Shown piece by piece: positions 1 through 64,000 of a stretch of DNA of 64,000 nt. Both the position numbers and the translations under genes were made by a program. The notes under the pieces are model-generated. The model worked only from the letters and a program-made list of their open reading frames with translations, was not told the DNA's origin and did no database searches. The number at the start of each line of letters is the position of its first letter. Position 1 is the stretch's first letter. Origin of the DNA: Winogradskyella marincola (lineage in GTDB: Bacteria > Bacteroidota > Bacteroidia > Flavobacteriales > Flavobacteriaceae); the NCBI RefSeq assembly GCF_029624125.1, contig NZ_JARSBN010000005.1, positions 1 to 64,000 on the forward strand. The letters run 5' to 3'.

Positions 1-224
1 AAACACCGAATATGGTATATTTAAAAACAGCGTAAATCAATCTTTAACCTGTAGCCATATTTCAGGACTAGACATTTGAAAAAACAAAAGTCTTCTACGA
101 GAAGCGTGGACAGGTGTCCTAGACTAATGATACTTCGGTTGATTTAGTTTACCAGGTTCGATTCCTGGCCGAAGGAGTGTCTTAAATAGTTCTTCTTCGG
201 CCAAGAACAACCAAATTATAAATT
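1..224. other. Non-coding leader with several stem-loops
   Basis: No convincing gene. The stretch holds nested inverted repeats: AGTCT at 89-93 with AGACT at 121-125, enclosing CTTCT/AGAAG (92-96 with 100-104) and GGAC/GTCC (108-111 with 116-119). A tRNA-like T-arm minihelix lies at 133-176, and a further stem pairs the CCGAAG run near 169-177 with its complement near 191-201. The start that cassette A should have by the array rule (GTTGTGTGCA) is not here. It was either lost or lies left of the window, in which case this would be an unusually long cassette leader. Confidence 0.5.
133..176 (+). other. tRNA-like acceptor/T-arm remnant
   Basis: A T-stem CCAGG (152-156), loop TTCGATT (157-163) and stem CCTGG (164-168) is followed at once by CCGAAGG plus A. 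That 3' strand pairs with CTTCGG at 133-138. This is the geometry of a tRNA acceptor stem with its T-arm. Only about 13 nt lie between the 5' acceptor strand and the T-stem, so there is no anticodon arm. It is not a functional tRNA by this reading. It could be a tRNA with its middle deleted, or a chance stem-loop. Confidence 0.35.
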
Positions 225-1076
225 ATGACAGAAGCAGAAGTTCAACAATATTTCAATTATCATAATTCCAATATGAAATCATTAAAAATTGGATATGATG
301 AAATACGCAGTCAGATTAAAGCACAATACAGAGCAGGAAATAAAAACGGACAACTTATTTACGGTTTACAAGAAAATGATAGCTTGAAAATAAAATATCG
401 TGAAAAAGAAAAAGCATTAAGTAGAATTCTTTCTGGGATTCAAGTTTCTTGGGCAGAAGAAAGCATTAAAAGGTTGCTCTATGAAAAGAATTTACTAACT
501 GACAATCAAAGAACTTACTTATTGGAAAGACCTGCTTTAGACCAAAGATGGTATAAAACTCTAAAAATTATTTTCTGCATAGCATATGATTTGGTTCCTT
601 CTAATGATGAAAACTGTGAGCAGGTTCGAATAAATAGAGAAAGGCAAAATTTAGGAGATGAATTGGTAGACCAATATTTCTCTCTTAAAAGAATAGTAAA
701 AGACCATCTCATTCCAAATTTCTCTATTAGAAATAAAGTTCAACACGGAGAATGGAATTTTGCATTTAAACCTAAATATTCTAAAGAGTTTAGTCAAGAG
801 TTAACTGACAAAATAAATAAAGAAAATATTATAACCACAACATCGAGATATACGATAGTAAATGCTTTATATCAAATGTTGGTGGATATGGGAAGGTTTA
901 AAAGCGATAGTTTTGCTTTGAACTCAATAACAACGCCATTTGAATATTTTTATAGTAAATATATGCGTAAAATTAATTTTGAGGTTAATAAAATTCGGAA
1001 TCCAGATTTAGAGAATTTTATAAATCAAATTGTAGAAAAGGAAATTAGAGGATTGCAATATAAAATGAACAAATAA
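225..1076 (+). CDS. Cassette A: hypothetical protein with HEPN-like Rx4H motif
   Basis: A soluble 283-residue protein with no signal peptide or membrane segment. I do not recognise a named family over the full length. Around residues 168-175 it reads SIRNKVQHGEW. R-N-K-V-Q-H has the Rx4H spacing of HEPN-domain RNases, and the helical, charged context fits HEPN, but this is motif-level evidence only. The gene starts at ATG after an A-rich leader and stops 5 nt before the attC-like site S1. It is the leftmost cassette visible. Its left boundary cannot be placed. If HEPN is right, a toxin or defence role is possible (inference). Confidence 0.75.
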   Translation: MTEAEVQQYFNYHNSNMKSLKIGYDEIRSQIKAQYRAGNKNGQLIYGLQENDSLKIKYREKEKALSRILSGIQVSWAEESIKRLLYEKNLLTDNQRTYLLERPALDQRWYKTLKIIFCIAYDLVPSNDENCEQVRINRERQNLGDELVDQYFSLKRIVKDHLIPNFSIRNKVQHGEWNFAFKPKYSKEFSQELTDKINKENIITTTSRYTIVNALYQMLVDMGRFKSDSFALNSITTPFEYFYSKYMRKINFEVNKIRNPDLENFINQIVEKEIRGLQYKMNK

Positions 1077-1080
1077 AAAC

Positions 1081-1219
1081 TGCACACAACAATGTATAAC
1101 CGCAATTACGGCGGATTCGACTACGTCCGAATCCACTCGGAATTGCTAACGTCAGTTCTTAACCGAAAATTATTAACTTTAATCCCGTAACTGACGGTTA
1201 TACGAAACCGTTAGCCACA
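1081..1219 (+). repeat. attC-like site S1 (class I)
   Basis: The left arm TGCACACAAC closes cassette A. The right arm GTTAGCCACA opens cassette B. L boxes GTATAACCG and CGGTTATAC pair across the site, and the inner hairpins GGATTCG/CGAATCC and GTCAG/CTGAC follow. The class I core recurs at S3, S5, S6, S8, S11, S13 and S15. Confidence 0.85.
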
Positions 1220-1224
1220 ATTAA

Positions 1225-2226
1225 ATGACCGACCCAAAACCAAATAATAAATGGAAAAAAGGATTTCTTAAAACAGGACTTCCATTAGAATATGTCACTT
1301 CAAATATTCTAAATAAACTTGGTCATTTAATTTTTGGAGAGTATCCATATATAAGACCTGATGAGAGAAGAGAACTAAAAGAGTTTTCAGTTGATTTAAG
1401 AACATATAAGACTTTAGACAATAGTAATGACGAAAGACTAATTGTCTTATCAATGTTAATCGAATGTAAATATCGTCAACAAGGTACTTCGTGGATATTT
1501 TCGCCATTCCCAAGTGAAATGATTCCTCTTGGAATAATGAATTCTACAGAAGACATCGTTCCTGTAAGAATAGAAAATGAAAATGTCTTAAAGTTTGAAA
1601 AAGGCATTGGTTACTGTATTAGCGGAGTTGAATTATCAGCAGATGGAAACGGTAATACAAACGGAGTAAAACACGGAATATTTCAACTTAGGTTTGCAAT
1701 GCCAGAGTTTGTAAAAAATGACTACGTAAGTGGACTTGAACGCACTTATTATGACGGTAGATTTATAGATTTATCTTGTGCAATTTTAGTTACCACAGCA
1801 GATATAAGAGTTATAAAGCCAAACAAATCTTTAGAAGATTTTACTTCTGCAAATGAATTAGATGATGTAACTGAAATTAAAGAAGCAATTATAGTAAATG
1901 AACGACCAGGTCCTCAATTACAAGAGTTTGCGGATAAATTAGGTAATGAACTTATAAAAGAACACCCTGAACTTGAAAAACGTCTATTAGATATTGACAA
2001 AGTACTAATCGGCAAAGAATGGGAAAACAGATATGCACCAGATTTAGATACTATTAAAAGAAGTATTGGTTATAGTGCTGAGAGAATTTTAATAATAAAC
2101 CATAAGTATTTAGACAAAACCATAAAAAATTTAGAAACGGCTTTGCAAAAAGATATTAAAATGGAAAAAGTTTATGGTAAAGTTTTAGAAACAAATAATG
2201 GGTTTGAAATTAAACCAATTGATTAA
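1225..2226 (+). CDS. Cassette B: hypothetical, possible PD-(D/E)XK nuclease fold
   Basis: A 333-residue soluble protein whose ATG lies 14 nt after the cassette boundary, leaving no room for its own promoter. Residues about 45-85 contain an acidic strand (FSVDLRTYK) and then IECKYR, the D...E-x-K spacing of PD-(D/E)XK nucleases. A lysine-rich C-terminal half follows, with a short hydrophobic strand near 'ILIINHKY'. I do not recognise the family. A restriction-like or DNA-repair nuclease is an inference from the motif alone. S2 begins 10 nt past its stop. Together with the HEPN-like cassette A it hints at defence cargo. Confidence 0.75.
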   Translation: MTDPKPNNKWKKGFLKTGLPLEYVTSNILNKLGHLIFGEYPYIRPDERRELKEFSVDLRTYKTLDNSNDERLIVLSMLIECKYRQQGTSWIFSPFPSEMIPLGIMNSTEDIVPVRIENENVLKFEKGIGYCISGVELSADGNGNTNGVKHGIFQLRFAMPEFVKNDYVSGLERTYYDGRFIDLSCAILVTTADIRVIKPNKSLEDFTSANELDDVTEIKEAIIVNERPGPQLQEFADKLGNELIKEHPELEKRLLDIDKVLIGKEWENRYAPDLDTIKRSIGYSAERILIINHKYLDKTIKNLETALQKDIKMEKVYGKVLETNNGFEIKPID

Positions 2227-2235
2227 AAAAATAAC

Positions 2236-2374
2236 TGTGGCTAACAACGGCTATAGTTCATTACGGCTGAAATTCCTAATCGGAATTTCATTGCAATTCA
2301 CTATCTTTCGGCTACTGCGGAAAGAATCCTGCGGATTTTTCCGCAACGTATCATAGCCAAACACGTTGTACACA
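2236..2374 (+). repeat. attC-like site S2 (class II)
   Basis: The left arm TGTGGCTAAC is the perfect complement of the cassette B start (1210-1219). The right arm GTTGTACACA opens cassette C. L boxes GGCTAT and ATAGCC pair. Inner stem-loops are GAAATTCC/GGAATTTC and GCGGAAA with TTTCCGC. The class II core is shared with S4, S7, S9, S12 and T1. Confidence 0.85.
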
Positions 2375-2401
2375 ATATAACCACTCAATCCCATTTAGAA
2401 T

Positions 2402-2806
2402 TTGACTCACCAAAAAGTAAATCGATTTTTAATACCTATTGCGGTAATCGTTTTAATATTTTCTATTTTCAAAACGATTAAGAATGACAAAAAAGAGGAA
2501 CAACTGAAATTAGAAAATAATTATGTCATTGGAGAAATTACCGACCATAAAGTAACAGGTATAGCTGAAACCTATTATATCTATTATAAATATAACGTTG
2601 AGGGAACTGAATACTCTAAATCTGTAAATTATGGTTTTAAATATTCGGATTGCGAAAGGACAAGAAATTGCATCGGAATTAAGCATCCTGTATATTATGA
2701 CATAGAAAATCCGAATAATGCATTTATGGACTTTAATTCAACGGAACTAGACCTAAAAAAACTGGACATTCAAAAAAAGAGGTTTAAAGAACATATTGAC
2801 AATTAA
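2402..2806 (+). CDS. Cassette C: single-pass membrane protein
   Basis: A 134-residue protein that appears to start at TTG, because no in-frame ATG precedes the conserved-looking N-terminus. Residues about 8-25 form one transmembrane helix, followed by a basic/acidic linker. The beta-rich extracytoplasmic domain (residues about 40-120) resembles DUF3592-type proteins (Y..Y.Y.V.G..Y), but that family call is tentative. Two cysteines (near 'DCERTRNC') could form a disulfide. The cassette boundary is 36 nt upstream and S3 starts 17 nt downstream. Confidence 0.7.
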   Translation: MTHQKVNRFLIPIAVIVLIFSIFKTIKNDKKEEQLKLENNYVIGEITDHKVTGIAETYYIYYKYNVEGTEYSKSVNYGFKYSDCERTRNCIGIKHPVYYDIENPNNAFMDFNSTELDLKKLDIQKKRFKEHIDN

Positions 2807-2822
2807 AAAAGGAATAAAATAC

Positions 2823-2961
2823 TGTGTACAACAATGTATAACCTCAATTACGGCGGATTCGACTACGTCCGAATCCACTCGGAATTGCTAACGTCAGTGA
2901 TTAACCGAAAATTATTAACTTTAAAACCGTAACTGACGGTTATACGAGACCGTTACCCAAC
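2823..2961 (+). repeat. attC-like site S3 (class I)
   Basis: The left arm TGTGTACAAC is the perfect complement of the cassette C start (2365-2374). The right arm GTTACCCAAC opens cassette D. The class I core has one change next to the L box (ACCTCAATT for ACCGCAATT). Confidence 0.85.
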
Positions 2962-3013
2962 ATTTGACAAAAATCACGGAATCGAACCAAAAACAATATT
3001 GGAACATAAACAA

Positions 3014-3463
3014 ATGAATATAAGTTTTGACCTTGACAGCACATTGATTCCAAACGGAACGGAGTTTGAAACTGAAAGTAGAAGCGGAATTGCAAAACTG
3101 TTCGGAATTGAGGAAATACGAAAAGGAACGTCTGAATTGATTTTGGACTTGCAAAATAAGGGACATAAAATTCATATTTACACGACATCATTTCGGAGCA
3201 AAAGAAAAATAAGACGGACTTTAAAATATTACGGAATAAAAGTCAACCGAATTGTAAACGAAAAAGAAAATCGGAAAATTTTAAAATCTCGAAATATTAA
3301 CTCATCGAAATTTCCGCCAGCATTTGATTTTGATTTACATATTGACGATTTAAAAGGTGTTGGAATTGAAAGCGAAAGATTTAATTTTAAAGTAATTATT
3401 GTTGAACCGACTGATAAGAATTGGATTGAAAAAATTATAAACGGAATAAAAAACGTTGGGTAA
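3014..3463 (+). CDS. Cassette D: HAD-superfamily-like hydrolase
   Basis: The N-terminus NISFDLDSTLIPNG carries the HAD motif I (DxDxT, here DLDST) at residues 5-9. 'HIYTTSFRSK' fits motif II (hydrophobic strand + T/S). The basic stretch near 'RKILKSR' could give the motif III lysine, and 'DLHIDDLKG' looks like motif IV (DD). At 149 residues it is a minimal HAD core, possibly a polynucleotide or nucleotide phosphatase (inference). I chose the ATG here over a TTG 15 nt upstream. Its TAA stop lies inside the left arm of S4. Arginine codons CGG/CGA are commoner than in the chromosomal genes, which supports foreign origin. Confidence 0.75.
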   Translation: MNISFDLDSTLIPNGTEFETESRSGIAKLFGIEEIRKGTSELILDLQNKGHKIHIYTTSFRSKRKIRRTLKYYGIKVNRIVNEKENRKILKSRNINSSKFPPAFDFDLHIDDLKGVGIESERFNFKVIIVEPTDKNWIEKIINGIKNVG

Positions 3464-3591
3464 CAACGTGTATAGCTCATTGCGTTGAATTCCGATTAGG
3501 AATTCAACGCAATTTTGTTATCTTTCGGCTACGGCGGAAAGAATCCTGCGGATTTTTCCGCAACGAGCCATACACAAAACCGTTGTGCATA
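3455..3591 (+). repeat. attC-like site S4 (class II)
   Basis: The left arm GTTGGGTAAC is the perfect complement of the cassette D start (2952-2961) and contains the stop codon of gene D. The right arm GTTGTGCATA opens cassette E. The inner stem GTTGAATTCC/GGAATTCAAC is perfect. Confidence 0.85.
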
Positions 3592-3622
3592 ATGTCCCAA
3601 AACCGTAAACTGAATTAAAATT

Positions 3623-4105
3623 TTGAAGAAAAAAGAAATATTTTGGCTAATTGGAACAATCCTTTTTGTGATTGTTTTCTTTTTTGGACCTTCTGGATTT
3701 AGAAGTTTTGACTTGACTGGAGATACGGACATAAATGTACACGACACCTATTATGTGATTCCGACAATTCATCTATTTATTTTAATCAATTCGCTGATTT
3801 TTTTCGGCGTTTACCTAATCCGAATGTTACGTCGGAATTTTAAAAACTTGACCGCAAATCTGATTTTTATGATTTCGGACATAACTCTGATTTTAATTTT
3901 TACATTTCTAATTTCATTAGTAAATTCTATCCGAGAAATTCCAAGTTCGACTGAATATCCACCTTTGAGTGGCGGAATTGTGGAAAATGCTGGAAATGGA
4001 TGGAATAATGCTTTTTATATTTTATTCATCATCCAACTAATTTTAATAATTCTGCTAACAATAAGCGGAATAAAAACCGGACTTAATTACAGACGGAATG
4101 AATAA
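3623..4105 (+). CDS. Cassette E: multi-pass membrane protein
   Basis: A 160-residue protein with four likely transmembrane helices (residues about 7-22, 48-66, 78-98 and 130-150). A short polar loop after helix 1 reads DLTGDTDINVHDTYYV and resembles the extracytoplasmic segment of small flavobacterial membrane proteins. The start is TTG; no in-frame ATG is available near the cassette start 40 nt upstream. The function is unknown. CGG/CGA arginine codons and the tight S5 junction (8 nt after the stop) mark it as cassette cargo. Confidence 0.7.
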   Translation: MKKKEIFWLIGTILFVIVFFFGPSGFRSFDLTGDTDINVHDTYYVIPTIHLFILINSLIFFGVYLIRMLRRNFKNLTANLIFMISDITLILIFTFLISLVNSIREIPSSTEYPPLSGGIVENAGNGWNNAFYILFIIQLILIILLTISGIKTGLNYRRNE

Positions 4106-4112
4106 AAAACAC

Positions 4113-4249
4113 TATGCACAACAATGTATAACCGCAATTACGGCGGATTCGACTACGTCTGAATCCAGCGCGAATTGCTAAAACCTGTGCTTAATTCTAA
4201 CGCTACCAACTAAATACCGTAACTTCGATTATACTAACCGTTGTGTGCA
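4113..4249 (+). repeat. attC-like site S5 (class I, divergent)
   Basis: The left arm TATGCACAAC is the perfect complement of the cassette E start (3582-3591). The right arm GTTGTGTGCA opens cassette F. The right half is diverged from other class I sites (CGATTATAC replaces the CGGTTATAC box). Confidence 0.8.
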
Positions 4250-4258
4250 ATACCCAAA

Positions 4259-5005
4259 ATGACCGAGAGATTAAAAAATAACATTGAGAAATTGTATGAG
4301 ACTTTTGAGAAGTATCATAGTAATTCTGCAATGAATGGAAGTCCGAATTATGATGACTTGGACAAGTGGAATAAGGAATTATTTTCAAAACCATTGCGAG
4401 AATTAGATCAAGATGATTTATCTCTTTACACAGGAAAAGCAATGACAACTTGGGGAAATGCAAACGACTATAAACATTTTCTTCCTCGAATTTTTGAGTT
4501 AACGGCTGAATTAAGAACACCTTACGAAATTTGGATTGCATTTGACAAACTTACTCTTGCGGAATTCCAAAATTGGGAAGAAGAAGAGCAAAAAGTAATT
4601 CAAGAATTTATGATTGCACTTTGGGAAAGTATTGTAAATGACAACAGCCGGAAAGCAGAATTTGAGTTTAAAGATTACTTTTCTGCTATTGCTCATTTTT
4701 ACCCAAAATTCTCTGATTTACTTGACGTCTGGACTGAATCGGAATCAAAAGCTGGAATAAAGCATTTAGCGGAATTTATAATTGAGGAACAAACGACACT
4801 TTTTGACAGAAAAAAAATCAGCGGATTTCAAGACCAAAAACAAAACGCGGAGGAATTATTAAATTGGATTTTGTCAAATAAAACTCTTAACAAAATTCAA
4901 CAGAAATATTTTGAATTTGAAACAGAAAGTTTTGCTGAGAAAGTTTCTTGGGCTGAACAAATAATAACAAATGAAAGAAAAAGTACTGCACACAACAATG
5001 TATAA
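4259..5005 (+). CDS. Cassette F: hypothetical acidic protein ending inside attC
   Basis: A 248-residue soluble, helix-rich protein with many Trp/Glu residues and no signal or membrane segment. I do not recognise its family. Its start (ATG, MTERLKNN) lies 18 nt after the cassette boundary. A TTG exactly at the boundary is in frame but less likely. The last seven residues (STAHNNV) and the stop are encoded by the left arm and L box of S6. The reading frame therefore depends on the recombination site, and the C-terminus would change if the cassette were joined to a site with another arm. Confidence 0.75.
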   Translation: MTERLKNNIEKLYETFEKYHSNSAMNGSPNYDDLDKWNKELFSKPLRELDQDDLSLYTGKAMTTWGNANDYKHFLPRIFELTAELRTPYEIWIAFDKLTLAEFQNWEEEEQKVIQEFMIALWESIVNDNSRKAEFEFKDYFSAIAHFYPKFSDLLDVWTESESKAGIKHLAEFIIEEQTTLFDRKKISGFQDQKQNAEELLNWILSNKTLNKIQQKYFEFETESFAEKVSWAEQIITNERKSTAHNNV

Positions 5006-5125
5006 CCGCAATTACGGCGGATTCGACTACGTCCGAATCCACTCGGAATTGCTAACGTCAGTGCTTAACCGAAAATTATTAACTTTAATCCCGTAACTGA
5101 CGGTTATACGAGACCGTTACAAACA
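4987..5125 (+). repeat. attC-like site S6 (class I)
   Basis: The left arm TGCACACAAC is the perfect complement of the cassette F start (4240-4249) and is coding for gene F. The right arm GTTACAAACA opens cassette G. S1 has the same left arm sequence. Confidence 0.85.
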
Positions 5126-5146
5126 ATTTAAACAAAACTTTACGAA

Positions 5147-5575
5147 ATGAAAAAACTGAACTTACTACTTGGAATTCTAATTGGACTAGCAATTTTATCT
5201 TGCTCATCTAATGATAATGATTCAAGCCCAAATGAACCTACAATACTTGGAGAATGGATTTTAGTTAATCAAATATATGATGGACAAAATGAAAATCTTT
5301 CAGATTGCGAATTACAAGAAACTTTGACTTTCAATTCAAATGGAACTTTAATTTCGTATTACACTGATAATGAGCCTTGTGAATTTTTTACAGAAACTCA
5401 ACAATATGAATTAAATGGAACGGAATTAAAAATTCTTTTCGGACAAAATTCAGATTTTAGATTTAATATTTTAACTCTAACCGCAACTGAATTAAGTATT
5501 GAAAACTTCTATAGAGACGGAGAAACTCTTGATACAAATAATCGAACTACTTATGAATACGAAAAAGTAGAATAA
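5147..5575 (+). CDS. Cassette G: lipocalin-like lipoprotein
   Basis: A 142-residue lipoprotein. The signal peptide MKKLNLLLGILIGLAILSC ends in a lipobox, with the lipidated Cys at residue 19. The mature part 'ILGEWILVNQI...TLTFNSNGTLISYY...YELNGTELKI' has the W...F..dG...Y pattern of lipocalin-like domains common in Bacteroidota. It is probably anchored in the outer membrane; no ligand is known. The start is ATG about 30 nt after the boundary, and S7 begins 5 nt past the stop. Confidence 0.85.
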   Translation: MKKLNLLLGILIGLAILSCSSNDNDSSPNEPTILGEWILVNQIYDGQNENLSDCELQETLTFNSNGTLISYYTDNEPCEFFTETQQYELNGTELKILFGQNSDFRFNILTLTATELSIENFYRDGETLDTNNRTTYEYEKVE

Positions 5576-5579
5576 AAAC

Positions 5580-5714
5580 TGTTTGTAACAACGTATATAG
5601 CTCATTGCGGCTGAATTCCTAATCGGTATTCATTGCAATTTGCTATCTTTCGGCTACGGCGGAAAATCCTTACGAATTTCCCGCAACGAGCCATACACAA
5701 AACCGTTGGCAGTA
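5580..5714 (+). repeat. attC-like site S7 (class II)
   Basis: The left arm TGTTTGTAAC is the perfect complement of the cassette G start (5116-5125). The right arm GTTGGCAGTA opens cassette H. Confidence 0.85.
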
Positions 5715-5725
5715 ATTCAAAACCT

Positions 5726-6046
5726 ATGAAATTAAGTAATTCATTTAGCGGAGCATTAAGAACATTTGCCTATTTCATTGCAAGCGGAACTCACTATCAA
5801 TTAAACGGAATTGAATATTTGGACTTGTTTGGCGAAGAACCAAGTGCAATCGAACAAGCTTTTGCAATATTTACGAACGTAATTGAATTGGATGAAAATG
5901 GAAACGTGCTGAATGCGAAATATGCTGAAAAAAGAGCTGTTGACTATATCCGTTCATACTGTGACCCTGAATTTGAAGTCAAACCACCTTATGAGGATTG
6001 GGAAATTGAATTACATTCTGCACCACCTTTAAAAGACAAAAAATAA
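5726..6046 (+). CDS. Cassette H, gene 1: small hypothetical protein
   Basis: A 106-residue soluble protein beginning MKLSNSFSGALRTFAYF, at ATG 21 nt after the cassette boundary. An open frame extends upstream through S7, but that part is att-site sequence and is rejected as coding. The helical N-terminal half and acidic C-terminus give no clue to function. Its TAA is followed with no gap by the ATG of the next gene, so the two are translationally coupled and probably partners. Confidence 0.75.
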   Translation: MKLSNSFSGALRTFAYFIASGTHYQLNGIEYLDLFGEEPSAIEQAFAIFTNVIELDENGNVLNAKYAEKRAVDYIRSYCDPEFEVKPPYEDWEIELHSAPPLKDKK

Positions 6047-6376
6047 ATGACTGATCAGTTAGCAGAAAGAATTGTGGACTCGATTCTTGAATGTCGAGAA
6101 AGAGGTGTCAAAGATGACGAATTGATTGTCAAAGAATTAATGAGCAAATTTGAAGGTAATGAAGAGGATTTTTATTGGGCAATCGAAATGACGAATACAG
6201 GTGGCTTTAGAGCGTCAATAATGAGTTCGGGTAACACTTATCCTAAATCAAACATAAGGATTGAGGATAATCCGATTTTAAAAATTGCATTAAAAAAATG
6301 CTGGATTGATTTAAAAGGAGAAGAACATTTTATTAAAAATTATGAAAAAAAGAAAAAATGGTGGAAAATATTTTAA
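6047..6376 (+). CDS. Cassette H, gene 2: small hypothetical protein
   Basis: A 109-residue soluble protein starting directly after the stop of gene 1 in the same cassette. It is helical and has a lysine-rich tail (YEKKKKWWKIF). I do not recognise its family. A coupled pair of small genes in one cassette is the usual layout of toxin-antitoxin or effector-immunity pairs, but nothing in either sequence proves that. Confidence 0.7.
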   Translation: MTDQLAERIVDSILECRERGVKDDELIVKELMSKFEGNEEDFYWAIEMTNTGGFRASIMSSGNTYPKSNIRIEDNPILKIALKKCWIDLKGEEHFIKNYEKKKKWWKIF

Positions 6377-6381
6377 AAAAC

Positions 6382-6520
6382 TACTGCCAACAATGTATAA
6401 CCGCAATTACGGCGGATTCGACTGCGTCCGAATCCACTCGGAATTGCTAACGCCAGTGCTTAACCGAAAATTATTAACTTTAAAACCGTAACTGACGGTT
6501 ATACGAGACCGTTGGCAAAC
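6382..6520 (+). repeat. attC-like site S8 (class I)
   Basis: The left arm TACTGCCAAC is the perfect complement of the cassette H start (5705-5714). The right arm GTTGGCAAAC opens cassette I. Confidence 0.85.
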
Positions 6521-6569
6521 ATTTGACGCAACCAATGGAATAAAATCACATCTAATAGGAAAAGAAATT

Positions 6570-7106
6570 ATGAAAAAATACATTTTACTGTTTATATCTT
6601 TAAACTTATTGGTAAGCTGTTCTCAAAATGAAATAGATATTGATAATAATTATTCATTTGATGGTAGAGGCGGAATAAAGTGTGAAGTTGATGGAGTTTT
6701 GCTAAAACCAAGCACAGCAATAATTTACGGAAATGCTACTCTGAATTCTGATACTACAACGGATGGAATTCCTTTTATGTCTTTGAGTTTTCATAACAAT
6801 AATCAAAGTACTGGACTAGGATTTCAATATATAAGAATATTCTTAAATGATGTTGACTATCGAGATGACTTAACTGGATTAATTTTTGAATTAGGAAGTG
6901 AAGAAAATAATGAAAGTTATGGAGAATATGGTGTTGGAGAGTTTGGCGATGGAGCCACAAATGAAAATTATGTAGGAGAGCTTAAAGTTATTTTCCACGA
7001 TGTGGATGAAAGAATATTAGGTGGAACATTTTGGTATGATGTAGAAAATTCAAATGGAGAAATTCGTGAAATTAGAAATGGTGAATTTGATATGAAAATT
7101 TGGTAA
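6570..7106 (+). CDS. Cassette I: DUF6252-like lipoprotein (paralogue of cassette N)
   Basis: A 178-residue lipoprotein with signal and lipobox LLVSC (Cys 16). The mature part carries DGRGGIKCEVDG (residues about 30-41), GGTFWYDV and a C-terminal REIRNGEFDM. The same blocks occur in cassette N, so the two are paralogues. The fold looks beta-rich, as in DUF6252-type Bacteroidota lipoproteins, but the family name is tentative. The leader is long (58 nt) and its first 23 bases nearly match those of cassette N, so the whole cassette was duplicated. Function unknown. Confidence 0.8.
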   Translation: MKKYILLFISLNLLVSCSQNEIDIDNNYSFDGRGGIKCEVDGVLLKPSTAIIYGNATLNSDTTTDGIPFMSLSFHNNNQSTGLGFQYIRIFLNDVDYRDDLTGLIFELGSEENNESYGEYGVGEFGDGATNENYVGELKVIFHDVDERILGGTFWYDVENSNGEIREIRNGEFDMKIW

Positions 7107-7117
7107 TTAAAAAAACG

Positions 7118-7253
7118 ATTTGCCAACACCGTTTATAGCTCATTGCGGCTGAAATTCCTCTCGGAATTTCAATCTTATTCGCTATCTTCGTTTTAAGTCG
7201 GAAAATCATAGCTGATTTCCCGCAACGAGCCATACACAAACACGTTGGCAACA
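7118..7253 (+). repeat. attC-like site S9 (class II)
   Basis: The left arm ATTTGCCAAC matches the complement of the cassette I start at 9/10 positions. The right arm GTTGGCAACA opens cassette J. The central stem-loop is altered relative to other class II sites. Confidence 0.8.
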
Positions 7254-7255
7254 AT

Positions 7256-8017
7256 ATGAATAAAACGATAATCATACTACTTTTAATATTAGTCTATTCT
7301 TGTAAAAACGAGAATAAAGAAAATATAAAATCGACTGAAATCAAGACTAAAGAAATCAAGGTAACTGAAAGGCTTGAGCAAACTGAACAGACCGAATTTA
7401 AAAAAGAAGAAAATACTGAAATCAAAGAAAGAAAAGAAAATATAGATTCACTGAAAGTTCAACAAGAATTCAACTTTGAATACATAAAATCTAGAACTAC
7501 TGAATTACCTAAAGAAATTAATGTTTCATATAATATATCAAACAAGAATAAAAACTTTATACCCAAAGATTTTTTAATAAAATATATTAGTCCTAAAAAA
7601 GTTGACATTGGATTTCCTGAATCTTTGCCAGCAGATTACCCTGAATCTTATTCATTCAGAGCATCAAAAGAATATGAAGATTTTAACTTATTCACATTTT
7701 CATACGACGATGAAAGTTGCTGCACAACATTATATGCTGCGACAACCAAAAAAGACACGCTTGATATTATAAACATTGGAGTAATTGCATACTCTGGAGG
7801 AGATGCAGGTTGGGTTGGAGAAAAATATGGGAAATGGATAAATGATTATTCCATATCAAATGTAGAACCTTCAGAATATGATGAACCAGCACCTGAAGAG
7901 CCTACAGAAACTGAAATAGATACAATTTGGTCTGAAATTCAGATAAGTAAAAAAGGAATTTTAAAATATATTGAACATCACAAAGTTAAATATATTGGAA
8001 ATAAACAAGTTGAATAG
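7256..8017 (+). CDS. Cassette J: hypothetical lipoprotein
   Basis: A 253-residue lipoprotein (lipobox VYSC, Cys 16) with a long Lys/Glu-rich linker (residues about 18-70) before a globular domain containing a CC pair ('DESCCTTLYA') and GGDAGWVGEKYG. I do not recognise the family. The ATG lies 12 nt after the cassette boundary, so there is no space for a promoter within the cassette. S10 begins 5 nt after the stop. Confidence 0.75.
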   Translation: MNKTIIILLLILVYSCKNENKENIKSTEIKTKEIKVTERLEQTEQTEFKKEENTEIKERKENIDSLKVQQEFNFEYIKSRTTELPKEINVSYNISNKNKNFIPKDFLIKYISPKKVDIGFPESLPADYPESYSFRASKEYEDFNLFTFSYDDESCCTTLYAATTKKDTLDIINIGVIAYSGGDAGWVGEKYGKWINDYSISNVEPSEYDEPAPEEPTETEIDTIWSEIQISKKGILKYIEHHKVKYIGNKQVE

Positions 8018-8021
8018 ATAC

Positions 8022-8158
8022 TGTAGCCAACACCGTGTATAATTAATGGCTAGTTCGGGCTTACTTACGAAAATCCTCGCGGATTTTCTATTCGGTTTGT
8101 ATTTGCTAAATTAGTGGCTTAAACACGCCACTAATCATACACAAAACCGTTGGCCACA
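8022..8158 (+). repeat. attC-like site S10 (class III)
   Basis: The left arm TGTAGCCAAC matches the complement of the cassette J start at 9/10. The right arm GTTGGCCACA opens cassette K. The core differs from classes I and II: GTGTAT/ATACAC outer boxes, AATCCTCGCGGATT and AGTGGC...GCCACT hairpins. Confidence 0.8.
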
Positions 8159-8171
8159 AGCTCAAGAAACA

Positions 8172-8876
8172 TTGAAATACTACATTGGAGCATATTATTT
8201 AATTAAACTTCGTGATTCCAATTTTGGAACTTACGAAGGAAAAAAATTGCATACTTGTAGTACTTGTATTAACGATTCTTTTTTTGATGCTTGGTCAATT
8301 TCGTGGGCAGAAGATGGAAAAAATATTAATGCAGAAACCAAATCGAACTTTAATCTTAATGAAAAGCTGATTAAAGAAATACAGAATTGGACGGACAAAA
8401 AAATGGAGGAAAATAAAATCGGATGGATTTGCACATTTGCCGATTTAGAAACCTTAACCGAATATAAAAGTTCGTTTTTTCCAAAAGCAGAAAGTGAAAT
8501 ATTGAGTATTAACTTTCCCGAATCAGAAAGAACCGAATTATTAAATTTATTCAATCCTGAAAAGACAAGTTTTGGCGAAATCGGACTTTTTATAAATTTA
8601 AAAAAAGGAATAACAGAAAACAAAGACGAACTAACTTTAGGCTACGACTTAATCGGAATAGAAGATAGTAGTGAATTTCATAGTTTTCATTGTCACGATT
8701 TAGCAAATGACTTAATCGAAAAGTTCGGAATAGAAATAAACGAATTCGGACTAATTAGTGAAAATGATAAATGGACTGAAATGGTGGAATATATGAACGA
8801 TGAGAAAAACGGATTTGAATCTTCACCTTGGTTTTATGTCAAAGTAAATAAAGTAATAGAAAAATCCAGTGGCTAA
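8172..8876 (+). CDS. Cassette K: hypothetical protein
   Basis: A 234-residue soluble protein from a TTG start 22 nt after the cassette boundary (no in-frame ATG nearby). A CSTC pair lies near residue 27 and an FHSFHCHD cluster near residue 172; these could bind metal but are not a motif I know. Its TAA stop falls inside the left arm of S11. Function and family unknown. Confidence 0.7.
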   Translation: MKYYIGAYYLIKLRDSNFGTYEGKKLHTCSTCINDSFFDAWSISWAEDGKNINAETKSNFNLNEKLIKEIQNWTDKKMEENKIGWICTFADLETLTEYKSSFFPKAESEILSINFPESERTELLNLFNPEKTSFGEIGLFINLKKGITENKDELTLGYDLIGIEDSSEFHSFHCHDLANDLIEKFGIEINEFGLISENDKWTEMVEYMNDEKNGFESSPWFYVKVNKVIEKSSG

Positions 8877-9007
8877 CAATGTATGACTGCAATTACGGCG
8901 GATTCGACTACGTCCGAATCCACTCGGAATTGCTAACGTCTGTGCTTAACTGAAAATTAATGCTAATTTAACCCGTAACTGACGGTTATACGAGACCGTT
9001 GTATGTA
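8868..9007 (+). repeat. attC-like site S11 (class I)
   Basis: The left arm AGTGGCTAAC matches the complement of the cassette K start at 8/10, the weakest match among the intact cassettes. It contains the stop of gene K. The right arm GTTGTATGTA opens cassette L. Confidence 0.8.
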
Positions 9008-9023
9008 ATGTCACCCAAAACGT

Positions 9024-9626
9024 ATGAATAATATACTCTACAAAAAAATAATTTTTCTGATTATAATAATATCTACAAATTATTTAACTGCACAAGAATC
9101 ATCTAACTTCAATCATTCAGTTTTAACAAAAGTTGGTTACTTAAATAAAGATAAAGTGCTTGATTCAATTACTGTAAAACAGGATACAGTAAATAAATTT
9201 AGACCTTATAGATTAGAAATCTATCTAAGTAAAAGAAAAGTCGGTAAAATTTTATTTACATCAACGGATAAAGCAATTACCCCTGAGTACTTTCAAGGTT
9301 CTAATGGAATGGAAAAAGAAAAAAGTTTTTCAGGCATTGAAATTATAAATCATATTTTAACTATAAAACATGATTACGAAAATGAACATAAAGAACATTC
9401 GTTTCTACTTCGAGGTAATAAGTTCAAACTAATTAAATACTATTCTATAAAAACAGATAATTATGGAAAAATTCACTATGAAACGATAAACTTTAATACT
9501 CTAATCAGAAAAACGAAATCCGTCAGTAGTTCAAACAATCGTATACTTGATGAAAAAGAATATATATTAAGAATGAATTCAACATATTTAAAGGATTTTA
9601 ATATGGTGTCTGAAATTCATCATTAA
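9024..9626 (+). CDS. Cassette L: secreted hypothetical protein
   Basis: A 200-residue protein with a cleavable signal peptide (IIFLIIIISTNYLTAQ, cleavage after about residue 23). The mature beta-rich domain includes VGYLNKDKVLDSITV, a pattern resembling FG-GAP/VCBS-type strands ('G.lN.DkvlDsI'). It is likely periplasmic. No named family is assigned. The start is ATG 25 nt after the boundary; S12 begins 5 nt past the stop. Confidence 0.75.
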   Translation: MNNILYKKIIFLIIIISTNYLTAQESSNFNHSVLTKVGYLNKDKVLDSITVKQDTVNKFRPYRLEIYLSKRKVGKILFTSTDKAITPEYFQGSNGMEKEKSFSGIEIINHILTIKHDYENEHKEHSFLLRGNKFKLIKYYSIKTDNYGKIHYETINFNTLIRKTKSVSSSNNRILDEKEYILRMNSTYLKDFNMVSEIHH

Positions 9627-9630
9627 ACAC

Positions 9631-9771
9631 TACATACAACAACGGCTATAGTTCATTACGGATAAAATTTCTAATCGGAATTTCAAGCCTTTTTGCTAAA
9701 TTTATGGTTACGTCGGAATGATACTCGCGTACCATTCCGTAACGAAACCATAGCCAAAACCGTTGGCAAAC
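9631..9771 (+). repeat. attC-like site S12 (class II)
   Basis: The left arm TACATACAAC is the perfect complement of the cassette L start (8998-9007). The right arm GTTGGCAAAC opens cassette M. The centre has diverged, with its own GGAATG...CATTCC hairpin. Confidence 0.85.
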
Positions 9772-9773
9772 AT

Positions 9774-10310
9774 ATGAAAAGACACCTGCAAATAACAATC
9801 ATAATTCTGACTTTAATTGTTTCTTGTAAACAAAAAGAAGTTAAAAATGTAGAATCAAGCCAACAAAGACCTACAACCGAATTAAACGCTAAAACTGAAC
9901 AAAGTGTTCAGGAAAATGAAAAAACAAAAAAAGAAATAACCGAAAATAATTTTGAGTCTAATTCATTAGAATTTGACAAAAATTTAATTGAACAACTACA
10001 TAAAAATCTAAAATCAAATTTTGAGATTGACTTTGAGTTAAACCATTTGAATAATGCTCTAAATGGAATCAAACTATCCGAATTAAAAAGCGGAAAAGTA
10101 TTTGAAAAAGAAATGTTATTTGAAGATTTTGAATGCGAATGTTTAGACAAAATAACTATTTCTCATTCCGAAAACAGGTACTTACTCGACATATATGAAG
10201 AATTTTACGAAGAAGAATTAGATTGGTGTCCTGAAAGTAGCTACAGATATTCATTCAAGATTGCTGATAACAAAATATCTGACTTGAAATTAGATTTTAT
10301 GGCTGGATAA
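9774..10310 (+). CDS. Cassette M: hypothetical lipoprotein
   Basis: A 178-residue lipoprotein starting at ATG 11 nt after the cassette boundary. An in-frame extension upstream is att-site sequence and was rejected. The lipobox is TLIVSC (Cys 18), followed by a low-complexity Glu/Lys/Gln linker. The globular domain has ECECLD and DWCPESSY, which offer potential disulfides. Probably surface or periplasmic; function unknown. Confidence 0.75.
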   Translation: MKRHLQITIIILTLIVSCKQKEVKNVESSQQRPTTELNAKTEQSVQENEKTKKEITENNFESNSLEFDKNLIEQLHKNLKSNFEIDFELNHLNNALNGIKLSELKSGKVFEKEMLFEDFECECLDKITISHSENRYLLDIYEEFYEEELDWCPESSYRYSFKIADNKISDLKLDFMAG

Positions 10311-10318
10311 TGAAATAC

Positions 10319-10458
10319 GTTTGCCAACAATGTATAACCGCAATTACGGCGGATTCGACTACGTCCGAATCCACACGGAATTGCTAACGTCAGTGCTTAA
10401 CCGAAAAATTTGCGTACTTTAACCCGTAACTTACGCTTACACAAAACCGTTGGCAAAC
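10319..10458 (+). repeat. attC-like site S13 (class I)
   Basis: The left arm GTTTGCCAAC is the perfect complement of the cassette M start (9762-9771). The right arm GTTGGCAAAC opens cassette N. Since left and right arms are themselves complementary here, this site is a perfect outer hairpin. Confidence 0.85.
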
Positions 10459-10513
10459 ATTTAACGCAACCTTTCGATAGAAACTACATCTTTTAATTAT
10501 AAACTGAATTATT

Positions 10514-11053
10514 ATGAAAACGAAATTAATTCTTATACTTTGTTTAATTGGACTAACTAATTGCGAAGTATCTTCAGTAGATACAGATGATCCCAATTAC
10601 GTTTTCGATGGAAGAGGCGGAATAAAATGTAAAGTTGATGGAAAATTAATTAAACCAAAAGTAAGTTTTAGTGGAACTGGACTAGCAGCTGATGTTGAAT
10701 TTATTTCTTGGAACAACGAAGAATATTTGAGCCTCAGTTTTTTAAATGGTGGTGAATCACCTGACTTTATTTCTCAATCAGTAAGAATGAAAATTATTGA
10801 TGTGGTTCCTGAATCTATTCAAGTTGGTAATATCTATACTCTCGAGAATGAAGACAATTGGAACTATGGAAAGTATAGTTATGGCGGAATAGATTTCAAC
10901 TACTCTACAAATGACCTAAATACAGGCGAATTGGAGGTAGTTTTTCACGATTTAGAGAATAGAATATTAGGTGGAACTTTTCATTACAATGCAATAGATG
11001 AAAATGGTATTATTGTGGAGATAAGAGAAGGTGAATTTGATATGAAATATTAA
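10514..11053 (+). CDS. Cassette N: DUF6252-like lipoprotein (paralogue of cassette I)
   Basis: A 179-residue paralogue of the cassette I product. The lipobox region GLTNC puts the lipidated Cys at 16. DGRGGIKCKVDGKLIKP, GGTFHYN and VEIREGEFDMK align with cassette I, while the central part is diverged. The 64-nt leader begins with nearly the same bases as the cassette I leader. It may be an independently acquired allele or a duplicated cassette. Function unknown. Confidence 0.8.
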   Translation: MKTKLILILCLIGLTNCEVSSVDTDDPNYVFDGRGGIKCKVDGKLIKPKVSFSGTGLAADVEFISWNNEEYLSLSFLNGGESPDFISQSVRMKIIDVVPESIQVGNIYTLENEDNWNYGKYSYGGIDFNYSTNDLNTGELEVVFHDLENRILGGTFHYNAIDENGIIVEIREGEFDMKY

Positions 11054-11063
11054 ATAAAAAACA

Positions 11064-11151
11064 GTTTGCCAACAACGTGTAAACATAATAACGGCAGAAT
11101 TTCCTATCGGAAATTCTTACATATTTACTTAATATGGTTTCGTTGGCTGTA
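11064..11151 (+). repeat. attC-like site S14 (short form)
   Basis: The left arm GTTTGCCAAC is the perfect complement of the cassette N start. The right arm GTTGGCTGTA opens cassette O. At about 88 bp it is the shortest intact site, with one central hairpin GAATTTCC/GGAAATTC. Confidence 0.8.
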
Positions 11152-11173
11152 ATATCCTAAAACCTCGAACTAA

Positions 11174-11750
11174 ATGAAAATTATTTATTTTTTTATCGTC
11201 TTTTTTATTTCAACAAGTCTTTTTTCTCAAATAAGAGAAGAACAAACAATTGAATTAACTGTTAAAATTGGGAAATCTAGTTTTCGTTATTATGTATCTG
11301 GGTCATCCGTCTGGTTCATTAAGTTCTATAAATTTTGGTGTTAGTGGAGATTACTATTTGAATAAAACCTGGAGTATCCAAACAGGGCTGTTATATCAGA
11401 AAATGGGAGGAACAACATATAATAGCAACTATGAAGTAGACTATATAAACATACCTTTTAATATGAATTGGCATTTTGGTAAAACGAAAAAATGGAATTT
11501 GAATTTTGGAATCATTCAAAGCTTTAGAACTAATAACTCTTCTAGTCAAAACATATTAGGTGCAACAATTAAAAATACACAAACTGCAATAAATTTAGGG
11601 TTTGGCTATAGAATCAAAATAAATGATAAAATTGGAATTCTATTAGATTATCAGTTTTTATCTGGAATGAACAATATAGATAAAGATGAAATTTATAGAA
11701 TTACAAATAAAGGTAGTAATATAAATTTAGGAACAGTATTAAAAATATGA
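11174..11750 (+). pseudogene. Cassette O: outer-membrane beta-barrel protein, frameshifted
   Basis: From ATG, a signal peptide (IYFFIVFFISTSLFSQ) and REEQTIELTVKIGKSS are read in one frame, which stops at 11336-11338. The rest of the barrel (NFGVSGDYYLNKTWSIQTG ... NLGFGYRIKIND, ending in a barrel-like strand) is in the +1 frame, which has a stop at 11256-11258. The frames must therefore change between about 11259 and 11335. Joined, they give a roughly 190-residue PorT/OmpW-sized barrel. It is a pseudogene, or a sequencing indel. Its left arm/start match is 9/10. Confidence 0.7.
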
Positions 11751-11762
11751 CAAATAAAATAC

Positions 11763-11958
11763 TACTGCCAACAATGTATAACTGCAATTACGGCAGATTC
11801 GATTATCCTTCTACTTACGTTGTAAGGTATTCTTCATTCAAAATATATTTTGAATGAAGATAATAATCAGAATTAGCTACGCTGAACCTAAAGGTTTGCT
11901 AACGTCTGTGCTAAACGGAAAAATAGTAACTGAACATTATACAAGACCGTTCTCTGTC
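11763..11958 (+). repeat. attC-like site S15 (class I with extra palindrome)
   Basis: The left arm TACTGCCAAC matches the complement of the cassette O start at 9/10. The right arm is GTTCTCTGTC. About 55 bp more than other class I sites, owing to an insertion that includes a perfect 30-bp palindrome at 11831-11860. No later site closes the following unit, so this is the last site of the array. Confidence 0.75.
11831..11860. repeat. Perfect 30-bp palindrome inside S15
   Basis: TCTTCATTCAAAATA followed by its exact reverse complement TATTTTGAATGAAGA, with no loop. It sits in the middle of an att-like site, as an extra cruciform/hairpin not present in the other copies. Confidence 0.9.
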
Positions 11959-11995
11959 ATTAGAAAAATGAACATAAAATTGAACTGAAAAAACA

Positions 11996-12230
11996 ATGAA
12001 TAAGCTTCTTTCTATTTTAACATTATTATCGTTATTAAGTTGTTCTAATAACAAAACAAATAATGAGTTATCTATCTCAACTGCAGAATCCAATTCACGA
12101 CAACAGTGATTTAGATCTTATTTCAAAACAACTAGAACAAACAGAAACTGAAGATGCAAAAATTAAAGAATTAGTTTTTGAGTCTTTAAAGAAAGGCATA
12201 AAAAAACTAAAACAGCTAACTTTAAATTAA
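11996..12230 (+). pseudogene. Broken small lipoprotein gene after the last att site
   Basis: The ATG-started frame encodes MNKLLSILTLLSLLSC (lipobox, Cys 16) and about 21 more residues before TGA at 12107-12109. The +1 frame continues with DLISKQLEQTETEDAKIKEL and ends KQLTLN at 12228-12230. A single-base indel near 12095-12110 explains this. The complete form would be about 77 residues. It follows S15, but no closing arm (GACAGAGAAC) is found, so it may be a decayed last cassette. Confidence 0.6.
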
Positions 12231-12252
12231 TGCTATTAGCAATTATTTAAGC

Positions 12253-12651
12253 ATGATGAGTAAAGTCTGGCGGTATATCACTAAAAACAAAACAGTTTGC
12301 GTTTTAAACATAGTACTGTTTATAATTTTGCTTGTTCCCTACTCCTACATCTATAGTCATCATAATGAAAACGAAGATTTGCACTGGATACCTAATTTTG
12401 TATTTCAGCAAGCAGATTTATTTGGTTTCTATTTACTGATTGCGGTTTTGATTATTGGTTTTCAAATAGCCAAAACAAACATTTTAAGAAAAAGACTTTT
12501 AATAATAAGTCTAATTGTTTCATTTGTATACTTCATTGCAGGATCCCTTTCACTATATCTTCCTGTTCAAGATTTTTCCGCTGGTATTGACAATGTTTTA
12601 GTCCTAACTATTTTTCCGTTAGGTATGCTTATTCTTATACTTGAACAATAA
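12253..12651 (+). CDS. Four-helix membrane protein, hypothetical
   Basis: A 132-residue integral membrane protein with hydrophobic segments at about residues 15-32, 52-72, 80-98 and 112-130. Two Met codons start it (MMSK). It lies just right of the array, with no att-like site between it and the next gene. I do not recognise the family. It is probably the first resident chromosomal gene. Confidence 0.7.
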   Translation: MMSKVWRYITKNKTVCVLNIVLFIILLVPYSYIYSHHNENEDLHWIPNFVFQQADLFGFYLLIAVLIIGFQIAKTNILRKRLLIISLIVSFVYFIAGSLSLYLPVQDFSAGIDNVLVLTIFPLGMLILILEQ

Positions 12652-12750
12652 AATTCTAGCGCAAACAAGATTAAATTATATTTTTTTTAGATCATTTGAC
12701 TTAAATGATTCAACTTTAAGTAATTTTAAGCTGTAAATACCAAATTCAAC

Positions 12751-13833
12751 ATGAAAAACATCTACTTCTTTATTTGCTTATTTATGACAGGTGCCGTTTT
12801 TTCTCAAGAGGATAAAATAGCATACTTTAAAACAGACAAAACATTTGTATATGCAGATAATGAACCAGATTCTTTTTATGCCATTGAAATACCTGGTGAT
12901 AGTATAAACCTTAGTGAAATTCAAGGAGCTTTTAAAGTTGATGATTACATGATTCAATTTATAAAAAACCCTTACACTATAGAAGAGTACACCAATAAAA
13001 TGGACTCCATTAAGGAGATTGAATTGTTAGAAAGCAAAATGAATTGGGAACTAGATTACATACAAGACGATGTACTAAAGCAAAAAGTAAAAAGCAACTA
13101 TAGTGTTTTTAAGAACAAACTTGGAAAACGGTTTTTATTATGGGAATATAAGTTACCAGAAATGGAACACTCTGACGTAGATATACAAGTAGTAAAAAAC
13201 TATTTTCTATCTTTTGTAGCCAATAAGCATGTTGTCTGTATATCAATACCTGCGTTTGAGGATAATGATGAAATTTCTAATTTTCTTCATGGAATTAGCG
13301 AAAATATAAGAGTTTATGGTAGTGAAATAGATATAGACGCGCTATACTATCAAGTAGATGCAAAAGATGATGAAAAGAACATTGTATATACCGATTCTAT
13401 AAGGCATTATGAAATTGAAATACCCAAGTGGCTTAACATCATAAAGACAAACTCTAATATTGTCTTTGGTGGTACTTTTCCAGATATTGACAACATTAAA
13501 AATGCCTTAATAGTCAATCCCTTTGAAAAAGAATCTTTTAATGGCTCTTTTTCTAAATTTAATAAAGAAAAAGTATCTAGCCTTAAAACAGGAGATCAGT
13601 TAGGTGGAGCATCAATTTTATTAACTAAAGAAATTGAGTCCCCAAAATCGGTTAATGGAGTTGCATACAGTATACAGGCCGTACATGGAAGTTCTATGTA
13701 CGAAAACATCTGTTATACCATAGATACAGGCAGTCATTATCTATTAATTTTCTTTACTTCTACACCGCAAACAATTAAAACAAATATGGATTTATTAAAT
13801 GACTTTGTGTCCAGAATTAAAATTTTAAAATGA
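12751..13833 (+). CDS. Secreted hypothetical protein, 360 aa
   Basis: The signal peptide KNIYFFICLFMTGAVFSQ is cleaved after Gln/Ser near residue 19. The mature protein is acidic, with two regions of similar feel ('YAIEIPGDSINL' and 'HYEIEIPKWLNII'), suggesting a duplicated domain. It is likely periplasmic. No family recognised. Its stop overlaps the ATG of the next gene (ATGA), so the two are translationally coupled. Confidence 0.75.
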   Translation: MKNIYFFICLFMTGAVFSQEDKIAYFKTDKTFVYADNEPDSFYAIEIPGDSINLSEIQGAFKVDDYMIQFIKNPYTIEEYTNKMDSIKEIELLESKMNWELDYIQDDVLKQKVKSNYSVFKNKLGKRFLLWEYKLPEMEHSDVDIQVVKNYFLSFVANKHVVCISIPAFEDNDEISNFLHGISENIRVYGSEIDIDALYYQVDAKDDEKNIVYTDSIRHYEIEIPKWLNIIKTNSNIVFGGTFPDIDNIKNALIVNPFEKESFNGSFSKFNKEKVSSLKTGDQLGGASILLTKEIESPKSVNGVAYSIQAVHGSSMYENICYTIDTGSHYLLIFFTSTPQTIKTNMDLLNDFVSRIKILK

Positions 13834-14294
13834 TGAAACCATACTACAAGTTATATCCTATGATGCTACTATTCTCTTTTTTTGGTCTATTTGGACAAAA
13901 CAAAGGTGACGGAAGCCTGAAAAAACCTCAGCTAAAAAGTGGACAAATATGGGAGTACAACACCCGAAAGGGTGAAGAAAAATCTAGAGTTATAATTCTT
14001 AAAGTTGAAGATTATGGGCAAAAAGGGCAAGTGGTCCACATTGCTGTTAACGAATTAAAAATTAAAAACGAACAGATTGATGGTGGGTTTTCTAAAGACA
14101 TAGGACATTTGCCTTTTAATAAAGAATCGCTTTTAAAAAGTCTAACAAAACTAGAAGGCACTATAGATAAATTGCCAGAATATATGGACGGTTACCTACA
14201 ATGGAAAGAAGCATTTGATAATGGCGAAGGTGGAGTGTTTACTATTCAAATCAAAGAGGTTGTTGATTTTCTTGAAAAATCTATGAACGGTTAA
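13830..14294 (+). CDS. Secreted hypothetical protein, 154 aa
   Basis: The start overlaps the stop of the preceding gene. A hydrophobic signal-like N-terminus (MMLLFSFFGLFGQ) is followed by a small domain with QIWEYNTRKGEEKSRVIILK, a strand-rich opening that may sense or bind a ligand. I do not recognise the family. The coupling suggests it works with the 360-residue neighbour. Confidence 0.65.
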   Translation: MMKPYYKLYPMMLLFSFFGLFGQNKGDGSLKKPQLKSGQIWEYNTRKGEEKSRVIILKVEDYGQKGQVVHIAVNELKIKNEQIDGGFSKDIGHLPFNKESLLKSLTKLEGTIDKLPEYMDGYLQWKEAFDNGEGGVFTIQIKEVVDFLEKSMNG

Positions 14295-14325
14295 AACTAT
14301 TAAATAAAATATTTACAAATAACTA

Positions 14326-15219
14326 ATGAAAAACTCACTAATAATTTTAACTGTATTTTTAACCTCTTACATAGGATTTTCTCAAGATTATCAATTAGAA
14401 TTTCAGAAATATTGCCAAACCAACGATACCATAAATCAATTAAAAACTTTAAAAGAATGGCAGTCTAAAACACCTAAAGATCCTGAATTGTTTACGAGTT
14501 TTTTTAATTATCATTTTATGAAATCTCGACAAGAAATTGTCACTTTAACTACAGATCAGCCAGATGGCGAAAGCTTGGTATTGAAAGACAGCTTAAATCA
14601 AAATGCAGGTTATATTGGCAGTAAAATTCATTTTAACCAGGCAGAATTAAAGAAAGGACTAGATAAAATTGATGAAGGAATTAAACTATATCCTAACCGT
14701 CTTGACATGAGATTTGGTAAAATCTTTGTGCTAGGCCAAATTGAAAATTGGTCTTATTTTACATCAGAAATACTTAAAACAATAGAATTTTCTGCTAAAA
14801 ACAATAATAACTGGACTTGGACTAACAACGAAAAATACAATAATGGAGAAAAAGAGTTCCTTTCAGGCATACAAAGCTATCAATTGCAATTATATGATAC
14901 TGGGAATGATGACTTACTAAAAAATATGCGAGAGATTGCAAATAAAGTCTTAGAACATTATCCTAACCATATTGAGAGTTTATCTAACCTTTCAATTACC
15001 TACCTACTAACAGACGATTATGATAAAGGCATAGAACCTCTTTTAAAAGCTGAAAAAATCAACCCAAAAGATTATATCGTTCTTGGAAACATTGCGTTGG
15101 GTTATAAATTAAAAGGCGATAAAGAAAAAGCTGTTGAATACTACGAGAAAACTGCTGAACATGGTGATGATAGAGCTAAGGAATATGCTAAACAACAATT
15201 GAAAGAATTAAAAAAATAA
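14326..15219 (+). CDS. Secreted TPR-repeat protein
   Basis: A 297-residue protein with a signal peptide ending near IGFSQ (residue 19). The C-terminal third carries tetratricopeptide repeats (NHIESLSNLSITYLLTDDY, then 'YIVLGNIALGYKLKGDKEKA'), which act as a protein-protein docking scaffold in the periplasm. It sits 31 nt after the previous gene and 22 nt before the SRPBCC gene, so all may be one transcript. Its partner is unknown. Confidence 0.8.
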   Translation: MKNSLIILTVFLTSYIGFSQDYQLEFQKYCQTNDTINQLKTLKEWQSKTPKDPELFTSFFNYHFMKSRQEIVTLTTDQPDGESLVLKDSLNQNAGYIGSKIHFNQAELKKGLDKIDEGIKLYPNRLDMRFGKIFVLGQIENWSYFTSEILKTIEFSAKNNNNWTWTNNEKYNNGEKEFLSGIQSYQLQLYDTGNDDLLKNMREIANKVLEHYPNHIESLSNLSITYLLTDDYDKGIEPLLKAEKINPKDYIVLGNIALGYKLKGDKEKAVEYYEKTAEHGDDRAKEYAKQQLKELKK

Positions 15220-15241
15220 CTCCATAAACACTAATCAAAGA

Positions 15242-15700
15242 ATGAAAAAACTACAATACAAAATAGACATAAAAACCTCTGCTAAAAAGGCATACAACAC
15301 CATGTTGGGTATAGATAACAAAGAGACTTATGAAGAATGGACAGCCATTTTTAACCCAACCTCAACCTTTGAAGGCAATTGGGAAAAAGGATCTAAAATC
15401 TATTTTGTTGGTACAGACGAGAACGGCAAACGTGGTGGAATGGTGTCTGAAATTGCAGACAATATTCCTTCAAAATTTATTTCTATTCGTCATTATGGAA
15501 TTTTAGATGGTGAAAACGAGATAACTTCAGGACCACAAGTAGAAAAATGGGCTGGCGGACTTGAGAATTACTCTTTTGAAGAGCACAATGGCTTAACTAC
15601 AATAACTGTTGAAACTGAAGCAGACAATGAATATCTCGATTATTTTGAGACCACATGGCCTAAAGCTTTAGATAAGCTAAAAGAACTCTCAGAAAAATAA
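15242..15700 (+). CDS. SRPBCC/AHSA1-like protein
   Basis: A 152-residue cytoplasmic protein with the START/Bet v1-like pattern: an N-terminal strand (KLQYKIDIKTSAKKAYNTML), W-containing 'YEEWTAIFNPTSTFEGNWEKG', and a C-terminal helix TTWPKALDKLKELSEK. Such domains form a hydrophobic ligand cavity and often act as AHSA1-type or polyketide-cyclase-type proteins. The substrate is unknown. It lies in the same direction as its neighbours with short gaps. Confidence 0.85.
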   Translation: MKKLQYKIDIKTSAKKAYNTMLGIDNKETYEEWTAIFNPTSTFEGNWEKGSKIYFVGTDENGKRGGMVSEIADNIPSKFISIRHYGILDGENEITSGPQVEKWAGGLENYSFEEHNGLTTITVETEADNEYLDYFETTWPKALDKLKELSEK

Positions 15701-15732
15701 AACAACTATAAATACCTTCAAAACATATACCA

Positions 15733-16488
15733 ATGAAAATACTTAACGTTTTTACTGCTCTAATATTTGTGGCAACTATGATGAGTTGTAACTCAGAAAA
15801 ATCGGGAGACAACCTCAAAACAGAAACTACAAACACAACCAATACAAAAACAGACACATTAACAAAACATCTTAAACCCTTTAAGTCAGATTTACCTACA
15901 ATTGGGCTTTTAATGTACAATGGAGTTTTACAAAGTGAGGTTATTGCAACTTCAGATGTTTTTGCAAAACCAACCGAAAGTGGTGAGCAAATCTTTAATG
16001 TCATCACAATTGCAGAAACAGAACAACCCATTGTCACCGAAGAAGGTATTAAAATAGTTCCAGATTTTACTTTTAATAATTGTCCTAAGTTAACTGCGCT
16101 TTTTGTACCTAGTGCTTATGATATGTATGCTCAAGTTCACAATGATGAAATTGTAAATTTTATAAAAAACAAAAATCAAGAAGCTAAATACGTCGTTAGT
16201 AATTGTGCTGGTGCTCAACTCATTGGAAAATCTGGCATTGCAGATGGACATAAAATAGTGACGTGGATTGGTGGCGGAGAACAACTGCAAAAAGATTATC
16301 CAAACCTAAAAGTACAGAACGACAGTTTAGTAACTTTTATTGAAGATGGAAAATTTAGTTCTTCTAACGGAAATTTAGCCAGTTATATTTCTGCACTAAA
16401 TTTATTAGAAAAAATGACAAACTCTAATCATAGAGAGTTTGTAGAAAGCTATCTATACTTAGACAGACTTCAGAATTGGAAAAAATAA
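15733..16488 (+). CDS. DJ-1/PfpI-family lipoprotein
   Basis: A 251-residue lipoprotein with a signal ending in TMMSC (Cys 19), a Thr-rich linker, then a DJ-1/PfpI domain. The nucleophile elbow is VVSNCAGAQLIGKSG (Cys near residue 158), and 'LFVPSAYDM' precedes it. DJ-1/PfpI members act as glyoxalases, chaperones or amidase-like enzymes. A membrane-anchored periplasmic version is less usual. The cysteine is intact, so it may be active; its substrate cannot be inferred. Confidence 0.85.
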   Translation: MKILNVFTALIFVATMMSCNSEKSGDNLKTETTNTTNTKTDTLTKHLKPFKSDLPTIGLLMYNGVLQSEVIATSDVFAKPTESGEQIFNVITIAETEQPIVTEEGIKIVPDFTFNNCPKLTALFVPSAYDMYAQVHNDEIVNFIKNKNQEAKYVVSNCAGAQLIGKSGIADGHKIVTWIGGGEQLQKDYPNLKVQNDSLVTFIEDGKFSSSNGNLASYISALNLLEKMTNSNHREFVESYLYLDRLQNWKK

Positions 16489-16613
16489 AACACTAAAAAA
16501 AGTAAATCTATCTACCAGATAAACAACAGCTATTACAATTTATAACTCAAACACACTAAATAAAATTACTTACATTTTTCTATATTTAGACATACCAATC
16601 AATCTCTAAAAAT

Positions 16614-17651
16614 ATGTCTAAATCAAAATCTAAAAGAATTATAAGAGTTCTTTTACTTATTAGTACTGTTGTTTCGTTATACTTTGTACCATGGCCAATT
16701 GTAAAGGCTTGGATTGTTCCATTACCAAAAACAGTTCAAGCCCAAGTGGACAAAGCCAAAGATTATGGTTTTGATGGTATTATAGTCTATGTAGACAAAA
16801 AAAATAAAGCTCCACTACTCTACACATCGGGTTACAAAAACCGAGAACTAAAAAATCCTGCAGACCCAAAAGCTTTGTTTAAAATAGCCAGTTTAGATAA
16901 ACTATATATTGCTTTGGCAATTGCTAAATTAGTACACTCTAACCAATTGTCATTAGACAAAACACTGGCAGATTATTTACCAGAATTAAAAGATAAAATT
17001 GAAAATGCCAATACCATTACTTTAAGAATGTTAGTACAACATCGTAGTGGTATTCCTAATTTTACTGATACGCATAATTATTGGGCAAACCCAAAAGAAA
17101 CTGATGATGAAAAATTAGCTTTAATTATTAATAAACCTGCAAATTTTGCACCAAATGAAAGCTATCAGTATTGTAATACTAACTACCTTTTAATTGGTAG
17201 AATTATAAATCGAGTGCTTGGTTACGACACCTTCACATATATTAAAAATGAAATCTTAACACCACTTAATCTCAACAATACATACGGATCTATTGATAAT
17301 GTTGATATTAATGATGTAATGAGTGGTTATTACGTAGGTTATGATTTAGATTTAAAAACAGACAAAGTAGGCTCTATGCTTGCTACAGCAGAAGATGTGG
17401 GTAAATTTATAAGAGCTTTAAATGAAGGGACTGCATTTAAGGATAAAAAAGAGCGAGACATTTATTCCTCAATATATAGATATGAACATACAGGATTAAT
17501 ACCTGGTTACCAAACAATCGCAAAGTATCATAAAGATATAGACGCTGTTGTGGTTCAGTTTACAAATACTGTAGATTTTGAAGGCTATAATTGGAGTATG
17601 TCTGAAATAATGTATAGTAGAATTGTAAAAATTCTAAAAAAAGACCTTTAA
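16614..17651 (+). CDS. Serine hydrolase, class C beta-lactamase-like
   Basis: A 345-residue protein with an N-terminal membrane anchor (residues about 9-30). The penicillin-binding/class C fold motifs are present: SLDK (SxxK, serine nucleophile near residue 92), YCN (YxN, near 184), and HTGLIPG as the HxG variant of KTG (near 292). Family members are beta-lactamases, D-alanyl peptidases or esterases; the HxG form is common in EstB-like esterases. The stop codon lies within the left arm of the terminator stem shared with guaB. Confidence 0.88.
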   Translation: MSKSKSKRIIRVLLLISTVVSLYFVPWPIVKAWIVPLPKTVQAQVDKAKDYGFDGIIVYVDKKNKAPLLYTSGYKNRELKNPADPKALFKIASLDKLYIALAIAKLVHSNQLSLDKTLADYLPELKDKIENANTITLRMLVQHRSGIPNFTDTHNYWANPKETDDEKLALIINKPANFAPNESYQYCNTNYLLIGRIINRVLGYDTFTYIKNEILTPLNLNNTYGSIDNVDINDVMSGYYVGYDLDLKTDKVGSMLATAEDVGKFIRALNEGTAFKDKKERDIYSSIYRYEHTGLIPGYQTIAKYHKDIDAVVVQFTNTVDFEGYNWSMSEIMYSRIVKILKKDL

Positions 17652-17686
17652 AAAAGCTACATTAACTCCCTTAAAGGTCTTGTTTA
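17641..17686. terminator. Stem-loop terminator between convergent genes
   Basis: AAGACCTTTAA (17641-17651) pairs perfectly with TTAAAGGTCTT (17671-17681) around a 19-nt loop, and a U-rich tail TTGTTTAT follows. The left arm contains the stop of the serine hydrolase gene. Confidence 0.7.
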
Positions 17687-17703
17687 TATCAATTTATATC
17701 GAA

Positions 17704-19173
17704 TTATCTCGAATAATTAGGAGCTTCTTTTGTAATAGTTACATCATGCGGATGACTCTCATGAATACCACTAGATGTAATCTTTACAAAGCGACCAGTT
17801 TCTTTTAAAGTTGCAATATCTTTTGCACCACAATAACCCATTCCAGCTCTTAGTCCGCCAACAAATTGGTGAATACTTTCAAACAATTCGCCTTTGTAAG
17901 GTACACGACCTACAATGCCTTCTGGTACTAATTTTTTAATATCGTCTTCTACATCTTGGAAATAACGATCTTTACTACCTTGTTTCATGGCTTCAACAGA
18001 ACCCATTCCACGATAAGATTTAAACTTACGTCCTTCGTAGATAATTGTTTCTCCAGGACTTTCTTTAGTACCTGCTAATAACGAACCTAACATTACAGTA
18101 TCTGCACCAGCTGCAATAGCTTTAGGAATATCACCTGTATAACGAATTCCTCCATCAGCAATTACAGGAACACCAGAACCTTTAATGGCTGCTGCAACTT
18201 CTAACACTGCAGAAAATTGCGGAAAACCAACACCTGCAACCACACGCGTAGTACAAATAGAACCTGGACCAATACCAACTTTTACAGCATCTGCACCAGC
18301 TTCTACCAAATATTTAGCCGCTTCTGCAGTTGCAATATTACCAACAATAACCTCTAGTTTTGGGAATTTAGATTTTATTTCTTTTAAAACTGACACCACA
18401 CCTTTAGTATGTCCATGCGCTGTATCAATAACCACAGCGTCAACACCTGCATTAACTAAAGCTTCTGCTCTTTCTACAGCATCAGCAGTAACACCTATCG
18501 CTGCCGCAACTCTTAACCTTCCGTAAGAATCCTTATTAGCTATTGGTTTTTGAGTTACTTTAGTAATGTCTCTAAATGTAATTAAACCTGCAAGTCTATC
18601 TCCTTCAACAATCAATAATTTTTCAATCTTATTTTGTTGCAAAATAGCTTCAGCATCTTTTAAAGAAGTACCTACAGGAGCCGTAACAAGATTCTCGCCT
18701 GTCATAACTTCTATGATTGGTCTGTTATTTTGATGCTCAAAACGTAGATCACGATTGGTAACAATACCTTTTAAGTTACCATTACCATCTACAATAGGAA
18801 TACCACCAATACTATGTTCTCTCATAGCATTTTTGGCATCGGCAACGGTGGCTTCTATGGTAAGTGTTACAGGATCTATAATCATACCACTCTCAGCACG
18901 TTTTACACGACGCACTTTTGTAGCTTGTTGTTCTATGGTCATGTTTTTGTGCAACACACCAATACCACCTTCTCTAGCCATGGCAATAGCCATTCTGCTT
19001 TCTGTAACCGTATCCATTGCTGCAGAAATAACAGGAATGTTTATGGTAATGTTTCTCGTAAATTTTGTTTGAATGTTTACTTCGCGAGGAAGTACTTCAG
19101 AAAAAGCTGGGACTAAAAGGACGTCGTCATAGGTAAGACCTTCACCTAAGATTTTGTTTTCGTGTGCTGTCAT
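17704..19173 (-). CDS. guaB: IMP dehydrogenase
   Basis: A 489-residue enzyme that oxidises IMP to XMP with NAD+, the first committed step of GMP synthesis. Two CBS domains (residues about 95-205) are inserted in the TIM barrel. The catalytic loop [15 protein letters not shown] holds the active Cys, [18 protein letters not shown] binds phosphate, and the flap carries [14 protein letters not shown]. The ATG that gives [20 protein letters not shown] was preferred over an upstream in-frame TTG. A TATCTTTG -7 box lies just upstream, giving a short untranslated leader. Confidence 0.97.
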
Positions 19174-19197
19174 TATGCAATTAAAATTAATTGCACA

Positions 19198-19230
19198 CAA
19201 AGATACATTTTTTCGTAGAGCTTATACCAA
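19198..19230 (-). promoter_or_regulatory. Bacteroidota-type promoter of guaB
   Basis: Read on the minus strand, TTG (19230-19228) and TATCTTTG (19205-19198) are 22 bp apart, matching the TTG-N17-23-TAnnTTTG consensus of flavobacterial promoters. The start codon is about 25 nt downstream. Confidence 0.7.
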
Positions 19231-19394
19231 TTTTAGGTTAAAAAATGATCCTTTAATTTATCTTAACTCACAAACACTATAATTTTCTAAACAACACTTC
19301 TGTAATATTTATTCTTTTATAAAGTTTGAAAAAAAATAATTCAACATTATTTTTGCACGCTGAAAGCAAACCTATTTTTAACAAGTCTAAATTA

Positions 19395-21626
19395 ATGAGA
19401 CGTAAATTATCCCTTACAGTATTAGGTTTAGTAAGTACATATATTGTATCTGCACAAAAACAACCTAACGAAAAACCCTTAGATTCTATACAGAAACTAG
19501 ACGAAGTAATTATTAACTCTAACCAAATTTTTGGCAGCAAATATGTAGCAAGTAACCGTACAGGTTCTGCTTATTATTTATCTCCTCAAGAGTTAAAGAA
19601 ATTTGGCTTTACAGACATTAACCGTGCATTAAGATCGGTTCCTGGTGTTACCTTTTATGAAGAAGACGGTTTTGGATTAAGACCAAATATAAGTTTAAGA
19701 GGTACATCTCCAGAACGTAGTGCAAAGATTACTCTAATGGAAGATGGTGTACTTATAGCACCTGCTCCTTACAGTGCTCCTGCTGCTTATTATTTTCCTT
19801 CTGTAGGTCGTATGCAGGCTGTAGAAATTTTAAAAGGAAGTAGCCAGGTACAATTTGGTCCTTTTACTACAGGTGGTGCTATTAATATGATTTCTGCACA
19901 AATACCTAATACATTTAGTGGTGAGGTTAGAGCAGGTTATGGTTCTTTTGATACTCAACAAGTTTTGGCGCGTATCGGTGATTCAAAAGAAAATATTGGC
20001 TACATGGTAGAATTCCTTAACTACGGTTCTGATGGTTTTAAGGACTTACCTAACGGTAACAACACAGGATTTGACATTAACGAATTAACAGCCAAATTTA
20101 AAGTAAAAACTGATGCTGACGCTAAACTTCAGCAGTCATTAGAAGCCAAATTTCATTATTACGATGAGCGTTCTTACGAAACCTATTTAGGACTAACAGA
20201 AAACGACTTTAATGCAAATCCTTACAGTAGATATGCAGCTTCACAAGATGACCGTATGATTGCTGAGCAAATTCAATTAATGCTTACGCATACCTTAGAA
20301 TTTTCAAAAAATATGCGTTTAACATCCAACGGTTATTATAACAGGTTTTCTCGTAACTGGTATAAATTAGATGATGTTATCTTTAACGGCGACAAACAAG
20401 GTATTTCTACCGTAATTGCAGACCCAACTACCTATGCCGACCATATGAATATTATTCGTGGTGATGTAGATTCATCTGCCGATGCTTTATTGGTAAAAGC
20501 GAATAACCGTGTTTACTATTCTAAAGGTATACAAACAAAATTTGACTACCATTGGTTTGGTGACAACACCTTTCATGATTTAGAAGTTGGTTTACGTTAC
20601 CATTACGATGAAGAAGACCGTTTTCAGTGGGAAGATGGTTATAGTATTATTAACCAAAATATGTCTAAAACATCGGATGGTGTGCATGGTGCTCAAGGTA
20701 ACAGAATTAGTAGCGCAAAAGCCTTTGCAGCTTATGCGATGTATAAACTAAAATATGATAAACTTACTGTAACACCTGGCGTTAGATATGAAAATATCAT
20801 TTTACAACGCGATAACTATGGCAGCAATGACCCAAGTAGAACAGGCAGTGACCTTTCGTTTAGAGAAAACAAAGTAGATGTTTTTATTCCTGGTATTGGT
20901 GTTAACTACGCATTTACAAATGCTGTTTCTGTATTTGGTGGTGTACACAAAGGATTTTCACCTCCAGGAAGTTCTGATGGAGAAGAAGCTGAAGAAAGTA
21001 TTAATTATGAATTAGGATCGCGTTTTGTTTTTGGTCAATTACGTGGTGAGGTTGTTGGTTTCTATAATGACTACAGTAACTTATTAGGTAGCGATTTAGC
21101 TGCAACTGGCGGAACAGGTTCTCTAGATCAATTTAATGCAGGTGAAGTTGCTGTGAGCGGTGTAGAAGTTTTATTAAACTACGAGTTATTGCCTAACAAC
21201 AAATCGTTTAAGCTACCTATAACGTTTGCTTACACATATACAAATACCGAGTTTTTAAATAGCTTTGGTAGTAATGATGATTTATGGGGAGAAGTTACTG
21301 AAGGTGACGAATTACCATACATTCCAACACATCAATTTAATGTTGGTTTATCGTTAGAGCACACTAAATATGAGCTTAACATCAACGGAAGATTTAATGG
21401 TGAATTTAGAACTATGGCTGGTACAGGATCTATTCCAGATATTGAGCGTGTAGACTCAAACTTTATCATAGATATGTCTGCAAAATATCATTTTACAAAG
21501 AATCTTAGTCTTACAGGAAACATTATAAACCTACTAGACGAAACATACGCTGTTTCAAGAGTTCCTGCTGGTTTACGTCCAGGCCATCCATTTGGTGGTA
21601 ACCTAGGATTTGAATTTAGATTTTAA
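19395..21626 (+). CDS. TonB-dependent receptor, FecA-like
   Basis: A 743-residue outer-membrane receptor with a signal peptide (LSLTVLGLVSTYIVSAQ). The plug domain lies at residues about 35-160 (RSVPGV, SLRGTSPERS, KGSSQVQFGPFTTGGAINM), followed by a 22-strand barrel ending in the aromatic signature LGFEFRF. It imports an iron chelate or related ligand using TonB energy. I took the internal ATG before MRRKLS; an upstream TTG is in frame but not needed. It converges with the PepSY-flavoreductase operon, so a ferric-chelate substrate is likely (inference). Confidence 0.93.
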   Translation: MRRKLSLTVLGLVSTYIVSAQKQPNEKPLDSIQKLDEVIINSNQIFGSKYVASNRTGSAYYLSPQELKKFGFTDINRALRSVPGVTFYEEDGFGLRPNISLRGTSPERSAKITLMEDGVLIAPAPYSAPAAYYFPSVGRMQAVEILKGSSQVQFGPFTTGGAINMISAQIPNTFSGEVRAGYGSFDTQQVLARIGDSKENIGYMVEFLNYGSDGFKDLPNGNNTGFDINELTAKFKVKTDADAKLQQSLEAKFHYYDERSYETYLGLTENDFNANPYSRYAASQDDRMIAEQIQLMLTHTLEFSKNMRLTSNGYYNRFSRNWYKLDDVIFNGDKQGISTVIADPTTYADHMNIIRGDVDSSADALLVKANNRVYYSKGIQTKFDYHWFGDNTFHDLEVGLRYHYDEEDRFQWEDGYSIINQNMSKTSDGVHGAQGNRISSAKAFAAYAMYKLKYDKLTVTPGVRYENIILQRDNYGSNDPSRTGSDLSFRENKVDVFIPGIGVNYAFTNAVSVFGGVHKGFSPPGSSDGEEAEESINYELGSRFVFGQLRGEVVGFYNDYSNLLGSDLAATGGTGSLDQFNAGEVAVSGVEVLLNYELLPNNKSFKLPITFAYTYTNTEFLNSFGSNDDLWGEVTEGDELPYIPTHQFNVGLSLEHTKYELNINGRFNGEFRTMAGTGSIPDIERVDSNFIIDMSAKYHFTKNLSLTGNIINLLDETYAVSRVPAGLRPGHPFGGNLGFEFRF

Positions 21627-21654
21627 ATATTCAGTTTTAAAATTAGTTAATTGA

Positions 21655-21692
21655 TAAAAGCGTTATTCATTTTTGGATAGCGCTTTTTTTTT
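21655..21692 (+). terminator. Rho-independent terminator
   Basis: AAAAGCG (plus an imperfect extension) pairs with CGCTTTT across a short loop, followed by nine T. It ends the TonB-receptor transcript. Confidence 0.75.
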
Positions 21693-21702
21693 AGATAGAA
21701 TC

Positions 21703-23901
21703 TTAGTAACAATCCATTAAAATTTGCTCGTTGTTTTCAAACGTGCTCAATGGTTCGTTTAAGATTGTTGTGGTTATGGTATTCAAAACTTCTAAGACAC
21801 GATTTTGCATAGCTATAGAACCACAAATCATTATGACTCCATCGTTTTTAAGCGCATTAGAAATAAGGGTTTCATTTGCTTTAATACTATCTTGAACGTA
21901 TACCTTAGTTTCCTGTTCTTGCGAATAGGCAACATTGAAGTTATCTAAATAGCTTTTTTGAGTTGCGTTTTCTATGTGAGAAGCATACAATTGAAGCGAT
22001 GCTTTGGTTCGTCCTCCCCAAAACAGATGTGTTTTTATGTCTTTATTGGTTTCGTTGAGCATTCCGAGGAAAGGCGCAATTCCGGTACCATTGGCAATCA
22101 TTACCACTTCTTTGGCATAGCTCGGAAAATGAAAATCTAAATTCCTGTTGACTTTCCCTTTAATTGTAGTGCCAACTGTTAACTGACTTAGTAACGTTGA
22201 ACATTTACCAAACTCGTGCTTTTTTATACTCAATAAAATGCTATCATCAACTTTAGCTACTGAATATTGACGTTCAATGTTATCGTCTTCAGGATAGAAT
22301 GACACAATATCTCCTGACTGAAATTTCAATTTTTTTTCTGCTTTTAATTCAATTAAAAAGGTATCATCTACGTTAAGACCAGAATTAGATGCTACCTTAA
22401 AACTTTTCAGTTTTTTACGGTTAACTAATGGTTTGGTTAATACCACTTTTAAATCTTGGTTTGTAGCTTCATTCCACTGAATTATCCAATTTTTAAAAGC
22501 TTCAAAAGATTGATTATTTATTTTGAAAACAGGTAAATTCTGTTCAAAATTTGGATGATTATACAACCATTCATCAACCTCAATCGCATATTTGCAATAG
22601 TCTGGATACATCAACGACCCAAAACCAACTACAGAATATTTTATACTATTGGCTTGCTGAATTGTAGGCAACAATTTTTCAAAACTCTTGGCTGTGCGAG
22701 GTGCTTCGCCTTCACCATAAGTTGACGTAAAAATGATGATGTGTTTTGCCTCTTTGTAACTATGATATTGATTTAATGTAGAAAAATAAACCGTGTTACC
22801 AGCGTCTAACAAAGCATTATAAAATTGATGCGCAAACTTGTTGGTATGCCCTGTTTCTGAACCAATAAGAATGATGTATTCTGCAGTATCTTTTGTGAAT
22901 TTATTTTTCACTTTAGACCCTTTAGCCAAACGCTTAAAACTCATTGCAAAACCTGAATACATAAAGAACAGAATCGCAAAACAAGCCAGTAACAATACTA
23001 CTGCCCAAACGATGGAGCCTTGTCCTGTATGCAAAATTAAACTCCAATAAGATAGCTGACTTACCAGAGGTTTTTTGGCTTCACTCAGAACATTACCTGT
23101 GTATTGATTAATATAAAACTCGCCAGATGTTGTTTGCAGAATAAAGTAATCTTCTTCGTCTTCAGAAAATGGAAAATCGAGTGTTACAAGCTCATCTAAA
23201 TGTGTGTCATTAAATATTTTGAATTTAGATAATTCTAGCTTTTCCTTAGATTGTTTCTCAACGGTTTCAATATGTTCCATCTTACTGGCAGGCAACATAT
23301 CAAACTTTTCTAAGGATAAATAAACACCTGTGAGTGTAATGATAACTATAGGAACTAAGAACCAACGTCCTAAAACCACGTGGTAATATTGCTCGAAATT
23401 TTCTTTTACAACTTTACTAAAAAACTTCCTTAAACCACCTTGTCTTTTTACAATCAGCTGAATTCCTGTAATAGCAATGAGAAACAATAAAAACGAAAAT
23501 AAACCGACTAAAAATCGACCTGTGGATTTTAAAAATAAAGAACGATGTAGGTTTGTTGCAAACTCAAAGATTGGTGCTTTTTTCTCTAATTCTCCAAGTT
23601 TTTTTCCTGTATTTGGGTCTAAGTAAAAGGTTTCGCTATCACCTTCAAACGTAAAAACAGAAGCTTTTACAAAGTTATTATTATCTACTTCTACACTAAC
23701 AATTTCATCATATTCATCCTGCAAAACCGAAATAACCGTAGACAACTTAATGTCGTCTGCATTGGTTATAGCATAAGGCTTTAGCTGATTTGAAATGGGT
23801 TCAAATGCTAAAATAATACCTGTAACGGTTGCCAATAGTATAAAAATGAAAGAAGATATAGCCAGCGCAAAGTGACTATATCTCCATATTGAAATTGTCA
23901 T
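21703..23901 (-). CDS. PepSY-TM / flavodoxin / FAD-NAD(P)H reductase fusion
   Basis: A 732-residue inner-membrane flavoprotein. The N-terminal half (residues about 1-340) has four hydrophobic helices in a PepSY-TM arrangement. A flavodoxin-like FMN domain follows (ILIGSETGHTNKFAHQF, then FTSTYGEGEAPRTAKSF). The ferredoxin-reductase module is last, with RQYS for FAD and IANGTGIAPF for NAD(P)H. It is laid out like sulfite-reductase flavoprotein subunits fused to PepSY. It most likely passes electrons across the membrane to reduce imported ferric chelates (inference from domains and neighbours). First in an operon read leftwards with DUF2271, ankyrin and DUF6607 genes upstream. Confidence 0.9.
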   Translation of the reverse strand: MTISIWRYSHFALAISSFIFILLATVTGIILAFEPISNQLKPYAITNADDIKLSTVISVLQDEYDEIVSVEVDNNNFVKASVFTFEGDSETFYLDPNTGKKLGELEKKAPIFEFATNLHRSLFLKSTGRFLVGLFSFLLFLIAITGIQLIVKRQGGLRKFFSKVVKENFEQYYHVVLGRWFLVPIVIITLTGVYLSLEKFDMLPASKMEHIETVEKQSKEKLELSKFKIFNDTHLDELVTLDFPFSEDEEDYFILQTTSGEFYINQYTGNVLSEAKKPLVSQLSYWSLILHTGQGSIVWAVVLLLACFAILFFMYSGFAMSFKRLAKGSKVKNKFTKDTAEYIILIGSETGHTNKFAHQFYNALLDAGNTVYFSTLNQYHSYKEAKHIIIFTSTYGEGEAPRTAKSFEKLLPTIQQANSIKYSVVGFGSLMYPDYCKYAIEVDEWLYNHPNFEQNLPVFKINNQSFEAFKNWIIQWNEATNQDLKVVLTKPLVNRKKLKSFKVASNSGLNVDDTFLIELKAEKKLKFQSGDIVSFYPEDDNIERQYSVAKVDDSILLSIKKHEFGKCSTLLSQLTVGTTIKGKVNRNLDFHFPSYAKEVVMIANGTGIAPFLGMLNETNKDIKTHLFWGGRTKASLQLYASHIENATQKSYLDNFNVAYSQEQETKVYVQDSIKANETLISNALKNDGVIMICGSIAMQNRVLEVLNTITTTILNEPLSTFENNEQILMDCY

Positions 23902-23916
23902 ATATCTACTGGTAGA

Positions 23917-24402
23917 TTATTGAGGCATTAGTCTTACATAACGAATAAAACCTTTGCCGTCATATTTACCTTTTACGTTGGCAGAAGTCAGCTCTACCTC
24001 AACGTCAGAGGTGTAATATTCCTGGTCTTCTACTGCAGTTTCAAATCGTAATTTGTAACCGTTGTCTAGTTTATCGTCAGCGATTTCTATAACACTAATA
24101 GAGCGTTCACCTCCACTAATAGTTGCTCCTGTTATGGCATCGATATCGTTACGCTTTTTTCCGTAAAAATCCCACCATTCTTCAACAGTGTTGTACCATT
24201 CGTCATCCTCGCCTTTAACGTGCAAAGTTTCCTCATATTCACCTTCAGGATTAATTAATGAGATAACAATGTATGCACCTTCTCCTGTGTAATTGGTCAT
24301 CTGAATCATACACTTATATTTTGTAGATTCTACCATTGAGGTAAAGGACATTAATCCAATAATGGTGATAAATAGGACTGCTAATATTTTAAAATTCTTC
24401 AT
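23917..24402 (-). CDS. DUF2271 periplasmic protein
   Basis: A 161-residue exported protein with a signal peptide ending near MSFTSMV. The body matches DUF2271 features: KYKCMIQMTNYTGEGAYIV, then 'DAITGATISGG' (about residues 105-115). DUF2271 genes are often beside PepSY-TM reductases, exactly as here (15-nt gap). The 'GATxSGG' segment recalls flavin-linked serine/threonine motifs, but covalent flavin is not proven. A periplasmic partner of the reductase is inferred. Confidence 0.8.
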   Translation of the reverse strand: MKNFKILAVLFITIIGLMSFTSMVESTKYKCMIQMTNYTGEGAYIVISLINPEGEYEETLHVKGEDDEWYNTVEEWWDFYGKKRNDIDAITGATISGGERSISVIEIADDKLDNGYKLRFETAVEDQEYYTSDVEVELTSANVKGKYDGKGFIRYVRLMPQ

Positions 24403-24409
24403 TATGTTT

Positions 24410-25888
24410 TTACTTTAAAAAGTCTATTGAAACGTTGTTCTTTTTTAGTAATTCGTTTTCTGAAGCTAAATCATAAACTGATTCATCAAAGTCTGTTGTA
24501 GCTTTAACATCTGCGCCTTGCTCTATTAAGAATTTTAGAATGTCTGCGTCTTTAGCTTTCATAGCTGCAATATGTAAAGCGGTATTTCCTTCGCTGTTTT
24601 TAGCATTAACATCTAATTTATGCTTAGCTGCTACCTCTAATAGTCTTAAACTTTGCTTTTCTGTAGCAAGATGGTATAATGTGTTACCGTTATCTTGTGC
24701 TGCTGTTACGTCTACTCCATTTCCTTTTAAAACGTCTAACTTCATAAAAAACTGCTCTTCGTTTCTAGGTGAATACCCTTCAAATAAGTAATAAGCCAGG
24801 TTATTTCCTTCCTTATCTTTAAACTTAAAGTTTGCTTTGTTATTAGCTAAAAAATCAACTACATCCACATCATTGTACTTAATGGCCAATGCTAAAGCTG
24901 TTGCTCCTTTGCTATTACTTTGATTTACGTCTTTAACTTTTTTAAATAACGTCTCTACAATTGTAAGATTATTTCTTGAAGCAGCATTTATAAATGGTGT
25001 ATTTCCTTCTGCTTCTTTAGCATTAACATCTAATCCTTTTTCAAGTAAATACGTAACAACTTTTATGTCTTTACTTCTTGCCGCTACAATATGTAAAGGC
25101 GTTACACCTTCTTTATTTGCAACATTTGGGTTTAATCCTACGTTTACCAAATACTCGTAGGCCTCAACGGTATTTGCTTTTCCTCTTGTGCCATAGGCTG
25201 TAAAGATAAAAGCTTGGTCTGTACCTTTTACTCCCATTTCTATAAGCTTGTCCATTAGCTTAGTGTTGCCTGTACGTGCTACGTAATTAAAAATTCCGTT
25301 ACCATTAGCATCTGTGCTTTTTACACTTAATCCCTTAGATTCAAAATATTTTACAACTTCTAAATCTGTATCGTAAGGTGCTGCCAATAAAAGTGCATTG
25401 GCACCATCTGGATTTGTTTTTGATACCTGAACTTTATCTGCAGCAATAATTAAATCATACACCTTGGTGTTTTGTTGACCTGTACTTGCCGCAAACGTAA
25501 TTATGGTATTACCCTTATCATCAGTTAAATCTGTCTTTGCTCCTTGATCTAACAGGTAGGTAATTATCTCTGTATTGCCTTTGTATGCTGCCCAGAAAAT
25601 ATAAGTTCTACCATCGTGCGTTAGCTTGTTAATTTCATTTCCTTTTAGAGTCATTAAGTACACAATGCTCTTTGTAGGTGCATTTTGAAGTATAGCATAC
25701 ACTACTCCATCAAAATTATTACTATTGGCTTCAGACGGATTATTGCCTTGTTTTATCTTAGCCTTGATTGTTTCCACAGTGGGTTTTGTATCCCAAAAAT
25801 CGCGTTTTAAAAACACGTTGTCTTGTGCAAACAATAGCGACCCGAACATTAATGTACAGGTCACTATCAGTTGTTTTACTATCTTCAT
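24410..25888 (-). CDS. Secreted ankyrin-repeat protein
   Basis: A 492-residue protein with a signal peptide (MKIVKQLIVTCTLMFGSLLFAQ) and about twelve ankyrin repeats filling the rest (e.g. GNTPFINAASRNNLTIVETL, GNTALHIAAMKAKDADILKF). The ATG at MKIVKQ is preferred over an upstream in-frame start that lacks a good signal. Ankyrin proteins are usually cytoplasmic, so a periplasmic one in an iron/haem operon is notable. It probably scaffolds the uptake or reductase proteins (inference). It overlaps neither neighbour, with gaps of 7 nt on each side. Confidence 0.9.
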   Translation of the reverse strand: MKIVKQLIVTCTLMFGSLLFAQDNVFLKRDFWDTKPTVETIKAKIKQGNNPSEANSNNFDGVVYAILQNAPTKSIVYLMTLKGNEINKLTHDGRTYIFWAAYKGNTEIITYLLDQGAKTDLTDDKGNTIITFAASTGQQNTKVYDLIIAADKVQVSKTNPDGANALLLAAPYDTDLEVVKYFESKGLSVKSTDANGNGIFNYVARTGNTKLMDKLIEMGVKGTDQAFIFTAYGTRGKANTVEAYEYLVNVGLNPNVANKEGVTPLHIVAARSKDIKVVTYLLEKGLDVNAKEAEGNTPFINAASRNNLTIVETLFKKVKDVNQSNSKGATALALAIKYNDVDVVDFLANNKANFKFKDKEGNNLAYYLFEGYSPRNEEQFFMKLDVLKGNGVDVTAAQDNGNTLYHLATEKQSLRLLEVAAKHKLDVNAKNSEGNTALHIAAMKAKDADILKFLIEQGADVKATTDFDESVYDLASENELLKKNNVSIDFLK

Positions 25889-25895
25889 GTTTTGT

Positions 25896-26801
25896 TTATT
25901 TCTTAACAAAAGATTCAATCGTAGTGTCAATATCTTTCTTTTCAGTCATTTCTTCATCAAATAAATGCTTGTAAAGAACTTTGTTATCTACTTTTTCTTC
26001 TAAAACTAAATCTTTATCTCTTCCGTAAACCTCATCCCATTTAGCTCTTACAGTTGCCCATTTATCAAAATTAGCTTTCCACCAATCTTGTGCTGCTTGG
26101 CAACGGCTATCATCGACTTTTACATAAGTATTGTAACCTTTTTCGTTTGCTAATACTACATCTTCCTTCCCCTTTTCTCTGATAACTTTAGCGTTATCCT
26201 GGTCGTGTAACCATCCGTAATTAGTAATCTCGTGACGGTTACCTCTTAGAGTTACATTATAATCGCTACGCTTTGTGTATTCTCTTCTTGGTAATGGTGC
26301 TGTAGTTGTGTTTTCCCAATAGCTTTTTCCATCTACGTGTACCCAAGTAGCAGATCCTTCGTAACGAGGACTATCATCTACCTGATATACTTTTTGAGTC
26401 CATTGACCTGCAACATCCTCATCCGTTTTTTCTTCAAACAACCATTCGTTATCTCCGTTGTACATGTAGAAATCTTTGTTTTCGAATAACCAGTCTTGTC
26501 TCCAGTGCTTAACAATATGTGGTTGGTCTGGTCTTCCTACTTGTAATAAATGCTGAATAGAAATCTTATCATCCTCATCTACGACTAATTGTGCCCACTC
26601 TAATCCTTTATCTACCTTGGTTTTTGATGGTTTGTACAATGAATCTTCACTGAATGAAAATGTTTCTGCAAAATTAAAAGTGACTTCAAAACATCCACAC
26701 ATTTCTTTAATAGCAGATTTGTCTTGTTCTTTTTTGTCTTGTGCATTTACTGAAAGCGTTAGAGCTAAAAACGCTAATGAAAAAGCTAAAATTTGTTTCA
26801 T
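25896..26801 (-). CDS. DUF6607-family secreted protein
   Basis: A 301-residue exported protein (signal ends ALTLSVNAQ). Near the mature N-terminus it has MCGCFEVTFNFAETF (Cys pair) and it is rich in Trp and charged residues (WRQDWLFE, QDWWKANFDKW). This matches the DUF6607 family as I remember it, found next to HmuY/TonB-receptor genes in Bacteroidota; function is unknown. First gene of the leftward operon, divergent from the second receptor with a 91-bp control region between. Confidence 0.75.
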   Translation of the reverse strand: MKQILAFSLAFLALTLSVNAQDKKEQDKSAIKEMCGCFEVTFNFAETFSFSEDSLYKPSKTKVDKGLEWAQLVVDEDDKISIQHLLQVGRPDQPHIVKHWRQDWLFENKDFYMYNGDNEWLFEEKTDEDVAGQWTQKVYQVDDSPRYEGSATWVHVDGKSYWENTTTAPLPRREYTKRSDYNVTLRGNRHEITNYGWLHDQDNAKVIREKGKEDVVLANEKGYNTYVKVDDSRCQAAQDWWKANFDKWATVRAKWDEVYGRDKDLVLEEKVDNKVLYKHLFDEEMTEKKDIDTTIESFVKK

Positions 26802-26837
26802 GATTATAGGTTAAAATTATTTTTTAAAAATTTTATT

Positions 26838-26874
26838 CTTATTTAGATTGATTTAAAATAAGATTTTATATTTG
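26838..26874 (+). promoter_or_regulatory. Promoter with overlapping dyad operator
   Basis: An inverted repeat, CTTATTT...AAATAAG (26838-26862, centre near 26850), overlaps a TTG (26848-26850) and lies just upstream of a TATATTTG -7 box (26867-26874). The spacer is 16 bp, one short of the usual range. The dyad resembles the TTTAGA-type operators at iron genes in this group and could serve both divergent operons. The regulator (Fur- or DtxR-like) is an inference. Confidence 0.55.
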
Positions 26875-26892
26875 CAGCAAAATTAATCAAGA

Positions 26893-29037
26893 ATGAATCT
26901 AAATAAAAATAAAATCTACATTTATTTTTTATTTTTTTTAACTGCTTCGGTTTACGCACAAGAGCAAAAAAAAGATAGCACTTCTGTAGAAAAACTTAAG
27001 GAAGTTGTTGTTGTAGGCGAAAGCAACGTTATGTCTGTTAGCAAAAAGCTATTTACAGTTGGTACTATAAAAAGAAAGGACATAGAAAATGTAGCTGGTA
27101 ACAACTTAGCAGATATACTATTTAACAGCCTAAACATTACGGTAAATCCTGATGCTTCAAATGGTCGTTCTACAGTGAGTTTATTTGGTTTAGATGGCCA
27201 ATACACCAAAATACTAATAGATGGTGTACCTGTGGTTAGTGATAATGGTGTTGGTAACAATATTGATATTACACAAATTAATATCGATGATGTAGAGCGA
27301 GTTGAAATTGTTGAAGGTTCAATGGGTGTTTTATATGGTGATAATGCTGTTGCAGGTGTTATTAATATAATTACTAAAAGAGGATTGAGAGACAATGGCT
27401 GGGAACTTCAGCTATCTTTACAAGAGGAAACTGTAGGAAACGAATTTGAGTTTTTTGATAGAGGAAGACATATTCAAAACTTTAGAGTTACCAATCAGGC
27501 TAATGAAAAGTTTTCTTATTCTTTTGGCGCTTCGCGAAATGACTTTGCAGGCTTTTATAATGGTTATCAAGGCAAAAATTATTTTGCAACCGAAAACGGT
27601 CTTATAAAAAATGACAGCCTTCGTGGTACAGAATGGAATCCTAAAGAACAGCTTACTGTTTCTGCTAATGCAGATTTAGATGTAGGAAAACATAATTTCT
27701 TTTACAAACTTCAGTATTTTAATGAAAGTTTAGATATCTATAACAGAATAGTTAATGGTAGGTACGAAAACGGACAGCTAAACCCAACTGCTGTTGATCA
27801 GAATTACGAGACAGACAGATGGGTAAATAACCTTAATATTTCTGGTCCTTTAAATGGTGCTACGAATTATAATGTTAACTTCTCTTACCAAAATCAAAAA
27901 CGACGTTATAAAGAGTATGTATACAACATTCTGGAGCGTCGTGAAGAATCTGTACTAAACGATGCCGTAAGCCAATCTAGTGAAGTGTGGTATTCTAAGG
28001 GATTTGTAAATAACATTGTACCAAAATCTGATTTCTTTAACCTTCAATTAGGTTATGAATTTACTAACCAGAAAGGTTTTGATGCTATTGCTACAGGAGA
28101 CTACTCTAGCGATGTTGTAGAAAACACAATTACTAATTACGAGGTATTTGGGATTACGGAATTTAAACCAACTAAAAAGCTATCATTAAATCCAGGTGCA
28201 AGATTTACAAGTAGTTCTCAATTCGACAACTATCTTATTTGGTCACTATCATCGACTTACGATTTTACAGAAAAACTAAAATTAAAAGCTGTTGTTGGCT
28301 CTGCCTACAGAGCACCAAATTTTGAAGAGCTATTCTTTTATTTTGTAGATGCCAACCATAATGTAAGAGGTAACCCAGACCTAAAACCCGAAGATGGTAT
28401 TTCAGTATTTGTTAACTTAAAAGATAACTACAGAATTGCAGAAGAAGGCTACTTAAGTCCAAGTTTTAATTTCTTTTATATCGACCTAAAAGACGCTATT
28501 ACAAGTGTAACTGCTGAGGATGATGATGGAAGAATTTTATACACGCAAGACAATATAGATTACAGCAAACGTATTGGTTTTAGTCTAGATAACAGTTTTA
28601 TCTACAAAAACTGGAATATAGGTTTAGGAGCTACATATCTAGGTGTAACAAGCTCTATAAATGAAGAATTAGAAAATGACAATGACTATTTATGGAGTTT
28701 AAATTTTCAAACATCATTAGCCTACAAAATAGATAAGTGGAATACTACTATCTCCAGCCAATTAAAATATACAGGTAAAACTCAAGGAATATTTTCTGAT
28801 GAAAATGATGAGTTATTTATTGGCGAAACCGAAGCTTTTACTTGGCTAAATGCCTCTATAAGAACAGATATTTCAACAAGATTAAGCGCCACGTTAGGAG
28901 CACGTAATATTTTAGATGTAGTTAATATCAATACGCGTTCATCAGCAGGAGCACACACCAACTCAACATCTGGATCGAGATTAATTGGTAACGGAAGATC
29001 TTATTTTTTAAAACTTACATATAATTTAAATTTTTAA
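26893..29037 (+). CDS. TonB-dependent receptor (HmuY-linked)
   Basis: A 714-residue outer-membrane receptor: signal (FFLTASVYAQ), TonB-box-like region LKEVVVVGE (residues about 35-43), plug with ILIDGVPVVSDNG and EGSMGVLYGDNAVAGVINII, and a barrel ending SYFLKLTYNLNF. The HmuY-family gene 11 nt downstream makes haem, or haem taken from host or algal proteins, the best-supported substrate (inference by context). Transcription starts from the dyad-controlled promoter. Confidence 0.92.
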   Translation: MNLNKNKIYIYFLFFLTASVYAQEQKKDSTSVEKLKEVVVVGESNVMSVSKKLFTVGTIKRKDIENVAGNNLADILFNSLNITVNPDASNGRSTVSLFGLDGQYTKILIDGVPVVSDNGVGNNIDITQINIDDVERVEIVEGSMGVLYGDNAVAGVINIITKRGLRDNGWELQLSLQEETVGNEFEFFDRGRHIQNFRVTNQANEKFSYSFGASRNDFAGFYNGYQGKNYFATENGLIKNDSLRGTEWNPKEQLTVSANADLDVGKHNFFYKLQYFNESLDIYNRIVNGRYENGQLNPTAVDQNYETDRWVNNLNISGPLNGATNYNVNFSYQNQKRRYKEYVYNILERREESVLNDAVSQSSEVWYSKGFVNNIVPKSDFFNLQLGYEFTNQKGFDAIATGDYSSDVVENTITNYEVFGITEFKPTKKLSLNPGARFTSSSQFDNYLIWSLSSTYDFTEKLKLKAVVGSAYRAPNFEELFFYFVDANHNVRGNPDLKPEDGISVFVNLKDNYRIAEEGYLSPSFNFFYIDLKDAITSVTAEDDDGRILYTQDNIDYSKRIGFSLDNSFIYKNWNIGLGATYLGVTSSINEELENDNDYLWSLNFQTSLAYKIDKWNTTISSQLKYTGKTQGIFSDENDELFIGETEAFTWLNASIRTDISTRLSATLGARNILDVVNINTRSSAGAHTNSTSGSRLIGNGRSYFLKLTYNLNF

Positions 29038-29048
29038 TACTAACAATT

Positions 29049-30236
29049 ATGACAAACAAATTTTTAACACTAATGTTATTTATAGCAGCTGCCCTTGTAA
29101 CTAGCTGTAGTAGTGATGACGACGGTACAACACCTGTAATTCCTCCTTCTGAAGGTGGTATTGTAGATCCTATCGTAGGTGGATTTAACCAACCTAACCG
29201 TGTTTATGTTGACTTAAGTACTGGTACACAAACTGCTGTAGCAAGAGATTCTTGGGAAATAGCTGTGTATAACGGTTCTCAAAACAGAGTGTATTTAAAT
29301 AATGCTTTATTAGTATCTGCTGCTGAGTTAGAAGGAATTAATGACATTACAACAGTGACTGAAAGTACTGCACTTACAGCACCTATGACACTAAATACAC
29401 TTGATCAAAGTTTTTCTCAAACTACTGTAACTGTAAACACTGTAGGTGAATTAATGGCAGGATTACCTGTAAGCTACACACAATATGGGGACTTAAGTGC
29501 TGGTATTTCTTTTACAGATAGCAAAGAAGGTGAATTAACAGGTACTGCATTTGAAGAAGTATCTACTACAGATAGTTCTAACAATGTATACATCGTAAAC
29601 TTAGGAAACGAAATCCCAACTGAAAACAACGGATCGTTAAACACTACAGGAGATGCTAGAGGTTTCATGAAAGTTAGAGTTTTAACTGATGGAAACACGT
29701 ATACTATTCAATATGCTGAGTTAACAAATACAACTGATTTTTCTGAAATTACTGTAACTAAAGATGGTAGCTACAATGTTACTGCTGTTAGCTTAACTGA
29801 TGATCAAGTTGTAAGTTCAGAGCCAATGTCTTCTAACTGGGACATCGATTTTGGTGGTGTATTTTCTTATTATGGATCTCAAGGTATAGATGCAGGATTA
29901 ACATATTCTGACTACACAACTCACAATACACTTGCTGGTGTAGGTCTATACACTATAACTATTGAAGAAGATGACACAACTACTCCTAACTATGTAGATT
30001 TTACTTTAGCTGATGTTACAGAAGCTAGTTTTGTATATAACGACCGTGCTGTTATTGGTAGTGGTTGGAGAGTTACAAGTTTTACTCCTGGTGTTGAACC
30101 AACAGTAAGAGAAAACAGATATTATATTGTAAAAGATACTGACGGTAACTACTACAAATTAAGATTTACTGCTGTAGTTAGCGAAACAGGAGAAAGAGGT
30201 TTCCCTCAATTTCAATACGAATTATTAGCTGAGTAA
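29049..30236 (+). CDS. HmuY-family lipoprotein
   Basis: A 395-residue outer-membrane lipoprotein with signal and lipobox ALVTSC (Cys 20), then an Asp/Thr/Pro-rich linker. HmuY-fold features are the paired Trp strands (DSWEIAVYNG near residue 75; SNWDIDFGGVFSY near 265) and the C-terminal YYKLRFTAVV strand with GFPQFQYE. It is longer than the classical HmuY and may hold two units. HmuY-type proteins capture haem and pass it to the cognate TonB receptor, here directly upstream. Confidence 0.83.
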   Translation: MTNKFLTLMLFIAAALVTSCSSDDDGTTPVIPPSEGGIVDPIVGGFNQPNRVYVDLSTGTQTAVARDSWEIAVYNGSQNRVYLNNALLVSAAELEGINDITTVTESTALTAPMTLNTLDQSFSQTTVTVNTVGELMAGLPVSYTQYGDLSAGISFTDSKEGELTGTAFEEVSTTDSSNNVYIVNLGNEIPTENNGSLNTTGDARGFMKVRVLTDGNTYTIQYAELTNTTDFSEITVTKDGSYNVTAVSLTDDQVVSSEPMSSNWDIDFGGVFSYYGSQGIDAGLTYSDYTTHNTLAGVGLYTITIEEDDTTTPNYVDFTLADVTEASFVYNDRAVIGSGWRVTSFTPGVEPTVRENRYYIVKDTDGNYYKLRFTAVVSETGERGFPQFQYELLAE

Positions 30237-30256
30237 TTCTCTGTTAATTAACAATA

Positions 30257-30291
30257 CAAAAAAAGGCCATCAATTAAGATGGCTTTTTTTA
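30257..30291 (+). terminator. Rho-independent terminator after hmuY-like gene
   Basis: GCCATC / GATGGC stem (30266-30271 with 30278-30283), 6-nt loop, flanked by an A-run and followed by seven T. Confidence 0.9.
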
Positions 30292-30328
30292 AAACCTATT
30301 TTACTATTTATATCAATTCTAAATAATT

Positions 30329-32506
30329 ATGAAAAATTTATACTTTTTAATTTTTTGTGTAGCCTCTATATTTTATGGATTTGCACAATGCAATATAGAG
30401 TCTTCTCTTAATGAAAACTTTGATGACTGGAGTGGCGAAATAGACCAATGCTGGTCTATAATTAGCACAGGTGCTTTTGTGTATGAAGATACAGGCGAGA
30501 TTGTATTTTACAGTTTCAATTCGCCTAATACACCAACCATGTTAGCGACTCCTGAAATCGCTTCTGGAACTTATAACTTACAGTTTGACACAACTAGTGT
30601 TGCTGGTGGTGGTTTACAAATTGAAGTTGGTACTGTTACAGACACAAGCAATAGTAGCACCTATACTACAATTGGGTCTCCATTTACTGTTATGAATACC
30701 ACAACACACAATGTAGAAATAACCATAAATACAGGAGAATATTTAGTGTTTAATGCTGTTTTACCTGGCAACCATAATGCTATATCATTAGACAATGTAG
30801 TTTTAAGTGCTGTACCAACAGACTTATTTTCAGAAATCTCAACAACGACAAGCGATTATTGGTATGCTTCATCAGATTGGGCAGACATAAACAATGATGG
30901 TAACTTAGATTTAGTAATTTCTGGTGGTATAGACACAGATAACGACGAATATGCAGATAGCAGTAAGATTGATTTTTACGAAAATGTAAATGGTACTTTA
31001 ACTCTTACCAGTCAAGCAAATGTGGCCGATTTACACTTAGGAAGTGTTAAATATTTAGATTACGATAATGATGGAGATATCGACTTGGTAACTTCTGGCC
31101 AAAACTACAATGACATATATACATTTTACCTTACAGTTTATGAAAATGAAAATGGTACATTTTCGGTTTCTCAACAGTTAGAAGGTGTTGTTTATAGCTC
31201 TATAGAAACAGGAGATTATGATAATGATGGAGACTTAGATTTATTAGTTTCCGGAGCTTTTCAAGATGCTGGTGGAGCTTCTTTATATACAAGAATTTAC
31301 GAAAACGTTAATGGTACTTTCTCAGATGCTAATGCTGGATTATCTGCTGTACAGAACGGAAATGCTGTTTTTGCGGATGTAGACAACGACTCTGATTTAG
31401 ACATCCTAATCACTGGTTACGACATTAATGGCGATAACTTTTCTGCTTTATACACCAATGACAATGGCTCTTATACATTAGCTACTCTGCCGTTTACAAC
31501 TGCAGAAAGCTGGTTAGCTTTAGGTGATTATGATAACGATGGTGATCTAGATTTTGCCTATACAGGTTATGATGACAACTACGATTATGTAACAAAAATC
31601 TATAACAATGATGGTAATGGTACGTTTATAGACTCTGGATTTTCATTAGAAGGTGTAGGTAATTTTACAGGTAACAATCCAATTGTTTGGGGAGATTATG
31701 ACAATGATGGTGATCTAGATTTGGTTTTTGCTGGTACAGATAACAATTATGATGATAAAACATATTTATACACTAATAATCAAACATCTTTTGATCTTGC
31801 AAGTGAAGGCTTAATTAACCTTGGTTCTTATGCCAATCTAAAGTTTATAGATTTAGATGGAGATAACGATTTAGATTTTGCAATTTCTGGTGGTTCAGAT
31901 GTAGATGGCTATGTTGGAAGAACACGCTTTTTTGAAAACAATACTACAGTTGTCAACTCTGCACCAAATGCGCCTTCTAACCTTGTAAGCTCAGCAAACT
32001 CAAATAATTCTATGACCTTTAGTTGGGATGCTGCAACGGACGATTTTACTCCTAGTAATGGGCTTTTTTATATGTTAACTGTTGGTACAACTCAAGGTGG
32101 TAATGAAATTGCGTCTTATCCTGTTTATGGAACGACGTGGACCATAGAAAACCTTGGAAATGCGACAAACTATTTTTGGTCTGTTAGTGCTGTTGACACT
32201 TCTTTTGTAGAATCTACTGAAGCTACAAGTGAAACTTTGAGCATCAATAATTTTGAAACTAATACTTTTAGTATTTTCCCTAATCCTTCAAACGATGGAA
32301 TCATTGATCTGAAGTTCTCTGATGAGACATTATATTCTGAAAAGAACCAAATCAATGTATATTCTACAACAGGTCAAAAAGTATATAGCACTAGCATTAG
32401 TACTAATACAAGTCAAATTAACTTGTCTGAACTAAATTCTGGTATTTATATCATTGAGATTACTTCAGGTAATAACAGCTTTACAAAAAAACTTGTATTA
32501 AACTAA
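30329..32506 (+). CDS. FG-GAP/VCBS-repeat protein with T9SS sorting domain
   Basis: A 725-residue secreted protein with a signal peptide (IFCVASIFYGFAQ). A jelly-roll-like adhesion segment (residues about 20-165) is followed by at least six FG-GAP/VCBS repeats with the calcium-binding pattern DYDNDGDLDL, a fibronectin-III-like domain (about 545-635), and a type A T9SS C-terminal domain (NTFSIFPNPSNDG ... GIYIIEITSG ... KKLVLN). It is exported by T9SS and either released or anchored on the surface. Adhesion or polymer binding is likely. It follows the iron block but is separated by a terminator. Confidence 0.9.
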   Translation: MKNLYFLIFCVASIFYGFAQCNIESSLNENFDDWSGEIDQCWSIISTGAFVYEDTGEIVFYSFNSPNTPTMLATPEIASGTYNLQFDTTSVAGGGLQIEVGTVTDTSNSSTYTTIGSPFTVMNTTTHNVEITINTGEYLVFNAVLPGNHNAISLDNVVLSAVPTDLFSEISTTTSDYWYASSDWADINNDGNLDLVISGGIDTDNDEYADSSKIDFYENVNGTLTLTSQANVADLHLGSVKYLDYDNDGDIDLVTSGQNYNDIYTFYLTVYENENGTFSVSQQLEGVVYSSIETGDYDNDGDLDLLVSGAFQDAGGASLYTRIYENVNGTFSDANAGLSAVQNGNAVFADVDNDSDLDILITGYDINGDNFSALYTNDNGSYTLATLPFTTAESWLALGDYDNDGDLDFAYTGYDDNYDYVTKIYNNDGNGTFIDSGFSLEGVGNFTGNNPIVWGDYDNDGDLDLVFAGTDNNYDDKTYLYTNNQTSFDLASEGLINLGSYANLKFIDLDGDNDLDFAISGGSDVDGYVGRTRFFENNTTVVNSAPNAPSNLVSSANSNNSMTFSWDAATDDFTPSNGLFYMLTVGTTQGGNEIASYPVYGTTWTIENLGNATNYFWSVSAVDTSFVESTEATSETLSINNFETNTFSIFPNPSNDGIIDLKFSDETLYSEKNQINVYSTTGQKVYSTSISTNTSQINLSELNSGIYIIEITSGNNSFTKKLVLN

Positions 32507-32522
32507 AAACATTTTCTTGAAA

Positions 32523-32621
32523 ATGATTTCTATTAAACATATTGCCAAACGCATTGTTGTCCTATTTTCCTGCTTAATAGTAACATCTATACTAACTTTA
32601 ATTTTAGTATTTGTAGCGTGA
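32523..32621 (+). CDS. Possible 32-residue membrane peptide
   Basis: ATG to TGA encodes MISIKHIAKRIVVLFSCLIV plus a further twelve hydrophobic residues: a short basic N-terminus and one helix. This is the usual design of small membrane proteins. It lies 16 nt after the T9SS gene stop. The coding evidence is weak; A+T-rich DNA gives such frames by chance. Confidence 0.35.
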   Translation: MISIKHIAKRIVVLFSCLIVTSILTLILVFVA

Positions 32622-32638
32622 AAATTCTATAGAAATCT

Positions 32639-33502
32639 TTAATGATATTTTGAAAATATTTTAGTCGCTTCATTGTAAGCACTCTCAAAGCTCATGGCAT
32701 TTAAGTCATGGGCTTTTTTTTGTGTAAAATAAGACAACATCTTTTCTGTTGGCATATTACCCGTAAGATCGTCTTTTGCCATTGGGCAACCACCAAAACC
32801 TTGTATGGCTCCATCAAAACGACGACAACCAGCCTTATAAGCGGCATCAATCTTTTCGAACCAGGTAGTTGGTGTGGTGTGCAAGTGTGCACCAAATTCT
32901 ATATTAGGATATTTGGAAATAAGATTAGAAAATAAATAATCTATATTCTCAGGATTAGAGCTTCCTATTGTATCACTTAAAGATAATATTTTTACTCCCA
33001 TTTTAGCCAAACGCTCTGTCCACTCTCCTACTATATCTACATTCCAAGGATCTCCATAAGGATTACCAAAACCCATAGAAATATACACAACCACTTCTTT
33101 GTTGCTCTTATCTGCTATTTCTAAAATTTCAGAAAGTGTAACCACAGATTGTGCTATAGTTTTGTGCGTATTACGCATCTGAAAGTTTTCAGATATTGAA
33201 AACGGAAAGCCCAAATAGTCAATTTCAGAATGAACTGAAGCATCATTAGCACCACGTGTATTTGCGATTATAGCTAGTAATTTGCTCTTGGTTTTAGATA
33301 AATCTAACTGCGATAAAACTTCGGCTGTATCTACCATTTGCGGAATGGCTTTTGGCGAGACAAAACTCCCAAAATCTATAGTATCAAACCCAACTCTTAG
33401 AAGAGACTGAATGTATTGTACTTTTTTTTCCGTAGGAATAAAGTCCTTTATACCTTGCATGGCATCTCTTGGACATTCTATAATTTTTACAGCTTTGTTC
33501 AT
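32639..33502 (-). CDS. mvaB: Hydroxymethylglutaryl-CoA lyase
   Basis: A 287-residue TIM-barrel enzyme that cleaves HMG-CoA to acetyl-CoA and acetoacetate in leucine degradation. The N-terminal ECPRDAMQG aligns with the family's E.PRDG.Q segment, HLHTTPT carries the metal-binding His pair, and FGGCPMAKDDLTGN is the glycine-rich active-site loop with the catalytic Cys. A perfect TATATTTG -7 box (minus strand, 33515-33508) ends 5 bp before the ATG, so the mRNA may be leaderless or nearly so. Confidence 0.93.
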   Translation of the reverse strand: MNKAVKIIECPRDAMQGIKDFIPTEKKVQYIQSLLRVGFDTIDFGSFVSPKAIPQMVDTAEVLSQLDLSKTKSKLLAIIANTRGANDASVHSEIDYLGFPFSISENFQMRNTHKTIAQSVVTLSEILEIADKSNKEVVVYISMGFGNPYGDPWNVDIVGEWTERLAKMGVKILSLSDTIGSSNPENIDYLFSNLISKYPNIEFGAHLHTTPTTWFEKIDAAYKAGCRRFDGAIQGFGGCPMAKDDLTGNMPTEKMLSYFTQKKAHDLNAMSFESAYNEATKIFSKYH

Positions 33503-33547
33503 TGTTTCAAATATACGGTTTCCGAAAACGATTTCATAGCATCATTT

Positions 33548-34165
33548 TTAGACTAAAATAAATACCGAAATACCAATAAACACAACTATTTGAAGCCATT
33601 TTAAAAACAAACCCGAATTCTTATGAGTTAAAGTATAAGCTTTTATCTGGCCTGCTAACAAAGCAATGGCAGAAAAAATAATAAAAGAGACAAGCATAAA
33701 AATGCCTCCAAGAATGTAAAACTGCAAAACACTACTTAACGTTTTACTAAATAAAAATCCTGGAAAAAAAGCTAAGAAAAAGATGGTAACTTTTGGATTT
33801 AATACATTCATAAAAAAACCTTGTACAAATAAAGCTTTTAGACTTTTCTTCGGAGCTGTTTCAGAATCAAAATCTAATTGAGCATCTGACTTATATACTT
33901 TGTAAGCTAAATACAACAAATACAAAGCTCCGAGTACTTTTATTCCAAAAAACAAATCATCATTAGCCTTAATAATTGCAGAAACACCAAAGGCTAATAA
34001 TGTTGTATGCACTATACATCCTGTTATTAAACCACATACTGTTGCCATTCCGTAAGACTTACCATTTGTAATACTTTGTACTAAAACATAAATATTATCT
34101 GGTCCTGGCGAAATAGCCAATGCGCATGTTGCTAATGCAAATGATATGAGTGTTTCGGTTATCAA
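33548..34165 (-). CDS. LysE-family amino-acid exporter
   Basis: A 205-residue inner-membrane protein with six hydrophobic segments. The N-terminal ISPGPDNIYVLVQSITNGK is the LysE/RhtB signature (SPGP near residue 20). It exports an amino acid or related compound; specificity cannot be read from sequence. It lies 10 nt downstream of pyrD in the same direction, so they may be co-transcribed. Confidence 0.9.
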   Translation of the reverse strand: MITETLISFALATCALAISPGPDNIYVLVQSITNGKSYGMATVCGLITGCIVHTTLLAFGVSAIIKANDDLFFGIKVLGALYLLYLAYKVYKSDAQLDFDSETAPKKSLKALFVQGFFMNVLNPKVTIFFLAFFPGFLFSKTLSSVLQFYILGGIFMLVSFIIFSAIALLAGQIKAYTLTHKNSGLFLKWLQIVVFIGISVFILV

Positions 34166-34175
34166 AACCTTTTAA

Positions 34176-35192
34176 TTAATTATGAAGCAACGCCTTGTTT
34201 ATAGAACGAATAAGTTTTGGACCTTCGTAGATAAAACCTGTGTACAATTGTACAAGGTCTGCTCCTGCTTCAATTTTTTCTAAAGCATCTTTTGCAGAAT
34301 GAATACCTCCTACTCCAATAATCGGAAATGCTTTATTGCTTTTTTCAGACAAATACTTAATTACTTCTGTTGAACGCGATTTTAAAGGTTTACCACTCAT
34401 ACCACCAACTTCCTTTTTGTTTTCGCTTTGTAAGCCTTCTCTAGAAATTGTTGTATTTGTAGCTATTACACCATCAATTTTCGTTGTTTTTACAATATCT
34501 ATAATATCATCTAATTGCTCGTTAGTAAGATCTGGTGCTATTTTTAATAAAATTGGCTTACTGTTTGTTTTCTGAAAATTGAGTACCTGTAAGGCTTTTA
34601 GCAATTCAGTTAACGGTTCTTTATCTTGTAAAGCTCTTAGATTTGGTGTATTGGGTGAGCTTACATTGACCACAAAATAATCTACATGATCAAAAAGTGC
34701 ATTAAAACAAATTTTGTAATCTTCTACAGCATCTTCATTTGGTGTTACTTTATTTTTGCCAATGTTACCACCTATAAGTACACCTTTGTTCTTTTTTAAA
34801 CGCTCTACAGCTTCTTCTACACCTCCATTGTTAAAGCCCATTCTGTTAATAATAGCAGAGTCTTCCTTTAATCTAAATAATCGCTTTTTAGGATTTCCCT
34901 CTTGTGGTTTTGGTGTTAGTGTCCCAATTTCAATAAAACCAAAACCAAAGTTTGAAAGCTCATTATAGAGTTTTGCATCTTTATCAAAACCTGCTGCAAG
35001 ACCAACAGGATTCTTAAATGTTAAACCAAAAAGCTGGCGTTCTAGTTTTTTATCTTCAACCAAATACATTCTTCTAAACAAGCTTTTAAAACCTGGTAGT
35101 TTAGAAATGTTTCTTATTAACGAAAATGTAAAATAGTGTACTTTTTCTGGATCGAACCAAAAGAGAAAGGGTCTTATTATTGCTTTATACAT
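34176..35192 (-). CDS. pyrD: Dihydroorotate dehydrogenase (quinone), class 2
   Basis: A 338-residue FMN enzyme that oxidises dihydroorotate to orotate, the fourth step of UMP synthesis, passing electrons to quinone at the membrane. The N-terminal hydrophobic helix (residues about 1-35) is class 2 type. [16 protein letters not shown] binds [14 protein letters not shown] carries the catalytic Ser, and [19 protein letters not shown] binds phosphate. I used the ATG for MYKAIIRPF rather than an in-frame TTG 21 nt upstream. Confidence 0.96.
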
Positions 35193-35308
35193 GGAAAGAA
35201 ATTTGCTGTACAAAAATAAGAATCTAAATATTTTTTATGCCTTTTTACTTTCAATAAATATTTAATCAGAAACTGTCCAATATCATTATTTTTAAGAATT
35301 CTTATTAT

Positions 35309-35316
35309 TAACTTTG
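35309..35316 (+). promoter_or_regulatory. -7 box of the universal stress protein gene
   Basis: TAACTTTG matches TAnnTTTG and lies 23 nt before the ATG. No TTG was found at the expected spacing upstream, so support is partial. Confidence 0.45.
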
Positions 35317-35338
35317 AGCAATAACAAATAATACTATC

Positions 35339-36169
35339 ATGAAAAAAATTATAATTCCCGTAGATTTTTCACAACATTCTGAATATGCTTTAGAAACTGG
35401 TGCAGCGCTTGCTAAGCAACACAATGCAGAGCTTATTGTAATGCACATGTTAGAGCTTTCTGAATCTATTTTTTCTACATCAGATTCTGAAAAAAGTGAA
35501 GAAAATGCATTTATGCTTATGGTAACCAATAAAGAATTTGAAAAATTCTTAGACAAACCATACCTAGATGGTATATCTGTTACACCTATAATTAAACACC
35601 ATAAAGTATTAAAAGAAGTTTCTGAAGTTGCTAGCCACGAAAAAGCAGATCTTATTATTATGGGCTCTAGAGGTCATAGTGAGCACGATGGCATTTTTAC
35701 AGGTTCTAACACAGAAAAAGTGGTACGTTACAGTGATATTCCTGTTTTGGTTGTTAAGTCAAAACCTGATTCTGTAAACTTTAAAAACATTGTACTTGGT
35801 TGCGATTTTGATGAAGACAGTATTTCAGCAGTAAAAAACGCTATAGAAATGCTAAATGAGTTAACAGAAAAAGTAACGTTATTACACGTTAACCTTCCTA
35901 ACTTAAGCTTTTTAAGCACAGATGAAATTAACGAAAAAGTGGCCAACTTTATAAAACTTGCACAACTAAACGAAAAAGATTTAAACATTGCATTTACTGC
36001 GGACCACATGGTAGAAGATGGTGTTTTAAACTTTGCCAAAAGAGAAGGCGCAGATGCTGTTTCTATTATTACTCATGGTAGAACAGGATTAAGTCATTTC
36101 TTTGGAGGAAGCATTTCTGAAGACTTAGTAAACCATTCAAAATTACCAGTAATTACTTTTAAGCTTTAA
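35339..36169 (+). CDS. Tandem universal stress protein
   Basis: A 276-residue cytoplasmic protein with two UspA domains (residues about 1-140 and 145-276). The first has the ATP-binding pattern IIMGSRGHSEHDGIFTGSN (G-2x-G-9x-G-S/N type), and the second has ITHGRTGLSHFFGGS. Each begins with a K/N-I-x-x-P/G-x-D strand ('IIPVDFS', 'IVLGCDFD'). It probably aids survival in starvation or stress. Its own -7 box lies upstream; pepT follows 24 nt later. Confidence 0.93.
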   Translation: MKKIIIPVDFSQHSEYALETGAALAKQHNAELIVMHMLELSESIFSTSDSEKSEENAFMLMVTNKEFEKFLDKPYLDGISVTPIIKHHKVLKEVSEVASHEKADLIIMGSRGHSEHDGIFTGSNTEKVVRYSDIPVLVVKSKPDSVNFKNIVLGCDFDEDSISAVKNAIEMLNELTEKVTLLHVNLPNLSFLSTDEINEKVANFIKLAQLNEKDLNIAFTADHMVEDGVLNFAKREGADAVSIITHGRTGLSHFFGGSISEDLVNHSKLPVITFKL

Positions 36170-36193
36170 TACATAAATAAGACAAACATACAC

Positions 36194-37426
36194 ATGCAGC
36201 ATATTATAGATCGCTTTATAAGCTACGTTACAATAGATACAGAATCTGATCCAAATTCTAACACAACACCAAGTACAGAAAAGCAGTGGGATTTAGCCAA
36301 CAAGTTGGTAGAAGAACTCAAAGCTATTGGTATGAGCAATGTAACTATAGACGACAATGCGTATATCATGGCAACATTACCAAGTAATGTAGATTATGAT
36401 GTACCAACAATTGGATTTATATCGCATTTTGATACTTCTCCAGATTTTACAGGAGCCAATATAAAACCACAAATCGTAGAAAATTACGATGGCAAGGATA
36501 TAGTTTTAAATGCTGAAGAAAACATCGTTTTATCTCCAAGTTATTTTGAAGACCTTTTGCTTTATAAAGGACAAACTCTAATAACTACAGATGGTACCAC
36601 ACTTTTAGGTGCAGACGATAAGGCTGGTATTACCGAAATAGTTTCGGCTATGGAATATCTAATTAAGCATCCCGAAATTAAACATGGAGAGATTAAAGTA
36701 GGTTTTACACCAGACGAAGAAATTGGCAGAGGTGCTCATAAATTTGATGTTGAAAAATTTGGTGCAGATTGGGCTTACACCATGGATGGTAGCCAAATTG
36801 GTGAGCTAGAGTACGAAAATTTTAATGCTGCAGGCGCAAAGATTAAAGTAAAAGGAAAGATTGTTCATCCAGGTTACGCTAAAGGCAAAATGGTAAACTC
36901 TATGTACTATGCTACCGAATTTATTAATGCTTTACCTCGACTAGAAACACCAGAACACACTGAAGGTTACGAAGGTTTTTTTCATTTACATAATATAGAC
37001 GGAAAGGTTGAAGAAACAACACTTCAATATATTATTAGAGATCATGATAAAGACAAGTTTGAAGCTCGTAAAGCTTTAATGGAAAAGGTGGTTTTTGATT
37101 TAAACACAAAGTTTGAAGCTGAAATCTTTGAAATTGAAATTAAGGATCAATATTTCAATATGAAAGAAAAGGTAGAACCTGTAAAACATATTGTAGACAT
37201 TGCTGAAGAGGCAATGAAAGCCTTAGATATTACACCTTTAATAAAGCCTATAAGAGGAGGTACAGATGGTTCTCAATTATCTTATATGGGCTTACCTTGT
37301 CCTAATATTTTTGCTGGTGGCCATAACTTTCATGGACGTTATGAGTATGTTCCTGTGGAAAGTATGCAAAAAGCTGTTGAAGTTATTTGTAAGATAGCAG
37401 AGCTTACAGCTGTAAAACACGGATAA
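36194..37426 (+). CDS. pepT: Peptidase T (tripeptidase)
   Basis: A 410-residue M20 zinc peptidase that removes N-terminal residues from tripeptides. Metal ligands: HFDTSPD (H and catalytic D near residues 78-80), GADDKAG (bridging D), DEEIGRG (catalytic E and ligand E near 174-175), 'TMDGSQIGE', and the C-terminal [10 protein letters not shown]. The length and motif order match PepT. The 24-nt gap after the stress-protein gene suggests one transcript; a strong terminator follows. Confidence 0.95.
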
Positions 37427-37449
37427 GAAAGTTATTTCTATAAAATGTA

Positions 37450-37480
37450 AAGCCTAAGTTTTTATACTTAGGCTTTTTTA
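37450..37480 (+). terminator. Rho-independent terminator after pepT
   Basis: AAGCCTAAGT pairs perfectly with ACTTAGGCTT across a 6-nt loop, then a T-run. Confidence 0.92.
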
Positions 37481-37563
37481 TTCTTGAAAAACTTAATAAC
37501 AGTCAATCTATTTCATTAGAAAATCTTAATTTTAAAAATCATTCTTGTTTAATAATTTTATTT

Positions 37564-38163
37564 ATGAAGAAAGCGACATCTGTAGAAGAGTACATTGAAA
37601 TTAACACTCACTTTGAGGACGAGTTAAAAATACTTCGTGAAATTATAAATACTACAGAACTTGAAGAAACACTAAAATGGAGTGCTCCAACTTATACCTT
37701 AAATGGAAAAAATGTTGTTGGTTTAGGTGCATTTAAAAACCATTTTGGTATATGGTTCTTTCAAGGTGTGTTCTTAAAAGATGAAGCTAACCTACTTATC
37801 AATGCCCAAGAGAACAAAACCAAAGCATTAAGACAAATGCGTTTTGAGTCTAAGGCAGACATCAACAAAAGTGCTGTTTTAAAGTATGTAAAAGAGGCTA
37901 TTGAAAACCAAAAACTTGGCAAAGAGATAAAACCACAACGCAATACAAAAGCTGTTATAATACCTGCAGAATTAAAAAAAGTGTTCTCAGCTAACAATGA
38001 TTTAAACACAGCCTTTAAAGCGTTAACTCCAGGTAAACAGAGAGAATACTGCGAGCATATTAGTGAAGCAAAACGAGAAGCTACAAAACTATCTAGAATA
38101 GAGAAAATAACGCCAATGATTCTCAACGGCAAAGGGCTTCATGATAAATACAAAAACTGCTAA
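37564..38163 (+). CDS. DUF1801 / YdeI-like protein
   Basis: A 199-residue cytoplasmic protein. Residues about 1-110 look like DUF1801 (LKWSAPTYTLNGKNVVGLGA, 'HFGIWFFQG'). Residues about 130-190 look like the OmdA/YdeI C-terminal domain (LKALTPGKQREY-type core, 'AFKALTPGKQREYCEHISEA' then 'KREATKLSRIEK'). YdeI homologues are linked to bacteriocin or peptide tolerance, but the biochemical role is unknown. It faces the siderophore-receptor gene across a shared terminator. Confidence 0.85.
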   Translation: MKKATSVEEYIEINTHFEDELKILREIINTTELEETLKWSAPTYTLNGKNVVGLGAFKNHFGIWFFQGVFLKDEANLLINAQENKTKALRQMRFESKADINKSAVLKYVKEAIENQKLGKEIKPQRNTKAVIIPAELKKVFSANNDLNTAFKALTPGKQREYCEHISEAKREATKLSRIEKITPMILNGKGLHDKYKNC

Positions 38164-38172
38164 TTTTTTAAT

Positions 38173-38205
38173 AAAAAAAAAGCCACTCATTACGAGTGGC
38201 TTTTC
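38173..38205. terminator. Bidirectional terminator
   Basis: GCCACTC / GAGTGGC stem (38182-38188 with 38194-38200), 5-nt loop, A9 on one side and T4 on the other, placed between two convergent genes. Confidence 0.9.
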
Positions 38206-38221
38206 AATTAACCAATTAATC

Positions 38222-40600
38222 TTAAAAAGAATAACTCAAAATTGCTGCAAAATTTCTTGGATTGGTTTGGTTGATAAACCTTGTTCTGTAAGCATTATAG
38301 CCTATTTCATTAAATACGTTATTTAGTATAACTCTAAAATTCCAGTGGTTATTTAGCCTGTATGCAGCCTGTGCATTTACTTGTGTATATGCCTCTACAT
38401 AAAATGGTTCTTGGTTTGGTACAATACCCTCGTGTGTTACTGCGCCTGCACTCCAATCGTTAATTGGTCTTTCGCCTGTGTAATAAACACCTGCTCCTAC
38501 TGATAAACCTTTTAACTTTTGTTTGAAACTATAATTTGCATATGCATTAAATGTGTGCTTTGGTGTGTTTAATGGTGCAGAACCGTACACAAACGACGTA
38601 TGTTCTTTGTATTGTGCATCAATATAAGAATAACCAGTGATGACTTCCAGATTTTCAAGTAAACGACCACTAAGCTCTACCTCTATACCCTTACGTTCGT
38701 CATTACCTCCTTTTTGATAGAAACCTGTAGCTACCCAGTTTTCGTCATATACAGGTAGGTTAATATCCTTATTATTAATTTTAAAGAACGTAAAATTAAA
38801 ACGTAATCTGTTGTTTAACCAATTGGTTTTTATTCCTGTTTCAAACTGATCGAAACGCTCATTACCTAACTCATTACCATCTGCATCTAAACGCGTAGCT
38901 GTTCTTGGGTAAGAACTATTGGTATAAGACGCAAAAACATTAATGTTTTGAAATGGTGTAACAATAATACCTGCCAACGGGTTTACTGCATCGCTCTCTG
39001 TAGTTTCTGTGGCTGCAATAGTTTGAGTCTTACTAAAACGAATACCTAAAAATGTTTTTAAATACTTATTGAAAGTTATTACATCTTGCGCTACAAAACC
39101 TATAGCCTTTGATTTTGCACCTGCTGTCGTGGCATTAGAAAATGCTAAATCATCTGGTAAAGTATGTGTATTACCTGTAAACACGTCTATTGTATCTACC
39201 GTAGAAACGCGTTGAGACCATGTACTATAATCTGTAGTTCTGTAATCGAATCCTACTTGAAAGGTATGAGATATACTTCCTGTATTAATATCTTCTCCAA
39301 TTAAATCAAACTGTAAAACACTATTATCATCACTTCTGGTTGAAGCTGAATATCCTCTTTTTCTTTGGTTATACACTGGATCACCAAACTCGTCTTCTAC
39401 AACACCTCCTAAGCTAGCTCCTTTGTCGTCTAGATCTAGATTAGATTTATAATAAGCACCTCGTAAACTAAGCTTATCATTAAGCTCTCTATTAAACCTA
39501 ATAGAATAAGAAGCACTAGAGGTTAGAGATTTATCATCAGAAAAACCTAAGAATTTATCATGAGGTAAATCGTAAATATTATTTACATCGTTTTCACCAA
39601 GATTTACAGTACCTAAGTCTGGTGTTCTGCTATCCTCAAAATAATCCATTTCAAAAGTAAGAGTTGTCTTATCATCTGGTTTCCATTCTAATGACGGATT
39701 AATATAAAATCTATCTGATGACACTCTATTTCTATAACTATCAGAACGCTCTAAAGCTCCATTTAATCTAAAAGCTACATTATTAGTTTTAACTAAAGGT
39801 CCATAAACATCGAAGGTTGTTCTTGCCTGACCAAAACTTCCAGCTCTTAAAGACACATTACCTCCAGAAACGTAGCGTGGTGTTTTTGTAACAATATTAA
39901 TCACACCTCCAGGACTACCTAAATCTGTGGCTACACCTTGAGTTATAGTTGCCGAACCTTTAAGAACCTGAATATTATCTACACCTTGCATGTCTGTAAG
40001 CACACCAACACCTCTAAAATCTGAATGCACTCTAACTCCATTCTTTAATATAGGAATACCTCTAAACCCACGAGAAGACATACTCTCTCTTTTATTACCA
40101 TAAGTAGCAAACGTGTATACACCAGGAACGTTTTTGGTTGCATCTGCAATTGTAAGATTACCTTGTTGCTCTATTAATTTATCTGATATTATAGAAATAC
40201 TTTGAATTTGCTCATAAGGCGCTAATGGCAGTCTAGTTAAAGCTTCAATTTTATCTGGATGCTCAAAACGATTTCCAAAAACCTCAACTTCATCTAAAGT
40301 TGTATCTTCCTCTAACTGAAAAGAAAGCTCTTTAGTTTCATTATCATGAATAGAGATACTTTGGGTAGACGATTTATAACCAACATAAGACGCAGTAATT
40401 ATATAGTCACCTGCATTTAAATTCTTGAGTTCGTAATACCCTTTTTCATCTGCTACAGTTCCTAGAGTTGTACCTTTAACTACTACTGTTGCATAAGGAA
40501 TAACTTCTGAGTTATTTCCGGTAATATGTCCTGTAATTTTACTTTGCGAAAATGATATTTGCGCAGCGACTAAGACTAGCCAAATAAGTTTTTTAAGCAT
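38222..40600 (-). CDS. TonB-dependent siderophore receptor with carboxypeptidase-like domain
   Basis: A 792-residue outer-membrane receptor. After the signal (LVLVAAQISFSQ) comes a CarboxypepD_reg-like domain (residues about 20-95, ITGHITGNNSEVIPYATVVV), then a plug with TRLPLAPYEQIQSISIIS and SRGFRGIPILKNGVRVHSDF, as in FhuE/FpvA-type siderophore receptors. The barrel ends 'NPRNFAAILSYSF'. It imports a ferric siderophore. A palindromic operator and TATATTTG -7 box lie upstream, consistent with iron control. Confidence 0.93.
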   Translation of the reverse strand: MLKKLIWLVLVAAQISFSQSKITGHITGNNSEVIPYATVVVKGTTLGTVADEKGYYELKNLNAGDYIITASYVGYKSSTQSISIHDNETKELSFQLEEDTTLDEVEVFGNRFEHPDKIEALTRLPLAPYEQIQSISIISDKLIEQQGNLTIADATKNVPGVYTFATYGNKRESMSSRGFRGIPILKNGVRVHSDFRGVGVLTDMQGVDNIQVLKGSATITQGVATDLGSPGGVINIVTKTPRYVSGGNVSLRAGSFGQARTTFDVYGPLVKTNNVAFRLNGALERSDSYRNRVSSDRFYINPSLEWKPDDKTTLTFEMDYFEDSRTPDLGTVNLGENDVNNIYDLPHDKFLGFSDDKSLTSSASYSIRFNRELNDKLSLRGAYYKSNLDLDDKGASLGGVVEDEFGDPVYNQRKRGYSASTRSDDNSVLQFDLIGEDINTGSISHTFQVGFDYRTTDYSTWSQRVSTVDTIDVFTGNTHTLPDDLAFSNATTAGAKSKAIGFVAQDVITFNKYLKTFLGIRFSKTQTIAATETTESDAVNPLAGIIVTPFQNINVFASYTNSSYPRTATRLDADGNELGNERFDQFETGIKTNWLNNRLRFNFTFFKINNKDINLPVYDENWVATGFYQKGGNDERKGIEVELSGRLLENLEVITGYSYIDAQYKEHTSFVYGSAPLNTPKHTFNAYANYSFKQKLKGLSVGAGVYYTGERPINDWSAGAVTHEGIVPNQEPFYVEAYTQVNAQAAYRLNNHWNFRVILNNVFNEIGYNAYRTRFINQTNPRNFAAILSYSF

Positions 40601-40633
40601 TATATATTATTTAGAATTGTTTTAAATAGAGCG

Positions 40634-40682
40634 CAAATATAAAACCCAAAACAATTAAAAAAAACTTTATTTAGACTAAATA
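40634..40682 (-). promoter_or_regulatory. Promoter and palindromic operator of siderophore receptor
   Basis: On the minus strand, TATATTTG (40641-40634) is a perfect -7 box 34 nt before the ATG. Further upstream TATTTAG-A-CTAAATA (40668-40682) is a perfect 7-1-7 palindrome similar to the dyad before the HmuY-linked receptor. An iron-responsive repressor is the likely binder (inference). Confidence 0.55.
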
Positions 40683-40751
40683 TAAATAATTTTGAAGTAA
40701 TATTTTTATATTATTAAAAACCAGTCAATTACTATTTTTGGTATATAATAA

Positions 40752-40785
40752 CAAAAAATGCCACTCAAAAAGAGTGGCATTTTTA
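40752..40785. terminator. Bidirectional-type terminator after yajC
   Basis: ATGCCACTC / GAGTGGCAT stem (40758-40766 with 40772-40780), AAAAA loop, with A-run and T-run on its two sides. It ends the yajC operon on the minus strand. Confidence 0.9.
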
Positions 40786-40808
40786 ATATAATTTCTAAAC
40801 CTGAATTT

Positions 40809-41099
40809 CTACTTTACTGTAGCAGGTGTGTTTAATTTTTTACTCATTTCCATTGAGATTGCAGAACGGTCAAATTTAATTTTTCCTGCTAACGTTTCAA
40901 TAACACAACTGTTATCTTTATCGTTTAATTCTACAATTTTGCCATGCATTCCACTTTTGGTAATCACACGATCACCACGCTTCATTTCATTAGCAAACTT
41001 TTTTTCTTGTTTTTGACGTTTTAACTGAGGTGCAATCATAAAGAAATACATCACAGCAAAAATGGCAATAAATGGTAAAAATGAACCTAATCCTTCCAT
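40809..41099 (-). CDS. yajC: Preprotein translocase subunit YajC
   Basis: A 96-residue inner-membrane protein with one N-terminal helix (LPFIAIFAVMYFFMIAPQ) followed by the conserved QLKRQKQEKKFANEMKRGDR and VITKSGMHGKIVEL. It associates with SecDF and aids Sec-dependent export. It follows the DUF1573 gene by 8 nt, the common Bacteroidota order nusB-DUF1573-yajC. Confidence 0.97.
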   Translation of the reverse strand: MEGLGSFLPFIAIFAVMYFFMIAPQLKRQKQEKKFANEMKRGDRVITKSGMHGKIVELNDKDNSCVIETLAGKIKFDRSAISMEMSKKLNTPATVK

Positions 41100-41107
41100 A
41101 TTCTATA

Positions 41108-41644
41108 TTAGTCGTGGTTATGCCCTTCGTGTCCAGGCTTAGTTGACGTTTTTGTTGTTGTTAGTGGATTTGATTTTGCTGTTGCTGCTTTTTTAGCTGC
41201 TTCTGGATTGTTTACCATTGCAGTAATCTTAACAATCTCTGTACCTTTTTCTGTATTTGCTGTAATGGTTAAAGATTTAGAAACTTTACCGTTTCCTTTA
41301 CCGTTAAACTTTACAGTAAACTCACCTGTTTCACCTGGTGCTACTTCTTTTGTATAGTTAGATGGTACTGTACAACCACAAGTACTCTTTATATTGCTTA
41401 CTACAAGCATTGAGTTTCCTTTGTTTGTGTACTTAAAGATTGTTTCTACAGGTGTACCGTTTTCAATAGTACCAAAATCGTGTACTGTTTTATCTAATTC
41501 CATTACTGGAAAATCACCAGCATTAGCATCTCTCTCTGCTGCTACGGCTACGTTTTCAGAATTTACTTTACTTGCTGCATCATCTTTACAAGATGTAAAA
41601 GCTATCATACATAATGCGCTAAGTCCTAAGATAATCTTTTTCAT
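41108..41644 (-). CDS. DUF1573 lipoprotein
   Basis: A 178-residue lipoprotein (lipobox IAFTSC, Cys 19). Its DUF1573 core, VHDFGTIENGTPVETIFKYT and STCGCTVPSNYTKEVAPG, is an immunoglobulin-like domain with a conserved C-x-C. A His/Gly-rich tail (HEGHNHD) may bind metal. Its role is unknown; it is periplasmic. A TACCTTTG -7 box (minus strand 41695-41688) sits upstream. Confidence 0.93.
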   Translation of the reverse strand: MKKIILGLSALCMIAFTSCKDDAASKVNSENVAVAAERDANAGDFPVMELDKTVHDFGTIENGTPVETIFKYTNKGNSMLVVSNIKSTCGCTVPSNYTKEVAPGETGEFTVKFNGKGNGKVSKSLTITANTEKGTEIVKITAMVNNPEAAKKAATAKSNPLTTTKTSTKPGHEGHNHD

Positions 41645-41687
41645 TACTTATATTTTTTTAATTAATATTATTGATTCTCTAAGTTGT

Positions 41688-41695
41688 CAAAGGTA
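41688..41695 (-). promoter_or_regulatory. -7 box upstream of DUF1573-yajC
   Basis: TACCTTTG on the minus strand, 44 nt before the ATG. A TTG lies only 14 bp further upstream, shorter than usual, so only the -7 element is called. Confidence 0.4.
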
Positions 41696-41759
41696 ATAAT
41701 TATTCCCAGCAATTAAAACTTTTAGAATGTCCTTAACATGTTTGTAAAAAGAAATATTT

Positions 41760-42704
41760 CTACATAAGACCTCTTCCTGTTTTTGGGTATAGGTCGTTAG
41801 ATTGGTATTCTTTTACAATCTTATCTAGTATTCCGTTAATAAACAAGCTACTCTTAGGTGTTGAGTATTCTTTGGCAATTTCTAGATACTCATTAATTGT
41901 AACTTTAAATGGAATGGATGGAAATTTTTGAAATTCGCACAAAGCCATTTTTAATAACAAACCGTCTAAACTGGCTAAACGCTCTGCGTCCCAATTGGTG
42001 GTTTTTTTAGATACTTCTTCTGCAAATTTAGAGTTATTGAGTATTGTTTTTTTCAATAATTCTTTTGCAAACTCTTTATCATCCTCGTCTTTGTATAAGT
42101 CTGGAAGGAGTCTTGTTTCTGGAGATGTTAATTTTACTTTATTTAAAACTTTTAAAAGTACTGTGTTTACAACAGGAAAATCATCTACCCAAGTTAGTTT
42201 TTTATCTTCAAAATAATCATACAACTTATCATTTGGTGCTATAATTTCTGTGTAGATGTCTAGTATGAATTTTTTGTCCACTTTTAATCCTGTTTCAGGA
42301 TTATTCATGTATTCTTCATACAAACTACTTTTCTTTATTTCTTTAAATAAGATGTCTACATATTCAAAATCTAAATCCCAAAAATTTAATTTTCGTTTTG
42401 TAATAATATCTTGTAATAGTCTATTATTACTAATTATTTTTAACAATAAATTGTCTTGAAATTTAGTGTTTGGGTTTCTGTCAGACTCTGATCCTAAAAT
42501 CTTTTGTTGTAGCTTCTTATTGTAGTCTTTACTCTTTTTATGCAATTCAGTAAGCAGTGCTAAGATAGAAAGGTATAAATCTAACATGCTATCTAAACTG
42601 TGCATTAAAAACTTTTCATCTTTTACCAGGTCGTCACTTTCATGACCTTTAAAAGCATACAACGATTGCATTACTTTTATTCTAATGTGTCTTCTGTTAA
42701 GCAT
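41760..42704 (-). CDS. nusB: Transcription antitermination protein NusB
   Basis: A 314-residue protein. The NusB fold is in the C-terminal half: 'WDAERLASLDGLLLKMALCEF' followed by PSIPFKVTINEYLEIAKEYS and FINGILDKI. The N-terminal RRHIRIKVMQSLYAF matches the family opening. Bacteroidota NusB proteins are about twice as long as the enterobacterial one (about 140 aa), with a helical insertion, as here. With NusE (S10) it binds boxA RNA to allow rRNA antitermination. Confidence 0.94.
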   Translation of the reverse strand: MLNRRHIRIKVMQSLYAFKGHESDDLVKDEKFLMHSLDSMLDLYLSILALLTELHKKSKDYNKKLQQKILGSESDRNPNTKFQDNLLLKIISNNRLLQDIITKRKLNFWDLDFEYVDILFKEIKKSSLYEEYMNNPETGLKVDKKFILDIYTEIIAPNDKLYDYFEDKKLTWVDDFPVVNTVLLKVLNKVKLTSPETRLLPDLYKDEDDKEFAKELLKKTILNNSKFAEEVSKKTTNWDAERLASLDGLLLKMALCEFQKFPSIPFKVTINEYLEIAKEYSTPKSSLFINGILDKIVKEYQSNDLYPKTGRGLM

Positions 42705-42731
42705 GTATACAGAACTGCTTTATATAGGTTA

Positions 42732-42765
42732 CTAAAAAAGGTGAATCGTATTCCGATTCACCTTG
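42732..42765 (-). terminator. Terminator of the dehydrogenase gene
   Basis: AAGGTGAATCG (42738-42748) pairs perfectly with CGATTCACCTT (42754-42764). On the minus strand the stem is followed by a T-run (A-run at 42734-42739 on the plus strand). Confidence 0.9.
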
Positions 42766-42796
42766 CAAAAATACTATTATTTAATTCTGAAAAAAA

Positions 42797-43900
42797 TTAT
42801 TTAGAATTTTCTCTTTTACGAGTTTCTATACGCTCTCTTGCAATATTTAATGCTGCTGCATTCGTTGTGAGATTGTTAACTTTAGCATTATCTAAAATCT
42901 CTAGTGTTGTGTTATAAATATTTTCAGTTTTGCGTATAATTTCTTGTCTGTCGTAATTTTCTAACTCTGCATATACGTTAATAATTCCGCCTGCATTGAT
43001 TAAGAAATCTGGTGCATAAACAATACCTCTTTCTTGTAATATTTTTCCGTGCTTGTTTTCTTCTGCCAACTGGTTGTTAGCTGCACCTGCTATAATATCT
43101 GCTTGTATTCTGTAGATTGTATCATCATTAATAGTAGCTCCTAAAGCACATGGTGCATAAATATCCATAGGCTCACTATAAATATCATTACCTCCATATA
43201 TTGTAGCACCATACTTAGAACGTATTTCTTCTAAACGTTCTTGGTTAATATCTGCTATAGTAACTTTTGCACCTTCATTTACTAAATGCTCTACTAATCC
43301 TTCACCTACATGTCCTATACCTTGTACAAAAATAGATTTATCTTCTAAAACATCAGATCCGTATCTAAACTTGGCTGCTGCTTTCATTCCCATAAATACA
43401 CCATAAGCTGTAATTGGCGATGGGTTACCAGCACCTCCTTTGCTTTCTGATATACCAGTTACGTAAGGAGTTACCTCTCTTACAGTATCCATATCTTCGG
43501 TAGCCATACCAACATCTTCAGCAGTAATGTATTTTCCACTTAAAGAGTGAACAAACTCTCCAAAACGACGCATTAATTCTGGTGTTTTTTGAGTTTTGGC
43601 ATCTCCTATAATTACCGCTTTACCTCCTCCAAGGTTTAAGCCTGTAATTGCAGATTTAAAAGTCATACCACGAGAAAGTCGCAACACATCATTAAGTGCT
43701 TCCCACTCGTTATTATAATTCCACATTCTAGTACCTCCTAATGCAGGACCTAAAACAGTATTATGTATGCCTATTATAGCTTTTAAACCAGTATCTTTGT
43801 CGTTGCAGAAAACGATTTGTTCGTGATCATCAAATGAAACCTGACCAAATACAGGATCTGCTTTTGCAAGTTCTTTTGAACTTATTAATTCTGAAGTCAT
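42797..43900 (-). CDS. Glu/Leu/Phe/Val dehydrogenase family enzyme
   Basis: A 367-residue NAD-dependent amino-acid dehydrogenase. 'ALGGTRMWNY' and 'GLNLGGGKAVIIGD' contain the catalytic lysine region of the family, 'TAEDVGMATEDM' follows, and the Rossmann fold has FVQGIGHVGEGLVEHL. Length and sequence favour the leucine/valine/phenylalanine type over glutamate dehydrogenase; it deaminates branched-chain amino acids to keto acids. With HMG-CoA lyase elsewhere in the window this fits leucine catabolism. Confidence 0.93.
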   Translation of the reverse strand: MTSELISSKELAKADPVFGQVSFDDHEQIVFCNDKDTGLKAIIGIHNTVLGPALGGTRMWNYNNEWEALNDVLRLSRGMTFKSAITGLNLGGGKAVIIGDAKTQKTPELMRRFGEFVHSLSGKYITAEDVGMATEDMDTVREVTPYVTGISESKGGAGNPSPITAYGVFMGMKAAAKFRYGSDVLEDKSIFVQGIGHVGEGLVEHLVNEGAKVTIADINQERLEEIRSKYGATIYGGNDIYSEPMDIYAPCALGATINDDTIYRIQADIIAGAANNQLAEENKHGKILQERGIVYAPDFLINAGGIINVYAELENYDRQEIIRKTENIYNTTLEILDNAKVNNLTTNAAALNIARERIETRKRENSK

Positions 43901-43947
43901 TATTGATTAAGATTTAAGGCTGTTGAAAATTATTTAAAAACAGCGTG

Positions 43948-43978
43948 CAAAAATAAACTATAATTAGAGGATTAGCAA
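43948..43978 (-). promoter_or_regulatory. Bacteroidota-type promoter of the dehydrogenase gene
   Basis: Minus strand TTG (43978-43976), 20-bp spacer, TATTTTTG (43955-43948): a full match to TTG-N17-23-TAnnTTTG. The start codon is about 48 nt downstream. Confidence 0.75.
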
Positions 43979-44032
43979 AATATTAACGTCAAAATCAGAT
44001 TATCATAATACTTTTGACCGACCAAATACAAT

Positions 44033-45790
44033 ATGAAGGCACTAAAACATCTAAATAAATACTTTTACAAATATAGATATCGCTTAATCATTGGTGTTAT
44101 TATCACCATTATATCTAAAATATTTGTACTATTTACTCCACGCTTTGTAGGAGATTCTATAAATATTATCTCTGATAAATTAGCAGGCAAAATCTCTTAT
44201 GACGTTTTTAAAACCGAACTTATAACAAATGTATCACTCATTATTGGTGCAGCTATTGTTGCTGGTATCTTAACTTTTTTGATGCGACAAACCATAATTA
44301 ATGTCTCTAGATATATTGAATACGATTTAAAAAATGAAATTTACCAACATTACCAGGTATTATCATTAAACTTTTATAAATCTAACCGAACGGGAGATTT
44401 AATGAATCGTATTAGCGAAGATGTAGGTAAAGTACGTATGTACGTTGGTCCTGCTTTAATGTACACCATTAACACCATTACGCTATTTACAGTAGCTATA
44501 ATATATATGGTTAATACAGCACCAGTACTAACGCTATATACGTTACTACCCTTGCCTATTTTATCGGTTTCTATCTATAAATTAAGTAGACTTATAAATA
44601 AGCGCAGTACTATTGTACAACAGTCGTTATCTACATTATCAACTTATGCTCAGGAAACCTTTAGCGGAATTTCAGTTATAAAGTCTTATGGCATAGAGAC
44701 TAAAACAAATTCTGAATTTGCTGATCTTTCTGCCGAAAACAGACAAAAACAAATAAACCTTACCAAAGTACAGGCACTTTTTTTCCCATTAATGATACTA
44801 CTAATTGGCGTTAGTAATCTCATTGTTATCTATGTTGGAGGAATGCAATATATGAATGGCGAAATAGAAAACATTGGTACTATTGCAGAGTTTATTATTT
44901 ATGTAAACATGCTTACTTGGCCAGTAGCCACAGTGGGTTGGGTTACATCTTTAGTACAACAAGCGGAAGCTTCTCAAGAACGAATTAATGAGTTTTTAAA
45001 AACTGAACCAGAAATTAAAAACGCAGCAAACGAGCTTACTCCTATTAAAGGCAATATTGAATTTAAGAATGTTTCATTTGTGTATCCAGACACAAATATC
45101 CAAGCTCTCAAAGATGTTAGTTTTACATTAAAATCTGGCGAAACTCTTGCTATATTGGGCAAAACAGGTTCTGGAAAATCTACTATTTTAGACCTCATAG
45201 GTAGACTATATGATATTGAAAACGGAAACATTTTAGTAGATAACACTACAATTTCTAAACTGAATCTGTATAGCCTAAGAGAAAGTATCGGTTATGTACC
45301 ACAAGATGCATTTCTATTCTCTGACACTATAAAAAACAACATAATGTTTGGAAAAGAAGATGCCACAGACGAAGAAGTTATTGAAGCTGCAAAAGATGCT
45401 AAAGTTCATAAAAACATTATAGGTTTTAGCAAAGGTTACGATACCATTTTGGGCGAACGTGGTATAACCTTATCTGGAGGTCAAAAACAACGTGTTTCTA
45501 TTGCCAGAGCTATTATAAAAAAGCCAGAAATTCTACTTTTTGACGATTGTTTATCTGCTGTAGATACCGAAACTGAAGAGAAGATTCTTAAAAATCTAGT
45601 AAGATTAACCAAAGACAAAACTACCATAATTGTTAGCCACCGAGTGTCTTCTGCAAAAAACGCAGATCAAATAATTGTGCTAGAAGATGGTAAAATTATA
45701 CAGACCGGAAACCATGAAAATCTCATCAGTGTTGAAGGTTATTATAAGGAACTTTATACAAAGCAACTCTCAGAAAAAGAAATACAATAA
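44033..45790 (+). CDS. ABC exporter, permease-ATPase half transporter
   Basis: A 585-residue half transporter: six-helix type I membrane domain (residues about 15-310) and nucleotide-binding domain. Walker A is GKTGSGKS, the signature LSGGQKQRVSIARA, Walker B ILLFDDCLSAVD, and the H-loop IIVSHRVSS. The residue after the Walker B Asp is Asp, not the usual catalytic Glu, as in MdlA/YheI-type members that pair with a second subunit. No partner half is adjacent. The substrate is unknown. A TACTTTTG box lies 17 nt before the ATG. Confidence 0.93.
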   Translation: MKALKHLNKYFYKYRYRLIIGVIITIISKIFVLFTPRFVGDSINIISDKLAGKISYDVFKTELITNVSLIIGAAIVAGILTFLMRQTIINVSRYIEYDLKNEIYQHYQVLSLNFYKSNRTGDLMNRISEDVGKVRMYVGPALMYTINTITLFTVAIIYMVNTAPVLTLYTLLPLPILSVSIYKLSRLINKRSTIVQQSLSTLSTYAQETFSGISVIKSYGIETKTNSEFADLSAENRQKQINLTKVQALFFPLMILLIGVSNLIVIYVGGMQYMNGEIENIGTIAEFIIYVNMLTWPVATVGWVTSLVQQAEASQERINEFLKTEPEIKNAANELTPIKGNIEFKNVSFVYPDTNIQALKDVSFTLKSGETLAILGKTGSGKSTILDLIGRLYDIENGNILVDNTTISKLNLYSLRESIGYVPQDAFLFSDTIKNNIMFGKEDATDEEVIEAAKDAKVHKNIIGFSKGYDTILGERGITLSGGQKQRVSIARAIIKKPEILLFDDCLSAVDTETEEKILKNLVRLTKDKTTIIVSHRVSSAKNADQIIVLEDGKIIQTGNHENLISVEGYYKELYTKQLSEKEIQ

Positions 45791-45851
45791 TTTGTTTGCC
45801 AGTTTACTTTTTTTTTAGATTTTTGAGTTGAAATTAAAAAAAGATTGATTT

Positions 45852-46241
45852 ATGAGCGATTATGAAATGACGGATAAAGAAGAAATTTATTCTAAAGTTT
45901 TACGCGCTGGCAGACGAACTTATTTCTTTGATGTAAGAGCAACAAAAGCTGGAGACTACTATCTAACCATTACCGAAAGCAAAAAATTTACCAACGACGA
46001 CGGATCTTACCACTACAAAAAGCACAAAATTTACCTTTACAAAGAAGACTTTTCTGAGTTTAGAGAAATTTTAGCCGAAATGACAGATTACATTGTTACC
46101 GAAAAAGGTGAAGAAGTAATCAGTGAGCGTCATCAAAAAGATTTTAAACGCGAAGACGATTTTGTAACTCAAGAGTCTAGAACAGCAGATGACTTAAACG
46201 GAACCGAAAGTTTCACAGACATAAGCTTCGAAGACATTTAG
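45852..46241 (+). CDS. DUF3276 PUR-alpha-like nucleic-acid-binding protein
   Basis: A 129-residue cytoplasmic protein. 'ILRAGRRTYFFDVRATKAGD'-like core (here KVLRAGRRTYFFDVRATKAG), then YYLTITESKKF and HKIYLYKEDFSEF, match DUF3276, the bacterial PUR domain. PUR-domain proteins bind single-stranded nucleic acid, e.g. Borrelia BpuR. The C-terminal 40 residues are acidic and probably disordered. It follows the ABC exporter and ends at a strong terminator. Confidence 0.9.
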   Translation: MSDYEMTDKEEIYSKVLRAGRRTYFFDVRATKAGDYYLTITESKKFTNDDGSYHYKKHKIYLYKEDFSEFREILAEMTDYIVTEKGEEVISERHQKDFKREDDFVTQESRTADDLNGTESFTDISFEDI

Positions 46242-46261
46242 AATTAACTTCTGTTAAATTA

Positions 46262-46300
46262 TAAAAAACCCTAACTAATTTTAGTTAGGGTTTTTTATTT
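46262..46300 (+). terminator. Rho-independent terminator
   Basis: AACCCTAACT / AGTTAGGGTT perfect 10-bp stem (46267-46276 with 46283-46292), 6-nt loop, T-tract. Confidence 0.92.
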
Positions 46301-46327
46301 TTAAGGTTTAACCAACATTGTAATTAC

Positions 46328-48838
46328 ATGCTACGCATTACTCTTTTTTTCCTTTTACTTTCCTCTACTCTCTTCTCTCAAACCAACATAGACCTATCTT
46401 ACTATCTACCACAAGACGTTAGTTATAATAGCAACATACCAACACCCAAAAGTAGCATTGGACACGAAGTTGGAGAGTGGCACATTACTCACGATAAGTT
46501 AGTACAGTATATGCGAGAACTTGCAGAAGCATCAGATCGTGTAAGTATAGAAGACAGAGGCAAAACGTTTGAGGGCAGACCACTTATATTATTAACCATA
46601 ACATCACCTACTAACCATACAAATTTAGAGACCATAAAGACACAACACATAAAAGCTACAGAAACAAATGATGCAAATCTTGGCAACAGACCAATAGTGG
46701 TATATCAAGGATTTTCTATACATGGTAATGAACCTAGTGGCTCTAATGCAGCGTTGGCTTTAGCCTATTATCTTACTGCTGCAGAAGGCTCTGATATTGA
46801 AAATTTACTAGACAATACCATAATTCTCTTTGATCCATCATTAAATCCAGACGGTTTACAACGTTTTGCGTATTGGGCAAATACAAATCGTAGTATGAAT
46901 CTTAATGCAGACCCAAACGATAGAGAGTTTAGTGAAGTTTGGCCTGGTGGACGCACCAACCACTACTGGTTTGATATGAATAGAGATTGGCTTCCAGTGC
47001 AATTACCAGAGTCTAGAGCACGTATACAAACGTTTCACGATTGGTTACCTAATATTCTAACAGATCATCATGAAATGGGTACCAATTCTAGTTTCTTTTT
47101 TCAGCCTGGCATTCCTTCACGCACGCATCCTCTAACCCCAAAAATGAATCAAGAACTCACAAAAGGCATTGCTAAATACCATGCTAAAGCGCTAGACAAA
47201 ATTGGATCTTTATACTATTCCGAAGAAAGTTTTGATGATTTCTATTACGGTAAAGGCTCAACGTTTCCGGATATAAATGGAGGCATTGGTATATTGTTTG
47301 AACAAGCGAGTTCTCGTGGTCATGTTCAAGAGAGTGACAATGGTTTGCTAACCTTTCCGTTTACTATAAAAAATCAATTCACAGCTGGTTTATCTACACT
47401 TGAGGCAGCCAATGAAATGCGAAAAGAACTCTTAGAATACCAACATAACTTTTATAAAAACGCTCGAAAAGAAGCTTCCTCTGAAGGCAACAAAGCCATT
47501 ATTTTTGGTGATGAAAAAGATGCTGCCAAAACATATCATCTGGCTGAAATCTTAAAGCGTCATAACATAAAATTTCATCATTTAAAATCTGATGTTTCCT
47601 TAGATGGCAAAACATATAAAAAAGACTACAGTTATGTAGTTCCAAAAAACCAAAAGAATACACGACTTATCAATGCCATGTTTGAAAAACGCACCACGTT
47701 TCAAGACAGTTTGTTTTACGACATTTCTGCATGGACATTTCCACTAGCTTTTAATCTAGATTATACAGAAACCAGCGTGGAAAAAGCGAGTAATGTTGTT
47801 ACCGAATTAACCCATCAACAAGGTGGTGTAACATCTAAAAGTGACTATGCTTATTTATTTCCGTGGAATGAGTATTATGCTCCAAAACTATTACATACAA
47901 TTCTAAAAAAAGGGATACGTGCCAGTGTAAGCCTGAAAAATTTTAAAGCCAATGGTAAATCCTATGATTATGGTACCATTATGATTCCTGTACAAAATCA
48001 AGACATGGAGACTTCTGAATTGTATTCGTTTTTAAACACTATTGCTAAAGAAAGCCATATCACAATCGATGCGATTTCAACAGGTTTAAATGAAGGTATC
48101 GATCTTGGAAGTCGAAATTTTAGAGCATTAGAACTTCCTAAAATAGCGTTGTTGGTTGGTGATGGTGTTACTTCTTATGATGCTGGCGAAATTTGGCATT
48201 TACTCGATACGAGATATGATATCGTTGTTACAAAACTAGACACCAAAAATTTTAGCAGAGCTGATTTAAGTAGGTACAACACTATTATAATGGTAAATTC
48301 TAATTCTGCATTAGACAGTGGCAATACCAAAAAGTTAAAGCAATGGTTACAAGATGGAGGTTCTCTTATTGCTTACAAAAACACGTTGCGTTGGTTAAAT
48401 TCCAGTGAGTTAATGAAACTTAATTTCAAAAAGAAAAGCTCCTTAAAAGCAAAAAATATAAGCTTTGAAGATCGAAGTAATTTTAGAGGAGCACAGGTTA
48501 TAGGTGGTGCTATTTTTGAAACAGAGTTAGACCGTTCGCATCCTATAAACTTTGGCTATAAAAATGATAAACTAGCAATATTTAGAAACTCAACGTTGTT
48601 TATAAATCCTAATAAAAACAGTTACGACAACCCAATTCAATATTCAGAAAAGCCTTTGTTAAGCGGTTATATTTCTGAAGAAAACTTAGACAGTTTAAAA
48701 CAAACCATTCCTTTTAAATCCAGTAGAATTGGGCGCGGAAAAATCATGGCTTTTACAGACAACACCAACTTTAGAGCATTTTGGTATGGCACCAATAAAC
48801 TGTTGATGAATGCCATTTTCTTTAGGAATGAGATGTAG
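46328..48838 (+). CDS. Secreted M14 zinc carboxypeptidase-like protein
   Basis: An 836-residue exported peptidase (signal LRITLFFLLLSSTLFSQ). The M14 domain (residues about 40-370) shows the zinc motif HGNEPSG (HxxE), FDPSLNPDGLQRF, NRSMNLN, and the third-ligand region LTDHHEMGTNSSF. 'GIGILFEQAS' (residues about 319-328) holds the likely catalytic Glu. The long C-terminal part has glutamine-amidotransferase-like strands (LPKIALLVGDGVTSYDAGE, IIMVNSNSALD). Periplasmic or extracellular peptide trimming is likely. Confidence 0.88.
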   Translation: MLRITLFFLLLSSTLFSQTNIDLSYYLPQDVSYNSNIPTPKSSIGHEVGEWHITHDKLVQYMRELAEASDRVSIEDRGKTFEGRPLILLTITSPTNHTNLETIKTQHIKATETNDANLGNRPIVVYQGFSIHGNEPSGSNAALALAYYLTAAEGSDIENLLDNTIILFDPSLNPDGLQRFAYWANTNRSMNLNADPNDREFSEVWPGGRTNHYWFDMNRDWLPVQLPESRARIQTFHDWLPNILTDHHEMGTNSSFFFQPGIPSRTHPLTPKMNQELTKGIAKYHAKALDKIGSLYYSEESFDDFYYGKGSTFPDINGGIGILFEQASSRGHVQESDNGLLTFPFTIKNQFTAGLSTLEAANEMRKELLEYQHNFYKNARKEASSEGNKAIIFGDEKDAAKTYHLAEILKRHNIKFHHLKSDVSLDGKTYKKDYSYVVPKNQKNTRLINAMFEKRTTFQDSLFYDISAWTFPLAFNLDYTETSVEKASNVVTELTHQQGGVTSKSDYAYLFPWNEYYAPKLLHTILKKGIRASVSLKNFKANGKSYDYGTIMIPVQNQDMETSELYSFLNTIAKESHITIDAISTGLNEGIDLGSRNFRALELPKIALLVGDGVTSYDAGEIWHLLDTRYDIVVTKLDTKNFSRADLSRYNTIIMVNSNSALDSGNTKKLKQWLQDGGSLIAYKNTLRWLNSSELMKLNFKKKSSLKAKNISFEDRSNFRGAQVIGGAIFETELDRSHPINFGYKNDKLAIFRNSTLFINPNKNSYDNPIQYSEKPLLSGYISEENLDSLKQTIPFKSSRIGRGKIMAFTDNTNFRAFWYGTNKLLMNAIFFRNEM

Positions 48839-48935
48839 TTAGTAGCGAAACTAAAAGCCTAATAATATACTAAACAAACATCTTAAAATTTTAACGATTA
48901 ACCGTTTACTCAATTCAAGAGTTAAACAATAAACA

Positions 48936-49271
48936 TCACGATACTTGCGAGCCGTTTTTCACCTTATTTTCAGGATGCAATAAAAAGACGTCATTCTCTT
49001 TTACAGCACCAACAACTAAGCATTCGCTCATAAAATTGGCGATTTGCTTTTTAGGGAAATTAACAACTGCTACAATCTGACGATTTTCTAAATCTTCTTT
49101 TTTGTACTGCGTTGTAATCTGAGCAGACGATTTTCTAATACCTAAGTCACCAAAATCTATAGTAAGTTGATAGGCAGGCTTTCTGGCTTTTGGAAAATCG
49201 TTCACTTCAACAATAGTTCCTACTCTTAAATCTACCTTTGTAAAGTCTTCAAATGTTATTATATTATCCAT
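48936..49271 (-). CDS. CsaA-like tRNA-binding protein
   Basis: A 111-residue protein with an OB-fold tRNA-binding domain: FEDFTKVDLRVGTIVEVNDF, 'YQLTIDFGDLGIRKSSAQIT', 'VAVVNFPKKQIANFMSECL'. This is the stand-alone CsaA family, reported to bind tRNA or act as a chaperone. The length is typical. It is divergent from the thioredoxin-like gene, with start codons 32 bp apart. Confidence 0.93.
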   Translation of the reverse strand: MDNIITFEDFTKVDLRVGTIVEVNDFPKARKPAYQLTIDFGDLGIRKSSAQITTQYKKEDLENRQIVAVVNFPKKQIANFMSECLVVGAVKENDVFLLHPENKVKNGSQVS

Positions 49272-49303
49272 GCGATAAAATTAGTAATTCTTATTATAAA
49301 ACA

Positions 49304-49858
49304 ATGGCATTAACACCATCAAATATGCTGCCTCTTGGCACAATAGCTCCAGATTTTAACTTAACAGACACAAAAGATAATGTTTCAAAATCATTGTCTC
49401 AGCTAAAAGGTGCCAATGGCACGTTAGTAATGTTTATCTGTAACCACTGCCCTTTTGTAATTCATGTTAATGAAGCATTAGTAAAATTAGCTAACGATTA
49501 TAAACCAAATGGTATTAATTGCATAGCAATTTCCAGCAATGATGTAGAAAATTATCCTCAAGATAGTCCTGATAAAATGAAAACTCATGCCGAAGAAAAC
49601 CACTATTCCTTTCCGTATTTGTATGATGAAACACAAGCCGTAGCAAAAGCCTATGATGCTGCTTGTACGCCAGACTTTTTCTTGTTTGATGAAGATTTAA
49701 AATTAGTATACGCAGGAAGGTTAGATGATTCTCGACCAGGAAATGATATTCCGGTAACCGGAAAAGATTTGAGAGCTGCCATGGACGCACTTTTAAACCA
49801 CCAACCTATTGATCCAAACCAAAAACCTAGCATGGGTTGTAATATTAAATGGAAATGA
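49304..49858 (+). CDS. Thioredoxin-family peroxiredoxin-like protein
   Basis: A 184-residue AhpC/TSA-thioredoxin-like protein. 'GTLVMFICNHCPFVIHVNEA' contains the redox centre C-N-H-C, in place of the CGPC of thioredoxin. 'DAACTPDFFLFD' is the cis-Pro loop with an extra Cys. I chose the ATG giving MALTPSNM, preceded by an in-frame but poorer upstream start. It is likely a cytoplasmic thiol reductase or peroxidase. Its stop overlaps the GNAT start (ATGA). Confidence 0.9.
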   Translation: MALTPSNMLPLGTIAPDFNLTDTKDNVSKSLSQLKGANGTLVMFICNHCPFVIHVNEALVKLANDYKPNGINCIAISSNDVENYPQDSPDKMKTHAEENHYSFPYLYDETQAVAKAYDAACTPDFFLFDEDLKLVYAGRLDDSRPGNDIPVTGKDLRAAMDALLNHQPIDPNQKPSMGCNIKWK

Positions 49859-50379
49859 ATCTAAAACTAGAAACCAAGCGGCTTTATTTAAGACCTATTA
49901 ACGAAGAGGATGATCAAAATTTCTTTGAAATGGATTCTAATCCTAAAGTACATATTTTTTTAGGCAACAATCCTGTAACATCTATAGAGCAATCTCGCGA
50001 AAAAATAAAAGGTGTTTTACAGCAATACAAAGACTATGGAGTTGGTCGATTAGCAATGATAAAGAAAGATACTGGTGAATTTGTAGGCTGGTCTGGATTA
50101 AAATTTGAGCGCGAATTACGTAAAGAGTTTGATTATTATGATCTTGGCTACAGACTTAACGAAAAGTTTTGGGGAAAAGGCTTTGCCACTGAGGCTGCTA
50201 AGGCGTCTCTAGAATATGGTTTTAAAGACCTAAAACTAAAAGAAATCTGTGCTGCAGCAGATGTAAACCACACAGTTTCTAATAAAATTCTTAAAAATAT
50301 AGGCTTAAATCCGTCAGGTACTTTTTCTTACCTAGGCGACCTCTGTAATTGGTACACTTTACAGAACCCTAATTTATAA
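49855..50379 (+). CDS. GNAT N-acetyltransferase (RimJ/RimL type)
   Basis: A 174-residue acetyltransferase. The RimJ-like opening LETKRLYLRPINEEDDQNFF, the acetyl-CoA loop YRLNEKFWGKGFATEAAKAS (Q/RxxGxG/A form) and the C-terminal 'NHTVSNKILKNIGL' are typical. It would acetylate an amine, possibly a protein N-terminus or a small molecule. ATGA overlap with the thioredoxin-like gene indicates coupling; an ATG two codons earlier is also possible. Confidence 0.9.
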   Translation: MNLKLETKRLYLRPINEEDDQNFFEMDSNPKVHIFLGNNPVTSIEQSREKIKGVLQQYKDYGVGRLAMIKKDTGEFVGWSGLKFERELRKEFDYYDLGYRLNEKFWGKGFATEAAKASLEYGFKDLKLKEICAAADVNHTVSNKILKNIGLNPSGTFSYLGDLCNWYTLQNPNL

Positions 50380-50384
50380 CTAAC

Positions 50385-50412
50385 AAAACCCCTTCTTATA
50401 AAAGGGGTTTTG
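50385..50412. terminator. Terminator between convergent genes
   Basis: AAAACCCCTT pairs with AAGGGGTTTT (50385-50394 with 50402-50411) around a short loop; A- and T-runs at the ends let it work both ways. Confidence 0.85.
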
Positions 50413-50457
50413 CTATCAATCAAAAATTTATCTAAACCATATAAAATTGAATTTAAT

Positions 50458-51186
50458 TTATTGTTGATGTAGTTTAAAATTTATAGGTATGCTATAAGGA
50501 ACACCTACTGGTTTGTTGCGCTGTTTACCTGGTTCCATTTTTGGCAATAATCCTATAATACGTTCTGCTTCGGTTTCTAAAAGCTTGTTTGGTCCTCGGG
50601 TTTGTATTTTAGACACATTACCATATTTATCTATTAAGAAATACACAAATACTCTACCTTGAATATTAAGCTCTGCAGCTGCATCAGGATATCTAAAGTG
50701 CTTTTGCAGGTGCTCTTGCATTTTTTGTTGAAAACAAGCTTTTAACTCTGCATTACTACCTTCGCAACCAGGAAACTGAGGCACTTTTTCTATTACCGCA
50801 AACGGTACTTCAATATATTCTTCTACCTCTTCTACCTCAACATCATCTACACTAGCTACGCGTTCTTCTATAATATCATCTTGCCCTATCTCACTACTTT
50901 CTACAAATGTTTCTTCTACTTCTGCTACATCTTCTACCACAGTTATAGCTTCAGAAACCACTGTTTTTGGAGGTGGAGGTGGCGGAGGAACATTAATTGT
51001 TGTAATTGGTATATCCTCTTCTAATTGTTCTGTTAGCATTAAGATATCAACCTTGGTTGTTGGTGTCTCGTATGTCTTATGTTCTAATCCTAAATACGTA
51101 AGGAGTAGCATTACGTTTAAGCCAACAGCAAAATACAAACTACTGTTTCTGCCTACATTAGCTCTTGGGTTTTTCTTTAGTTTCAT
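50458..51186 (-). CDS. tonB: Energy transducer TonB
   Basis: A 242-residue inner-membrane protein with one N-terminal helix (SSLYFAVGLNVMLLLTYLGL), a periplasmic Pro/Glu/Val-rich stretch including seven consecutive prolines, and a C-terminal TonB domain (residues about 155-242: FRYPDAAAELNIQGRVFVYF, ..'GVPYSIPINFKL'). It couples the proton gradient to outer-membrane receptors. No exbB/exbD is adjacent; a TonB-type receptor follows upstream in the same direction. Confidence 0.93.
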   Translation of the reverse strand: MKLKKNPRANVGRNSSLYFAVGLNVMLLLTYLGLEHKTYETPTTKVDILMLTEQLEEDIPITTINVPPPPPPPKTVVSEAITVVEDVAEVEETFVESSEIGQDDIIEERVASVDDVEVEEVEEYIEVPFAVIEKVPQFPGCEGSNAELKACFQQKMQEHLQKHFRYPDAAAELNIQGRVFVYFLIDKYGNVSKIQTRGPNKLLETEAERIIGLLPKMEPGKQRNKPVGVPYSIPINFKLHQQ

Positions 51187-51279
51187 GACGTTTAAATTTT
51201 ATAAAATAAAGTTACCCATCATAAAGCATAAAACATATGACATTTGTCATGTTTAAAACGCACTCAGCATTTTAACATT

Positions 51280-53430
51280 TTACAGATTATCTAACTGATT
51301 ATCGCTACCATCTTCACTCAAAGTCCAAAAGAAACCTACAAAAAAGAACTGATCTTGTGCTGGCTTTATGGCTCTACGATTAAACTGGCCATTGATATCT
51401 GCTGTATTAGCATATTGATAACCGTTTACGTTATTAAAACCTAAAACATTATTTACAGAGAAGTATAAAATCTTTTGTTGATCTAATAAATATGCCCAAT
51501 TGAAGCTTAAACTATTAAAAGACTTTGTTCGCTCACCTAAAAACGCATTAGTATTTGGGTTGGTATATGGTCGCCCTGACGAAAAACTATAACTAAGTCC
51601 AACTTGACTTTTCCAGCTGTCTATCCAATATTTACCAACAACAGACAGGTTATGATTGGCCGCAAATCCTGGTTGTGCTGTAGTTTCAAAATTTCTGTAA
51701 TTACGCTCAGTATCTAAATAAGAATAGCTTACCCAATAATCAAGATTTTTAATACTTGTATTATCTCTCCAAAATACATCTAATCCTTGCGCATAGCCAT
51801 CTCCATTAGAGTTATAGTTACTGTCAAACGATGTCATTTCTGTATCAAACTTTACTAAGTTATCATAATCTTTTCTGTAAGCTTCTGCTCTAAAGATTTT
51901 ACCATCATTAACATATTGATAGTTTAATATGTAATGTGATGTTTTTTCTGCTTTTAAATCTTGATTAAACTTTAATATTGAACTGTTTGGGTTTTGATAA
52001 AAACTACCATAAGCCAAAGACATTTGTCCGTTTTTAGACGTTTTGTAAGCTAAGGCAGCTCTTGGTGATACGTCTAAATCACCGAATATAGAACTGTAAT
52101 CTGCACGCAATCCTACTTTTAAAGCTAAGTCTTTTGAAAAAATTAAATCTGCTTCTGCAAAACCTGCTGTAATACTATTGTCATAACCATAAGTGACGTC
52201 TATTGTTTCTTCTTTAAAATCTTCATTAAAGTCTGTAATAAACTGCTCTGCACCAAAACTCAACTTAAATCTACTATTGAATCGTTTTTTTAATTTCAAC
52301 TTTACATGAGCAGAGTTTTCTGAATTTTCAATATCACTTGTCATTACACCCAAATCATTTTTTGCATACGTGTAACTTAATCCTGTACTTAAGGTCCAGT
52401 TGTTTTCTAAGATGCCTTTATATGATGTATTAAGATAGAAGTTGTTATTATTCAATTTAAAATCTAAACCTTCCTCCAAATTGATATCTTCTTGTGTTAA
52501 TTGAAATTTAGAAGTATCAAAAGCGGCATAAAATTTTAGCATACCATTGTTAAGACGATATCTATAAACCGTTTCTCCTTGCGCACCTTGGTAAGGTGTT
52601 TGCCAATCGTTTCTATCTTTAAAAACAGCCAAATAAGGTGCTAGGTTAATATAATTTACATTGAAACTAAGCGAAGAACGTTCCCACTTTTGAGTATTTC
52701 CTAAAGCAGCTCCAACGGTCATTAATCCAATATCTGTTTTTTCCTGAACTGGTTCATCAATCGTGTTTAACAATAAAACACTAGATAATGCCTGCCCAAA
52801 TTCTGAAGAATAACCACCTGTTGAAAACGTAATGCCATCAAACAAAAACGGCGAATAGCGTCCACGAGTCGGCATGTTATTTGCCGTTGGCGAATACGGA
52901 GTAAAAACTCTAATACCATCAATAAAAATTTGGGTTTCGTCTGCATTACCACCACGCACAAACAAACGTCCATCCTCTGCCACATTAGAGGTTCCTGGCA
53001 AGGTTTGTAATGCGCCTACAAAATCTCCAAGCGCACTTGCCGTAGTTACCACATCTAGTGGCTTTAACACAGACACTTTACTGTTATCATTAGCTTCAAA
53101 CGTACCTGCACTCAACACCACAGCATCCAGAGACTCTACATCTTCTCTTAAAGTGATATTTAAATTTTTAAATTTTGAAACATCGTCTACAATGGTTTTT
53201 GTTTCGTACGATAAAAATGAAACCACTAAGGCTTGTGTTCCTGTTTCTTCCGTAGTAAATGAAAACTCACCATCCACGTTTGATGTTGCACCATCATAAG
53301 TACCATCGAGATATACATTGGCTCCTTCTATCGGTTGATTTTTGTTATCTAGTATCTTACCAGAAATTGTAGTTTGCGCATAGCTTATGTTGATGAGACA
53401 TAAAACTATTAGTGTAATTAACTTATTCAT
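51280..53430 (-). CDS. TonB-dependent receptor with carboxypeptidase-like domain
   Basis: A 716-residue outer-membrane receptor: signal (ITLIVLCLINISYAQ), CarboxypepD_reg-like domain (TTISGKILDNKNQPIEGANV, residues about 18-95), plug with LPGTSNVAEDGRLFVRGGN and IFIDGIRVFTPYSPT, and barrel with QFFFVGFFWTL near the C-terminus followed by a short tail. The ligand is unknown; it is not obviously iron-linked. Starts at the ATG of MNKLITLI; an upstream in-frame start lacks the signal context. It is followed by tonB 94 nt downstream. Confidence 0.92.
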   Translation of the reverse strand: MNKLITLIVLCLINISYAQTTISGKILDNKNQPIEGANVYLDGTYDGATSNVDGEFSFTTEETGTQALVVSFLSYETKTIVDDVSKFKNLNITLREDVESLDAVVLSAGTFEANDNSKVSVLKPLDVVTTASALGDFVGALQTLPGTSNVAEDGRLFVRGGNADETQIFIDGIRVFTPYSPTANNMPTRGRYSPFLFDGITFSTGGYSSEFGQALSSVLLLNTIDEPVQEKTDIGLMTVGAALGNTQKWERSSLSFNVNYINLAPYLAVFKDRNDWQTPYQGAQGETVYRYRLNNGMLKFYAAFDTSKFQLTQEDINLEEGLDFKLNNNNFYLNTSYKGILENNWTLSTGLSYTYAKNDLGVMTSDIENSENSAHVKLKLKKRFNSRFKLSFGAEQFITDFNEDFKEETIDVTYGYDNSITAGFAEADLIFSKDLALKVGLRADYSSIFGDLDVSPRAALAYKTSKNGQMSLAYGSFYQNPNSSILKFNQDLKAEKTSHYILNYQYVNDGKIFRAEAYRKDYDNLVKFDTEMTSFDSNYNSNGDGYAQGLDVFWRDNTSIKNLDYWVSYSYLDTERNYRNFETTAQPGFAANHNLSVVGKYWIDSWKSQVGLSYSFSSGRPYTNPNTNAFLGERTKSFNSLSFNWAYLLDQQKILYFSVNNVLGFNNVNGYQYANTADINGQFNRRAIKPAQDQFFFVGFFWTLSEDGSDNQLDNL

Positions 53431-53561
53431 TTTTTGATTGATTTGATTTCTTCTTGTTTTGATGAGGCAAACTTCAATCAATAAGATGTATTACTAAATT
53501 CTATGTTACTGAGTTGTAATTTTTGATGGACGAATTGAAAATTTTTAATTAATTTCAGATT

Positions 53562-54242
53562 ATGAAACTAACCAACACCGAAAAACAGTTCAGCGTTTTA
53601 TTCTTTGTAATTGTACTTTTTGAAATTATAACAGGAAGCACAGAAACCTTAAAAATGGCACATTATATAGCCAAGCCTGCAATTGTTATTAGCTTAATCT
53701 TTTTGTTTATTAAAACTTCTGAAGGCGTTTCAAAATCTATAAAACGGATTACGCTTTTGGCTTTAGTGTTTTCGTTATTAGGCGATATATTATTAATGTT
53801 TGTAGAGCAATCACCACACTTTTTTACCATTGGGCTCGTTGCTTTTTTAACTGCACATATCATGTACATTCTTGCGTTTTTAAAACATAGAAACAAGCAA
53901 AAACCCTTTATTGGCTTTATAGTGTTTTTATTAATATATGCTTCAGGATTATTCTATTTACTAAAAGACGGTTTAGGAGCTATGCTTATTCCTGTAATTG
54001 TCTATATGATTGTAATTTTGAGCATGGCAACCACAGCATTTTTAAGAAAAGACATGGTAAACAACCTCAGCTACAATCTGGTGTTTTCTGGCGCTATTTT
54101 CTTTATGATTTCTGATAGTATTTTAGCCTTAAACAAATTCTATGAGCCACTACCCTTCTCTAACATAAGTATTATGCTAACTTATGCCTTGGCGCAGTTT
54201 TTAATTGTTATAGGAATTTTGAAGTTGAAAAAAACTAACTAA
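53562..54242 (+). CDS. YhhN-family (lysoplasmalogenase-like) membrane protein
   Basis: A 226-residue protein with about eight hydrophobic helices, arginine and lysine at the cytoplasmic ends, and the family's GDILLMF and 'SDSILALNKFY' segments (the two D-containing blocks of YhhN/TMEM86). TMEM86 homologues hydrolyse lysoplasmalogens; the bacterial substrate is not established. It stands alone between two oppositely read genes. Confidence 0.87.
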   Translation: MKLTNTEKQFSVLFFVIVLFEIITGSTETLKMAHYIAKPAIVISLIFLFIKTSEGVSKSIKRITLLALVFSLLGDILLMFVEQSPHFFTIGLVAFLTAHIMYILAFLKHRNKQKPFIGFIVFLLIYASGLFYLLKDGLGAMLIPVIVYMIVILSMATTAFLRKDMVNNLSYNLVFSGAIFFMISDSILALNKFYEPLPFSNISIMLTYALAQFLIVIGILKLKKTN

Positions 54243-54329
54243 AATTAAAACTTTATCAATCTAAACTCGTTTCAGATGCTAAAATAAATTCAGCATGATA
54301 ACCCTAATCTACGGTTCAATCACAAAAAA

Positions 54330-55601
54330 TCACTTCTTATATGGTCTAATGATTAGTCGTGCTGCTTTATCAAAATTAATGTAATTGTATGTCCAGTTAA
54401 AGAACACAATCACTCTGTTTCTAAAACCTACTAAAGACATAAGGTGCACAAACATCCAAATAAACCAGGCAAAAAAGCCACCAAACTTATAAGGTTTTAA
54501 ATCTACTACAGCTTTATTACGACCAATAGTAGCCATAGAACCTTTATCAAAATACTTAAAAGGTTTCATTGGTTGCTTTTGCGCTAATTTCAATAAATTT
54601 TTACCCAAAAGTTTTCCTTGTTGTATGGCTGGTTGTGCCACTTGTGGGTGACCTTTAGGATAATCTTCTGAAGTCATTAGCGCAATATCTCCAATGGCAA
54701 AAATATTATCGTAACCTTCAACTTGATTAAATTCGTTCACCTTGTATCTGTTAGCACGATCTACCAAAGCAGAAGCATTTAGTCCGCCTACTGGTGCGCC
54801 TGTAACTCCAGCTGCCCAGATTAAAGTTTCGGACTGCATTTTTAAATCTGAATTTGTAGTAACATCCAGACCATTATAGCCTGTAACAAGCGTATTACAA
54901 TGCACCTTAACTCCCAAAGCCTTTAAAAATTTCTCTGCCTTTTTTGAAGCATGCTCACTCATTGGAGGCAATACTCTTGGAGAGCCTTCTAATAAGTGAA
55001 TGTGCATATCTGTAGGATTAAGATCATGATAATCTCTTGGCAAAATATTATTCTTTAATTCTGCAATAGCACCTGCTAATTCTACTCCAGTTGGTCCACC
55101 ACCTACAATAACAAAGTTAAGATAGGCTTCGCGTTCTTCTTTTGTATTGGCAATTGCTGCTTTTTCAAAATTTTGAAGAATAAGACTTCTAATATTTAAT
55201 GCTTGCGGCACACTTTTCATTGGCATACTGTTGTTTTCAACCTCTTTATTGCCAAAAAAATTAGTTTTTGTTCCTGTTGCCAACACTAAGTAATCGTAGG
55301 TTAAATCTCCAATGCTGGTTTTAATATTTTTTTGTTCTGGTTGTATTTCATTGACTTCTGCCAATCTAAAAAATGAAGTTTTATGCTTTTTTATAATTTT
55401 CCTCAGTGGATAAGCTATAGAATCTGGCTCTAAACCAGAACTAGACACCTGATATAAAAGTGGTTGAAATGTGTGATAGTTGTGCTTGTCTATTAATACA
55501 ACTTGAAGATTTTTATTCGCTATTGTTTTTGCTAAATTTATACCAGCAAAACCACCACCAATAATGACAACTCTTGGTAGATTGGACTGAGGAATATTCA
55601 T
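54330..55601 (-). CDS. NADH dehydrogenase type II (NDH-2-like)
   Basis: A 423-residue FAD enzyme. VVIIGGGFAGINLAKTI binds FAD, 'FVIVGGGPTGVELAGAIAEL' binds NAD(H), and IWAAGVTGAP plus 'NIFAIGDIALM' complete the FAD site. The hydrophobic/basic C-terminus (FFAWFIWMFVHLMSLVGF) anchors it to the inner membrane. It oxidises NADH and reduces quinone without pumping protons. A TATTTTTG box lies about 27 nt before the ATG on the minus strand. Confidence 0.92.
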   Translation of the reverse strand: MNIPQSNLPRVVIIGGGFAGINLAKTIANKNLQVVLIDKHNYHTFQPLLYQVSSSGLEPDSIAYPLRKIIKKHKTSFFRLAEVNEIQPEQKNIKTSIGDLTYDYLVLATGTKTNFFGNKEVENNSMPMKSVPQALNIRSLILQNFEKAAIANTKEEREAYLNFVIVGGGPTGVELAGAIAELKNNILPRDYHDLNPTDMHIHLLEGSPRVLPPMSEHASKKAEKFLKALGVKVHCNTLVTGYNGLDVTTNSDLKMQSETLIWAAGVTGAPVGGLNASALVDRANRYKVNEFNQVEGYDNIFAIGDIALMTSEDYPKGHPQVAQPAIQQGKLLGKNLLKLAQKQPMKPFKYFDKGSMATIGRNKAVVDLKPYKFGGFFAWFIWMFVHLMSLVGFRNRVIVFFNWTYNYINFDKAARLIIRPYKK

Positions 55602-55738
55602 AAAAATGTAATTGGAAATTATACTTACAAAAATACGAATTAAGAACCCTAAAACAGGTTGATTAAAGAAATGTCTTTCAATTTTGTAACAATATTAACA
55701 TTACAACTACTAATAGTGTAACTAACCAAAGAAATTAA

Positions 55739-56233
55739 TTGAACAAAGAACTAGAACATAGTTTTGTAGAGCAGTTGCAAAAGCATCAAAACATTGTGCA
55801 TAAGGTATGCCGTTTGTATACCAACAATGCCGATGCGCACAACGATTTGTTTCAGGAAATAACCATACAACTGTGGAAAGCCTATCCTAAGTTTAGAGGT
55901 GATTCTAAATTTAGTACATGGATGTATCGTGTAGGATTAAATACAGCCATTACACTGTATAGAAAATCGAAACGACGCATTAACACCCAAGAGTTTGATA
56001 GTGTTCAATTTAAAATAAAAGCTGAAGAATACGACGACACCGAAGAACAACAGTTGAAGCTTATGTACCAAGCCGTACAACAGTTAAATGACATTGAAAA
56101 AGCGTTAGTATTTCTATACCTAGAAGATAAGGATTACAGAGAGATAAGTGAAACCCTAGGTATAACTGAAGTAAATGCACGTGTAAAAATGAACCGTGTA
56201 AAAAAGAAATTAAAAACAATTTTAAATCCGTAA
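55739..56233 (+). CDS. ECF-type RNA polymerase sigma factor
   Basis: A 164-residue sigma-70 family member. Region 2: NADAHNDLFQEITIQLWKAY and FRGDSKFSTWMYRVGLNTAI. Region 4: 'YREISETLGITEVNARVKMN' with a helix-turn-helix. It starts at TTG (no in-frame ATG nearby). It directs RNA polymerase to a specific regulon, probably its own operon. The next gene, 4 nt downstream, encodes a membrane protein that may act as its anti-sigma factor. Confidence 0.92.
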   Translation: MNKELEHSFVEQLQKHQNIVHKVCRLYTNNADAHNDLFQEITIQLWKAYPKFRGDSKFSTWMYRVGLNTAITLYRKSKRRINTQEFDSVQFKIKAEEYDDTEEQQLKLMYQAVQQLNDIEKALVFLYLEDKDYREISETLGITEVNARVKMNRVKKKLKTILNP

Positions 56234-56237
56234 GCAT

Positions 56238-56870
56238 ATGGATGAATTAGAATTATTAAAGAAGGACTGGAAGAAGGGAACTGAAACATTTAAGAATTAT
56301 TCAGATTCTGATATATACCCAATGTTGCATAAAAAATCATCGTCTATTGTAAAAACCTTATTTTACATCAGTGTTGCCGAGCTTGTGTTTTGGGTACTTA
56401 TTAGTTATGTTCCTTATTTCTTTTCAGATAGCCTGAGAGAACGATTAAAAACAAGCTACGAAAATCCAATTTTTACAGGATTAACAATTCTAGGCTTTGT
56501 TGTAGTTGCATTATTTGTGTATCTGCTTTACAAATCTCATAAGTCTATCTCTTCTACTGATAATGCTAAAAAACTAATGGAAAGCATTCTAAAAACAAGA
56601 AAAGTGATTAAGTACTATGTGCTCTACAACCTTGTTATGATTTTTATTTCCATTCCGCTTTCGCTTTATTTTGAATTTAATCAAAACTCAGAATTTCACG
56701 ATCAGGTTGCTGCTTTTGATACTACCCAAATGACGATTCTAGTTGCTGTAACAATTTTAGTAACAGCAATATTCTTAGGTATTATCTGGCTATTTTACAA
56801 ACTCTTATATGGTATACTCCTAAAACGCCTAAACAGCAATTACAGCGAGCTTAAAAAACTAGAAGTTTAA
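56238..56870 (+). CDS. Membrane protein linked to ECF sigma factor
   Basis: A 210-residue protein with a cytoplasmic N-terminal helical part (ELLKKDWKKGTETFKNYSDS) and four transmembrane helices (residues about 40-60, 80-102, 125-147 and 165-188). I do not recognise a named family. Its position 4 nt after the sigma gene and the cytoplasmic N-terminus facing the sigma factor fit an anti-sigma role (inference). Confidence 0.75.
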   Translation: MDELELLKKDWKKGTETFKNYSDSDIYPMLHKKSSSIVKTLFYISVAELVFWVLISYVPYFFSDSLRERLKTSYENPIFTGLTILGFVVVALFVYLLYKSHKSISSTDNAKKLMESILKTRKVIKYYVLYNLVMIFISIPLSLYFEFNQNSEFHDQVAAFDTTQMTILVAVTILVTAIFLGIIWLFYKLLYGILLKRLNSNYSELKKLEV

Positions 56871-56953
56871 ACTTAGATTATTAGAGTTTTAGATTCATTA
56901 GACTTTTAGACATATGTGATCAAACTAGCATTTCCGTCTACTGTCTACTAAAC

Positions 56954-57751
56954 CTACCAGTCACGCAGTTTATTTAAACGCTCTTGCTCTTCTAATTCTT
57001 TTTGTGGAATAACCTTTAAAAACGAAGGGTGTTGCTCAATGGCATATTCTATCTTTTCAACAATGTCTGCTATAGATTCATTCTCATAATCTATTTTCAG
57101 AGGTTCTTTTACTTCAAAAGTTTGATAGATATTTTTCTTTTTAACACGTAATCCTTTTTTATCAAAAGAACGTCTAAAACCATCAATAACAATAGGAACT
57201 ACTATAGGCTTATACGTTTTTATGATATGAGCTGTACCTTTTCTAATTGGCTTAAAAGGCGTTGTCGTACCTTGCGGAAACGTAACTACCCAACCATCAT
57301 CTAGAGCGCGTTTTATAGCTGTAATATCACTCATTTTTACCTGACGATTAACGTCCTTTCCTTGCGAACGCCATGTACGCTCTATACTAATAGAACCTGT
57401 GTAAGCAAAAATTTTAGGTATTAAACCAGATTTCATGGTTTCCTTGGCTGCTACATAATACATATTTAGCTTAGGATTCCATAAATAACCAACATTTTTA
57501 ATATTGTCTAATCGTCCGCTAAGACTGGCATTAAACACATGAAACATTGCTATAACATCTGCAAAGTATGTTTGGTGATTAGATATAAATAATACATTGG
57601 TATCTGGTAAGTTTTTTATGATTTCAGAACCTTCAATCTGTAGTTCGTTAAAACCTCTAAAACGTCTATGCGTTAAAAGGCCTAAGATTCTGATTAACCA
57701 TTTTTTTACCCAGAGTATATGTCCGAAAGGATTTTTTTTGAATAATCCCAT
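56954..57751 (-). CDS. 1-acyl-sn-glycerol-3-phosphate acyltransferase-like
   Basis: A 265-residue PlsC-family protein. 'ISNHQTYFADVIAMF' holds the catalytic HX4D motif (residues about 78-83) and TFPQGTTTPFKPIRKG is the substrate-binding block (EGT replaced by QGT). An N-terminal amphipathic or hydrophobic helix anchors it. It would acylate lysophosphatidate or another lysolipid in membrane synthesis. It lies downstream of the NUDIX gene on the same strand, with a 48-nt gap. Confidence 0.88.
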   Translation of the reverse strand: MGLFKKNPFGHILWVKKWLIRILGLLTHRRFRGFNELQIEGSEIIKNLPDTNVLFISNHQTYFADVIAMFHVFNASLSGRLDNIKNVGYLWNPKLNMYYVAAKETMKSGLIPKIFAYTGSISIERTWRSQGKDVNRQVKMSDITAIKRALDDGWVVTFPQGTTTPFKPIRKGTAHIIKTYKPIVVPIVIDGFRRSFDKKGLRVKKKNIYQTFEVKEPLKIDYENESIADIVEKIEYAIEQHPSFLKVIPQKELEEQERLNKLRDW

Positions 57752-57799
57752 TATAAAATTTCAATTTTTGTGAATGACAAAAGTAACAAATATGACAAC

Positions 57800-58441
57800 T
57801 TATAAAACTTGTTTTAACAAGTCTTTGATTTCGCCTAGCATCATTGCCGTTGCTCCCCAAACAATATGACCGTTTAATTTAAAGGCTGGTACCTCAACTT
57901 TAACATTTAAAGACGTATGCACATTTGTGGTAATGACATTGCGTTCATTCAAAAAATCCTGCAATTGTATTTCTAAAATATCCTCAACCTCTTCATCTTG
58001 TTTTATAAACTGTGGAGTCGTATTCATTAAGCCCAAATATGGATGTACCATAAAATTACTTGGCGGAATGTACAAAGGCGAAATGGTCTTAATTACATTC
58101 ACCTTATCCATAGGTACACCAACCTCTTCTTCTGTTTCTCTTAAAGCTGTAAACATTAAGCTATCATCAGACTCTTCAAACTTACCTCCAGGAAATCCAA
58201 CTTGGTTAGAATGCACTCCTTTGTATGTCTTTCTAAGAATTAACACCAAATGTGTTTCCTCTTTTTGATCTGGATAAAACAACGCCATAACACCTGCAGT
58301 CTTAGCTGTTTTAGCTTTTTCTTTCATGCGTTCTGCCAACTCTAATCGGTAAGGTGGAGACATTTTGGCATGCGATTGTTCGCCAAAAAGCTCTAGATGT
58401 TTTATTTTTACTACAGATTCAGAAAACGTATTAAAGCGCAT
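57800..58441 (-). CDS. NUDIX hydrolase, CoA-pyrophosphatase type
   Basis: A 213-residue NUDIX enzyme. The nudix box spans residues about 84-106 (starting GGKFEESDDS and ending RETEEEVGV), matching GX5EX7REUXEEXGU. The upstream 'GVHSNQVGFPGGKFEESD' block resembles the NuCoA subgroup (CoA and acyl-CoA diphosphatases such as NudL). The start codon is only 2 bp from that of the oppositely read cyclophilin gene. Confidence 0.9.
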   Translation of the reverse strand: MRFNTFSESVVKIKHLELFGEQSHAKMSPPYRLELAERMKEKAKTAKTAGVMALFYPDQKEETHLVLILRKTYKGVHSNQVGFPGGKFEESDDSLMFTALRETEEEVGVPMDKVNVIKTISPLYIPPSNFMVHPYLGLMNTTPQFIKQDEEVEDILEIQLQDFLNERNVITTNVHTSLNVKVEVPAFKLNGHIVWGATAMMLGEIKDLLKQVL

Positions 58442-58443
58442 TT

Positions 58444-59151
58444 ATGAGATTTCAATTAATGTTTATTATCGTTCTTTTTTTATGGAACTGTGAAGATAAG
58501 CAAACTTCAAAAAACTCTAACACTACTACTGCAAAAGATAGCATTACTACAATAGAGAAGCCAACTCAAAAAAAGAAAGCTAAAAAAACATCAAAATTCC
58601 CTGTTCTTAGTGATGATAATGCCATGGAGTTCTTTTTAGAATATGACAAAGAGCACAAAGAAGACAAAGTAAAACTTACAACAGATTTTGGAGATATAGT
58701 GATACAGCTGTACGACAAAACCAAGTTTCATCGTGCTAACTTCATTTATCTTACCAAACGCAAATACTTTGATGGCACACAATTTTACAGAGTTGTAAAA
58801 GATTTTATAATTCAAGGAGGAAGCAGTGATGGCTTAGACCTTTATAAAAAGCGACGCAAAATCGGAAAATATCTTTTACCACCAGACACCAAACGTGGCT
58901 ATACGCATCAACGCGGTTCTATCTCAATGCCAAGTAGCGAAATTGAAAATGCTTACAAACTTGCCTCGCCATTTCAGTTTTTTATTGTGGTAAACAGAGA
59001 AAAAGCCAAACATCTCGATGGTGACTATACCGTTTTTGGCGAAGTGATAAAAGGCATGGATATCGTAGATAAAATCAATGCTGTAGAGACCGATGATGGT
59101 GACTGGCCTGTAGATAATGTTTACATAAGAAAGGTAGAAATTATAGAATAA
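58444..59151 (+). CDS. Cyclophilin-type peptidyl-prolyl isomerase
   Basis: A 235-residue exported isomerase. A short hydrophobic N-terminus (LMFIIVLFLWNC) may be a lipobox signal with Cys 16, followed by a Lys/Thr-rich linker. The cyclophilin domain (residues about 70-235) carries VKLTTDFGDIVIQLYDKT, FYRVVKDFIIQGG and GSISMPSSEIENAYKLASPF. It catalyses proline cis-trans isomerisation to help fold exported proteins. It is divergent from the NUDIX gene with a 2-bp gap, so each promoter must lie in the other gene. Confidence 0.92.
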   Translation: MRFQLMFIIVLFLWNCEDKQTSKNSNTTTAKDSITTIEKPTQKKKAKKTSKFPVLSDDNAMEFFLEYDKEHKEDKVKLTTDFGDIVIQLYDKTKFHRANFIYLTKRKYFDGTQFYRVVKDFIIQGGSSDGLDLYKKRRKIGKYLLPPDTKRGYTHQRGSISMPSSEIENAYKLASPFQFFIVVNREKAKHLDGDYTVFGEVIKGMDIVDKINAVETDDGDWPVDNVYIRKVEIIE

Positions 59152-59283
59152 TTAAGAATTCTACTGCACTAAAATTAATATCTTGTAAACTATAAAATCG
59201 TGTTCATTCTAAACCTTGCATTAAGCTAAGTCGAAGTGTGGTTTCAGAATCTCAATACACGATTAATTTAACTAACTATTATT

Positions 59284-61428
59284 ATGATTTCTAAAACAAT
59301 CAAAGCTACTGTTTTAGGTAGCATTATCTTATTTGCAAGCTGCAAAGAAGAACAAAAAACCGAAGACAAATCAATGACCGAGAATATTCTGTTACAGGAG
59401 TGGACAGGCCCTTACCAAGGTGTTCCTGCTTTTGACAAAATGAATGTAGCTGACGTAAAAGAAGCTGTTGAAAAAGGTATGGAACTGCAATTACAAGAAA
59501 TTGATGCTATTGCTAATAATGATGAAGCTCCAACTTTTAAAAACACCATTGTTGCCATGGAAAGTGCTGGCAAAGCCTTAGATCGTGTGTTTACCTATTA
59601 TGGCATTTTATCTAGTAATATGTCTTCACCAGAATTTAGAGAAGTTCAGGCAGAATTAGCTCCAAAACTTTCAGAATTTCGTTCTAAGATTTCTCAGAAT
59701 GAAAAATTATTTCAACGTATAAAAGCTGTTTATGAAGCTTCACAAAAAAGTCCTCTAGAACCACAAGAACAGCGTGTTGTAGATTTAACATACAAGCAGT
59801 TTGAAATGAATGGTGCCAACCTTGATGCAGAAAAGAAAAAGCGCTATGCCGAAATCAACAAAGAACTTTCAACATTATACACTAAGTTTTCTAACAATGT
59901 ACTGCATGATGAAGAAAACTATGTTACGTATTTAACCAAAGATCAACTTGGTGGTTTATCTGATGGTTTTAAAAAATCGGCTGCAAAAATAGCTGCAGAC
60001 AAAGGCAAAGAAGGCATGTATGCTATTACCAACACACGCTCTTCTATGGATCCTTTCCTTACCTACTCTACGGAGCGCGAATTGCGTAAACAAGTTTGGG
60101 AAAACTACTACTCTAGAGGAGATAATGGAGATGAGTATGATAACAACCAAATTATTGCCGAAATTTTAAAACTGCGTAAAGAGCGTGTAGGTCTTTTAGG
60201 TTACGATAATTATGCTGAATGGAGATTACAAGACCGAATGGCAAAAAATCCTGAAAACGCTATGGATTTAATGCTAAAAGTTTGGTCTGCTTCTACAGCT
60301 AGAGTAAAAGAAGAAGTTGCAGATATGCAAGCTGTAGCCAACGAGCTTGGCGATAACATAACGATAGAACCTTGGGATTACCGCTACTATGCCGAAAAAG
60401 TTCGTAAAAAGAAATACGATTTAGATAGCGATGAAGTAAAACAATACCTTCAGTTAGACAAATTAACCGAAGCTATGTTCTTTGTGGCTGGAGAAATTTT
60501 CAATTATAAATTCACACCAGTTAAAGAAGGCTCAGTTCCTGTGTTTCATGAGGATGTAAAGGTTTGGGAAGTTACAGACAAAGACTCTGGCAAACACATT
60601 GGGCTTTGGTACCTAGATCCTTATGCTCGCGAAGGCAAGCGTTCTGGAGCTTGGGCTACAACTTACAGAAGCTCTACTACTTTTGAAGGGCAAACCAATG
60701 TATTAGCATCTAACAACTCTAACTTTGTAAAGCCAGCACCTGGCGAAGCGGTTTTAGTGTCTTGGGATGATGCCACAACATTTTTCCATGAATTTGGGCA
60801 CGCGTTACACTTCTTTGCGGCAGATGTAAAGTATCCAACATTGCAAGGAGGTGTTAGAGATTATACAGAGTTTCAATCGCAATTGTTAGAGCGTTGGTTA
60901 TCTACAGATAAAGTTATCAATCAGTTTTTGGTACACCACGAAACAGGAAAACCGATTCCAGCTGAATTGGTTGAAAAAATTAAAAAAGCAGCAACCTTTA
61001 ATCAAGGCTTTGGTACAACAGAATATTTAGCTTCTGCTTTAATTGATATGAAATTACACTTAGCAGACCCAACCAATATAGATATAGACCAATTTGAGCG
61101 CGAAACCTTAGACGAGTTAGGTATGCCAAAAGAATTGCCAATGCGTCATAGAACACCACATTTTGGACACGTATTTTCTGGCGAAGGCTATGCCACAGCA
61201 TACTATGGTTATATGTGGGCAGATGTGTTGACGAGTGATGCCTCTGAAGCGTTTAAAGAAGCTCCAGATGGGTTTTACGACAAAGCTGTTGCTGACAAAT
61301 TAGTAAAATACTTATTTGCACCACGCAACGCTATGGATCCTGCAGAAGCATACCGACTATTTAGAGGACGTGACGCTAAGATTGAAGCCTTAATGCGCGA
61401 TAGAGGCTTTCCTGTTCCTAAGAATTAA
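59284..61428 (+). CDS. dcp: M3-family zinc peptidase (peptidyl-dipeptidase Dcp-like)
   Basis: A 714-residue metallopeptidase lipoprotein (signal and lipobox ILFASC, Cys 19). The zinc site FFHEFGHALHFF (HEFGH near residue 502) and the downstream family block 'YTEFQSQLLERWL' (E ligand) are intact. 'GHVFSGEGYATAYYGYMWAD' is the C-terminal substrate-binding region of Dcp/oligopeptidase A. It removes dipeptides from the C-terminus of peptides, here probably in the periplasm. Confidence 0.94.
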   Translation: MISKTIKATVLGSIILFASCKEEQKTEDKSMTENILLQEWTGPYQGVPAFDKMNVADVKEAVEKGMELQLQEIDAIANNDEAPTFKNTIVAMESAGKALDRVFTYYGILSSNMSSPEFREVQAELAPKLSEFRSKISQNEKLFQRIKAVYEASQKSPLEPQEQRVVDLTYKQFEMNGANLDAEKKKRYAEINKELSTLYTKFSNNVLHDEENYVTYLTKDQLGGLSDGFKKSAAKIAADKGKEGMYAITNTRSSMDPFLTYSTERELRKQVWENYYSRGDNGDEYDNNQIIAEILKLRKERVGLLGYDNYAEWRLQDRMAKNPENAMDLMLKVWSASTARVKEEVADMQAVANELGDNITIEPWDYRYYAEKVRKKKYDLDSDEVKQYLQLDKLTEAMFFVAGEIFNYKFTPVKEGSVPVFHEDVKVWEVTDKDSGKHIGLWYLDPYAREGKRSGAWATTYRSSTTFEGQTNVLASNNSNFVKPAPGEAVLVSWDDATTFFHEFGHALHFFAADVKYPTLQGGVRDYTEFQSQLLERWLSTDKVINQFLVHHETGKPIPAELVEKIKKAATFNQGFGTTEYLASALIDMKLHLADPTNIDIDQFERETLDELGMPKELPMRHRTPHFGHVFSGEGYATAYYGYMWADVLTSDASEAFKEAPDGFYDKAVADKLVKYLFAPRNAMDPAEAYRLFRGRDAKIEALMRDRGFPVPKN

Positions 61429-61449
61429 GATGTTTTAAATATAGATTTA

Positions 61450-61480
61450 AAAGTCATCGCAAATTGTGATGGCTTTTTTA
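61450..61480 (+). terminator. Terminator after the M3-peptidase gene
   Basis: AAGTCATC (61451-61458) pairs with GATGGCTT (G-U pair) across a 10-nt loop, then a T-run. It isolates the chromosome from the array that begins about 90 bp further on. Confidence 0.8.
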
Positions 61481-61537
61481 TTTATGGTTATTGAGAAGAA
61501 GTACTATTATTTTTTTAAATTGTTCGTTATAAACGTA

Positions 61538-61580
61538 TAAGTTGAATATAGTTAATACTTATATCCAATTGTTGTATGCA
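61538..61580 (+). other. Possible degenerate att-like site at left edge of array 2
   Basis: The first cassette of array 2 opens with GTTGTATGCA at 61571-61580. Just upstream, GTATAAGT (61538-61545) and ACTTATAT (about 61556-61563) can pair with one mismatch, resembling L boxes. AAC immediately precedes, although the spacer on that side is shorter than in other sites. It may be a decayed cassette site or the primary entry (attI-like) site. Weak support. Confidence 0.3.
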
Positions 61581-61599
61581 ATTTGAGAAAAACCGAAAA

Positions 61600-62043
61600 A
61601 TGAGTGACGAAAAAAGGGAAAAGTATTTTAAAATGGTTTATGACAACATTGAAAAATATGGATTTCATAATACCTACGTAATGGAAGAAATTGGATTTAC
61701 ACCTTTTGGATACTCAACTGGAATCTATAAAAACTTTGGAATTCCTGAACTTTTCATTTCTGGACTTCCGAATGGACTGACAAATACGTTGATTACTAAT
61801 TATGCGGGAAGATTTAAATTCAAAGAAATACCGCTGAATAAAAAAATTGACGATTTAATTGACCGGTTTCCTGTTTACTTTATTGAGGTAGAAAATGATA
61901 AGCTGACTGAATACACGTTGAGTTCATTTAAGTTTTATAAGAATTCGGAATTCAAATATTTACAGTTAATTTTTCCTGACTTGAATGGATTTTTCCCAAA
62001 TGAAGAGGAATATGACTATGACCAAAAAATATTAGGAGATTAG
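61600..62043 (+). CDS. Cassette Q gene 1: DUF4262 protein
   Basis: A 147-residue soluble protein. 'FGYSTGIYKNFGIPELFISG' and 'LPNGLTNTLITN' give the DUF4262 pattern (G.....fghPEL...GL). The C-terminal 'YLQLIFPDLNGFFPNEEEYD' is the conserved W/F-P-D block with an acidic tail. Function unknown; the domain is common on small mobile cargo. I chose MSDEKREK; an in-frame ATG 24 nt upstream lies only 5 nt from the cassette edge. It is followed 4 nt later by the CPCC gene. Confidence 0.85.
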   Translation: MSDEKREKYFKMVYDNIEKYGFHNTYVMEEIGFTPFGYSTGIYKNFGIPELFISGLPNGLTNTLITNYAGRFKFKEIPLNKKIDDLIDRFPVYFIEVENDKLTEYTLSSFKFYKNSEFKYLQLIFPDLNGFFPNEEEYDYDQKILGD

Positions 62044-62047
62044 AGAA

Positions 62048-62266
62048 ATGAAATGGAAATGGTATAAACCAAAGAGTTCGAAAGCGAAATTTCAATGTCC
62101 TTGCTGTGATTACGTAACTTTACCAGAAAGAGGAAGTTATTTAATTTGTCCAGTATGCTTTTGGGAAGATGACGGAATTGACGTTAATGAACTTGATATT
62201 CATTCTGGACCAAACCATATAACTTTAAGAGAAGGAAGAGAAAATTTTGTAAAATATGGAGCCTGA
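62048..62266 (+). CDS. Cassette Q gene 2: cysteine-rich CPCC protein, C-terminally truncated
   Basis: A 72-residue protein of the CPCC cysteine-rich family: FQCPCCDYVTLPERGSY and ICPVCFWEDDG form a four-Cys zinc-ribbon-like site, and SGPNHITLREGRENFVKYGA is the family's C-terminal block. The reading frame after the TGA stays open for 25 more codons (DIKMVKNVISEDKRKNFEL ...) up to TAA at 62342-62344, just before T1. In relatives I recall, Cys or Ser follows 'GA', so TGA is probably TGT mutated to a stop. Truncation is likely to leave the zinc domain intact. Confidence 0.82.
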   Translation: MKWKWYKPKSSKAKFQCPCCDYVTLPERGSYLICPVCFWEDDGIDVNELDIHSGPNHITLREGRENFVKYGA

Positions 62267-62348
62267 GATATAAAAATGGTTAAAAATGTAATCTCTGAAG
62301 ATAAACGGAAGAATTTTGAATTAATAAAAAGAAATCTAAAATAAAAAC

Positions 62349-62487
62349 TGCATACAACAACGGCTATAATTCATTGCGGTTGAATTCCCTATCGGAATTC
62401 ACCGCAATTTTGCAATCTTTCGGCTACAGCGGAAAGAATCCTGCGGATTTTTCCGCAACGAAATCATAGCCAAAACCGTTAGGCACA
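62349..62487 (+). repeat. attC-like site T1 (class II)
   Basis: The left arm TGCATACAAC is the perfect complement of the cassette Q start (61571-61580). The right arm GTTAGGCACA opens cassette S; its R box GTTAGGC is the only one in the window that fits GTTRRRY. The core has GAATTCC/GGAATTC and GCGGAAA...TTTCCGC stems. Confidence 0.85.
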
Positions 62488-62507
62488 AACGAAAAAGAAC
62501 CTTATAA

Positions 62508-63089
62508 ATGATTATAGATAAAGATAAAGTTCAAACATTAATCAATTCAACTATTGGTTCTGAATATGAAATTCATAACACTTCTGACTCAAGTAAATAC
62601 ATATTCATTACTTGGAAACATAAAGATTATGAATGGGATGATGAAAGAGGGTCAAGAATAGGTGTTGGACCAATAGCTTACAATAAAGCTACTCACGAAT
62701 ATAAACTACTTGGAAGTGGTGATATGCTTAGTGAAGAATATTACAAATATCTTTTTGAAAATATTGACTTGAATAGCAATAATGAAATTCCAGATAACAA
62801 TAAGATTAAATCTAACATTCTTAGAAGAAATTATGTGAATGAAGAAGATATTTTTTATTTGACTGAGAACTATAAAAAAGACTTTGGAGATTTTAAATAC
62901 TCGTTGTCCTATCCAAAAAATTTAAATGTTGATTATGTTAATCAGGTTTTCATTGATTTGTGCACGAATTCAGCAGTAGATTATTTTATTAAGTTTTGGA
63001 ATGAGATAGATTTCGAATACTCGAAAGTTTCTGAAACTGAATTATTATTAAATAGAATTAAAAAAACGAACGCACAACAACGGCTATAA
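62508..63089 (+). CDS. Cassette S: immunity-protein-like (Imm35-type N-terminus)
   Basis: A 193-residue soluble protein. The N-terminal part (residues about 15-80) has YIFITWKHKDYEWDDERGS, then IGVGPIAYNKATHEYKLLGS, similar to the 'G.gPi.v.k.tG.....G' pattern of Imm35/YrhB-like immunity proteins. That call is tentative. The C-terminal half is helical with no recognised domain. The last residues (NAQQRL) and the stop are encoded by T2, so the natural C-terminus may have been replaced when T2 was formed. ATG start about 30 nt after the boundary. Confidence 0.72.
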   Translation: MIIDKDKVQTLINSTIGSEYEIHNTSDSSKYIFITWKHKDYEWDDERGSRIGVGPIAYNKATHEYKLLGSGDMLSEEYYKYLFENIDLNSNNEIPDNNKIKSNILRRNYVNEEDIFYLTENYKKDFGDFKYSLSYPKNLNVDYVNQVFIDLCTNSAVDYFIKFWNEIDFEYSKVSETELLLNRIKKTNAQQRL

Positions 63090-63156
63090 TTCATTGCGCC
63101 GGAAAGAATCCTCGCGAATTTCCCGCAACGAGCCATACAAAAAACCGTTCTCCAAC
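63069..63156 (+). repeat. attC-like site T2 (chimeric, deleted class II)
   Basis: The left arm CGCACAAC does not complement the cassette S start (TGTGCCTAAC would be expected). The right arm GTTCTCCAAC opens cassette T. About 50 bp of the class II centre is missing compared with T1. It probably arose by deletion or recombination between two sites. Confidence 0.7.
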
Positions 63157-63159
63157 ATT

Positions 63160-63853
63160 GTGAAAAACACAATCAGCATATCAATATTTTTAGTTCTAAT
63201 TTTTATTAGTTCATGTAATGAACAAAAAGGGAAATTGGAAAAATCAGTGATTGAACAAGCAGAGGAAACTCAAGAAGATAAATTTTATTTAAACTGCAAA
63301 AAAAAAATCAATAAATGGAATTGAATTTAAAGCTTGTATAAAAAGGCCTGGAAATTTCACAATTATAAATTCCGACAAAACACTTGTTTATGAACATGAA
63401 GATAATCCAGCAGAATTTGAATTTTTGGATTTTAATGGAGATGGCTTTTCAGACATCTTATTAGACTACTTTACTAATGTTCCTGGAATCAAAGAACTTT
63501 TGATTTTTAATCCAGAAAAGAATGATTTTGAAAGAATTGTTGACTTCACAAATTTCCCCTCCGCAATTAAGATAAAAGGAACAGATTTTTATTATTCGTA
63601 CCATAGAAGTGGATGCGCTGATAATAATTGGGATAGCGATTTGTTTAAAATAATTGATAATAAAGCCATTCATTTTGGCAATATAAAAGGTATAGGTTGT
63701 GGAATTGACAATGAGAATGGCATTTACATAAACAAAGTAAATGGTCAGAAATTAGAGCAGATTAAATTTACACCCAGAGAAGAAGGATATTGGGATGGAA
63801 AATGGGAGTTCATCGAAAAATATTGGACTAAAAACCACAATAAATTTGAATAA
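63160..63853 (+). pseudogene. Cassette T: lipoprotein with A10 frameshift
   Basis: From GTG, a lipoprotein signal (NTISISIFLVLIFISSC) and FYLNCKKK are read in one frame, which stops at 63322-63324. The +1 frame continues SINGIEFKACIKRPGNFTII and DFNGDGFSDILLDYF (FG-GAP-like) up to the stop at 63851-63853. The switch falls exactly in a run of ten A (63298-63307); nine A would restore one 230-residue frame. It is either a real frameshift, a slippery phase-variable tract, or a sequencing error. Confidence 0.7.
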
Positions 63854-63856
63854 AAA

Positions 63857-64000
63857 ACTGGTGCTAAAATGATTAAAAGCAATTGCTTGTTACCACCTAC
63901 TTCTGAAAATCCTCAGAGATTTTACTTACACTAGTTCTCTGCTCTCGTTTCATTGCAATTTATTATCTTTCGTTTGCGGCAAAAATTTTCCGCAACCAAG
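63857..64000 (+). repeat. Degenerate attC-like site T3 (cut by window end)
   Basis: The last part, CATTGCAATTTATTATCTTTCG followed by the GCGGCAAAAATTTTCCGC stem, matches the right half of class II sites. The left arm should read GTTGGAGAAC for cassette T but only a poor CTGGTGCTAAAA is present. The right arm lies beyond the window. Confidence 0.6.

Follow-up and report, generated by a model that had tools for sequence, protein, structure and literature searches.

Gene cassettes in Winogradskyella marincola as the probable store of a Bacteroidota integron system with a tyrosine recombinase lacking the I2 insert

The window, i.e., the whole stretch of 64,000 nucleotides of Winogradskyella marincola that was analysed (contig C20:1-64000), carries fifteen attC-like sites between positions 1088 and 11949, which bound 14 complete cassettes, all on the + strand. 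An earlier note had placed fifteen such sites here and had described genes on one strand that each fill their own cassette. Both statements hold: the ORFs of all 14 complete cassettes lie on the + strand, and in 13 of them the longest ORF accounts for 0.77–1.01 of the cassette length, the exception being cassette 7 (0.48) with two ORFs end to end. The array continues past the contig start, so that the 283-aa ORF at 225..1076 (+; no Pfam match) is part of a 15th, incomplete cassette.

The sites were recognised by their R''/R' keys; each is given here with its extent and with the positions of the AAC of R'' and the GTT of R'. Site 1 (1079..1219; 1088/1210) precedes the cassette 1 ORF of 333 aa (1225..2226), and site 2 (2234..2374; 2243/2365) that of cassette 2 with a DUF3592 match in Pfam (2402..2806). 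Site 3 (2821..2961; 2830/2952) is followed by the cassette 3 ORF with a weak HAD-like hydrolase match below the cut-off (2999..3463; E 0.005), site 4 (3453..3591; 3462/3582) by the 160-aa ORF of cassette 4 (3623..4105), and site 5 (4111..4249; 4120/4240) by the cassette 5 ORF (4259..5005), which comprises 248 aa from its ATG and has its stop within an attC-like site. Downstream of site 6 (4985..5125; 4994/5116) lies the lipocalin-like ORF of cassette 6 (5147..5575; PF13648), downstream of site 7 (5578..5714; 5587/5705) the two adjoining ORFs of cassette 7 for a DUF7677 protein (Pfam) and a 109-aa protein (5726..6376), and downstream of site 8 (6380..6520; 6389/6511) the cassette 8 ORF (6570..7106), which is in part similar to that of cassette 13 and has a weak BBP7 match below the cut-off. 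Sites 9 (7116..7253; 7125/7244), 10 (8020..8158; 8029/8149), 11 (8866..9007; 8875/8998), 12 (9629..9771; 9638/9762) and 13 (10317..10458; 10326/10449) precede the ORFs of cassettes 9 (253 aa; 7256..8017), 10 (234 aa, TTG start; 8172..8876), 11 (200 aa; 9024..9626), 12 (178 aa; 9774..10310) and 13 (179 aa; 10514..11053), which, as those of cassettes 1, 4 and 5, have no Pfam match. Site 14 is a short form with 71 nt from AAC to GTT (11062..11151; 11071/11142) and precedes an ORF with an outer-membrane beta-barrel domain (cassette 14; 11268..11750; PF13505). The array ends with the long-form site 15 (11761..11958; 11770/11949).

A consensus pattern, which finds 102 of 209 known sites, recovered six of the 15 array sites and one more at 62356, and gave no match in 100 shuffles of the window. 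In the window, chains of linked cassettes comprise up to 10 members in sense, two in antisense and one on the reversed sequence. Folded as single strands, site 3 reaches z-scores of -2.8 (bottom) and -2.3 (top) and site 4 of -9.0 (bottom) and -7.9 (top). Near the window end, further elements lie on the + strand. The first is an orphan attI-like site (61535..61585), which by eye resembles those of a second recombinase clade and has no adjoining recombinase. An attC-like site with R'' TGCATACAAC and R' GTTGTATGCA (62347..62487) closes the cassette beginning there, and a short attC-like site follows (63067..63154), whose R'' shows no pairing with the R' before it. Rfam at gathering scores returned nothing in the window, and a stretch near 100-190 that looked tRNA-like by eye was dismissed as no tRNA was found.

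The earlier note saw no integrase. This is true for the window, in which none was found, but not for the genome: the end of contig C10 encodes a 396-aa tyrosine recombinase, followed by an attI-like site and nine more attC-like sites of the same array type. The genome contains at least three array starts and at least three array ends at contig breaks, with the C10 array and the window array on separate contigs. The C10 recombinase scores 216.2 bits against the IntI profile TIGR02249, below the cut-off of 265 (four relatives: 196–204; five IntIs: 404–506; XerD-type control: 169), and no protein of the genome exceeds this cut-off. Moreover, 46 of the 47 family rows were measured, and in each of them the motif-to-HxxRH distance is 64–67, compared to 106–107 in eight of nine IntI (87 in the ninth) and 71–73 in eight Xer proteins. 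The recombinase family lacks the I2 or additional-domain insert of IntI (~42 residues); the search for a recombinase with the IntI patch, as proposed in the note, thus yielded none by profile or by motif distance. C10-type recombinases are placed outside the IntI clade, and the array-linked recombinases form a group separate from the genome's own XerC/XerD. The nearest solved structures of the catalytic core are XerA-type (PDB 5hxy, 4a8e). The C10 recombinase also matches NF040815 (222.1 bits, cut-off 220), a profile which does not define the group since it also admits an XerD-type protein (260.9 bits). Unlike XerA-type enzymes, the Bacteroidota recombinases are linked to cassette arrays and mostly carry an added N-terminal domain, present in 43 of the 46 array-linked ones, which is weakly HARP-like. 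Its predicted structure is matched best in Foldseek by the HARP domain of SMARCAL1 and the N-terminal part of XPB, with E-values that are not significant; by VIA, eIF1 folds outscore HARP, and the full-model VIA search is uninformative on this domain since it was filled by recombinase folds. As also PF07443 reaches at best 18.5 bits (cut-off 25), in one of 26 members, we do not assign the domain to the HARP family.

The order of recombinase, attI-like site and array recurs in relatives. Chains of three or more were found downstream on the sense strand in 46 of 74 related recombinase loci, compared to 0/74 in antisense, 1/74 on reversed sequence and 0/47 upstream; where the match spans the N-terminal domain they occur in 43 of 65 loci, and elsewhere in three of nine. 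Of 61 usable loci, 27 have an attI-like site in the form of a key-paired GTT no more than 65 nt from the recombinase stop (mean of 3.4 and maximum of 8.1 in the cross-locus control). Duplicate rows were removed from both counts (L095, which belongs to the genome of G145; L201 and L202, overlapping L046 and L048). Judged by sequence alone, an attI lies beside the integrase as in integrons, and the recombinase gene stands at the array head on C10 and in these 46 loci, the window lying on a separate contig. Of 149 family genomes, 106 contain pattern sites, 1030 in total (two matches for the backward pattern in the same 149), with a mean of 11.0 sites in the 78 genomes with and 2.5 in the 71 without a recombinase match (p 7e-8, uncorrected for phylogeny). 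I2-less recombinases with cassette arrays behind them span roughly two dozen genera within a single family. Outside Flavobacteriaceae the signal of a motif-free detector was not separable from its control. A strict detector gave chains of three in three of four f8 loci (L255, L261 and L262, not L256), with sites read by eye. A blastn search with one attC of the window against phage and plasmid collections gave no match.

The attC-like sites show the cassette-wise R''/R' complementarity of integrons. R' at the cassette start is complementary to R'' at the end of its own cassette rather than to the R'' within its site: over 23 cassettes, pairing involves 152 of 161 key bases (100,000 permutations: mean 72, maximum 106), compared to 72 of 168 within sites. 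Furthermore, whole cassettes shared between genomes reveal that they are swapped as units. G101 and Winogradskyella ursingii, which are different genomes, share a whole cassette (787/787 nt) together with 115/115 nt of its attC, and the genome of the window shares one with G145 of another genus (819/850 identical); a pair between L095 and G145 is a self-match within one genome and was excluded. Flanks are only ~50% alike and the identity begins and ends at GTT. In the comparison that the note had proposed, relatives have the same sites with different cassettes, and the single whole cassettes that they share have unrelated neighbours.

The stems differ from the classical ones. Among 236 stems, positions 3-15 contain no extra base in 139, one in the L' arm only in 88 and one in the R''-L'' arm in nine, i.e., 227 do not have the extrahelical base on the R''-L'' arm that characterises classical attC. 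This supports the note's view of an integron-type array with arms unlike classical attC. Mismatches are polarised: 484 are A.C/C.A and 49 G.T/T.G, with 487 others. In a gapped alignment of 234 sites A.C occupies position 14 in 223 and position 9 in 133, and in an ungapped frame of 212 sites (95 distinct left arms) in 150 and 142, respectively. In viral contigs, set apart from its discovery, the mark is present in 67 of 82. At these two positions the bottom strand has G.T wobbles where the top strand has A.C mismatches, and the stem is conserved by covariation. Folding, which the note had suggested for both strands of each site, favours the bottom strand of the excised-form attC in 21 of 23, with the top strand nearly as good in several sites. 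Classical-looking, chain-based sites with left-arm bulges occur in the IntI loci L144 and L145, those of L139 looking like chance; a search of nine IntI loci with the classical attC motif RYYYAAC/GTTRRRY gave three weak sites. For attC2 of Polaribacter phage P12002L, the passages on this site in PMC9892861 report that IntI1 recombined the bottom strand while the top strand gave no recombinants. We find three sites of the present type in this phage, which are not equated by name with the IntI1-tested ones.

Taken together, the array of the window very probably stores the cassettes of a chromosomal Bacteroidota integron system with a dedicated I2-less tyrosine recombinase, an attI-like site and same-strand cassettes, for which recombination is predicted. 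The recombinase, with its XerA-like core and mostly an added N-terminal domain, would be encoded just upstream of the attI-like site on the strand of the cassettes. Each cassette would be a mobile unit reaching from the GTT of R' to its own attC at the end, and from this anatomy its excision as a circle would restore an attC with R''/R' pairing over ~10 bp. The folded bottom strand is the most likely substrate, the two polarised marks probably performing the strand selection that extrahelical bases perform in classical attC, and the HARP-like domain may, speculatively, help to read the hairpin, a few array-linked relatives being without it. The recombinase would join attC with attI or attC with attC at C|GTT or G|TT. 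Thereby whole cassettes would be gained, lost and swapped among genomes, an exchange seen in the shared cassettes and attributed to this enzyme by linkage.

Alternatively, with the same array and recombinase, the reaction might be an ordinary one between double strands at the short GTT/AAC core sites, with hairpin and marks as by-products or transcription terminators. XerA-type enzymes, to which the core is nearest, act on double-stranded DNA, the I2 insert is lacking and the top strands of several sites fold nearly as well. However, the long covarying stems with polarised marks, the long R''/R' pairing restored in the excised unit only and the bottom-strand preference of the Polaribacter phage site with IntI1 (PMC9892861) render this rather unlikely. 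Taken alone, the window segment resembles a CALIN, whose cassettes a canonical IntI elsewhere or formerly might have gathered, the Bacteroidota recombinase being unrelated. IntI1 is able to use the phage site (PMC9892861), and 40 of the 71 genomes without recombinase match still have a pattern site. In contrast to a CALIN, a matching recombinase, attI-like site and array lie on another contig of this genome, which has no TIGR02249 match over the cut-off, and the three are in linked order at many loci (upstream 0/47), so that we give this explanation little credence. It is still less probable that host XerC/XerD move the modules in a pdif-like manner, as the XerA-like core and the short, AT-rich attI-like sites might suggest: pdif modules are laid out with paired 28-bp dif-like sites, whereas each cassette here has at its 3' end a single long hairpin site whose key is specific to that cassette, and the linked recombinases do not group with the XerC/XerD of this genome. 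That the sites are immobile hairpin repeats, simply dispersed among accessory genes and with a fixed cassette order in relatives, is rejected, since the keys track cassettes and not sites, the identity of shared whole cassettes starts and ends at GTT, and the sites, some of them single, are mostly clustered in same-strand arrays.

The preferred chromosomal integron system shares with IntI integrons a tyrosine recombinase gene, attI, same-strand single-gene cassettes, an attC hairpin with cross-cassette R''/R' pairing, the GTT boundary and the exchange of whole cassettes. It differs in the I2-less recombinase outside the IntI clade, in the mostly present N-terminal domain, in the stems, which mostly lack an extra base on the R''-L'' arm and carry polarised mismatches, and in the orientation, recombinase and cassettes being on the same strand here and divergent in the IntI loci L144 and L145. 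Integrons are defined by IntI. The I2 domain is said, in the passages on it in PMC4792948, to be unidentified elsewhere and to accommodate extrahelical bases. For Bacteroidetes proper, the complete integron named by IntegronFinder 2.0 is that of Salinibacter ruber M1 (PMC9024848), and Bacteroidota are merely listed among integron-bearing phyla in the relevant parts of PMC8618304 and PMC9668308. No description of such a system was found in the open-access literature searched.

The best reading is that an integron system with I2-less integrase is common in Flavobacteriaceae. More tentatively, and with slightly more doubt than belief, it might be a second integron class native to Bacteroidota, in which polarised wobbles in the hairpin (A.C on the top, G.T on the bottom strand, 5 nt apart) instead of the extrahelical bases of the classical arm determine strand choice and are read by an I2-less recombinase mostly with a HARP-like DNA-structure-binding domain; it would either be a sister lineage that retains the state before IntI or have evolved hairpin recombination independently. 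Since I2-less recombinases go along with arrays bearing another strand mark, it becomes directly testable how hairpin recombination arose and whether it needs I2. Key pairing and marks provide annotators with a simple test for such arrays, which may escape searches built on IntI and classical attC. Gene-cassette capture may thus have a second, little-noticed form, with a cassette pool in which most genes are unknown.

The genome of Winogradskyella marincola comprises 3.52 Mb on 24 contigs, and the window starts at the start of contig C20. Its array is built of cassettes as units, each running from the GTT of R' to its own attC-like site. As the earlier note had claimed, fifteen attC-like sites are present (1088-11949) and the cassette genes are small and all encoded on the same strand; the array contains 14 complete cassettes and one truncated by the contig start. 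A Pfam search with 16 window proteins resulted in no match at an E-value of 0.01 for ten of them. The stretch 100-190 resembles by eye the 3' part of a tRNA, and ARAGORN reports no tRNA there. With a loose detector, giving at most five background hits on the reversed window, about 70-80 sites were found in the examined stretches of the genome, clustered on the same strand and mostly at contig ends. The genome has at least three array starts and at least three array ends, and the window array and an array on contig C10 lie on separate contigs.

In integrons, the R'' that closes a cassette is complementary to the R' that opens it, and within an array this R' forms part of the preceding site. For 23 cassettes, i.e., 14 of the window and nine at the end of C10 (the first of these counted from an attI-like site), R'' and R' match within cassettes at 152 of 161 variable-base positions (seven bases each), compared to a mean of 72 and a maximum of 106 in 100,000 shuffled pairings. 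The two ends of the same attC-like site match at only 72 of 168 positions. This strong cassette-wise and weak same-site pairing is contrary to ordinary repeats, which would give the opposite pattern. The 10-bp pairing observed here is not new, since an earlier study notes that R pairing in attC often reaches 9-11 nt (PMC2727003).

That no integrase is visible, as the earlier note stated, holds for the window and not for the genome. A search of the whole genome with the integron integrase profile TIGR02249 yielded zero matches above the cut-off; a 396-aa recombinase, encoded at C10:707355-708542 with its TIGR02249 match split in two pieces, is followed by an array of the window type as far as the contig end. 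An attI-like GTT begins 28 nt after the stop codon of this gene, and six of the seven key bases there are complementary to the end of the first cassette. In relatives, such a key-paired GTT within 65 nt of the recombinase stop codon occurs at 27 of 61 usable loci, compared to a mean of 3.4 and a maximum of 8.1 in a cross-locus control. By eye, the attI-like sites are of two types in two recombinase clades, one GATATAAC-like and the other palindromic. A short array at 61535-63154 of the window begins at an orphan attI-like site downstream of a 714-aa ORF; this site, which no recombinase adjoins, resembles by eye those of the second clade, while the recombinase of this genome falls in the first.

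Linkage across relatives strongly suggests that recombinase and arrays belong together. Among 149 genomes of the family, 78 contain a recombinase match at E 1e-60, in 88 places; flanks were examined for 40 of these and for further members from the genus (match at 1e-90 in 20 of 60 genomes) and the phylum (match at 1e-75 in 92 of 296, the match often not including the N-terminal domain), and the comparison also drew on 80 named loci. Where 5 kb or more of downstream sequence is available (74 loci), a sense chain of at least three cassettes follows the recombinase at 46 loci, 43 of 65 with the N-terminal domain in the match and three of nine others. Of these three, L117 and L132 encode recombinases with a long N-terminal part. 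Antisense chains of this length were found downstream at none of the 74 loci (reversed-sequence control: one of 74) and chains upstream at none of 47. Among the loci lacking such a chain are the close relatives L046, L048 and L052 and most loci outside the Flavobacteriaceae. At L083, whose family recombinase lacks the N-terminal domain, a four-cassette chain begins about 8 kb downstream. Furthermore, the sequence ends less than 400 nt past the recombinase on the downstream side at 20 of 122 loci and on the upstream side at two (counting loci with an uncut upstream flank), an excess to be expected if arrays spoil assemblies. The mean site count is 11.0 in genomes with a recombinase match versus 2.5 in those without, as raw counts that ignore kinship, and 40 of the 71 genomes without a match have at least one site. 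Two of nine IntI loci (L144 and L145) carry chains of three and four on the upstream antisense side, i.e., integrase and cassettes are divergent; an upstream antisense chain of three at a further IntI locus, L139, was rejected as its sites resemble chance matches.

Residues R232, K257, H321, R324, H347 and Y356, which we take to be catalytic, are invariant across 28 aligned family members. With TIGR02249 the C10 recombinase reaches 216 bits, below the cut-off of 265 and the 404-506 of five IntIs, and the motif distance spanning the IntI insert is 64-67 in the family versus 106-107 in IntI (one IntI at 87). In a 51-row core tree IntI forms a single clade (100/100); 30 Bacteroidota rows group at 93/83 and IntI joins at 87/58, neither support being firm. 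The full-length structure model is confident (pLDDT 86.7), with XerA and IntI as nearest structures. For the N-terminal domain of the relative L087, predicted alone (pLDDT 84.6), the top Foldseek match is the SMARCAL1 HARP domain (probability 0.89 but E 0.038); Pfam HARP (one of 26 members) and a PDB profile point in the same direction below significance, DUF5710 matches three of 26 members with a better E-value than HARP, and in VIA eIF1-like folds and XPB rank higher. What role the domain might play is the most tentative part of our reading.

Among 238 distinct sites, 212 can be placed without gaps in a 16-bp stem frame that has ten or more Watson-Crick pairs; they comprise 95 distinct left arms. 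Pairing is 89-99% at positions 3-8, and at several of these positions two or three pair types are frequent. The stems carry polarised top-strand A.C mismatches at left-arm positions 14 (223 of 234 in a gapped alignment, 150 of 212 in the ungapped frame) and 9 (133 of 234 and 142 of 212), which become G.T wobbles on the bottom strand. Mismatches in all stems amount to 484 A.C or C.A, 49 G.T or T.G and 487 others. In the excised form, the bottom strand of attC is more stable in 21 of 23 cases (exceptions W10 and C2), several differences being small. In viral contigs, whose sites lay outside the mark discovery, position 14 is marked in 67 of 82 stem-bearing sites; position 9 was left uncounted, as the search pattern itself requires A there. 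Six of these contigs (L275, L283, L284, L297, L299 and L317) contain two or three such sites each. By eye, the marks are kept in distant families (L132, L255, L261 and L262) and absent from the short sites of L117. L132 encodes a 683-aa family member of a distant Bacteroidota MAG (L132:8693-10741) with a second SAM-like match, and its chain of five cassettes keeps the marks. Following Bouvier et al., who define extrahelical bases as R''-L'' arm bases unpaired with the other arm (PMC2727003), 227 of 236 stems lack such a base at positions 3-15; the other arm has an extra base in 88 of 236, including eight of 14 window sites. Unlike most of these stems, classical attC from two integrons of Pseudoalteromonas show bulges on the left arm. 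We infer a hairpin mechanism, and with less confidence, though more than for the N-terminal domain, a role of the marks.

Some members are named 'site-specific tyrosine recombinase/integron integrase' at NCBI, after a model with both terms in its title into which a XerD-type protein also falls; this name is a label and does not amount to the description of a system. Among the matches listed, a description of such a system was not found in an open-access library (preprints excluded), and literature beyond it may contain one. According to a tyrosine recombinase survey, the insert is not fully conserved within the integron-like subgroup, so that family members may sit there unremarked (PMC8138268). 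For Polaribacter phage P12002L, attC sites were reported, of which attC2 was recombined by IntI1 on the bottom strand and not the top, attC1 not being verified (PMC9892861). The sites are called divergent in that paper, whereas the three of the present type (L389:32492-32692, 39123-39242 and 39516-39707) lie on the same strand, so that any of them may be the one that was tested.

Finally, the earlier note had set a cassette order conserved in relatives against its reading. Comparison of 352 cassettes from 46 arrays gave 35 pairs between genomes with a similarity of 70% or more; nine of these are self-matches because G145 and L095 are one genome, so that pairs under either name count it twice. 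One cassette is alike at 787 of 787 nt, plus 115 of 115 of its attC, between G101 and Winogradskyella ursingii, with the regions outside about 50% alike, and the cation-efflux cassette (PF01545) of W. marincola matches that of G145, of another genus by its code, at 819 of 850, with more distant matches in four other genomes. Since identity is bounded by GTT at the start and the next GTT at the end and flanks are unlike, single whole cassettes are common to genomes and their order is not conserved. The product of a cassette close to the recombinase, at L009:14876-15475, is an AbiV-type HEPN protein, from a family of phage-defence proteins. Recombinase relatives (H11-H13) are also encoded on Chryseobacterium and Persicobacter plasmids, with 91-93% query coverage including the N-terminal region, and are possibly mobile forms.
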